DNA from: Lachnospiraceae bacterium
GTDB taxonomy: Bacteria; Bacillota; Clostridia; Lachnospirales; Lachnospiraceae
DNA: 33,150 bases
Direction: 5' to 3'
NCBI GenBank assembly: GCA_029006155.1
Contig: JAQXGF010000012.1
Location: forward strand, 1 to 33,150
Position 1 is the stretch's first letter, and the number at the start of each line of letters is the position of its first letter. Positions 1-33,150 of this stretch are shown piece by piece. The position numbers and the translations under genes are program-made. The notes under the pieces were generated by a model that was not told where the DNA came from, searched no databases, and worked only from the letters and a program-made list of their open reading frames with translations.

Positions 1-298
1 AATTATTGCAACAGGTGGTAAACAGTACAAAGTAGCCGAGGGCGATATCATTAACGTAGAGAAGCTTGGTGTAGAAGCTGGCGAGACTGTTACGTTTGAT
101 CAGGTGCTTGCAGTAAGCAATGACGGACTGAAGGTTGGCGCAGACGTTGCATCCGCAACCGTTACCGCTACCGTAGTGAAGAACGACAAGTCCAAAAAGG
201 TCATCGTTTACAAGTACAAGAGAAAAACCGGTTACCACAAGAAAAACGGTCACAGACAGCAGTACACACAGGTTAAGATCGAAAAGATCAACGGTTAA
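1..298 (+). CDS. rplU: 50S ribosomal protein L21 (5' end outside window)
   Basis: The reading frame is open from base 2 and ends at TAA 296-298. Its first visible residues, [11 protein letters not shown], are the classic L21 N-terminus, so only about three residues lie before the window. The basic C-terminal half ([16 protein letters not shown]) is the rRNA-binding part of L21. About 98 residues are visible, and the family is usually 100-105 long. L21 binds 23S rRNA in the large subunit. It starts the conserved rplU-prp-rpmA cluster and is followed five bases later by prp. A GTG at 104 is internal and is not a start. Identification is very secure. Confidence 0.97.
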
Positions 299-303
299 TT
301 CCG

Positions 304-630
304 ATGATTACCTTCACAGTGTGGAAGTCAGGACATCAGTATAAAGGGTTTGAATGCTCCGGGCATGCCGGGTATGCGGAGGAAGGCTCCGATATCATTT
401 GTGCCGCTGTTTCCGCCCTTGCGGTGAATACCATAAATGCGATTGAGCAGTTTACGGAAGAGCCGTTTGAGGTAGAAGAGGCAGAGGATGGTGGATTGCT
501 TCGGATTCGTTTTCCGGAAGTGCCGGATGAGAAGACTCAGCTGCTGATGGACAGCCTGGTTCTCGGGATCGGGAATATCGAGGCTGAATATGGAAATGAA
601 TATATTACCCTATTACTTGAGGAGGTGTAA
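304..630 (+). CDS. prp: Ribosomal-processing cysteine protease Prp
   Basis: This 108-residue protein matches the YsxB/Prp family in length, position and catalytic residues. His21 is in GHAGYAEEG and Cys33 is in [10 protein letters not shown], the two catalytic positions of the family. Prp removes the N-terminal extension of ribosomal protein L27 in Firmicutes and related bacteria, which is needed for assembly of functional 50S subunits. The gene lies between rplU and rpmA, and the rpmA product here carries the expected cleavable extension, so enzyme and substrate are encoded side by side. No strong Shine-Dalgarno sequence precedes its ATG, which is five bases after the rplU stop, so translation is probably coupled to rplU (inference). 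Confidence 0.95.
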
Positions 631-632
631 CT

Positions 633-920
633 ATGTTAAAGATGAACCTTCAGCTTTTCGCTCATAAAAAGGGAGTTGGTTCTACTAAGAACGGCAGAGA
701 CTCCGAGTCCAAGAGACTTGGCGCGAAGAGAGCAGACGGCCAGTTTGTAAAGGCTGGAAACATTCTGTACAGACAGCGTGGCACAAAGATTCATCCGGGT
801 CTGAACGTTGGCCGCGGCGGTGACGATACACTGTTCGCAACTGCCGATGGAATTGTAAGATTCGAGAGAAAAGGAAGAGACAAGAAACAGGTTTCTGTTC
901 TTCCGGTAGAAGCAGAATAA
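633..920 (+). CDS. rpmA: 50S ribosomal protein L27 with cleavable N-terminal extension
   Basis: This is a 95-residue L27. It begins [18 protein letters not shown], where MNLQLFA is the Firmicutes-type prepeptide. Prp is known to cut after the Phe-Ala of this motif, which exposes the HKKG terminus that reaches toward the peptidyl-transferase centre. The rest ([27 protein letters not shown]) is standard L27. A GGAGG ribosome binding site at 621-625 lies inside the end of prp, with seven bases before the ATG. This links translation of the substrate to that of its protease. Identification is certain; the cut site is inferred from the family. Confidence 0.97.
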
Positions 921-928
921 GAGTGATG

Positions 929-961
929 CAGGCTTCAAATCAGGATGTGGTTTGAAGCCTG
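929..961 (+). terminator. Hairpin between rpmA and obgE
   Basis: An 11-bp perfect stem (CAGGCTTCAAA at 929-939 with TTTGAAGCCTG at 951-961) encloses an 11-base loop, nine bases after the rpmA stop. Only a weak T-rich stretch follows (TTTGCATAATT). It may be a leaky terminator or a processing/stability hairpin separating the ribosomal protein genes from obgE. I cannot tell which. Confidence 0.5.
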
Positions 962-1000
962 TTTGCATAATTAGGGATTTTAAATTAAAGAGGTTAAATT

Positions 1001-2293
1001 ATGTTCGCAGACAGAGCCAGGATCATCATCCGCTCCGGAAAAGGCGGCGACGGTCATGTCAGCTTCCGGCGGGAACTGTTTGTACCGGACGGCGGCCCGG
1101 ACGGCGGCGACGGCGGTAAAGGCGGAGATGTGATTTTTGAAGTAGATAAAGGATTAAATACATTAATTGAATACCGTCACAGGAGAAAATTTTCGGCGCA
1201 GGACGGAGAGCCGGGCGGAAAGCGCCGCTGCCATGGTGCAAACGGCGAGGATATCGTTTTAAGAGTGCCGGAGGGCACCGTGATCAAAGAGGCGGAAAGC
1301 GGTCAGGTCATCGCAGATATGTCCGGTGAGAACAGCCGTCAGGTCATCCTGCGCGGCGGCCGTGGCGGCAATGGCAACATGCATTACGCCACATCCACAA
1401 TGCAGGCACCAAAATACGCACAGCCGGGTCAGGAAGCCCGTGAGCTGGAAGTCTTTCTGGAGCTGAAGGTGATCGCGGATGTCGGACTGGTCGGCTTCCC
1501 GAATGTCGGAAAGTCTACCTTACTTTCCCGCGTGACCAATGCGACCCCGAAGATCGCGAACTACCATTTCACGACCCTTTCTCCGAACCTCGGAGTCGTG
1601 GATCTGGAAGGCGGCGGTTTTGTCATCGCAGATATTCCGGGCCTGATCGAGGGTGCATCCGAAGGTGTCGGACTCGGACTGGAGTTCCTTCGCCACATTG
1701 AGCGTACTAAGGTGATCATCCATATGGTGGACGCGGCATCGGTAGAAGGACGCGATCCGGTCGAGGATATCCGCAAGATCAATCAGGAGCTGCAGAGCTA
1801 TGATCCGGAGCTGGCAAAGCGTCCGCAGGTCATCGCAGCCAATAAAATGGATGCGCTGTACGCAGAGGACGGGGAGGATCCGATCCAGCGCCTGCGGGAT
1901 GCATTTTCTCCGGAGGGCATCGAAGTGTTCCCGATCTCAGCCGTCAGCGGTCAGGGCCTGAAAGAGCTTCTGTATCACGTACAGAAGATGCTGAACAGCC
2001 TGCCGAAAGAGACGACCGTATTTGAGCAGGAATACGATCCGGAAGTACACTTAAAAGTAGAGAACCTTCCGTTTACCGTCGAGAAGTCCGAGGAAGAGGC
2101 AGACACCTTCATCGTAGAAGGTCCGCGTATCGAAAAAATGCTCGGCTACACGAACCTTGAATCGGAAAAAGGCTTCCAGTTCTTCCAGAATTTCCTCAAA
2201 GAGAACGGCATTCTGGAACAGCTTGAGGCACTCGGCGTAAAAGATGGAGATACCATCCGGATGTATGGACTGCAGTTTGACTACTACAAATAG
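1001..2293 (+). CDS. obgE: Essential ribosome-assembly GTPase ObgE/CgtA
   Basis: The 430-residue protein has the full three-part Obg architecture. The glycine-rich Obg fold spans about 1-158 (SGKGGDGHVSFRRE, GGRGGNGN). The G domain starts near 159, with P-loop GFPNVGKST (about 164-172), switch motif DIPGLIEGA (about 211), NKMD (about 280) and SAVSGQG. A C-terminal OCT domain occupies about 350-430. Obg binds 50S precursors and ppGpp, coupling late large-subunit assembly to growth and the stringent response. An AAAGAGG ribosome binding site precedes the ATG. It sits directly behind rpmA, as in most Firmicutes. Nothing in the protein looks unusual. Confidence 0.97.
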   Translation: MFADRARIIIRSGKGGDGHVSFRRELFVPDGGPDGGDGGKGGDVIFEVDKGLNTLIEYRHRRKFSAQDGEPGGKRRCHGANGEDIVLRVPEGTVIKEAESGQVIADMSGENSRQVILRGGRGGNGNMHYATSTMQAPKYAQPGQEARELEVFLELKVIADVGLVGFPNVGKSTLLSRVTNATPKIANYHFTTLSPNLGVVDLEGGGFVIADIPGLIEGASEGVGLGLEFLRHIERTKVIIHMVDAASVEGRDPVEDIRKINQELQSYDPELAKRPQVIAANKMDALYAEDGEDPIQRLRDAFSPEGIEVFPISAVSGQGLKELLYHVQKMLNSLPKETTVFEQEYDPEVHLKVENLPFTVEKSEEEADTFIVEGPRIEKMLGYTNLESEKGFQFFQNFLKENGILEQLEALGVKDGDTIRMYGLQFDYYK

Positions 2294-2306
2294 TTTCAGG
2301 TGCTCG

Positions 2307-2421
2307 CATCGTGTAGAGACAGGCAGATGCAAATTCATTTGCAGATGACTGTTTATACACGATGGGAAGGCGGGAAATTCTATTTCCCGCCTTCAGCCGC
2401 AGATCATTTATGATCTGCGGC
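2307..2421 (+). other. Three successive hairpins downstream of obgE
   Basis: The 225-base gap between obgE and yhbY holds three strong inverted repeats. The first has outer arms CATCGTGTA (2307-2315) and TACACGATG (2356-2364), with a small GCAAA/TTTGC hairpin inside. The second is a perfect 12-bp stem, GAAGGCGGGAAA (2366-2377) with 2383-2394 and a 5-base loop. The third is an 11-bp stem, GCCGCAGATCA (2396-2406) with 2411-2421 and a 4-base loop. None is followed by a long U-run, so a simple intrinsic terminator is unlikely. They could form a structured mRNA spacer or processing site. Confidence 0.6.
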
Positions 2422-2423
2422 CT

Positions 2424-2505
2424 GCCTGAAACATCTATATGAAACAACGCGGATGCCTGAAACATCCATATGAAACAACGTGGATGTCTGAAACGTCCGC
2501 ATAAT
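2424..2505 (+). repeat. 31-bp tandem repeat, 2.6 copies, in the yhbY leader
   Basis: Two 31-base units (2424-2454 and 2455-2485) differ at only two positions. A third, partial and more diverged unit begins at 2486 and runs into the yhbY ribosome binding site. Each unit begins GCCTGAAACAT and contains ATATGAAACAACG. Unit 2 can form a small hairpin (CATCCA with TGGATG) that is weaker in unit 1. The array is non-coding. It may be a slippage-generated array, or it may affect yhbY translation. Confidence 0.75.
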
Positions 2506-2518
2506 ATAAGGAGAAAAC

Positions 2519-2830
2519 ATGACAAGCAAACAGAGAGCCTACCTGAAGGGCCTGGCGATGACCATGGACCCGATTTTCCAGATCGGAAAATCCAGCCTGA
2601 CTCCTGAGAATACAGCAGCCATCGCAGAGGCGTTAGAAGCACGGGAACTGATCAAGATCAGTGTGCTTCAGAATTGCATGGACGATCCGAATGAGCTTGC
2701 ACAGGTCGTGGCAGAGCGTACCCGCTCTCAGGTCGTACAGGTCATCGGCAAGAAGATCGTACTGTATAAAGAAGGAAAAGAAGGCAAAAAGAAAATTGAG
2801 CTCCCGAAGGCTGCAAAGAAGCAGGCATAG
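2519..2830 (+). CDS. yhbY: CRM-domain RNA-binding protein YhbY (YqeI)
   Basis: This 103-residue protein matches the single-CRM-domain YhbY family (MTSKQRAYLKGLAMTMDPIFQIGK). YhbY proteins bind rRNA and associate with 50S precursors. The usual GKxG loop reads GKSS here, a small departure. The lysine-rich C-terminal tail (about 86-103) is probably an RNA-binding extension. The ATG follows AAGGAG at good spacing. It is separated from obgE by a 225-base structured spacer but stays in the same + strand series with nadD, yqeK and rsfS, the usual Firmicutes ribosome-biogenesis neighbourhood. Confidence 0.93.
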   Translation: MTSKQRAYLKGLAMTMDPIFQIGKSSLTPENTAAIAEALEARELIKISVLQNCMDDPNELAQVVAERTRSQVVQVIGKKIVLYKEGKEGKKKIELPKAAKKQA

Positions 2831-2862
2831 ATTCGGGGCATACGCATAGTCGGAGGGGTGAC

Positions 2863-3483
2863 ATGCAGGAACAGACAAGAAGACGTGTTGGACTGATGGG
2901 TGGTACATTTGATCCGATTCATATCGGACATCTGATGCTGGCAGAGTGCGCTTATGAGCAGTTTCAGCTCGAGCAGGTACTGTTTCTTCCTGCCGGCAAT
3001 CCCCCGCACAAGGATAAACGGAAGGTCGGCGCGACCGACCGTCAACGAATAGATATGGTGCGGCTTGCGATCGAGGGCAATCCGCATTTTGCACTGGATC
3101 CGGAAGAAATGCTCCGGGAAGGCTATACGTACACGAAGGATACGCTGAATCTGCTCACCAGTCAGCATCCGGATACTGACTATTATTTTATCATCGGTGC
3201 GGATTCTCTGATGACCTTTGATACGTGGTATCATCCTGAGGAGATCTGCCGCGACAGTATCCTGGCTGTGGCAGTCCGGGATCAGATGAGCATGGAAAAA
3301 ATTCAGGAAAAAATGCATGAGCTGGAAGAAAAGTTTCAGGCTCGCATTTATCTTCTGCAGACACCGGATGTCGACATTGCGTCCCGCCGTCTGCGGCAAA
3401 TGCACAGTCAGAAGCGCTCGATCCGGTATTATGTGACAGATCCGGTATGGCAGTATATTGAGGAGCATGCACTGTATCAGTAG
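2863..3483 (+). CDS. nadD: Nicotinate-nucleotide adenylyltransferase
   Basis: The 206-residue protein transfers AMP from ATP to nicotinate mononucleotide to give deamido-NAD, the committed step of NAD synthesis. The nucleotidyltransferase signature GGTFDPIHIGH is at about 14-24, and the family sequence FIIGADSLMTFDTWYHPEEI is near 108-127. The usual C-terminal ISSTxIR phosphate-binding motif reads DIASRRLRQ here, a noticeable deviation, although length and all other landmarks are normal. The ATG follows GGAGGGG closely. nadD followed by yqeK and rsfS is a standard Firmicutes arrangement. Confidence 0.94.
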   Translation: MQEQTRRRVGLMGGTFDPIHIGHLMLAECAYEQFQLEQVLFLPAGNPPHKDKRKVGATDRQRIDMVRLAIEGNPHFALDPEEMLREGYTYTKDTLNLLTSQHPDTDYYFIIGADSLMTFDTWYHPEEICRDSILAVAVRDQMSMEKIQEKMHELEEKFQARIYLLQTPDVDIASRRLRQMHSQKRSIRYYVTDPVWQYIEEHALYQ

Positions 3484-3498
3484 ATTTGAGGAAAAAAG

Positions 3499-4089
3499 AT
3501 GAGTAACTACAATCTGATAAAAATGCAGAAAAAGCTGAAAAAATACATCGATGCAGACCGTTATCAGCATACGCTCGGCGTCATGTATACCGCAGCGGCA
3601 CTTGCGATGTGCTACGGAGCGGATCTGGAACAGGCACAAGTCGCCGGGCTTCTGCACGACTGTGCAAAATGCATTCCAAATGAGAAAAAGCTGAAGCTCT
3701 GTAAACAGCACGATATCCCGGTCTCCGAGGCGGAGGCTGCAGCACCGTATCTTCTGCACGCACCGCTTGGCGCCTATATTGCAAAGGAAAAGTACGACAT
3801 TGAAGATCCGGAAATTCTCTCTGCGATCACCTGGCATACGACCGGAAAGCCGGAGATGACGTTACTTGAAAAGATCATTTTCATTTCTGATTATATCGAG
3901 CCAATGCGGAACAAGGCGGAGCATCTTCCACAGATCCGTCAGATGGCCTTTCATGATCTGGATATGGCTGTATATATGACGTTGCACGATACGATCCTTT
4001 ATCTGGAAAAAGAAAAAGCACGACTTGATAATCAGAGCGTTGTGGCTTATAATTATTATAAAAATTTAATCGAAAAAAGGGAGGCATAG
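3499..4089 (+). CDS. yqeK: HD-domain Ap4A hydrolase YqeK
   Basis: This 196-residue HD-superfamily protein has metal ligands at the expected places: His24 (QHTLGV), His53-Asp54 (LLHDCAKC), His87, His113 (ITWHTTG) and Asp131 (FISDYIEP). YqeK proteins are iron-dependent symmetrical diadenosine tetraphosphate hydrolases that split Ap4A to two ADP. Ap4A accumulates on heat and oxidative stress. The gene is 15 bases after nadD and three bases before rsfS, so the three are almost certainly co-transcribed. Earlier annotations call this family a putative nicotinate-nucleotide adenylyltransferase partner because of its position; the HD ligands support the hydrolase. Confidence 0.93.
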   Translation: MSNYNLIKMQKKLKKYIDADRYQHTLGVMYTAAALAMCYGADLEQAQVAGLLHDCAKCIPNEKKLKLCKQHDIPVSEAEAAAPYLLHAPLGAYIAKEKYDIEDPEILSAITWHTTGKPEMTLLEKIIFISDYIEPMRNKAEHLPQIRQMAFHDLDMAVYMTLHDTILYLEKEKARLDNQSVVAYNYYKNLIEKREA

Positions 4090-4092
4090 CAC

Positions 4093-4449
4093 ATGGCCGA
4101 CAAACAGTCAAAAGAGATGGCAAAGCTCGCATATGATGCGCTTGCGGACAAAAAGGCACAGGATATTAAAATCATCAACATTGAGGGTGTTTCCGTGATT
4201 GCCGACTATTTTATCATTGCTTCCGGAACCAACCACAATCAGGTACAGGCGATGGCGGACAGCGTGGATGAAGCGCTGCACAAGGCCGGCCATCCGGCAA
4301 AGCAGACAGAAGGCTATCAGTCCGCGAACTGGATTTTGCTGGATTACGGCGACATCATCGTACATGTATTTGATACCGAGAATCGCCTTTTCTACGATCT
4401 GGAGCGTATCTGGAGAGATGGAAAAGAGATTCAGGTGGAAGAGCTGTAA
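4093..4449 (+). CDS. rsfS: Ribosomal silencing factor RsfS
   Basis: The 118-residue protein is a typical RsfS/DUF143 member. Family-specific stretches include DIKIINIEGVSVIADYFIIASG, NHNQVQAMADSV, and the C-terminal GYQSANWILLDYGDIIVHVF followed by FYDLERIW. RsfS binds L14 on the 50S subunit and blocks joining with 30S under nutrient limitation. It starts three bases after the yqeK stop; the ribosome binding site GGGAGG overlaps the end of yqeK, which suggests coupled translation. The start is unambiguous. Confidence 0.96.
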   Translation: MADKQSKEMAKLAYDALADKKAQDIKIINIEGVSVIADYFIIASGTNHNQVQAMADSVDEALHKAGHPAKQTEGYQSANWILLDYGDIIVHVFDTENRLFYDLERIWRDGKEIQVEEL

Positions 4450-4497
4450 GAAAAAATGTGCTGCCGGCATTGCCCGCAGTGGAACAGGAGAAAAACT

Positions 4498-5358
4498 ATG
4501 GCAGTTGATAAGACATTTTTGATGAGAAACATCCAGAAAAAAGAAGATATGATCGTGGCATTTTGCATGTTCACGAATATGCCGTTTGTAGTCTGCGATC
4601 CGGAGACATTCAACGATCAGATCTGGATCTTTGATACCGAAGAGCAGCTTCAGGAGTTTGCAAAAAAATATGCGGAGAAAAAGGTCCTTCTGAAAGGCAT
4701 TAAATTCCAGAACCAGCGTTTCTTAAGCTTCTTCTCCATGCTCTTTACAATCGGCGTAAATGAACTGGTATTCGTCAGCGAGTCAGGCACCGATACGATC
4801 GAGCTGGCTGAGCTCGTAAAGCGTCCGGACTTTTCCCAGCTTCCGAAAGAGCAGCAGCCGGTATCCAATCCAGAGCTGCAGCTGACAGGTCTGTATTTCA
4901 TGCAGGAAGCTTCCCGCCCGGTACCGAATGAGCAGAAGAATCTGGTCGATCTGGAAGAAGAACTGGCCGCAAATCTGTACAAGGCGAAGTACATGGTTCC
5001 GATTGAACTGCTGGAAGGAACGGAGTCAGATCTGGAAAAGCTCAAAGAGAAGAAATACCGTCTTCCGATCCTGAAAAATAAAAACGGCGATGTACTTCAG
5101 CCGCTGTTTACCGATCCGAACGAGTTTGCAAAGTTCAACCGTGAAAATAAGTTCAAAGCTCTTTCCGTGCCATTTGCAAATCTGGCAAAGCTCGTCATCA
5201 AGGATTCCAAAGGCTTTCTTCTGAATCCGGCAGGCTTCCACATTGCGATGCCGAAAGAACTGCTTGAGGGCCTTCCGAAGCGTTTCGGTGCGGCTGCACC
5301 GGCATGGGTGAATCCGCCAGAAGAAGAGAAGGCTGCTCCTGTAGACAAAGAGGATTGA
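4498..5358 (+). CDS. SseB-family protein with two SseB-like halves
   Basis: The 286-residue protein starts at ATG 4498, which has CAGGAG at proper spacing; an upstream ATG at 4456 lacks such a site. Residues about 188-255 match the SseB N-terminal domain (LPILKNKNGDVLQPLFTDPNEFAKF, then VPFANLAKLV and GFLLNPAG). The first half (about 18-90) repeats the same outline, with MPFVVCDPETF, IWIFDTEEQLQEF and LFTIGVNELVFV, so it is probably an internal duplication. SseB domains are widespread and poorly characterised in Gram-positives, and no enzymatic residues are evident. It is the last gene of the operon and a strong terminator follows. Its role is unknown; the link to ribosome biogenesis rests on position only. 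Confidence 0.75.
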   Translation: MAVDKTFLMRNIQKKEDMIVAFCMFTNMPFVVCDPETFNDQIWIFDTEEQLQEFAKKYAEKKVLLKGIKFQNQRFLSFFSMLFTIGVNELVFVSESGTDTIELAELVKRPDFSQLPKEQQPVSNPELQLTGLYFMQEASRPVPNEQKNLVDLEEELAANLYKAKYMVPIELLEGTESDLEKLKEKKYRLPILKNKNGDVLQPLFTDPNEFAKFNRENKFKALSVPFANLAKLVIKDSKGFLLNPAGFHIAMPKELLEGLPKRFGAAAPAWVNPPEEEKAAPVDKED

Positions 5359-5392
5359 GATTCGATTTTTGTTGAAAATCAGATATGAAAAA

Positions 5393-5439
5393 GAAGAGTG
5401 CTTCAATCATAGTTTTGTGGTTGGAGGACTCTTCTTTTT
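5393..5439 (+). terminator. Intrinsic terminator of the ribosome-biogenesis operon
   Basis: A 19-bp imperfect stem (5393-5411 with 5416-5434, three G-T pairs, one mismatch) has a 4-base loop and a TTCTTTTTA tail. It begins 34 bases after the stop of the SseB-like gene. The AAAAAGAAGAG/CTCTTCTTTTT shape recurs at 12344-12400. Confidence 0.88.
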
Positions 5440-5517
5440 ATATCTTCTATTTTCTTATATGTCGAAACTATTTTATAGATATTTTTGTATGAGACTACAA
5501 TAGTACTTGAAGAACAG

Positions 5518-5540
5518 TTTACGTAATCAAATTATGTAAA
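5518..5540. repeat. 23-bp palindromic motif, copy 1
   Basis: Arms TTTACGTAA (5518-5526) and TTATGTAAA (5532-5540) with a 5-base spacer. The arms pair with one G-T. Copies with the same 9-5-9 geometry are at 5596, 12267 and 17971. Confidence 0.75.
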
Positions 5541-5595
5541 TTAATATATATAACAATAACTTTTTCGATGATTTTATTCGTATTTCAAATATTAG

Positions 5596-5618
5596 TTTAC
5601 ATATCTAAATTATGTAAT
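5596..5618. repeat. 23-bp palindromic motif, copy 2 (degenerate ends)
   Basis: Arms TTTACATAT (5596-5604) and TTATGTAAT (5610-5618) with a 5-base spacer, 78 bases from copy 1. The core positions are kept, but the outer symmetry is weaker. Confidence 0.6.
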
Positions 5619-5655
5619 CCATTAAGTGAACTGTAAGATAAAATACTTTTCATAC

Positions 5656-5720
5656 AAAAAGAACCACTTAAACAAGCTTCCTCATAAATCGTGACAGGGA
5701 GACGAGGCTAAGTGGTTCTT
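5656..5720 (-). terminator. lexA terminator
   Basis: A perfect 12-bp stem pairs 5659-5670 (AAGAACCACTTA) with 5709-5720. Read on the - strand it is followed by TTTTTG. It lies about 85 bases beyond the lexA stop. The 38-base interior can fold further. Confidence 0.75.
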
Positions 5721-5803
5721 AAATAGTGTTCGTTTATAAATTTTATAAATATAGACAATATCAGTTATAGATATGTTAATTCTGTTTAGAATAGTCTGGC
5801 TTC

Positions 5804-6418
5804 TTAGAAAAACCGGAACACTCCGAATACCTTCCCCAGAATCTGGCAGTCATCTACGATGATCGGCTCCATCGTATCATTCTCCGGCTGGAGACGATAG
5901 TGACCGTTTTCTTTGTAATAAGTCTTTACGGTCGCAGAGTCCTCGATCAGTGCGACTACAATATCCCCATTGCGGGCCGTCGTCTGCTGCATGACAAGCA
6001 CACTGTCTCCGTCGAGAATCCCGGCATTAATCATGCTCTCACCCTTTACCTTGAGGATGAAAGACTGCTCGTTCGGCATGTACTCAGATGGGATCGGAAA
6101 GTAGCTGTCGATGTTCTGCTCGGCAAGAATCGGCTGGCCGGCTGCGACTGTGCCAACGACCGGGACATTGACCATCTCGCGGCGAAGCATATTAAAAGAT
6201 TCATCTAAGATCTCGATCGCACGCGGCTTCGTCGGGTCGCGTCGAATGTATCCATTTTTTTCCAGTGACTCCAGATGGGAGTGGACAGAAGACGTCGACT
6301 TTAATCCAACGGCCTGACAGATCTCCCGGACGGCTGGTGGAAAGCCACGCTCCAGAATTTCATCTTTTATATAATTCAGGATTTCTTCCTGCTTTTTCGT
6401 AATTGGTCTGTTTTCCAT
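5804..6418 (-). CDS. lexA: LexA SOS repressor
   Basis: This 204-residue repressor has an N-terminal winged helix-turn-helix (about 1-65, with [20 protein letters not shown]) and a C-terminal S24 self-cleaving domain. The Ala93-Gly94 cleavage bond is in [11 protein letters not shown], the nucleophile Ser128 in VKGESMI and the general base Lys165 in ATVKTYY. LexA blocks DNA-repair genes until RecA filaments trigger self-cleavage. The start at 6418 has GGAGG seven bases upstream. A possible ATG at 6436 lies before that site and would contain it. A LexA-type box overlaps its own -35 region, so it is probably autoregulated. Confidence 0.96.
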
Positions 6419-6447
6419 AGGATATCCTCCGTACATATGTTTTTATG

Positions 6448-6476
6448 AGTATAGCATAAAAAACACAAAAAAGCAA
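6448..6476 (-). promoter_or_regulatory. lexA promoter
   Basis: On the - strand, -35 TTGCTT (6471-6476) and -10 TATACT (6448-6453) are separated by 17 bases, giving a 5' leader of about 25 bases before the lexA ATG. Confidence 0.75.
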
Positions 6477-6488
6477 ACAAATGTTTTG
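6474..6488. promoter_or_regulatory. Putative LexA box
   Basis: CAAACAAATGTTTTG is a near-perfect dyad matching the Clostridia consensus GAACNNNNGTTT except for A at the first position. It overlaps the lexA -35 element, as expected for autorepression. It lies over 40 bases upstream of the divergent promoter. Confidence 0.65.
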
Positions 6489-6531
6489 TGATACTTTGAT
6501 AATTCTTAATAATTCTGTTCCTTTTGTTTCC

Positions 6532-6560
6532 TTGTAATCCGAAGAAGCGGGTGTTATAAT
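6532..6560 (+). promoter_or_regulatory. Promoter of the DUF1002 gene
   Basis: TTGTAA (6532-6537), a 17-base spacer and a perfect TATAAT (6555-6560), about 55 bases before the ATG at 6616. Confidence 0.75.
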
Positions 6561-6615
6561 GAGAAAGCGAAAACAAAAGCAGCAGAAATACTGTATTTGA
6601 AAGTGAGGATATTGT

Positions 6616-8433
6616 ATGAAAAGAAAACTGTTATCATTGATTATGAGCGCGATCTGCCTGACCGCAGCGATTCCGTCCACGCTTGTATTTGCTGATGGAC
6701 AGAAAGTCGTAACGCTCGGCGCAGACCTTTCCGAAGATCAGAAAAATGCGATCCTCCGCTACTTTGGCGTAGCCGGACAGAACATCCAGACGCTGACGAT
6801 CACGAACCAGGACGAGCGGAACCATCTTGGATCTTATGTGCCGCTTGAGCAGATCGGTACGCACACCTACAGTTGTGCACTTGTCTGCCCGACGACTTCC
6901 GGCGGTATTCAGGTAAAGACCGCTAACCTTTCCTGGGTCACCAGCAATATGATCGCATCGACCCTTTCGACTTCCGGTGTTGTGAACTGTGACGTACTGG
7001 CGGCGGCTCCGTTTGAAGTGTCCGGTACCGGCGCACTGACCGGAATCCTGATGGCGTATGAGTCCGCATCCGGTGAGCAGCTCGATGAGACGAAGAAGGA
7101 GATTGCGACACAGGAGATGATCACGACGACGACGATCGCAAATACGATCGGACAGCAGCAGGCGACCGAGATCGTAAATGACACAAAGATGCAGGTCATT
7201 CAGGGAAATCAGGTCAATCAGGAGACCACGAATGATATTGATGTCATCATTAATCAGGTCGCACAGGAGAAAAATATTTCTCTCAGCGATGAAGACCGTC
7301 AGCTGCTTCAGGATCTGCTCGAGGAGATCGCAGATCAGAATTATAATTATGACGATATGAAAGAGACGCTGGAGCGTGTGGAACAGAATGTAAATAATAA
7401 TATTGACGACTCACAGGTGATTGGATCCACGGATGATACGGCGCAGGATGCCGCTGCAAATACGGCACAGACGGAAACGCCTGAGACACTTGCCCCGGAC
7501 AGCATCCTGAAGAACACGGATGAATCCGCACTTGGTGATAATGTAAACTTCGACGCGACCGATTCTTCTGCACTGGATCAGACCGAAGCGCAGCAGACGG
7601 AAGCCACTCAGACTGAGACGACACCATCTGGTGAGTTTGAGATCACGACTTCTGACAATTATTCTGATTCGGAAGCACAGACCGAGGCCACAACTGAATC
7701 TCAGTCTGAGACGACAGGAGCGGAAAGTGGTGATCTTGTCACATCCGATATTGAGATGATCCCGCTCAGCGATTTCGTCCTTTCTCCGGTTACTTCAGAG
7801 GCTACGAATTATAAGGTATATCCGGCTGGCCTTCAGGAACTGACCGTAAGCTTTGAACGTAATGATATCGTCGCAGGTTCCGGTACCGTATCTGTATACA
7901 ATGCCGTCGATTCCTCGCTTGTAGAGACGGTAAATATGGATGATGAAAAGAAAGTGGCGATCTCACCTCTGGATGACGATGAACTCAACGATCTTGGCTG
8001 GACAGAGGGCTATAAGGCAGTTCTGACTCTTTCTGAGCCGCTGGCACAGAACGCGACCTACTTTGTCGCAATGTCGCAGGATGCATTCTCTACCGAAGAT
8101 GGAAGAGGCAGCTCAGAGGCCACACCGGACAGCTACACATGGATGTTCCAGACTTCTCCGTATGGATTTTCCATCACTCCGGCAGAAGATGGATACAAGG
8201 CGGGAACGACTGCGACGGCGACCATCCTCATGGACGGCAGTGACGCAGGATACGCGACGATCGAGAATGTCGATGAGAGCCTCCTTTCCTTTGACCAGAA
8301 CGAATTCTGGGCGACCGGTAATCTCACCGCTTCCTTCCTTGCAAGCGGCGAGACGACTTTCCAGGTAGCATTCTATGATGTGGCGGGCGGAAATCTGCTG
8401 TATACGATGGATTATAGTGTGGAGATTAACTAA
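6616..8433 (+). CDS. Secreted DUF1002 protein with acidic linker and C-terminal domain
   Basis: This 605-residue protein begins with a Sec signal peptide (KRK, hydrophobic core, cleavage probably after VFA at 26). The next part (about 27-270: KVVTLGADLSEDQKNAILRYFGV, then LTGILMAYESASG) matches the DUF1002/YpuA family of exported Firmicutes proteins of unknown function. A low-complexity linker rich in Thr, Glu, Gln and Ser (about 270-375) follows. The final 225 residues look like beta-rich, Ig-like modules (LQELTVSFERNDIVAGSGTVSV), an assignment made only from sequence texture. There is no LPXTG, SLH or transmembrane anchor at the C-terminus. It is a single gene with its own promoter, divergent from lexA and closed by a terminator. 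Confidence 0.8.
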   Translation: MKRKLLSLIMSAICLTAAIPSTLVFADGQKVVTLGADLSEDQKNAILRYFGVAGQNIQTLTITNQDERNHLGSYVPLEQIGTHTYSCALVCPTTSGGIQVKTANLSWVTSNMIASTLSTSGVVNCDVLAAAPFEVSGTGALTGILMAYESASGEQLDETKKEIATQEMITTTTIANTIGQQQATEIVNDTKMQVIQGNQVNQETTNDIDVIINQVAQEKNISLSDEDRQLLQDLLEEIADQNYNYDDMKETLERVEQNVNNNIDDSQVIGSTDDTAQDAAANTAQTETPETLAPDSILKNTDESALGDNVNFDATDSSALDQTEAQQTEATQTETTPSGEFEITTSDNYSDSEAQTEATTESQSETTGAESGDLVTSDIEMIPLSDFVLSPVTSEATNYKVYPAGLQELTVSFERNDIVAGSGTVSVYNAVDSSLVETVNMDDEKKVAISPLDDDELNDLGWTEGYKAVLTLSEPLAQNATYFVAMSQDAFSTEDGRGSSEATPDSYTWMFQTSPYGFSITPAEDGYKAGTTATATILMDGSDAGYATIENVDESLLSFDQNEFWATGNLTASFLASGETTFQVAFYDVAGGNLLYTMDYSVEIN

Positions 8434-8488
8434 GGGTATCTTGGCTGGATACCGAGGCTGATAACCGACAGAATAAACAAATAAGTAG

Positions 8489-8518
8489 AGGAGTGTGGTT
8501 TTTATCACACTCCTTTTT
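8489..8518 (+). terminator. Terminator of the DUF1002 gene
   Basis: Perfect 9-bp stem AGGAGTGTG (8489-8497) with CACACTCCT (8506-8514), 8-base loop, then TTTTT. Confidence 0.88.
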
Positions 8519-8521
8519 GTA

Positions 8522-8591
8522 AAGCGGATATTCGCAATCTATTTCTGCAGCTCATCTCTGCAGCTTTGCTGCGGGGTCCTGCTGCGGGGCC
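8522..8591. repeat. 70-bp hairpin-rich interspersed repeat, copy A
   Basis: This stretch is the same as 20283-20352 except for two adjacent bases (TT here, CC there). It contains small internal hairpins such as GCGGATATTCGC and GCAGCTTTGCTGC, and the repeated CTGCTGCGGGG or GCTGCGGGG. Another shared block, TAGCTTCGCTAC, follows in both copies, but here it is separated by about 15 extra bases. There is no reading frame with a ribosome binding site. Confidence 0.85.
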
Positions 8592-8625
8592 CCTGCTGAC
8601 GGGACTTAGCTTCGCTACTTGCTCA

Positions 8626-8642
8626 TTAACCGATACAAGTAA
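8626..8642 (+). repeat. TTAACC-CAAG motif, divergent copy
   Basis: TTAACCGATACAAGTAA differs at three positions from the TTAACCGAATCAAGCAA form at 16111. It lies in the sense direction about 190 bases beyond the DUF1002 gene. It is the weakest member of this family. Confidence 0.35.
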
Positions 8643-8666
8643 CAGGGTATTGACTCTCACGGTAAT

Positions 8667-8717
8667 AAAAAAATGCCAGCCCGGCGTGCTTATTTCCATC
8701 GCCTCAGGCTGGCATTT
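8667..8717 (-). terminator. Terminator of aspS-hicB
   Basis: Perfect 11-bp stem AAATGCCAGCC (8671-8681) with 8707-8717, plus an inner GGCG/CGCC. On the - strand a run of seven T follows. It lies 26 bases beyond the hicB-like stop. Confidence 0.85.
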
Positions 8718-8742
8718 CTCGTATCAATTATTTTCTATCTAC

Positions 8743-9018
8743 TTACTCATCCCATCCGTCGGTCAGGCGCATGATCGCCGAAATATTCCGGACAAAGTCG
8801 CCTTCCTGCAGGACGAGATCCTCCTTGTGTGAGATTGGCGGGAGATGGCCTTCAAACTCGGTCAGCTCCACATAGAGCCAGTTGTACATCGCATGGTAGG
8901 CATTGTCCAGACACTCGTTTAACGTGTCTCCTTCCGCCGCACAGTCCGTCAGATCTGGGAACGTAGCGGTGTAGCCTTTTTCCGTTGGATGAATGATTGC
9001 AGGATATGCAAATGTCAT
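8743..9018 (-). CDS. Solitary HicB-like antitoxin-fold protein
   Basis: This 91-residue protein matches the HicB-like antitoxin family. It has the N-terminal partial RNase H-like fold (FAYPAIIHPTEKGYTATFPDLTDCAAEGDTLNE) with the typical FPDL and GDT landmarks, then a short helical tail. No separate C-terminal DNA-binding domain is visible. HicB antitoxins normally neutralise the mRNA-cutting toxin HicA, encoded beside them. Here no HicA-sized gene is adjacent: upstream is aspS, 13 bases away, and downstream is a terminator. The AAAGGAG ribosome binding site overlaps the aspS stop codon, so the two genes are translationally linked. Function is unknown; it could be an orphan antitoxin or a domesticated regulator. 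Confidence 0.8.
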   Translation of the reverse strand: MTFAYPAIIHPTEKGYTATFPDLTDCAAEGDTLNECLDNAYHAMYNWLYVELTEFEGHLPPISHKEDLVLQEGDFVRNISAIMRLTDGWDE

Positions 9019-9031
9019 AGCCAGTGCTCCT

Positions 9032-10801
9032 TTATGCTTCTTCCTTCTTCGGAAGGTCCAGCTGAATGTGTACGTCGGAGAGCTGCTTCGGATCGACTGT
9101 AGACGGAGCGCCCATCATGACATCCTGTGCCGTCTTGTTCATCGGGAACGGGATGATCTCACGGATGCTGTCCTCACCGGCAAGCAGCATGACCATGCGG
9201 TCAACGCCCGGTGCGATACCAGCGTGTGGCGGAGCACCGTAACAGAATGCATTGTACATCGCCGGGAATTTTGCTTTTACGTCGTCCTCGCCAAGTCCTA
9301 CGAGCTGGAATGCCTTTACCATGATCTCCGGATCGTGTTTCCGGACAGCACCGGAAGAGAGCTCTACGCCGTTGCAGACCAGATCGTACTGATATGCGTA
9401 AATGTCGAGCGGATCTTTGTTCTCAAGTGCATCCAGCCCACCCTGCGGCATGGAAAACGGATTGTGACAGAACTCCAGCTCGCCGGATTCCTCACCGATC
9501 TCGTACATCGGGAAATCTACGATCCAGCAGAACTCGTAGCAATCGGTTCTCATATGGCCCTCAGAAGCAGCACCAAGGTATTTTCTGAGCACACCTGCGG
9601 TCTTCTGAGCCGCGAGCTTCTTGCCAGCGCATACGCCGACGAAATCGCCTGGCTTCAGACCAAGAGCAGCCTTTACATCCTCTGCGCGCTCCTGCAGGAA
9701 TTTTGCAATTCCACCGGTCAGTGCGCCATTTTCGTCTACCTTGAACCAGTAGCCCTTATTGCCAGCCTGTACTTCTACGTCAGCCATCAGTTTATCGATG
9801 ACTTTTCTCGTGCCCTTGAATCCGTCTACGACAACTGCCTTTACGACATTGCCCTCGAACGGTCCGAATCCGCAGTCAGCCATGCAGTCCGTCGCATCCT
9901 GAACGATTAGATCGATGCGCAGATCCGGCTTATCTGTGCCGTATTTCTCCATCGCATCGCGGTAGGAAATGCGGGTGAACGGGGCAGTAGAAGCCTTCTT
10001 ATAAGTACCAAACTTTTCAAATACCGGCGGGAGGACATCCTCAAGCACGGCAAATACGTCTTCCTGAGATGCAAATGCCATCTCCATATCGAGCTGATAG
10101 AACTCACCCGGAGAACGGTCTGCACGCGCATCCTCATCACGGAAGCACGGCGCGATCTGGAAATAACGGTCAAAACCGGAAGTCATCAGCAGCTGCTTGA
10201 ACTGCTGCGGAGCCTGCGGCAACGCATAGAACTTACCCGGATGATTTCTGGACGGAACAAGATAGTCACGTGCACCTTCCGGAGAAGAGCAGGTGAGGAT
10301 CGGAGTCGTGATCTCCAGGAATCCATGTTCCATCATGCTGCGGCGCAGCTCAGCAACGACGTTGCAGCGAAGTACGATTTTCTCCTTGACAGCCGGGTTG
10401 CGCAGGTCAAGGTAACGATACTTCAGACGTGTATTTTCATCGGCTTCCTTGGAACGGTTGATTTCAAACGGAAGCTCGTTGTAAATGCATTTTCCGAGAA
10501 CTTCGATTTTCTCCGGAACGACCTCGATTTCACCGGTCGGAAGATTCGGGTTCTTGCTGGAACGCTCCCGGACAACACCGGAGACGGAGAGTGTGGACTC
10601 TGTATTTACACCGGAAATCTGATCCATCATTTCCTCGGTCTCGATCACGATCTGCGTCGTGCCATAAAAGTCGCGCAGGATCAGGAAACCAAGATTTTTA
10701 CTTACTCTTCGTAAATTTTCATACCAGCCGACGAGCGTAACCGACTTTCCGGCATCTGCAAGCCGCAGCTCGTTACAGGTATGTGTTCTTGACTGTGTCA
10801 T
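9032..10801 (-). CDS. aspS: Aspartyl-tRNA synthetase, bacterial type
   Basis: This 589-residue class II synthetase charges tRNA-Asp. It has the N-terminal OB fold (about 1-110), then class II motif 2 (FRDEDARADRSPGEFYQLD, about 218-236) and motif 3 (GIAPGVDRMVMLLAG, about 528-542). The insertion at about 300-410 is the GAD domain of bacterial-type enzymes, and SPEGARDYLVPSR is also characteristic. Length is normal. Whether it also charges tRNA-Asn cannot be told by eye. It has a good ribosome binding site (AAGGATGG) and its own promoter. No T-box leader was seen in the short upstream region. The HicB-like gene follows in the same transcript. Confidence 0.96.
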   Translation of the reverse strand: MTQSRTHTCNELRLADAGKSVTLVGWYENLRRVSKNLGFLILRDFYGTTQIVIETEEMMDQISGVNTESTLSVSGVVRERSSKNPNLPTGEIEVVPEKIEVLGKCIYNELPFEINRSKEADENTRLKYRYLDLRNPAVKEKIVLRCNVVAELRRSMMEHGFLEITTPILTCSSPEGARDYLVPSRNHPGKFYALPQAPQQFKQLLMTSGFDRYFQIAPCFRDEDARADRSPGEFYQLDMEMAFASQEDVFAVLEDVLPPVFEKFGTYKKASTAPFTRISYRDAMEKYGTDKPDLRIDLIVQDATDCMADCGFGPFEGNVVKAVVVDGFKGTRKVIDKLMADVEVQAGNKGYWFKVDENGALTGGIAKFLQERAEDVKAALGLKPGDFVGVCAGKKLAAQKTAGVLRKYLGAASEGHMRTDCYEFCWIVDFPMYEIGEESGELEFCHNPFSMPQGGLDALENKDPLDIYAYQYDLVCNGVELSSGAVRKHDPEIMVKAFQLVGLGEDDVKAKFPAMYNAFCYGAPPHAGIAPGVDRMVMLLAGEDSIREIIPFPMNKTAQDVMMGAPSTVDPKQLSDVHIQLDLPKKEEA

Positions 10802-10858
10802 AGTCTACCATCCTTTTCTTTGTAGATTATCGTAAAAAAAAGTCTTTTCGAATTTATT

Positions 10859-10887
10859 ATTATACTCTGTTTACCGGGGGATTGCAA
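10859..10887 (-). promoter_or_regulatory. aspS promoter
   Basis: On the - strand, TTGCAA (10882-10887), 17 bases, and TATAAT (10859-10864), about 58 bases before the aspS start. Confidence 0.75.
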
Positions 10888-10941
10888 GGCGCAACAACCG
10901 TTAATTCCGATTTTTAAAGAACTGCGTATTTATTTGGGGAA

Positions 10942-10961
10942 CTGCAGGTCATGACATGCAG
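10942..10961. promoter_or_regulatory. Inverted repeat between aspS and recombinase promoters
   Basis: CTGCAGGTCATGACATGCAG is a 20-bp near-perfect dyad with a TCATGA centre, midway between two divergent promoters. It could be an operator or a protein-binding site. No binding protein is suggested by the sequence. Confidence 0.4.
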
Positions 10962-11002
10962 TGAGGAGTTGGCATATTAATTACGTGGTTTTGAGAAAAT
11001 CC

Positions 11003-11031
11003 TTGCCAGAACGTGCGAAAAATAGTATAAT
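11003..11031 (+). promoter_or_regulatory. Recombinase promoter
   Basis: TTGCCA (11003-11008), 17-base spacer, TATAAT (11026-11031), about 65 bases before the ATG at 11096. Confidence 0.75.
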
Positions 11032-11095
11032 ACATCTATACGACAAACACATGTTTTTCAAATAGATCAGTTAAAAAGAAAGGATTCTGCTTATT

Positions 11096-12157
11096 ATGGA
11101 GAAAAATCAGACTTATCACGATCAGGTAACCATCGAGCAAACTCAGAAGCTCCGCGAGGTCCTGAAAACGCTGCCTGCATTTACCCGCGATTATTTCCGT
11201 GCTATGGAGCCGACGACTTCGGCGCGCACAAGGATTTCTTATGCTTATGACATTCGGGTTTTCTTTCATTTCCTGTTATCCGAAAATCCGGCTTTTAAAG
11301 ACAAAACGATGGCGGATCTTACCGTTGACGTGCTGGATCAGCTTCAGGCTGTCGATATTGAAGAATTTCAGGAATATCTCAAAGTCTATGACTCTGCCGA
11401 GGATAATCGCCTGCAGACCAACGGGGAACGCGGATTAAAGCGCAAAATGTCCGCTCTCCGGAGTTTTTATAACTATTTTTACAAACGTGAAATGATAAAG
11501 ACAAATCCTGTCCTGCTGGTGGATATGCCAAAGCTTCATGACAAGGCGATCATTCGTCTGGATCCGGATGAAACAGCCGAGCTTCTGGATTATATTGAGC
11601 ACGCGGGTGATTCGCTGACCGGTCAGAAAAAGGTCTATTATGAAAAAACCAGGTTGCGCGACCTTGCGATCGTCACCTTGCTGCTCGGCACGGGAATCCG
11701 TGTGTCAGAATGTGTGGGGCTGGATGTGGAAGATGTAGATTTTAAAAATGATGCGATCCGGGTCGTACGCAAGGGCGGATCAGAAATGATGATTTACTTT
11801 GGAGATGAAGTCGAGCAGGCGCTGCTCAATTATCTGGAAGACCGGGCAGCGATCACACCGGTGGCCGGGCATGAGCATGCTCTCTTCTACTCTACTCAGC
11901 GGAAACGGATCGGCGTGCAGGCAGTCGAAAATATGGTAAAAAAATATGCCCGGGAGATCACGACGACCAAAAAGATCACCCCGCATAAGCTGCGAAGCAC
12001 CTACGGTACGACACTTTATCAGGAAACCGGGGATATTTACCTCGTAGCCGACGTGCTCGGGCACAAGGATGTCAACACGACAAAGAAACACTATGCGGCG
12101 ATGGATGACAGCCGACGAAGGAAGGCGGCTACGGCTGTAAAATTACGGAAGGCATGA
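11096..12157 (+). CDS. Xer-type tyrosine recombinase
   Basis: This 353-residue protein has a SAM-like core-binding N-terminal half (about 20-155) and a catalytic C-terminal half with the full active-site set: Arg202 (GTGIRVSE), Lys226 (VRKGGSE), His297 and Arg300 (PHKLRSTYG), His323 (GHKDVNTT) and nucleophile Tyr333 (KKHYAAMD). It is about 50 residues longer than typical XerC/XerD. It has its own promoter and stands alone between housekeeping genes with no phage or element genes nearby. A housekeeping chromosome-dimer resolvase is therefore more likely than an integrase, but a domesticated integrase cannot be excluded. No dif-like site was recognised in the window. Confidence 0.85.
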   Translation: MEKNQTYHDQVTIEQTQKLREVLKTLPAFTRDYFRAMEPTTSARTRISYAYDIRVFFHFLLSENPAFKDKTMADLTVDVLDQLQAVDIEEFQEYLKVYDSAEDNRLQTNGERGLKRKMSALRSFYNYFYKREMIKTNPVLLVDMPKLHDKAIIRLDPDETAELLDYIEHAGDSLTGQKKVYYEKTRLRDLAIVTLLLGTGIRVSECVGLDVEDVDFKNDAIRVVRKGGSEMMIYFGDEVEQALLNYLEDRAAITPVAGHEHALFYSTQRKRIGVQAVENMVKKYAREITTTKKITPHKLRSTYGTTLYQETGDIYLVADVLGHKDVNTTKKHYAAMDDSRRRKAATAVKLRKA

Positions 12158-12343
12158 TTCAAGATAATAAATAAAAATCATCAGCCATGTCTGTTACATG
12201 ACACAATCAACATTTTTACATTTTATCTTATTATGCAATATAAAATGTAAGTTGTACATGATAAATTTTACATAATAACATTACGTAAACTAATCTAATA
12301 AAAAAATATATAACAGTTAAACAGGTAAGAAAATAAATGACAT
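12158..12343. other. AT-rich convergent intergenic stretch
   Basis: No gene is seen. The segment includes a 9-bp inverted repeat (ACATTTTAT with ATAAAATGT, about 12218-12250) and one copy of the 23-bp palindrome at 12267. Composition resembles the gaps at 5440-5655 and 17940-18040, both also between convergent genes. Confidence 0.55.
12267..12289. repeat. 23-bp palindromic motif, copy 3
   Basis: Arms TTTACATAA (12267-12275) and TTACGTAAA (12281-12289), 5-base spacer TAACA. The arms pair with one A-C mismatch. Same geometry as 5518 and 17971. Confidence 0.75.
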
Positions 12344-12400
12344 AAAAAGAAGAGTTCTTCAACCACGAAATTACTATGATGGAATCACTCTTCTTTTTTA
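12344..12400. terminator. Bidirectional terminator between recombinase and isomerase
   Basis: AAAAAGAAGAGT (12344-12355) pairs with ACTCTTCTTTTTT (from 12387), flanked by an A-run and a T-run, so it can work in both directions. The interior is only partly paired. It closely resembles the terminator at 5393-5439. Confidence 0.7.
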
Positions 12401-12401
12401 T

Positions 12402-12416
12402 GCTTGATTCGGTTAA
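12402..12416 (-). repeat. TTAACCGAATCAAGC motif, isomerase 3' end
   Basis: On the - strand TTAACCGAATCAAGC overlaps the isomerase stop codon. Exact copies are at 16111-16125 and 20440-20454. Confidence 0.7.
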
Positions 12417-13657
12417 ATCTGTTTTCCTTCCTTCACCGCCGGTGCAATCGAAAGTGCCGGTGTGTAATATGGGATCAGGGTCGCCTGCGTCGCATGGTAC
12501 AGGTCAGATTTTCCAGGCCATACGGTACCGAGCAGCTCGTTGTGCTGATCCAGCTGGTGGAACCAGGAACCGTGTACATGATCCAGCACCTTCTCATCCA
12601 GATACTGCATGAACTGTGCATAGTCATCGGCATAGCGCTGATCGCCAGTCACATGATACAGAACCGAAGACGTATTGATTGCCTCGGCAAGCGTCCAGTG
12701 CATACGATCGTGTACGACAGGTTTGCCATTCCAGTCCGTTGTATAGACGATACCAGGCGCACAGTCTGCATTCCAAGCATCCGTTACCGCGCGATTGTAC
12801 AGATTCTGAGAAACGGTCAGGTATTCTTTTGCTGCATCCGGATCATTCGGATAGGTCGAAAGTGCCCACTGTGCGATCAGGCGTGCCCACTCGATACCGT
12901 GTCCCGGCGTTGCGCCATATGGCTTGAACGGATCGTCCGGCTTGTCCTTATTGCAGTCCAGCTCCGCTACCCATTCCTTTGTAAAGTGCTCCGGAATCCG
13001 CCACTGATTAGCAGCTGCCCAGCCTTTTACATGATCAATGATGCGTCCGGCACGTACGCGGTACTTCTCCTCTCCTGTCACGTCTGCGGCTGCGAGAAAT
13101 GCTTCTACGGTATGCATGTTTGCATTCAACCCACGGTAATCATCCAGTACGGTAAATTCCGTGTTCCACGTATCACAGGATAATCCTTCTTCCTCATTCC
13201 AGAACCGAAGATCATACAGGGCCAGTGCCTCGTCGAGCAGCTCTTTTGCGCCCGGAAGTCCTGCCAGTGTCGCAGACGATGCGGCAAGAATGACAAATGC
13301 ATGCGCATAGCACTGCTTGTTCGGAAGAATGCCACCGTCAGCAGTCAATCCTGCATACCAGCCACCATGCTCCTTGTCATGCAGTTCTCCTTTCAGTCCC
13401 TTCAATCCTGCCTCTGCCAGCTCTTTGCTCCCCGGGTGTCCCAGAAACATGCCGAGGCTGTAGACATGTACCATACGGCTTGTGATCCATGTCTCACGGC
13501 TGCGGTCCTTCCACGGTGTCCCATCGTCGCCAAGATAATACGAACTTCCGCCCGGAGACGGAAACTGATGGCCAAAAGAAAGCAGGCTCTCGCGTACTTC
13601 CTTCAAAAAAGCGCGGTTCTCATCTGTGTCAATGAGGTATTTCTCCTGTAATTTCAT
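12413..13657 (-). CDS. AGE-family sugar isomerase, YihS-like
   Basis: This 414-residue (alpha/alpha)6-barrel protein matches AGE-family aldose-ketose isomerases of the YihS/mannose isomerase type along its length. Landmarks are WITSRMVHVYS (Arg61), GGWYAG (98-103), YRGLNANMHTVEAF (His182), EHF (223-225), GATPGHGIEW (His253), GIVYTTDWNGKPVV (302-315) and GKSDLYH (His388). Three His and one Arg fall at the spacing of the catalytic set in YihS. Such enzymes interconvert mannose, fructose and glucose, or sulfoquinovose and sulfofructose. The gene stands alone without sulfo-sugar genes nearby, and the YihS GKQD is GKSD here, so mannose/fructose isomerisation is the safer guess. Its promoter is near consensus. 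Confidence 0.82.
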   Translation of the reverse strand: MKLQEKYLIDTDENRAFLKEVRESLLSFGHQFPSPGGSSYYLGDDGTPWKDRSRETWITSRMVHVYSLGMFLGHPGSKELAEAGLKGLKGELHDKEHGGWYAGLTADGGILPNKQCYAHAFVILAASSATLAGLPGAKELLDEALALYDLRFWNEEEGLSCDTWNTEFTVLDDYRGLNANMHTVEAFLAAADVTGEEKYRVRAGRIIDHVKGWAAANQWRIPEHFTKEWVAELDCNKDKPDDPFKPYGATPGHGIEWARLIAQWALSTYPNDPDAAKEYLTVSQNLYNRAVTDAWNADCAPGIVYTTDWNGKPVVHDRMHWTLAEAINTSSVLYHVTGDQRYADDYAQFMQYLDEKVLDHVHGSWFHQLDQHNELLGTVWPGKSDLYHATQATLIPYYTPALSIAPAVKEGKQI

Positions 13658-13732
13658 ACTGTGTAAAGCCTCCCTTTTCGTTTATGTACACTCGCAAAGC
13701 AGTTCCCTGCTGCAAGGAGCTACATTTCCTTT

Positions 13733-13761
13733 ATTGTACGTCCAGGCGGTCTCATAGTCAA
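13733..13761 (-). promoter_or_regulatory. Promoter of the YihS-like isomerase
   Basis: On the - strand, TTGACT (13756-13761), 17 bases, and TACAAT (13733-13738), about 75 bases before the ATG. The leader holds a small GCAGCA/TGCTTTGC-type hairpin. Confidence 0.75.
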
Positions 13762-13795
13762 TTAGAAGTTCAAATTCCTTTAAAATTCAGACAGG

Positions 13796-15166
13796 TTACA
13801 TCAATCCCTGAATCAGAATGATCAAAATCAGAATCGGAAGGATAAACTGGAAGTACGGCTTCAACTTTCTGGAAAGGCGAATACCGGAACCGGTATTGCA
13901 CTCCTCATAATAGCGATCAAAGCCCCAGCCAAATTTCGTCACACAGAACAGCAGGTAAATCAGAGAGCCGCCCGGAAGCAGCAGGTTGCTGACGATAAAA
14001 TCCTCGCTGTCGAGCACATCTCTTCCACCGATCAGGTGCAGATCGCTCCAGATATTGTAGCCAAGCACACACGGCAGGCTCGCGATCAGAATGATAATGC
14101 CGTTGATGATCGCTGCTTTTTTCCGGCTAAGCGGCTTCTTTTCCGTTCCGAACATGTCGATGCTGAAGGAAATGATATTTTCAAATACGGCCATAACCGT
14201 ACTGAAGCTCGCAAATGTCATGAACAGGAAGAACAGTGCACCCCAGATACGTCCACCTGCCATGTTGATAAAGACATTCGGCAGTGTCACGAAAATGAGG
14301 GACGGGCCGGCATCCGGCTGAATTCCGAAGGAAAAGCAGGCCGGGAAAATGATCAGACCGGACATGATCGCCACGAAGGTATCCAGTGCGCAGATCCGGA
14401 TGGCTTCTCCGGTCAGCGTATGATCTTTGCTCATGTAGCTTCCGAAAATCTCCATCGCCGCAATACCGAGGCTCAGCGTAAAGAACGACTGATTCATCGC
14501 CGCAGACACGACGGTTCCGATACCGACATCCGATGCACGCTGCAGATCCGGCACCAGATAGAACTGAATCCCTGCTCCGCCGCCGGATAAGGTCAGGCTG
14601 TGAATGACGAGCACGATGATCAGAAGGAGCAGCGCCGACATCATGTATTTACTGATCTTCTCGACACCCTTCTGCAGTCCCATGCTGCACACCAGAAATC
14701 CGAGCACAACGGTGACTGCCATCCAGATGCCCATTTCCTTCGGGGATGCGAGCAGATCGCCAAAAACGCCGCCAACTGCTTCCGCATCCATACCTGAATG
14801 AAAGGTTCCGGTGACGAATCGGAAAAAGTAGCTCAGCATCCATCCGGAGACCGTGGTGTAATACATCATGAGCATATAGCAGCCAAAGATGCAGAACCAT
14901 CCGTGAATGTGCCATTTGCTTCCCGGCTTCTCCAGTGCTTTATAACCAAGCACTGCGCTCTTGCGGCTGGCTCTTCCGACCGCCAGTTCCATCGTCAGTA
15001 CCGGCACACCCATACACAGCAGGAATATCAGATACAGGATGACAAAAATGCCGCCTCCATTCTGTCCTGCCACGAACGGAAAACGCCAGACGTTTCCGAT
15101 ACCGATGGCACAGCCTGCGGTTACGAGCAGGAAGCCAAGCCTTGATTGAAAGCTTTCTCGTTTCAT
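13796..15166 (-). CDS. Sodium:neurotransmitter symporter (NSS) family transporter
   Basis: This 456-residue integral membrane protein belongs to the SNF/NSS family. TM1 carries the signature CAIGIGNVWRFPFVAGQNGGG, the unwound Na+ and substrate-binding helix; GVPVLTMELAVGR (end of TM2) and SFFTLSLGIAAMEIFGSY (TM6) follow. Bacterial members such as LeuT and MhsT move amino acids with Na+. The hydrophobic pattern suggests 11-12 helices. The substrate cannot be deduced. The start at 15166 (MKRESFQSR) is preferred over a GTG at 15187 because AGAGGAG lies before it. It ends 138 bases upstream of the isomerase start, with a promoter between, so the two are probably separate units. Confidence 0.9.
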   Translation of the reverse strand: MKRESFQSRLGFLLVTAGCAIGIGNVWRFPFVAGQNGGGIFVILYLIFLLCMGVPVLTMELAVGRASRKSAVLGYKALEKPGSKWHIHGWFCIFGCYMLMMYYTTVSGWMLSYFFRFVTGTFHSGMDAEAVGGVFGDLLASPKEMGIWMAVTVVLGFLVCSMGLQKGVEKISKYMMSALLLLIIVLVIHSLTLSGGGAGIQFYLVPDLQRASDVGIGTVVSAAMNQSFFTLSLGIAAMEIFGSYMSKDHTLTGEAIRICALDTFVAIMSGLIIFPACFSFGIQPDAGPSLIFVTLPNVFINMAGGRIWGALFFLFMTFASFSTVMAVFENIISFSIDMFGTEKKPLSRKKAAIINGIIILIASLPCVLGYNIWSDLHLIGGRDVLDSEDFIVSNLLLPGGSLIYLLFCVTKFGWGFDRYYEECNTGSGIRLSRKLKPYFQFILPILILIILIQGLM

Positions 15167-15212
15167 GTTACATAATTCTCCTCTCACACACTTTGTTTTG
15201 TATCGCTTCCGC

Positions 15213-15247
15213 AGGTGACGGATCTCCTTACTCTGTCAGGCACACCT
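15213..15247 (-). other. Leader hairpin of the NSS transporter
   Basis: On the - strand TGACAGA and TCCGTCA pair (7 bp with one G-T) around a GTAAGGAGA loop, with an outer AGG/CCT. It lies about 45-80 bases before the start. No known riboswitch class was recognised. Confidence 0.35.
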
Positions 15248-15381
15248 TTGTAAAAGTTGCCGGAGTGAAAATCGATTGCGGGAGCACATAATGAAAAGTT
15301 TAACGCAAGAGCCACCGATAGTCAAACAAAATCGGTCAAAACAACAGTAAAATCGTTAAAAAAATACAAAAATTTAACACG

Positions 15382-15410
15382 TTTCCATTTGTTTGATAAT
15401 ATGCTAGAAT
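15382..15410 (+). promoter_or_regulatory. Promoter of the flavoprotein gene
   Basis: TTTCCA (15382-15387), 17 bases, TAGAAT (15405-15410), about 50 bases before the ATG. Confidence 0.5.
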
Positions 15411-15460
15411 AAATATGCCATTCTACACATGATACACAATAAAAGGAAGGAGCTGTACTT

Positions 15461-16078
15461 ATGAAAGTATTATTAGTAAACGGAAGCCCGCATGCATCCG
15501 GAAGCACCTATACGGCGCTGCACGAGATGGAGCAGGTATTTCAGGCAAACGGCATTGAAACAGAGATGCTGCATGTCGGAAACAAAGACATCCGCGGTTG
15601 TGTAGCCTGCGGTGCCTGTTCCAAACTCGGCAAATGTGCATTTTCTGATATGGTAAACGAAGCCGCACCGAAATTCGAGGAAGCGGACGGTCTTGTCGTC
15701 GGAAGCCCGGTCTACTACGCGTCTGCCAATGCGACGCTCGTCGCGTTTCTGGACCGTCTCTTCTACAGCACTCATTTTGATAAGACGATGAAAGTCGGCG
15801 CAGCGGTCGTATCAGCCCGTCGTGGTGGACTGTCCGCATCCTTCGACGAATTGAACAAATATTTTACGATCGCAGGCATGCCGGTCGCATCCAGCCAGTA
15901 CTGGAACAGCATTCACGGCAACAACGCGGCTGAGGCAGCCCAGGATCTGGAAGGACTTCAGATCATGCGTACCCTCGCCCGGAATATGACCTTCCTGATG
16001 AAGAGTATCCAGCTCGGCAAGGAGGCATTCGGACTCCCGGAAAAAGAGCCGCGCGTCGGCACGAACTTTATCCGCTGA
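15461..16078 (+). CDS. NADPH-dependent FMN reductase / iron-sulfur flavoprotein
   Basis: This 205-residue flavodoxin-fold protein starts with MKVLLVNGSPHASGSTYTAL, the FMN phosphate-binding loop of the family. A compact cysteine cluster at 47-59 (CVACGACSKLGKC) has the CX2CX2CX5C spacing of the iron-sulfur flavoprotein (Isf) group, which holds a 4Fe-4S cluster beside FMN. GSPVYYASANATLVAFLDRLFY (about 85-106) is the second FMN-contact region. Such proteins pass electrons from ferredoxin or NAD(P)H to O2, peroxide or unknown acceptors. The gene is monocistronic with GGAAGGAG before its ATG. The electron donor and acceptor are unknown. A plain NAD(P)H:quinone or azoreductase role is less likely given the four cysteines. 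Confidence 0.82.
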   Translation: MKVLLVNGSPHASGSTYTALHEMEQVFQANGIETEMLHVGNKDIRGCVACGACSKLGKCAFSDMVNEAAPKFEEADGLVVGSPVYYASANATLVAFLDRLFYSTHFDKTMKVGAAVVSARRGGLSASFDELNKYFTIAGMPVASSQYWNSIHGNNAAEAAQDLEGLQIMRTLARNMTFLMKSIQLGKEAFGLPEKEPRVGTNFIR

Positions 16079-16110
16079 TGCACGATACAGAGAACATAGT
16101 GTAAAGCAGC

Positions 16111-16165
16111 TTAACCGAATCAAGCAAGCCACTCCTGATAAGTTGCTTGACTTTGGCAAAGTATC
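16111..16165 (+). repeat. TTAACCGAATCAAGC motif within a 3' hairpin
   Basis: The motif occupies 16111-16125. TCAAGCAA just inside it pairs with TTGCTTGA (about 16143-16150), so the 3' region can form a hairpin with partial outer pairing of CCGAA and TTTGG. No U-run follows, so it is a weak terminator at best. It begins 33 bases after the flavoprotein stop. Confidence 0.55.
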
Positions 16166-16191
16166 CTTAAGGTGTGTCTGAAAATACCTTC

Positions 16192-16220
16192 TGGTCATTT
16201 AGACAATATCATGCTATAAT
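16192..16220 (+). promoter_or_regulatory. Promoter of the ABC-F gene
   Basis: A perfect TATAAT (16215-16220) has only a weak -35 (TGGTCA, 17-base spacer). The 90-base leader contains CCCCG/CGGGG arms around 16236-16263, a potential attenuator stem of modest strength. Confidence 0.5.
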
Positions 16221-16313
16221 GAAAAAAACGCGATACCCCGCTTCTGTAAAAGGAATTCGGGGCATTCGTTTTGTATAGGATAAGAATCTGACACACAAGA
16301 GGAGTTAAACTGC

Positions 16314-17864
16314 ATGATTTTAAATGTAAAGAATCTGAGCCACGGTTTTGGTGACCGTGCGATTTTTGAGAATGTCTCTTTCCGCCTGCTAAAGGGCGAA
16401 CATATCGGACTGATCGGTGCGAACGGCGAAGGAAAGTCCACCTTTATGAATATCATCACCGGAAAGCTGATGCCGGATGAAGGAACCGTTGAGTGGGCGA
16501 AAAATGTCCGTGTCGGCTACCTCGACCAGCATACCGTACTGGAACCGGGGATGACGATCCGGGAAGTGCTGAAGACGGCCTTTTCCTTTTTATTTGATCT
16601 GGAAGCGTCCATGAATGAAATGTTCAATCAGATGGCAGAGGCCGATGATGTAGAAATGGCGCGACTGCTCGACGAGACTGCGACGATTCAGGAGCTGCTC
16701 GATCATCACGACTTTTACCTGATCGACACAAAGGTCGAGGAAGTCGGCCGTGCGCTCGGACTGACGGACATCGGCCTGGACCGGGATGTGACGGAGCTCT
16801 CCGGCGGACAGCGTACCAAGGTGCTCATGGCAAAGTTGCTGCTCGAAAAGCCGGATATTCTGCTGCTCGACGAGCCGACCAACTATCTGGATGAGGGACA
16901 CATCGAGTGGCTGAAACGCTATCTGAATGACTATGAAAATGCATTTATCCTGATCTCGCATGACATCCCGTTTCTGAACAGCGTCGTAAATCTGATCTAT
17001 CATATGGAAAACAAGTCGCTCGACCGCTATCCTGGTGATTATGATCATTTCCGCGAGGTCTATGAAATGAAAAAGTCCCAGCTCGAAGCGGCCTACAACC
17101 GCCAGCAGCAGGAAATCTCCCAGCTGAAAGACTTTGTGGCCCGCAACAAAGCACGCGTCGCGACCAGGAATATGGCAATGGCACGCCAGAAAAAGCTCGA
17201 CAAGATGGATGTGATTGAGCTCGGCCGGGAAAAACCGAAACCGGAATTTACGTTCCGCACAGCACGCACTTCCGGCAAGCTGATCTTCGAGACGGAGGAT
17301 CTAGTGATCGGATATGACGAGCCACTCTCCCGCCCGCTGAACATCCGGATGGAGCGCGGAGAAAAGATCGCGCTCGTCGGTGCAAACGGAATCGGAAAGA
17401 CGACACTCTTAAAGAGTATCCTCGGACTGACGCCGCCGTTTTCCGGTAAGGTGCATCGGGGAGACTATCAGGAGATCGGCTATTTTGAACAGGAATCGGA
17501 TCAGAAAAATACGACGACCTGTATCGAAGAGATCTGGAAAATTTTCCCGTCCTGGACGCAGTACGAGGTGCGCGCGGCACTCGCCAAGTGCGGTCTGACG
17601 ACACAGCATATCGAGAGCCAGGTGCGGGTACTCTCCGGCGGTGAGCAGGCCAAAGTACGTCTGTGCAAGATCATGAACACGGAGACGAATATTCTCCTGC
17701 TCGACGAGCCGACCAACCATCTGGACGTCGATGCCAAGACTGAGCTGAAGCGCGCTTTACAGGAATACAAGGGCAGCATTCTTCTGATCTGTCACGAGCC
17801 GGAGTTTTATCAGGATGTCGTGACCAAGGTGTGGAACTGCCAGGAGTGGTCGACGCGCATCTAG
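16314..17864 (+). CDS. ABC-F family ATPase, YfmM-like
   Basis: This 516-residue soluble protein has two ABC domains and no membrane segment. Domain 1 has Walker A GANGEGKST (35-43), signature LSGGQ (about 162) and LLLDEPTNYLD. Domain 2 has Walker A GANGIGKTT (about 356) and LSGGEQAKV with LLLDEPTNHLD. The linker at about 240-320 (FVARNKARVATRNMAMARQKKLDKMD) is the ABC-F P-site tRNA interaction motif region. ABC-F proteins bind the ribosomal E site; some rescue stalled ribosomes and others protect from antibiotics. The N-terminus (LSHGFGDRAIFENVSFRLLKGEH) closely resembles B. subtilis YfmM as I remember it, a housekeeping member. A resistance role is possible but unsupported. Confidence 0.88.
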   Translation: MILNVKNLSHGFGDRAIFENVSFRLLKGEHIGLIGANGEGKSTFMNIITGKLMPDEGTVEWAKNVRVGYLDQHTVLEPGMTIREVLKTAFSFLFDLEASMNEMFNQMAEADDVEMARLLDETATIQELLDHHDFYLIDTKVEEVGRALGLTDIGLDRDVTELSGGQRTKVLMAKLLLEKPDILLLDEPTNYLDEGHIEWLKRYLNDYENAFILISHDIPFLNSVVNLIYHMENKSLDRYPGDYDHFREVYEMKKSQLEAAYNRQQQEISQLKDFVARNKARVATRNMAMARQKKLDKMDVIELGREKPKPEFTFRTARTSGKLIFETEDLVIGYDEPLSRPLNIRMERGEKIALVGANGIGKTTLLKSILGLTPPFSGKVHRGDYQEIGYFEQESDQKNTTTCIEEIWKIFPSWTQYEVRAALAKCGLTTQHIESQVRVLSGGEQAKVRLCKIMNTETNILLLDEPTNHLDVDAKTELKRALQEYKGSILLICHEPEFYQDVVTKVWNCQEWSTRI

Positions 17865-17878
17865 GAGGGCTGAATTGT

Positions 17879-17935
17879 GAACCGGTTATGCAACGATATT
17901 CAGAAAAGATTGTTGCATGTCCGGTTCTTTCTATT
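17879..17935 (+). terminator. Terminator of the ABC-F gene
   Basis: A long stem pairs 17879-17897 with 17909-17927 (GAACCGG with CCGGTTC, ATGCAAC with GTTGCAT), followed by TTTCTATTTTTCT. Confidence 0.85.
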
Positions 17936-17970
17936 TTTCTATATATTCTATTTTATCACTGTGTAATATG

Positions 17971-17993
17971 TTTACATAATTTAATTACGTAAA
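17971..17993. repeat. 23-bp palindromic motif, copy 4
   Basis: Arms TTTACATAA (17971-17979) and TTACGTAAA (17985-17993), 5-base spacer TTTAA. It lies between the convergent ABC-F and histidine-kinase terminators. Confidence 0.75.
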
Positions 17994-18041
17994 TCACATT
18001 TATATTTCTATGTCCGTGATGTTTTTTAATATATCTATACT

Positions 18042-18074
18042 AAAAAATACCGATTAGCAGATCGCCAATCGGTA
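18042..18074 (-). terminator. Terminator of the hybrid histidine kinase
   Basis: Perfect 8-bp stem TACCGATT (18048-18055) with AATCGGTA (18067-18074), 11-base loop. On the - strand it is followed by TTTTTT. Confidence 0.85.
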
Positions 18075-18091
18075 CTTCATATAAGTTTTAT

Positions 18092-20140
18092 TTATATTGT
18101 TTTATCTCCAACTCTCTTACAGCACGCCGCGATCGTCGCGACCACTTTTTCCATCTGCAGTGGCTTGGACAAGTGCGCATTCATCCCTGCTTCCATGCAC
18201 TTTCTTGCATCCTCTGCAAATGCATTTGCCGTCATCGCAATGATCGGGATCTGCTTTGCGTCCGGACGGTCCAACGCACGGATATGGCGTGTCGCGGTAA
18301 TGCCGTCCATGTTTGGCATCATAATATCCATCAAAATAGCATCGAACGTCCCTTCCGGATGGTTGCGGAAGCAGTTAATGGCCTGCAGACCATCCTTGAC
18401 CAGTGTGACGCTTGCCCCCTCATCTTGCAGCAGCATTTCTGCGATCTCCGCATTCAGGTCATTGTCCTCGGCGAGCAGGAAATGCAGACCCCGGATACTT
18501 GCAGACGGCACTTTTTCAGTCTCGCTTTCCGGCTCTTCTGCGATTTCCAGCGGAAGTGTGATCAGAAATGTCGATCCCTCCCCCAGCCGGCTGTGTACTT
18601 CAATTGAGCCATTCATCTTTTCGATCAGGCTTTCCACGATCGCCATGCCAAGTCCGGTACCGTGGTAAATGCTGCGTGCATCCGCATGCTCCTGTGCAAA
18701 AGGCTCAAAAATATGCTTCTGAAATTCTTCGCTCATCCCAATGCCATTATCTGCTATGATCCAGCGATACGTCGTGATCCCGTCCTTTTCTCCGAGATCT
18801 TGAAACGTCAGGGTGACTTTTCCGCCGACATGATTGTATTTAATACAGTTGCTGTAAATATTTAAAAACAGCTGACGGATATGCAGCGGACTTCCGTAAA
18901 CATAGTTGTAAGGTGGCATATCCGAATTTGGATCATACTCCATGGTAACGCCAGCCTCCGCTGCACGCTGCTCGACAATCGTCAGGATATCGACGGTCAT
19001 CTCATTCAGATCAATGACCTCCCGTGCCAGTACGAGTTCGCCGGCTTCCAGCTTGCTCATCTGCAATACGTCATTGATCAGCGAGAGCAGATGGTTCGCG
19101 GCAATCAGCATTTTGCCACGGTTCGCCCGGATCAGCGCTGCATCGTCCGGATGCTGCTCATCGATTTTGAGCAGACCGATGATTCCGTTCAGTGGTGTCC
19201 GGATATCGTGGCTCATACGTGCAAGAAAATTGGTCTTTGCTGCATTTGCCGCTTTGGCTTCGTCCGCTGTCTTTCGGATCTGTTCGGTATAGATCGCATC
19301 TTTATAGCGACGCACCGCATACTGCCAGTAAATCGTCGCAAACAGCAGGGAAACCGCAAGACTCAGAAGATAATTCAGAATCAGCTGAGATCTTGAATAC
19401 CAGCCATCCTTCGGAGCAATCTCAAAATACCAGACATCGTTCGGTACTTCACAGGGCACTTCGATCGCGTCATCGGAGACTGCATCCGTCCCTTCCACCA
19501 GTATGATCTTCTCTCCGGTCGTTGCATTTTTCTTCCAGATCTGATACTGATAGGACGCATCCTCAAGATTGTCCAGTCCCAGTCCGTCGGTAAACGTATT
19601 CCAGTCAATGACCAGAAGGGCAAAGCCCCAGAATACGTTCTCATCTTCTGCCGTCCGATAAATCGGGTCAAACAGTAGCGCCCCGGTACCGCCCTGCACC
19701 AGATCAAACGGACCTGCGATCGTATATTCCCCGCTTTCTCTGGCAAGTGTCGCATTTACCTTCCGCTCCGGATCTGTAAAAAAATCAAGCCCCATCGCCT
19801 GCCGGTTTGATTCCAGTGGATAGACCTGTGATACCGTCCCATCCTTTGCAAGCTCGATCGCCTGCAGCACGCCATCATCATCCATCATATAGGATGCCAG
19901 CTTGTCAAACTGTGTATCCGTCAGCTCCGTCCCGGACTGAATCATCTTCTTCAGCAAATCCGTCTTTGCCAGATACCGGTTCAGCTGCGACTCAATCCTG
20001 CGCACGGTAATCTCCGCGGTATAAGATGCCTTATACTCCTCGGTTGCTCTCTGGCGCTTTACCTGAATAGATAGAAATCCGTTTATAATTAAACACGCGA
20101 TCACGAATACGATCACCGTATTTATTTTCTGCTTTTTCAT
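18092..20140 (-). CDS. CHASE-type hybrid sensor histidine kinase with receiver domain
   Basis: This 682-residue membrane kinase has TM1 at about 8-28, an extracytoplasmic sensor at about 30-260 resembling CHASE (VYPLESNRQAMGLDFFTDPER), and TM2 at about 263-285. HisKA follows with phospho-acceptor His near 310 (MSHDIRTPLNGIIGLL), then an ATPase domain (ADNGIGMSEEF, GTGLGMAIVESLI). A receiver domain covers the last 130 residues, with Asp near 604 (DAILMDIMMPNMDG). The ligand is unknown. No Hpt protein or separate response regulator lies nearby, so the output partner is elsewhere. The start at 20140 is chosen because GGAG lies six bases before it; an ATG at 20152 has poor spacing. It is monocistronic. 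Confidence 0.88.
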   Translation of the reverse strand: MKKQKINTVIVFVIACLIINGFLSIQVKRQRATEEYKASYTAEITVRRIESQLNRYLAKTDLLKKMIQSGTELTDTQFDKLASYMMDDDGVLQAIELAKDGTVSQVYPLESNRQAMGLDFFTDPERKVNATLARESGEYTIAGPFDLVQGGTGALLFDPIYRTAEDENVFWGFALLVIDWNTFTDGLGLDNLEDASYQYQIWKKNATTGEKIILVEGTDAVSDDAIEVPCEVPNDVWYFEIAPKDGWYSRSQLILNYLLSLAVSLLFATIYWQYAVRRYKDAIYTEQIRKTADEAKAANAAKTNFLARMSHDIRTPLNGIIGLLKIDEQHPDDAALIRANRGKMLIAANHLLSLINDVLQMSKLEAGELVLAREVIDLNEMTVDILTIVEQRAAEAGVTMEYDPNSDMPPYNYVYGSPLHIRQLFLNIYSNCIKYNHVGGKVTLTFQDLGEKDGITTYRWIIADNGIGMSEEFQKHIFEPFAQEHADARSIYHGTGLGMAIVESLIEKMNGSIEVHSRLGEGSTFLITLPLEIAEEPESETEKVPSASIRGLHFLLAEDNDLNAEIAEMLLQDEGASVTLVKDGLQAINCFRNHPEGTFDAILMDIMMPNMDGITATRHIRALDRPDAKQIPIIAMTANAFAEDARKCMEAGMNAHLSKPLQMEKVVATIAACCKRVGDKTI

Positions 20141-20187
20141 TTGAAGCTCCATTCACCTTGTCATTTGGCATTTCTGCCTGAGACTTT

Positions 20188-20216
20188 ATTTTACCATGGA
20201 TTCTGGAGCTTCACAA
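20188..20216 (-). promoter_or_regulatory. Promoter of the hybrid histidine kinase
   Basis: On the - strand TTGTGA (20211-20216), 17 bases, TAAAAT (20188-20193), about 40 bases before the start. Confidence 0.6.
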
Positions 20217-20230
20217 GAATCTCTTCACAG

Positions 20231-20273
20231 AAAAAGCTCTACATCAGACCGGTATCTGATATAGAGCTTTTTT
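20231..20273 (-). terminator. Terminator-like stem upstream of the kinase
   Basis: AGCTCTA-C-ATCAGA (20235-20248) pairs with TCTGAT-A-TAGAGCT (20255-20268), with one mismatch, flanked by AAAAA and TTTTTT. It can end transcripts in both directions; here it probably stops xfp transcripts. Confidence 0.8.
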
Positions 20274-20282
20274 CTATTCGGC

Positions 20283-20352
20283 AAGCGGATATTCGCAATC
20301 TATCCCTGCAGCTCATCTCTGCAGCTTTGCTGCGGGGTCCTGCTGCGGGGCC
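20283..20352. repeat. 70-bp hairpin-rich interspersed repeat, copy B
   Basis: 68 of 70 bases match 8522-8591. Here the shared TAGCTTCGCTAC block follows at once (20353-20364). The copy lies in the gap downstream of xfp, in the same + strand orientation as copy A. Confidence 0.85.
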
Positions 20353-20371
20353 TAGCTTCGCTACCTGTAGG

Positions 20372-20412
20372 ATCATAAGGAATCCGCCCGCAAGCGGATC
20401 CCTCCTTATGAT
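20372..20412. repeat. Long hairpin downstream of xfp
   Basis: ATCATAAGGA (20372-20381) pairs with TCCTTATGAT (20403-20412), and ATCCGC with GCGGAT inside, over a CCGCAA loop with a CCC bulge. No U-run follows on either strand. It adjoins repeat copy B and may be part of the same element. Confidence 0.65.
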
Positions 20413-20439
20413 ATGTCATAACCAAATAGCTGCTTCGCT

Positions 20440-20454
20440 GCTTGATTCGGTTAA
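20440..20454 (-). repeat. TTAACCGAATCAAGC motif, xfp 3' end
   Basis: The exact motif on the - strand, 10 bases beyond the xfp stop, followed by an AGCAGC-GAA-GCAGCT-like stem and an outer AACCGAAT/ATTTGGTT pairing. Confidence 0.7.
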
Positions 20455-20464
20455 ACTTCAGTGA

Positions 20465-22834
20465 TTAATGCCATTCCCAGTCGCGGATCTCTTCCATATC
20501 GAGTCCATACTCCGCAATATACTGTCTGTGCTCTACCAGTTTATTGTTCATCTTCTGGATCAGGTGTGCACCACGGTTGCCAAGCTGCGGCAAATGCATG
20601 ATCGCATCCTTAACGAGATGGAACCGGTCAAGCTCATTCTGTACACGCATATCAAACGGAGTCGTGATCGTACCTTCCTCCAGATAGCCATGTACCGACA
20701 TGTTGCGGTTGTGACGGTTGTAGGTCAGCTCATGGATCAGCGTCGGATAGCCATGGAATGCAAAGATAATTGGCTTATCCTTTGTGAAGAGCGCATCATA
20801 CTCACGGTCGCTTAAGCCGTGCGGATGCTTCGTATCGGATTCCAGCTTAAACAGATCCACAACATTGATAACACGGATCTTCAGCTCCGGCATCTCATCA
20901 CGCAGGATCGTTACTGCAGCCATTGTCTCCAGTGTCGGTGTATCTCCGCAGCCTACCATAACCAGATCCGGCTCTTCTCCGTCATCGTTGCTTGCCCAAT
21001 CCCAGATGCTCACACCCTGTGTGCAGTGCTTGACTGCCTGTTCCATCGTCAGCCACTGACAGCTCGGATGCTTGGACGCAACGATTGCATTGACGTAGTT
21101 CTTACTTCTGATGCAGTGGTCAAAGCAGGAAAGCAGACAGTTGGCATCTGGCGGAAGATACATGCGCACGACGTCTGCCTTTTTGTTGGCAATGTGATCC
21201 AGGAATCCCGGATCCTGGTGTGTGAATCCATTGTGGTCCTGCTGCCATACATTGGATGCCAGAATGAAGTTCAAAGATGCAATCGGCTGCCGCCAGGAAA
21301 GCTGGTTCGTTACTTTCAGCCACTTTGCATGCTGTGCTGCCATGGAATCTACGATGCGGATGAATGCCTCATAGCTTGCGAAGAATCCATGACGTCCTGT
21401 GAGCAGATAGCCTTCCAGCCAGCCTTCGCACATATGCTCGCTGAGCATGCTGTCCATAATACGTCCATCTCTTGCCAGACAGTCATCGGAATCCAGAAGC
21501 TCTGCATTCCAGTCACGGTTTGTCGCCTCAAATGCACGATAAAGACGGTTGGACATCGACTCATCCGGTCCGAAGATACGGAAATTGCGGTTCTCCTGAT
21601 TCAGGCGGAAAATATCACGTACATATCCGCCAAGTTCAATCATATCCTGTGCCTTCGTTTTACCCGGAACAACGTCAATGCCATAAGTGCGGAAGTCCGG
21701 AAGACGCAGATCCTTCATCAGAAGTCCGCCATTTGCGTGCGGATTCGCGCCCATACGTGCTTTCCCCTTTGGTGCCAGCTCAGCCAGTTCCGGAATCAGA
21801 CGGCCATTCTCATCAAACAGCTCTTCCGGATGATAGCTCAGCAGCCACTCCTTCAAAAGCTGCAGGTGCTCCGGACGCTCCATAGAGATCGGAACCTGGT
21901 GAGCACGGAAGCTTCCCTCGATCTGCTGCCCGTCCACACTCTTCGGGCCAGTCCATCCCTTCGGTGTGCGCAGGACAATCATCGGCCAGATCGGACGCTC
22001 TGGATCCTGTGCTTCCCGAGCATGCTTCTGGATCGCCTGAATCTCTTCGATGACTGTATCCATCGTCTCCGCCATCTTGCGGTGCATGGTCATCGGATCA
22101 TCGCCTTCTACGAAATAAGGTTTCCATCCACAGCCCTTAAAGAAGCTCTCAATCTCCTCATGGGAGATTCTGGAGAAGATCGTCGGATTGCTGATCTTAT
22201 AACCGTTCAGATCCAGAATCGGCAGTACGGCACCATCCGTGATCGGATTCAGGAACTTGTTGGAATGCCAGGAAGTAGCAAGCGGTCCGGTCTCTGCCTC
22301 ACCGTCACCTACGACTGTCACTGCGATCAGGTCCGGATTATCAAATACGGCGCCAAATGCGTGTGCAATCGAGTATCCAAGCTCTCCGCCCTCATTGATA
22401 GAGCCAGGTGTCTCCGGCGCACAGTGGCTCGGTACGCCACACGGGAAAGAGAACTGCTTGAACAGTTTTTTCATGCCCTCCTCATCCTGACTGACATTCG
22501 GATATACCTCACTGTAAGTACCTTCCAGATAAGTATTTGCGATCAGAAAATTGCCGCCATGTCCAGGACCGGAAATATAAATCATATCCAGATCATAACG
22601 TTTAATGACACGGTTGCAGTGTACATAGACAAAGTTCTGTCCTGGCACCGTTCCCCAGTGTCCTACGATTTTCTTTTTAATCTGATCCATCTCCAGCGGC
22701 TTCTTCAGCAGCGGGTTATCGAGCAGATACAGCTGGCCTGCAGACAGATAATTATCTGCTCTCCAGTAAGCATCCATTTTTCTGAGCAGCTCTTCTGAAA
22801 GAGGCTGCTTTTCCAGACAGGTCGATTCACTCAT
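20465..22834 (-). CDS. xfp: Xylulose-5-phosphate/fructose-6-phosphate phosphoketolase
   Basis: This 789-residue thiamine-diphosphate enzyme splits xylulose-5-P or fructose-6-P with phosphate, giving acetyl-phosphate plus glyceraldehyde-3-P or erythrose-4-P. Family landmarks include [25 protein letters not shown], the ThDP-binding [17 protein letters not shown] (about 175-192), [13 protein letters not shown] and [11 protein letters not shown]. Length fits the 790-825 range. The enzyme bypasses lower glycolysis and the oxidative pentose pathway, feeding acetate formation. It has a good ribosome binding site (AAAGGAG) and is monocistronic. No adjacent ackA was seen, so acetyl-phosphate is used by genes elsewhere. 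Preference between the two substrates cannot be judged by eye. Confidence 0.96.
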
Positions 22835-22885
22835 GTGTCGTGCTCCTTTCTTCTCTGTCGTGCTCGTTTATTTTTTAACAACGTT

Positions 22886-22914
22886 ATTTTAACGCGTTTT
22901 TTACAGTTAGGTAA
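22886..22914 (-). promoter_or_regulatory. Possible xfp promoter
   Basis: On the - strand TTACCT (22909-22914), 17 bases, TAAAAT (22886-22891). The -35 is weak. A GTTA-AAA-TAAC dyad overlaps the -10 and could be an operator. Confidence 0.35.
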
Positions 22915-22917
22915 GGC

Positions 22918-23026
22918 AAATCCGTGCTCAGAATCATTTTCTGCGGAATGCTCAAGATCCGTGCTCAACGCCGGAAATTTTCAGCAATTTTGAGCACGGA
23001 TCGTAAAAACAGAATGATTTTGCTGC
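22918..23026. repeat. Nested direct and inverted repeats beyond the peptide-ABC genes
   Basis: ATCCGTGCTCA occurs at 22920-22930 and 22957-22967, and inverted at 22991-23001. The second copy and the inverted one form a perfect 12-bp stem (22956-22967 with 22991-23002). CAGAATCATTTT (22929) recurs as CAGAATGATTTT (23010). No U-run follows the stem. It fills the gap between xfp and the decayed transporter genes and might mark an old rearrangement. Confidence 0.6.
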
Positions 23027-23824
23027 TCAGGGTTCAAAAATATACGATGCTTCGACCAGTTCGTGAATATAAGGATCCTGCCCGTCTTTCGTCAGAAGTT
23101 CTTCATAAGTTCCTCCGGCGAGCAGCCGTCCGCCCCGCATTACACATATCACATCTGCCATCTTTCGCATGACGGCCAGATCGTGCGTAATAAACAGAAG
23201 GGTCAGACCATGCGTCTGCTTCATCCGCAGCAGAAGCTCCAGAATCTGGTTCTGTACCGGGATATCCAGAGCTGATACGATCTCATCTGCGATCAAAAGT
23301 TTCGGCTGTAACAACAATGCCCGAATGATGGCGATCCGCTGTAGCTGTCCGCCCGAAAATTCTGCCGGCAGTTTTTCCAGACAGTCCTGTGGCATCCCGC
23401 ATTCTTCACATAAAGTAAAAATCCGTTCCATTCTTTCTGCGCGGTTCGCGCCAATCCCCCAGATGCTCATCGGTTCCAGCAATTGTGTCCGGATCTTCAG
23501 TCCAGGGTCCAGGCTGTCAAATGGATTCTGGAACACCATCTGAATCTCACGGCGAAGCGGACGGTATTCCTTTTCCGAAAGGCTTTGTAATTCCCGTCCC
23601 TGATAGCGTACCGTACCGGCATCCGGCGGATAAAGTCCCATCAGAACCCGTGCCGTTGTCGATTTTCCGCATCCGGATTCGCCTAAAAGTCCAAGTGTCT
23701 CGCCGGCGTGGATCGAAAAGCTGATATCATCCACAGCAGTAAAATAAGAAGGTTTCTGCCAGAAGTGACGTTCCACCGGAAATTTTTTCGTCAGATGGCT
23801 GACTTCTAAAATGGTATCTGACAT
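23027..23824 (-). CDS. Peptide/nickel ABC transporter ATPase, DppF/OppF type
   Basis: This 265-residue nucleotide-binding protein has Walker A GESGCGKST (about 49-57), Q-loop MVFQNPFDSLDP, signature FSGGQLQRIAI and the H-loop FITHDLAV. Walker B reads LLIADEIVSALD; the catalytic Glu is present, but the common Pro after it is Ile. The FQNPFDSLDP stretch is typical of the Opp/Dpp/Nik group. It would power import of peptides or nickel complexes with the ATPase encoded directly upstream, whose stop touches its ATG. The usual membrane and binding proteins are missing or broken here, so this gene may be non-functional debris or may serve another permease set. Confidence 0.85.
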   Translation of the reverse strand: MSDTILEVSHLTKKFPVERHFWQKPSYFTAVDDISFSIHAGETLGLLGESGCGKSTTARVLMGLYPPDAGTVRYQGRELQSLSEKEYRPLRREIQMVFQNPFDSLDPGLKIRTQLLEPMSIWGIGANRAERMERIFTLCEECGMPQDCLEKLPAEFSGGQLQRIAIIRALLLQPKLLIADEIVSALDIPVQNQILELLLRMKQTHGLTLLFITHDLAVMRKMADVICVMRGGRLLAGGTYEELLTKDGQDPYIHELVEASYIFEP

Positions 23825-24673
23825 CTAATCCCTCCCTTCCTGCGATATAACCGGTGCAGAAGGCTGTCCAAGCTTTCGTGTCTCTTCGATCAGTTCGCGT
23901 GTATAGGGCTGCGACGGATGATGCAAAATCTCCCGCGTCCCCTTTTCAATGAGCACGCCGTGCTGCAAAATAGCCGCATGCGTGCAGATGTCATCCAGCA
24001 GTGCCAGGTTATGGCTGATATACAGAAGCGTCAGTTTCCGGTCCGTGCAGAGTTGCTGAATGAAGCGGACAACTCTGCGCTGATTCAATGCATCCAGAGA
24101 AGTGGTCGGTTCGTCTGCAATCAAAATGGACGCATCCGATTCCAGTGACATTGCGATGGCAATTCGCTGACGCATTCCCCCGGAAAGCTGATGTGGATAC
24201 TTTCGGATCACCTGCGGATCTGTAATGCCAAACAGCTGCAGCCGGTCTGAAATGTGCTGTATACGCTCCTGCTTTTTCATCTCCGGATGACGCAATGCGA
24301 CGGTCTCCCCCCACTGTCGCCCGATTTTCTCATACGGATTCAATGCATGGATGGAATCCTGAAAGATCAGGGAAGTTTTCTTCGAACAATACGCGATCCG
24401 CTTTTCAAATGGCAGTGTGAGAATATCCGTATAGGAACCGTCCGACTCCAGATACTGAATTTTGCCGGAAATTCGTGTATTTTTTTCCGGAAGAAGCGAT
24501 GTGAGCGCATACATCGTCATGCTCTTGCCCGCTCCGGACGCACCGGCAATGGCCCAGCGCTCCTGCTCGCGAATTTCCAGATTGATATTTTTTAAAATCG
24601 GCGTTTCTTTTCCGTCCTTTAAAATATGAAGGGAGAGGTCTTCCAGTTTCAGTACAATGCGATTTTCAGTCAT
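23825..24673 (-). CDS. Peptide/nickel ABC transporter ATPase, DppD/OppD type
   Basis: This 282-residue ATPase is the partner of the one downstream. It has Walker A GASGAGKSMT (about 40-49), Q-loop SLIFQDSIHALNPYEKIG, signature LSGGMRQRIAI, Walker B ILIADEPTTSLD and H-loop YISHNLALL. The C-terminal SQPYTRELIEETRK matches the Opp/Dpp family tail. Its ATG overlaps the end of the truncated permease by eight bases, so the original operon order was permease-ATPase-ATPase. The reading frame is intact. Without a complete permease in cis its activity is doubtful. Confidence 0.85.
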   Translation of the reverse strand: MTENRIVLKLEDLSLHILKDGKETPILKNINLEIREQERWAIAGASGAGKSMTMYALTSLLPEKNTRISGKIQYLESDGSYTDILTLPFEKRIAYCSKKTSLIFQDSIHALNPYEKIGRQWGETVALRHPEMKKQERIQHISDRLQLFGITDPQVIRKYPHQLSGGMRQRIAIAMSLESDASILIADEPTTSLDALNQRRVVRFIQQLCTDRKLTLLYISHNLALLDDICTHAAILQHGVLIEKGTREILHHPSQPYTRELIEETRKLGQPSAPVISQEGRD

Positions 24674-24985
24674 ACAGTGTCATCTCTCCTTTCTCAAGTT
24701 TGGAAGAGTCAAACGTTGTATGCAGACATATCGTCAGCACGGCGATAAATAAAGTCGGATATATTACAAGTCTCGGGTAAGTCGTCATATAAATGCGGTA
24801 CTGATACAGCAAAGTTCCCCAGTCTGGATTGGTGATATCTGTTCCAATTCCGATAAATGCGAGTCCGGCATAGAGATTTACCACCGTAGCAGCTTTATTT
24901 CCCATATATACAAAGAGCTGGCGACAGATATTTGGCAGCACATGAAAGAAAATGATACGTGGTTTGCTCAGGCCAAGTACCAAAA
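24666..24985 (-). pseudogene. Peptide ABC permease (DppC type), N-terminally truncated
   Basis: Only about 105 C-terminal residues of a permease of the DppC/OppC type remain. They begin VLGLSKPRIIFFHVLPN, the cytoplasmic coupling (EAA) loop, and continue with two membrane segments (LYAGLAFIGIGTD, VIYPTLFIAVLTICL). A complete protein is near 280-300 residues. Homology stops abruptly near 24983; an in-frame TGA lies just upstream at about 24992-24994, and no plausible ATG or ribosome binding site is present. The AlkD-like gene ends 30 bases further on. The DppB permease and binding protein are absent, so the front of this operon has been lost. Confidence 0.8.
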
Positions 24986-25015
24986 ATGAAACTTGTCAAT
25001 TGAAAAATTCCACAA

Positions 25016-25723
25016 TTATATGCTCTTTTTCACGCGCAGCGTTCGTAAAAATGCTTTCTGCTCCGGTGTAATGCGGTAGCTCTCGATCGCTTTCTGGATC
25101 GCCTTGTTATGCGTCCATGTATCCATCCGCCGCTCTGTGAGATAAGGAAGAATCGCATCATATTGCTTCGCCAGTGCAGTCGCAAAATACCAGGCCCGCA
25201 TCATATTGATATAATATTCTTCCGAGCAGACGTGCATCACCCGATCCGGATATTCCGGCCGAAATGCTTCTTCCAGATAATAGCGCATCAGAAGGCCGAT
25301 CGCAAAACGGACGGTATATATATGCTCGGAAGCCATCCATCGGTCGATCTCCGGGAGCAGCTGATCCAGATGCTTTCCGAGCACCGGTAACACGAGCAGA
25401 TCACAGGTCGCCCAGTTATCGACGAACGGCAGAAAACGGTCGAGCGCGTCTATGGCTTCCGGGTAGTCGCGTATCTGCCCAAGCAGCATACCATGCAGGT
25501 TATTCTCCTCGTAGTAGGTGTGGGGCAGTTGCGTAAGAAACTCCTTTGCCTCTGCCGTCTTTCCAAATGTCTTTGCAAAAGAGCGAAGCTGCGGAGTACG
25601 TACCCCGATCACGGTCTCTTTGTCGACCGTCGGCATCAGCTTCGCCTGAAAGTCCCGGTAGGAAAGATCCTGCATGGCAAGGAGGCTCTGCTGGACGTCA
25701 CGTATGATCTGTGTATGTTCCAT
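25016..25723 (-). CDS. AlkD-like DNA alkylation repair protein
   Basis: This protein of about 235 residues matches the DNA alkylation repair family of HEAT-like repeats. Landmarks include GVRTPQLRSFAK, the central FVDNWATCDLL (Asp and Trp of the AlkD active site), and the C-terminal helices YYINMMRAWYFATALAKQY and DTWTHNKAIQKAIES. AlkD excises bulky or charged alkylated bases without flipping them. ATG 25723 is preferred; AAAGG lies nine bases before it, and a GTG at 25747 and an ATG at 25732 are alternatives. It overlaps or closely follows the true end of the frameshifted exporter gene, which suggests it was translated in that operon. It lies right at the truncated permease boundary. Confidence 0.85.
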   Translation of the reverse strand: MEHTQIIRDVQQSLLAMQDLSYRDFQAKLMPTVDKETVIGVRTPQLRSFAKTFGKTAEAKEFLTQLPHTYYEENNLHGMLLGQIRDYPEAIDALDRFLPFVDNWATCDLLVLPVLGKHLDQLLPEIDRWMASEHIYTVRFAIGLLMRYYLEEAFRPEYPDRVMHVCSEEYYINMMRAWYFATALAKQYDAILPYLTERRMDTWTHNKAIQKAIESYRITPEQKAFLRTLRVKKSI

Positions 25724-25728
25724 GATAT

Positions 25729-27464
25729 TCATCCTTTCAACTTCCACCTTTCCGTCTCTTTTCGTCCTCCGACAAAGTCAGCATAGATGCCCGGCTGCTG
25801 AATCAGCTCTTCATGGCGGCCCTTCTGGACGATCCGGCCTTGATCCAGTACGAGAATCTGATCAGCACTGCGCACGGTCTTCAGGCGGTGGGCAATCATA
25901 AGGATGGTCTTGTCCTTCGTCAGCTCTTCGATCGCTTTCTGCAGCCGATCCTCGTTCTCCGGGTCGACGTTAGCGGTCGCCTATCTAAAATAATGATCGG
26001 CGCATCCTTCAGCATTGCGCGTGCGATCGAGATGCGCTGCTTTTCGCCACCCGACAGGGATGCGCCGCCCTCACCGATCACCGTATCATACCCATCTGGT
26101 AATGCCTCGATAAAATCATCACAGCATGCCTTTTTTGCCGCCTCCACGACCTGTGCATGCGTCGCATGCGGGCAGCCGAATTTAATATTATTCTCAATCG
26201 TATCAGCGAATAAATAGACATTCTGGAATACCATGCTGATCTGATCCATCAAAGATTCGAGTGTGTAATCTTTTACATCCACGCCACCAATGCGCACGCT
26301 TCCACTATCTGTATCCCAGAACCGCGCTACCAGATTACAGAAAGTCGTTTTGCCGCTTCCGGACGGGCCGATGATGGCCGTCGTCGTCTGAGACGGAAGG
26401 GTCACGCTGATATCCTGCAGAATCGGCTTTTTCTCGTAAGAAAAGTTCACATGGTCAAATACAATGTCGTGGCTCTTCGGGACGATCACCTTGCCAGTTT
26501 CATCCATCTGCGGCATCTGCTCCGTCTCCACCGTCCGGTCGATCGCAGCAGCGGTCATCCGCAGCATCGCGACGCCCATGCCAAAGAGCTTTACCTGATT
26601 AAATACGAGAAAGGACATAATCAGCGTCATCAGCGCATTGGGAAGCGACATCGTTCCTTTACTCCAGAGGCTGATCGCTGCAAACATCATCCCGACACCT
26701 GCAATCTGTAAAACAGCTTCCTGCAAGGTGGTATACGGTGTCATGAGCTGCTCCACTGCCAGATTGCTCTTTCGGCTGTATTCCAGTGCGTTCTGCAGCT
26801 TTTTATCGCCTTTTCCGGTCAGATTGAATGATTTGACTACGCTCATGCCCTGCACCGTCTCCAATACCGCCTCAATGAGATCGGTCTGCGACCTCTGCGT
26901 ATCATCTGCGATCACGGCCGACTTTTTCTCCATCGCGGAGACGACCAGAAGATACAACGCGATGCCAATAAGTGCGATCAGTCCGATGCGCCAGTCAAAG
27001 AGCAGGATCAGTGCAATAAATACAACCGTCGTGATCAGCCCGCTCAAGATATTGACCAGTACCATCGGCACAAGCGACTCAATCGTGCTGACGACGGTGG
27101 TGCAGACACCGGATACCTGGCCGAGGCTGTTCTCGTTGAAAAATCCCATCGGCACGCTCTTCATCCGGTTCGCAATCGAAATACGCCGGTCTGCCGCCAT
27201 GAAATATCCTGCATGCGTCTGATACAGTTTGGAATGACTGGAAGCTACCGCACCGCCGAAAATACTGATCAGCTCGCAGACCAGCGCCATCCATGCGGTC
27301 CTGGCGGAATGCTCCCCATTGGTCAGTGCCAGCACGACGAGATAAATCGCCACGATCTGAAACATCTGCAGGATCGCGTTTACAAAACTGATCCAGACGG
27401 ATGTATTAATATGTTTCTTTTCCGCTCCGGCAAACTGCCAGATTTTCTGAAAGGTCCCGATCAT
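25729..27464 (-). pseudogene. Heterodimeric ABC exporter subunit, one-base frameshift in Walker B
   Basis: An ABC exporter half with six membrane segments (about 1-310) and an ATPase domain: Walker A GPSGSGKTT, Q-loop MVFQNVYLFADT, signature LSGGEKQRISIA. The frame fails right after PIIILD: the bases read GAT-AGG-CGA where GAT-GAG-GCG is expected, so one G is missing at 25982/25983. Reading on in the other frame restores EATANVDPENEDRL, the H-loop MIAHRLKTV and a proper end at 25729. The uncorrected frame stops at 25920 (514 residues) and loses the catalytic Glu, D-loop and H-loop. Intact length would be near 578. It is either a real inactivating mutation or a sequencing error. Its ATG overlaps the partner's stop by four bases. 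Confidence 0.85.
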
Positions 27465-29203
27465 ACCGTCTCACCCTCCTTTGTCCCTATGTGGGCCTGC
27501 CACATGTCACGGTAAAGTGCGCAATGTGCGAGCAGCTCTTCCTGCTTTCCCTGTGCCGTGATCTGCCCGTCTTTTACAACGACAATGTTGTCTGCATCTG
27601 TGATCGTGGAGAGCCGGTGTGCGATGACGATTACCGTCTTATTTTCTACCAGCTTTGCCACTGCACGCTGAATCACCGCTTCATTTTCCGGGTCGATGTA
27701 CGCCGTCGCCTCATCGAGTACGATGACCGGTGCATGCTTCAGCATCGCCCGTGCGATCGCGATCCGCTGCCGTTCTCCGCCGGAGAGATGCGCGCCGCCT
27801 CCGCCGACCATTGTATCAAAGCCTTTTTCCAGTCCGTGGATAAAGCTGTCACAGCCTGCGGCATGTGCGGCTGCCTCCACCTCTGCGTCCGTCGCCGTCC
27901 GGCGTCCCATGCGGATATTTTCGCGCACTGTATCGTCAAACAGGTAATTGTCCTGTGAGACAAAGGCGACCTGCTCATAGAGCTGAGACAATGGAATATC
28001 CTTCAGGTCGTGGCCACCCATCGTGATCACTCCGCTCTTCACATCCCAGAATCCGGCAAGCAGCTTGGCGATCGTCGATTTGCCGCTGCCGGACGGGCCG
28101 ACAAGTGCGGTCATGCTGTTTTGCGGGATATGCAGGCTGACGCCGTGCAGGATCTCCTGATCCGCGTGATAGCCAAAGGATACGTTTTTCAGCTCCATAT
28201 CGTGGTTGGAGAACTCGACCGGAGCCGTGGCATGTGCCTGCTCCTCCGCCTTCAGAATCTCATCGACCTCCGCGACCGTCGTACCGACCTGCGCCAGGGT
28301 ATCGACGAAATTAAATGCCGCAACGATCGGGGCTGCCATGCCAAGCGATAAAATGATGACGGTAATAAACGTCTCGACCGAGAGCGTCCCATGCAGATAA
28401 AAGATCCAGCCGATGGGCAGTATGGTCAGCATCTGCGCCGGGAAAAACGCATAGGCCATCGACATGCCGAGCTGGCTGCGGCGCATCCAGTCATAATAAT
28501 ACTGCGCATTGGCCCGCACCTTATCGGTCAGCTTTGCATAGGATGCTTTTCCCTGATTGAATGCTTTGATGACTTCGATACCGTTTATGTACTCGATCAT
28601 CGTGCCGCTCATCTCATTCGTGGCCTGTACGGCCCCTTCATAGTCTTTTTCATATCCGCCCATGACCATCATCATAAAGAAAAATGCCACCGGAAATACG
28701 ACGAGCGAGAGCAGAGCCAGCCGCCAGTCCAGAAGGAACAGGTAAAGGATCGTCAGAACCGGGGCCGTGATGTTTGCGGTCATCTCCGGGAAGAGATGCG
28801 CCAGTGTCGTCTCCATACTGTCTACCTGATCGACGATCGTCTGCTTCAGCTTTCCGCTGGACATATCCATCACCGTACCGAGCGGCAGTTTCGGCAGCTT
28901 TTCCAGTATCAGCTGGCGGATTGTTTTCAATACCTGAAAGGTCGCCTTATGCGAAATCGACAATGCGCAGTTGTAGAGTATCGTGCGGATCAGATATCCG
29001 ACAAGCGCTACCGCCAGCCAGAGCATGTAGCCCGACATCGTGTGCTCACCGCCGAGCAGCAGGACGATCATCTTCGCCGCTGCAAAATACGGAAGCATCC
29101 CGGCTGCCACACCGATCACAGCCAGAATCACCGCAGTGATAAGCCGGCCGTGTTCCTCCTTGCCCAATTCCCAGATCCGCTGAACAGGGCTTTGTTTTTC
29201 CAT
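27461..29203 (-). CDS. Heterodimeric ABC exporter subunit (intact half)
   Basis: This 580-residue half-transporter has six membrane helices (about 15-310) and an ATPase domain with Walker A GPSGSGKST, Q-loop FVSQDNYLFDDT, signature LSGGERQRIAIA, Walker B VIVLDEATAYID and H-loop VIAHRLSTI, all canonical. It is the first gene of a two-subunit exporter; the second subunit begins at its stop codon (ATGA overlap). A TetR-type gene lies directly upstream. The arrangement is typical of drug or lipid exporters, though IrtAB/YbtPQ-like siderophore importers have the same fold, so substrate and direction are not settled. A good AGGAGGG site precedes the ATG. Confidence 0.9.
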   Translation of the reverse strand: MEKQSPVQRIWELGKEEHGRLITAVILAVIGVAAGMLPYFAAAKMIVLLLGGEHTMSGYMLWLAVALVGYLIRTILYNCALSISHKATFQVLKTIRQLILEKLPKLPLGTVMDMSSGKLKQTIVDQVDSMETTLAHLFPEMTANITAPVLTILYLFLLDWRLALLSLVVFPVAFFFMMMVMGGYEKDYEGAVQATNEMSGTMIEYINGIEVIKAFNQGKASYAKLTDKVRANAQYYYDWMRRSQLGMSMAYAFFPAQMLTILPIGWIFYLHGTLSVETFITVIILSLGMAAPIVAAFNFVDTLAQVGTTVAEVDEILKAEEQAHATAPVEFSNHDMELKNVSFGYHADQEILHGVSLHIPQNSMTALVGPSGSGKSTIAKLLAGFWDVKSGVITMGGHDLKDIPLSQLYEQVAFVSQDNYLFDDTVRENIRMGRRTATDAEVEAAAHAAGCDSFIHGLEKGFDTMVGGGGAHLSGGERQRIAIARAMLKHAPVIVLDEATAYIDPENEAVIQRAVAKLVENKTVIVIAHRLSTITDADNIVVVKDGQITAQGKQEELLAHCALYRDMWQAHIGTKEGETV

Positions 29204-29242
29204 GTTGAATCCCTCCTTATATTTTCAAATTTTAGTGTGCAT

Positions 29243-29270
29243 TTTATAACTGTTATTAGCATCTTCTAAC
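29243..29270 (-). promoter_or_regulatory. Possible exporter promoter and operator
   Basis: A -10-like TATAAA (+ strand 29243-29248) lies about 40 bases before the exporter start; the -35 is weak. Next to it is an imperfect dyad with GTTA (29252) and TAAC (29267), a candidate site for the upstream TetR protein. Low certainty. Confidence 0.3.
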
Positions 29271-29291
29271 TCACTGGTAAAAATTTAAGGA

Positions 29292-29912
29292 TCAGACGAT
29301 CCCTAAAATTTTGTACCAGCCAGCGGTATAGAAATCCCGCAGCACGCCGATATGGCGCATGGCAATGTCCTGATCGGAATCGTGGGCGATGACCTCAAAG
29401 ATTCCGGTGAAGTAAATGCTGGCAATGATGTGCACCATTTGCTCATCGATATCCGTACACGCCTGCCGCTCCTTTTGCATCAGCCGTACCAGAGCGATGC
29501 TGGACTTCGTCTCGACCTCAATGAGCCGTTCCCTGTAATCCGCGTATCGGGTACCTTCCGCACAGCATGCGATGAGCTTAAATGCATCATAGTGCGCATA
29601 GATATAAGCCATCATACGCCCCATTTCATCCGTTGCCACCTCGTCCAGTCCGTCGAGCTGTCCCTCCAACTCCCGCTCGGAATACGCCTCGCTGTAATCC
29701 CGGTAGCGGCGGTAAAACGCCTCTGCCGGCTCCTGCACCAGCGCCTCAAACAGGGCTTCTTTATTTGCATAGTACCGGTAAAGCGCACCGGTCGTCACGC
29801 CGACCGCAGCAGCGATGGAGCGCACGGATGCCTTCTGGAAGCCTTTTTCAAAAAATTCTGCCTTGCCGGCCTCCAAAATCTGAGTGGCAAGTGCATCGTT
29901 AAGCGGACGCAT
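29292..29912 (-). CDS. TetR-family transcriptional regulator
   Basis: This 206-residue regulator has the TetR N-terminal DNA-binding domain (about 10-57): ILEAGKAEFFEKGFQKASVRSIAAAVGVTTGALYRYYANKEALFEALV, a clean match to the family helix-turn-helix. The remainder is a helical ligand-binding domain. ATG 29912 is preferred over a start at 29948 because a purine-rich AGGGAGGAAGG lies just before it. It lies 88 bases upstream of the ABC exporter in the same direction, so local control of the exporter is likely (inference). The ligand is unknown. Confidence 0.9.
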   Translation of the reverse strand: MRPLNDALATQILEAGKAEFFEKGFQKASVRSIAAAVGVTTGALYRYYANKEALFEALVQEPAEAFYRRYRDYSEAYSERELEGQLDGLDEVATDEMGRMMAYIYAHYDAFKLIACCAEGTRYADYRERLIEVETKSSIALVRLMQKERQACTDIDEQMVHIIASIYFTGIFEVIAHDSDQDIAMRHIGVLRDFYTAGWYKILGIV

Positions 29913-29957
29913 CCTTCCCTCCTTCCTTCCCTCCGGGCAAAGTAGCAAGATAAATGT

Positions 29958-29982
29958 CTATTCATTCATATTAGATGGATAG
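29958..29982. promoter_or_regulatory. Inverted repeat upstream of tetR
   Basis: CTATTCAT (29958-29965) and ATGGATAG (29975-29982) form a dyad with one mismatch and a 9-base spacer, 46 bases upstream of the TetR start. Candidate autoregulatory operator. Confidence 0.4.
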
Positions 29983-30022
29983 TTATCTACGCTTCCTTTT
30001 GTCCAATTGAATCAGTGGACTT

Positions 30023-30037
30023 GCTTGATCTGGTTAA
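30023..30037 (-). repeat. TTAACC-ATCAAGC motif, kdpE 3' region
   Basis: On the - strand TTAACCAGATCAAGC, two bases different from the exact copies at 12402, 16111 and 20440. It overlaps the foot of the kdpDE terminator stem. Confidence 0.55.
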
Positions 30038-30073
30038 AATAACAATGTTATCTGATAACATTGTTATTTTAAC
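30033..30073 (-). terminator. 41-bp perfect palindrome, probable kdpDE terminator
   Basis: Arms of 20 bases (30033-30052 and 30054-30073) are perfectly complementary around a single T. It lies about 115 bases beyond the kdpE stop. It is AT-rich with a TTATTTTAA end on both strands, so it may act in either direction. The perfection of the stem is unusual. Confidence 0.65.
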
Positions 30074-30188
30074 TTCTTAACCGTTTCCTGTCAATATGAA
30101 AATTCATATATTTCGAGCAAATCCTCATTGCGGGGAATAAATTTATCTGAATGAGACAGTTTTGCATCATGTCGTCAAAGACTGCCCC

Positions 30189-30914
30189 TTAGCTGTTAGC
30201 CTCCTGCTCGGTTTTCTCAATTCTAAGCATACGATATCCAATCCCAATATGCGTCTGGATATATTGCACCCCATTTTTCTCCGGTTCCAGTTTTTTCCGC
30301 AGTGTTGCCATAAAGACCCTCAGAGAAGCAATATCATTTTCTGAACATCGTCCCCAAATCTGCTGAGTAATATAGGTATGTGTCAATACCTTTCCCACAT
30401 TGCGGGATAAAAGGCAGAGCAGCTTATACTCGATGGGAGTCAGATGTAGTTCCTCTCCTTTCAGATAGGTGCAGCCAGCCGTATAATCTATCTTTAATTC
30501 ACCATTTTCAAAAACAGAGGTTTCCAGCTGATCTCCGGTCTGTGTTATGGCAAGCCTCCTTTGGGTGACACGGATACGTGCAAGTAATTCCTCTACGGAA
30601 AACGGTTTTGTAATATAGTCATCCGCCCCTGCATCCAGTGCTTCTATTTTATCCGCATCCTCACTTCTGGCACTGATCACAATAATCGGCATGTTCGACC
30701 AGGTCCGAATTTTCTTTATTACCTCTACTCCTTCCAAATCAGGGAGCCCCAGATCCAGAAGAACGATATCCGGATTATGGGACGAAGCCTCCAAAATGGC
30801 AGAAGCTCCGTTTTCTGCCGCCAGATATTTATAGTCATGTGTTTTTAATGTAGTAATGATCAGGTTACGTATGGGCCTGTCATCTTCAACCACCAGGATT
30901 AATGTCTTATTCAT
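30189..30914 (-). CDS. kdpE: KdpE-type response regulator (OmpR family)
   Basis: This 241-residue protein has an N-terminal receiver domain (ILVVEDDRPIRN, phospho-acceptor Asp54 in IVLLDLGLPDLEG, Lys in YITKPFS) and an OmpR/PhoB winged-helix C-terminus (about 130-230, with LHLTPIEYKLLCLLSRN and RVFMATLRKKLE). It pairs with the KdpD kinase, whose stop overlaps its start by eight bases. KdpE activates potassium uptake genes under K+ limitation or osmotic stress. The kdpFABC operon is not in the window; a TrkA/KtrA-type gene lies upstream, so the local target may be that or a distant Kdp pump. No autoregulatory site was recognised. Confidence 0.92.
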   Translation of the reverse strand: MNKTLILVVEDDRPIRNLIITTLKTHDYKYLAAENGASAILEASSHNPDIVLLDLGLPDLEGVEVIKKIRTWSNMPIIVISARSEDADKIEALDAGADDYITKPFSVEELLARIRVTQRRLAITQTGDQLETSVFENGELKIDYTAGCTYLKGEELHLTPIEYKLLCLLSRNVGKVLTHTYITQQIWGRCSENDIASLRVFMATLRKKLEPEKNGVQYIQTHIGIGYRMLRIEKTEQEANS

Positions 30915-32880
30915 TTAATGTCACCTCGCTTAAGGGTAAAGTAAAAGTAAAATTGCACCCATGGGGAGCATGGTCAGTCAGAGTCAGGGTTCCGTTATGT
31001 GCTTCTATAATAGAATGACAAAGTGCCAGACCAAGCCCCAGACTCCGGTGACTGTCTGCAACCGTCGTTTTCCCTGTATAAAACATCTCAAAAATATGCG
31101 GTTTCATGTCTTCCGGAATTCCAGGGCCGTCATCTTCCACACTTATCTGTGCTTTCCCATCTGTTTTAATTCCCCGAATGCAGATGACAGAACCTGGCGG
31201 CGTATATTTTATCGCGTTGTCAATTAAATTTACCAGAACCTGTATAATAAGACGTACATCCATACGTACAAGAACAAGTTCTTCACAGTCTGCCACAATT
31301 TTATAATCATCATGTTTCCGGCTGATATGTCGCAGCGACTCTGCAATCACCTCATCTAAAAGCTGATCTGTAAATTTAAATTTCAATCTTCCGTCATTCA
31401 GCCTGGTAATAGAAAGCAGATTCTCCACTACTCCGATCAGCCATTCAGAATCGTCATAGATGTCGGTGTAAATCTGATGCTTTGTCGCTTCATCCAGGCG
31501 GTCACTGTTGCAAAGCAGCATATCTGCATTGCCGGAAATAGAGCAAAGAGGAGTTCGAAGATCATGGGAGATTGCCCGAAGAAGATCTGCCCGCAACTGC
31601 TCATTTTTAGCCAAAACCGCATTTTTCTCTTTTTCCATGGCATTTTGCGCGTTCTCCATGGCAAGTGCACATTCATTTATTACAGACAGCAGGATACTGT
31701 ATTCAAAAGAATCCAGCGTTTCTTTTTGCAGTGGTATCCCAATTACACCGTAAACATTATTCCCGCTTCGGATTGCCAGATATAGACATTTAGCCTGTGG
31801 AAAATGTTGCGTGGATGCACCGGCACGCTGTCTGTTTTCATAGACCCATCTGGCAATCTGCTGTTCTTCTGGTATTAAAAAATCTTCCGTGCCTTCTTTT
31901 TCTCCGGAGAAAAGTTTTCCGCCCGATAAAGTTCCGTTTTCCACAACATAGGCTGTAATATTACGGTTTAGCAAGCGGATCAACTGTGTACAGGTAACAT
32001 CAAGGATCTCCGTTTCTCCTTTGGCCTTTTGCATCAGACGGTCTGTATCAAATAGCACCTGTGTACGAAAAGCAAGCTGTGCGGACAGCTTTGCATGTGT
32101 CTTCAGTTTTGCCGCAAGTGCTCCCGTAAGTACGGATGAAATAAGCATGATGAGAAAGGTCACCGGATAACCTACCGCATATGTCTGAAAAGACATCCTT
32201 GGTTCTGTCAGAAAAAAACAAAATAAAACGACACTTAAGAATGAAACGGCTACACTGCAAAGATAACCATCTGTCACAATTGAAGTAACCAGAACTCCCA
32301 GAATGTATATCGTTACAATATTCGTATCCGTAAAATTCAGCTTCTGAAACAGCAGGCCAATGAACGTACATACTACAAATATAAAAACGGTCAGAAAATA
32401 ATCTTTTACAGACGGTTTTTCTACATACCATGTAAATGGCCATTTCTGATAACTCCTGGTTTTTACCGCGTCCGAAATAATATGGATATCGATATCCGGT
32501 ACAATTTCAATCAGCTTTTCCGTCAGTGTTGACTTGCTGAAAAAATGATTTCGTCTGGCATTACTTTGTCCGATCACAATTTTGGTGACATTGGACAGCC
32601 TGGCATACTCTGCGATCTGTACCGGTATGTTTTCCCCGTGAGTCATCACGATTTCTGCTCCAAGCATTTCTGCATACCGGATATGTTCTTCCAGCTTTTC
32701 TTTATCTAAGGCTTCTGATTTTGTACCAGTCTGCACATACAGAGCTGTAAAACGTGCCTGCAGCGCATTTGCCATTTTCGCCGCCGTATCTACTATTTTC
32801 TGATTAGAGGGAGCTGCGGACAGACAAACAAGGATATGCTCATCTGTTTTTTTATGATCCTCTTCCATTCTCAGACTCAT
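30907..32880 (-). CDS. kdpD: KdpD-type sensor kinase lacking the N-terminal KdpD domain
   Basis: This 657-residue kinase starts directly with a universal-stress-protein-like domain (about 15-140, HILVCLSAAPSNQKIVDTAAKMANAL, then IVIGQSNARRNHFF). Next come four membrane helices of the DUF4118 type (about 160-260), a GAF-like segment, HisKA with His near 439 (AISHDLRTPLCSISG), and an ATPase domain (VEDDGPGIPEDM, GLGLALCHSII). E. coli KdpD is 894 residues and begins with a further ATP-binding domain that is absent here, with no Walker A motif in front. The start at 32880 fits AAAGGTGG eight bases upstream and a near-consensus promoter; a TTG at 32913 falls within the promoter. It forms an operon with kdpE. 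Confidence 0.9.
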   Translation of the reverse strand: MSLRMEEDHKKTDEHILVCLSAAPSNQKIVDTAAKMANALQARFTALYVQTGTKSEALDKEKLEEHIRYAEMLGAEIVMTHGENIPVQIAEYARLSNVTKIVIGQSNARRNHFFSKSTLTEKLIEIVPDIDIHIISDAVKTRSYQKWPFTWYVEKPSVKDYFLTVFIFVVCTFIGLLFQKLNFTDTNIVTIYILGVLVTSIVTDGYLCSVAVSFLSVVLFCFFLTEPRMSFQTYAVGYPVTFLIMLISSVLTGALAAKLKTHAKLSAQLAFRTQVLFDTDRLMQKAKGETEILDVTCTQLIRLLNRNITAYVVENGTLSGGKLFSGEKEGTEDFLIPEEQQIARWVYENRQRAGASTQHFPQAKCLYLAIRSGNNVYGVIGIPLQKETLDSFEYSILLSVINECALAMENAQNAMEKEKNAVLAKNEQLRADLLRAISHDLRTPLCSISGNADMLLCNSDRLDEATKHQIYTDIYDDSEWLIGVVENLLSITRLNDGRLKFKFTDQLLDEVIAESLRHISRKHDDYKIVADCEELVLVRMDVRLIIQVLVNLIDNAIKYTPPGSVICIRGIKTDGKAQISVEDDGPGIPEDMKPHIFEMFYTGKTTVADSHRSLGLGLALCHSIIEAHNGTLTLTDHAPHGCNFTFTLPLSEVTLNE

Positions 32881-32912
32881 CCTGCCTGCCACCTTTTTCT
32901 GCCGTTTTTGCA

Positions 32913-32941
32913 ATTATATCATGCGACTGTATTATGGTCAA
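32913..32941 (-). promoter_or_regulatory. kdpDE promoter
   Basis: On the - strand TTGACC (32936-32941), 17 bases, TATAAT (32913-32918), giving a transcript start near 32906. It lies 28 bases beyond the trkA/ktrA stop. Confidence 0.8.
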
Positions 32942-32968
32942 AAATCTTTTTTCTTCATAATAAATGAA

Positions 32969-33150
32969 CTATATGCGGAAACACTTCTGAAGAGCTCTGT
33001 ATTCTCCTAACACCAGTAATTTATTATTCTCTGTAAAATATGTATCCGGAGAAATTGCAATATTGAATTCTCCCCCATTTTTTACTGCCAGAATGTTGAT
33101 GTTGTAGCGTTTTCGGATATCCAGTTCGCCGACTGTTTTTCCAGCCCATT
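32969..33150 (-). CDS. TrkA/KtrA-type potassium channel regulator, C-terminal end only
   Basis: The - strand frame from 33148 down to TAG 32969-32971 encodes 59 residues ending in a TrkA-C fold: WAGKTVGELDIRKRYNINIL, then AVKNGGEFNIAI and FTENNKLLVLGEY. These match the RCK_C region of TrkA and KtrA, the cytosolic nucleotide-gated subunits that control K+ uptake channels. The rest of the gene lies outside the window. Whether it is KtrA (one RCK unit) or TrkA (two) cannot be told. Its position upstream of kdpDE makes a potassium-homeostasis cluster. Confidence 0.85.
   Translation of the reverse strand, partial: WAGKTVGELDIRKRYNINILAVKNGGEFNIAISPDTYFTENNKLLVLGEYRALQKCFRI

What the first reader, a model, noticed from the sequence alone, without database searches (positions are those of the whole stretch)
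5518..17993. A 23-bp palindrome found only in convergent intergenic gaps
The motif TTTACRTAA, 5 nt, TTAYGTAAA occurs at 5518-5540, 5596-5618 (degenerate), 12267-12289 and 17971-17993. All four copies share exact 9-5-9 geometry with a variable spacer, the hallmark of a dimeric protein site rather than a copied sequence. Every copy sits between the 3' ends of two convergent genes, in three of the four convergent gaps in this window, and always in an unusually AT-rich stretch bounded by terminators. That is an odd place for a promoter operator. It could be a nucleoid-organising or supercoil-domain site, a replication/segregation mark, or a protein-assisted transcription barrier.
Basis: partly seen in the sequence, partly recalled or inferred. 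Interest (0 to 1): 0.72.

Follow-up and report, generated by a model that had tools for sequence, protein, structure and literature searches.

The report
Candidate chromosome-dimer resolution sites at terminus
The repeated palindrome is very probably the recombination site (a dif-like site) that a Xer-type enzyme encoded beside it uses to separate joined daughter chromosomes where replication ends, in a large family of gut bacteria in which the usual dif sequence was hardly found.

Summary
The four palindromes are real; at up to 2 mismatches they are the only ones in the 3.32-Mb draft genome. The full site is AGTTTACRTAA-N5-TTAYGTAAACT; its arm equals the right arm of B. subtilis dif, 11 of 11. 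The window is a replication terminus: genes run + on the left and − on the right, and cumulative GC skew peaks at 8498. Between the sites lies a 353-aa XerS-like tyrosine recombinase (11096-12157) with its catalytic residues intact.

The recombinase is found in 362 of 396 genomes of the family and lies opposite dnaA in 20 of 20 genomes examined. In 33 of 41 same-genus loci (window included) a site lies near it; 48 of 50 hits with 18/22 or more arm bases have spacer 5. In one genome with recombinase and sites 70 kb apart, the sites are the ones near the skew switch.

Best explanation: an unconventional Xer/dif system with a symmetric, 5-bp-centred, often multi-copy dif. Convergent gaps are a by-product of the replichore junction: congener sites also lie in tandem and divergent gaps. 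Not shown: binding, recombination, and whether XerD takes part.

The parts
5516..5542 (.). dif-like site A1, AGTTTACGTAA/TCAAA/TTATGTAAATT, 20 of 22 arm bases
5594..5620 (.). dif-like site A2 (degenerate), AGTTTACATAT/CTAAA/TTATGTAATCC, 19 of 22 arm bases; starts 78 bp after A1
12265..12291 (.). dif-like site B, ATTTTACATAA/TAACA/TTACGTAAACT, 107 bp beyond the recombinase stop codon; inverted duplicate of A1 with another centre
17969..17995 (.). dif-like site C, TGTTTACATAA/TTTAA/TTACGTAAATC, 18 of 22 arm bases
11096..12157 (+). 353-aa XerS-like tyrosine recombinase; R202, K226, H297, R300, H323, Y333 invariant in the 16 aligned sequences
5377..5497 (+). terminator-like stem and AT-rich flank, one half of an inverted duplication next to site A1
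12291..12409 (-). inverted copy of 5377-5497 next to site B
5804..6436 (-). lexA, frequent neighbour of the sites and the recombinase in the relatives examined
1001..2293 (+). obgE, in the left-replichore operon that ends at site A1/A2

Best explanation
The palindromes are dif-type crossover sites of an unconventional Xer system, placed at the replication terminus. Two recombinase protomers bind the two near-identical 11-bp arms; the 5-bp centre is the free strand-exchange (overlap) region. When homologous recombination has joined two sister chromosomes into a dimer, the recombinase pairs the sister copies of a site and resolves the dimer. The likely enzyme is the 353-aa XerS-like tyrosine recombinase encoded between the sites. 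Shown here: site sequence, fixed spacing, terminus position, linkage to the recombinase, its conservation across the family, an intact catalytic set. Inferred: binding, recombination, which Xer protein acts, and that several copies per terminus are active.
For: Arm TTATGTAAACT equals the right arm of B. subtilis dif as printed in PMC3025954 (passage). Fixed spacing: in 41 same-genus recombinase regions, hits with 18 or more of 22 arm bases number 48 at spacer 5, 2 at spacer 0, none at spacers 1-4 and 6-12; in 64 regions outside the genus 25 of 34 such hits have spacer 5 and 4 have spacer 6. Arms conserved, centre free: 27 distinct centres in 50 sites. Terminus: recombinase at 0.455-0.547 of the chromosome from dnaA in 20 of 20 genomes examined; exact palindromes in 34 complete or nearly complete genomes: 4 sites in 3 genomes, at 0.475-0.550. 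Site to skew maximum: 12 and 14 kb in G241, where the recombinase is 57 kb from it; 2 and 20 kb in G075; 14.5 kb in G233. Congener sites lie a median 2.0 kb from the gene-strand switch against 5.8 kb for random positions (42 sites; regions centred on the recombinase, which favours this). Linkage: 33 of 41 regions hold a site; in 18 of 41 one lies within 125 bp after the end of the recombinase match, at up to 3 mismatches. Recombinase in 362 of 396 family genomes. Canonical dif core without mismatch in 1 of 64 genomes. A filamentous-phage-like element lies next to a perfect site beside the recombinase.
Against: 8 of 41 same-genus regions and 36 of 64 other regions show no site with 17 or more of 22 arm bases at spacers 5 or 6; 15 of the 20 complete-genome regions have none at spacer 5. 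Cognate sites there are unknown, diverged or farther off. 13 of 41 have two or more sites, odd for dif, usually single; centres within a genome are not kept different (4 of 23 pairs alike, 1.0 expected; 3 of the 4 from one genome). Of 6 one-mismatch sites in complete genomes 3 lie away from the terminus. At 2 mismatches the 9-5-9 pattern is only moderately above its control in the genus (95 against 55 places in 47 genomes, some coding); at 3 mismatches the longer pattern is below control (162 against 261). In G233 the recombinase is nearer the skew maximum than the site, and the strand switch is unclear. A separate XerD exists. XerS model: 211.8 bits against a cut-off of 267. Left attachment site of the phage not found. 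No biochemical data.
Confidence: 0.77

Rival explanations
1. The site is dif, but XerD acts there, alone as a homotetramer or paired with the 353-aa protein as a divergent XerC. (Overlaps with the best explanation: it shares the dif reading.)
For: XerD equivalog over cut-off in the own genome (G000:C88) and in 12 of 21 genomes; 0 of 21 have an XerC over cut-off, though only 2 of 14 control genomes reach that cut-off either, so this is weak. The arms equal the right arm of B. subtilis dif, taken as the XerD arm from recall.
Against: The site is linked to the 353-aa gene, not to xerD, which lies on another contig; near-perfect symmetry suits one enzyme; [quoted passage not shown]
Confidence: 0.3
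2. Binding-only terminus mark: a MatP- or RTP-like protein binds the palindromes to organise the terminus or stop forks; the recombinase neighbourhood is coincidental.
For: Several copies per terminus, in tandem in some congeners at 39-59 bp; sites up to 70 kb from the recombinase.
Against: Arms match a known Xer arm; close linkage to a Xer-type gene in 18 of 41 regions; symmetric sites give no fork polarity (established knowledge). I made no dedicated search for such a binding protein.
Confidence: 0.1
3. Terminator or REP-type hairpin between convergent genes.
For: 14 of 50 congener sites have 3 bp or more of extra perfect stem (1.7% of random positions); L083, L091 and L101 look like terminators by eye.
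Against: Terminus-bound; fixed 5-bp loop with conserved arms; 24 of 50 have no extension; 25 of 50 lie in tandem or divergent gaps.
Confidence: 0.06
4. Attachment-site scars of Xer-exploiting elements (IMEX), so copies mark past integrations rather than housekeeping sites.
For: Filamentous-phage-like element about 560 bp from the site and recombinase in L279, L280 and G526; 14 sibling genomes match only from the recombinase start.
Against: Genes between the window sites look ordinary chromosomal; centres differ between the window copies, whereas att copies should share the overlap.
Confidence: 0.07

Closest known systems
XerS/difSL (streptococci, lactococci)
   Same: One recombinase of similar size (356 aa) genetically linked to its site near the terminus (PMC5357621 section 12 and passages; PMC2731167 passages); XerS is the best NCBIfam hit.
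   Different: difSL is 31 bp with an 11-bp centre and arms TTTTCTTGAAA/TTTCCGAAAA (PMC5357621 section 12); here 27 bp, 5-bp centre, other arms, often several copies; XerS cut-off not reached.
XerL/dif (Legionellales)
   Same: Single recombinase; dif recognised by dyad symmetry, low GC, terminus position, varying flanking genes and a mobile element (PMC9765430 passages).
   Different: Its arms show no homology to known Xer motifs according to that paper; here the arms equal a B. subtilis dif arm.
XerH/difH (epsilonproteobacteria)
   Same: Single recombinase of 354-362 aa with site near its gene (PMC5357621 passages); XerH structures are among the fold matches.
   Different: Sequence similarity is weak (5jjv, E 3.4e-9); XerA (5hxy, 3.4e-21) and XerD (1a0p, 4.7e-20) are closer among solved structures.
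XerCD/dif (B. subtilis, E. coli)
   Same: Arm TTATGTAAACT is the right arm of B. subtilis dif (PMC3025954 passage).
   Different: Canonical dif is asymmetric 11-6-11; here symmetric 11-5-11 with a variable centre and often more than one copy; no XerC over cut-off in 21 genomes (a strict cut-off).

Membership tests
dif (chromosome dimer resolution site) | lies at the replication terminus / GC-skew switch | tested here: met
   three of six one-mismatch sites in complete genomes lie elsewhere
dif (chromosome dimer resolution site) | two inverted Xer-binding arms around a short centre | tested here: met
   11-5-11, arm identical to the right arm of B. subtilis dif; binding itself not tested
dif (chromosome dimer resolution site) | 6-8 bp centre, 28-bp length | tested here: not met
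   spacer 5 in 48 of 50 hits of 18/22 or more in the genus; G396 has 6-bp versions
dif (chromosome dimer resolution site) | one site per chromosome | tested here: not met
   4 in the own genome; two or more in 13 of 41 regions
dif (chromosome dimer resolution site) | recombined by a Xer protein in vivo | not testable with these tools
   needs experiment
XerS (NF003462) | score over the curated cut-off of 267 bits | tested here: not met
   211.8 bits
XerS (NF003462) | gene adjacent to its dif | tested here: met
   18 of 41 regions within 125 bp after the recombinase match at up to 3 mismatches; farther off or not seen in the rest
Xer/simple tyrosine recombinases | catalytic R-K-HxxR-H-Y set (set from recall) | tested here: met
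   all invariant in 16 aligned sequences; Pfam PF00589 119.1 bits
XerC / XerD equivalogs | score over TIGR02224 / TIGR02225 cut-offs | tested here: not met
   173.6 of 335.15 and 157.3 of 329.6 bits
IMEX (elements exploiting Xer) | element flanked on both sides by dif-like sites | tested here: inconclusive
   site found on the recombinase side, none on the other

The most novel reading that the evidence does not exclude
The terminus of these bacteria is a poly-dif terminus: several symmetric sites with free 5-bp centres are used at once, each recombining only with its own sister copy where centres differ (19 of 23 within-genome pairs do, though no more than chance predicts), so that one Xer enzyme gives redundant dimer resolution over more than 10 kb without deleting the genes (aspS, lexA) in between.
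Probability: 0.18. Interest if true: 0.78.

Novelty: new variant of a known kind. Interest (0 to 1): 0.6.

Why it matters
Lachnospiraceae are a dominant gut family (established knowledge), yet the searches made showed no paper describing a dif/Xer system for them. A short testable site plus a linked recombinase would say how these bacteria resolve chromosome dimers, give a marker of the terminus in draft genomes, and a possible integration site for phages and tools. Its symmetric arms, 5-bp centre and several copies depart from textbook dif.

Tried and rejected
Recurrent TTTACAGAAATGATTTATGTAAA in congeners looked like a second conserved site; it is coding sequence of a conserved gene (of corrinoid/iron-sulfur-protein type, name from recall). 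Canonical dif core: 25 of 64 genomes have scattered matches at up to 1 mismatch, with control matches of similar order; only G396 has it without mismatch. Idea that centres within a genome are kept different: 4 of 23 pairs alike against 1.0 expected, not supported. Idea that genes near the sites are mobile modules: in the five congener loci looked at they are ordinary genes, e.g. thiamine genes F37-F41 (names from recall). Phage left attachment site: none found. Flank-homology screen: its '***' marks arise because masked N stretches match each other; only the window pair 5516/12265 in inverted orientation stands well above shuffles, as in the unmasked. Wider pattern search at 3 mismatches in 42 genomes: 162 places against 261 for the reversed control, list cut, so used only for leads. 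The strand-switch test uses mechanical ORF calls on regions centred on the recombinase. AlphaFold model: mean pLDDT 69.9, poor C-terminal part, so the fold search only confirms the tyrosine-recombinase fold. Genomes lacking the recombinase were not studied further. Spacers at 17/22 arm bases also show 12 hits at 0, 10 at 10 and 4 at 9 besides 50 at 5, which I ascribe to each arm being nearly palindromic itself.
Full report
OBSERVATION. The motif is present at the stated coordinates (4 matches, mean 0.01 in shuffles). In the whole draft assembly the four are the only places at up to 2 mismatches (the window is the whole contig C12); the reversed-pattern control then gives 0 in this genome. At 3 mismatches 3 further places appear, against 11 for the control. 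All four lie between convergent genes, in 3 of 4 such gaps. Two copies, 5516 and 12265, belong to an inverted duplication of about 145-165 bp that includes a terminator-like stem; their arms agree at 21 of 22 bases and their centres do not.

SURROUNDINGS. On the left the genes run + (obgE and its operon, up to 5358). From 18092 to the end they run −. Between, strands alternate. Cumulative GC skew in the window peaks at 8498. I read this as a replication terminus. At 11096-12157 lies a 353-aa tyrosine recombinase: Pfam Phage_integrase, 119.1 bits; best NCBIfam model XerS at 211.8 bits, below its cut-off of 267; R202, K226, H297, R300, H323 and Y333 invariant in 16 aligned sequences. It is found essentially full-length in 41 of 47 same-genus genomes (the six others are 65-91% complete) and at E of 1e-90 or better in 362 of 396 genomes of the family (genomes at least 95% complete, drawn evenly). 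A named scan (best 80 of 420 loci kept) gives mostly Lachnospiraceae titles, e.g. Parablautia, Blautia, Mediterraneibacter, Hominisplanchenecus, Diplocloster, some only 'Clostridiales' or 'Eubacteriales' and one 'Oscillospiraceae'; that the unnamed family is Lachnospiraceae is my inference from these. The own genome also has an XerD over cut-off (12 of 21 genomes over, 4 of 14 controls). XerC is over cut-off in 0 of 21 genomes, but in only 2 of 14 controls too, so the test is weak.

SITES IN RELATIVES. I took 41 recombinase regions (40 congeners and the window), many about 20 kb, others cut short by contig ends. 33 of 41 hold at least one site with 17 or more of 22 arm bases at spacer 5, 13 hold two or more, 50 sites in all. 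With 18 or more arm bases the counts are 48 at spacer 5, 2 at spacer 0, and none at spacers 1-4 and 6-12; in 64 regions outside the genus 25 of 34 such hits have spacer 5 and 4 have spacer 6. Arms are conserved and centres are free (27 kinds in 50). The arm TTATGTAAACT is identical to the right arm of B. subtilis dif, ACTTCCTAGAATATATATTATGTAAACT (PMC3025954, passage seen). In 18 of 41 regions a copy lies within 125 bp after the end of the recombinase match, two of them with 3 mismatches. A common order is obgE..sseB>, lexA<, DUF1002>, recombinase>, site, then −-strand genes. In 5 of the 40 regions (L315, L317, L320, L324, L325) the site lies between the end of the obgE operon and lexA, where the window has its pair 5516/5594. 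No site was recognised in 8 of 41 same-genus and 36 of 64 other regions.

GENOME-WIDE BACKGROUND. In 47 same-genus genomes the 9-5-9 pattern at up to 2 mismatches has 95 places against 55 for the reversed control (summed from its table), and some of the 95 are coding. At up to 1 mismatch in 34 complete or nearly complete genomes there are 10 places against 2. So single weak matches mean little; the exact and near-exact ones carry the argument.

TERMINUS TEST. In the 19 single-contig genomes whose recombinase coordinates were visible in the cut list, plus one genome of two contigs (G373), the recombinase lies at 0.455-0.547 of the chromosome from dnaA, mean deviation 0.019. Of the 10 palindromes at up to 1 mismatch (7 of 34 genomes), the 4 exact ones (3 genomes) lie at 0.475-0.550; of the 6 with one mismatch 3 lie at 0.47-0.56 and 3 do not (0.66, 0.95, 0.97) and may be chance (fractions worked out by me from the listed positions). 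In G241 the recombinase is about 70 kb from two perfect sites; the skew maximum (1,147,731, within 200 kb fetched) is 12-14 kb from the sites and 57 kb from the recombinase, and long ORFs switch strand near 1,150,000; five weaker hits (17-18 of 22, spacers 5 and 6) also occur in those 200 kb. In G075 one site is 2.3 kb from the skew maximum, a second 20 kb, the recombinase 4-5 kb. In G233 the site is 14.5 kb and the recombinase 3-4 kb from it, and the strand switch is unclear (80 kb fetched). So the sites keep to the terminus even where the gene is far off, within some 20 kb of the skew switch in the three genomes looked at.

WHY CONVERGENT GAPS. The replichore junction is where + and − genes meet. 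Congener sites lie in 21 convergent, 13 tandem and 12 divergent gaps, 2 inside mechanical ORFs and 2 at edges. Median distance to the strand switch is 2.0 kb against 5.8 kb for random positions (42 sites in regions of 12 kb or more, 30 of 42 within 3 kb); the regions are centred on the recombinase, which helps this result.

SECOND ROLE. 14 of 50 sites extend by 3 bp or more into further perfect stem, against 1.7% of random positions; three (L083, L091, L101) look to me like intrinsic terminators. Some copies may therefore double as terminators. The window copies do not extend.

MOBILE ELEMENTS. The 27-bp pattern hits one IMG/VR contig, L279: a filamentous-phage-like element (G2P-type replication protein over its Pfam cut-off; Zot-like ATPase just under it), then after about 560 bp a perfect site, then a 61%-identical recombinase. 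L280 and the genome G526 carry the same arrangement with 21 of 22 arm bases. Of 17 genomes of that genus, 15 match the queried stretch; 14 of these match only from the recombinase start. No site was found at the other end of the element, so use of the site by the phage is suggestive only.

MECHANISM. Conserved arms, a free centre of fixed length, terminus position and linkage to a Xer-type enzyme with a complete catalytic set are together the signature of a tyrosine-recombinase crossover site used for chromosome dimer resolution. Similar criteria were used for XerL/dif in Legionellales (passages of PMC9765430). Binding and recombination are inferred. Which Xer protein acts is open, because an XerD is present and both arms look like the B. 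subtilis right arm. By sequence the recombinase is closest to XerA and XerD among solved structures.

NOVELTY. Searches of the open library (listings) showed no paper describing a dif/Xer system in Lachnospiraceae. PMC3025954 (passages) reports dif predictions for 97 Firmicutes from a B. subtilis seed; the terms Lachnospir, Blautia, Roseburia, phytofermentans and rectale do not occur in its main text, though its supplement was not seen. PMC10061712 on inoviruses of Enterocloster, perhaps the genus of L279 (my guess), holds none of the terms dif, Xer, recombinase, integrase, attachment site, direct repeat as whole words. Subscription papers and preprints were not searchable. I file it as a new variant of a known kind: it works like single-recombinase dif systems, but fails the 6-bp-centre, single-copy and XerS cut-off tests.

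Noticed in passing
window 5377-5542 and 12265-12409: Inverted duplication of about 145-165 bp (terminator-like stem, flank, palindrome) enclosing lexA, DUF1002, aspS and the recombinase; recombination between the two copies could invert that segment.
   Followed up: partly
L218 positions 1366 and 9520 (G396): A canonical-looking 28-bp dif (ATTTCACATAA/TATATA/TTATGTAAAGT) and a second site with a 6-bp centre about 120 bp after the recombinase: a possible intermediate between classical dif and the 5-bp form.
   Followed up: partly
L081, L089, L079, L102, L087, L071, L072: Tandem sites 39-59 bp apart (up to three) with mostly different centres.
   Followed up: partly
L279, L280, and G526 C5 about 191300-198700: Filamentous-phage-like element beside the site and the recombinase; another Zot-like phage gene lies near the recombinase in L353.
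   Followed up: partly
window 25920-27464: ABC transporter reading frame ends in an odd tail, as if frame-shifted (indel or assembly error); read from the translation.
   Followed up: no
G233 C1 1989336-1990389: Recombinase homolog matches in two overlapping pieces, perhaps frame-shifted, although an exact site is present 18 kb away.
   Followed up: no
obgE-lexA-recombinase neighbourhood in the loci: obgE operon, lexA and the recombinase stay together near the terminus in many of the genomes mapped, in differing relative orientations.
   Followed up: partly
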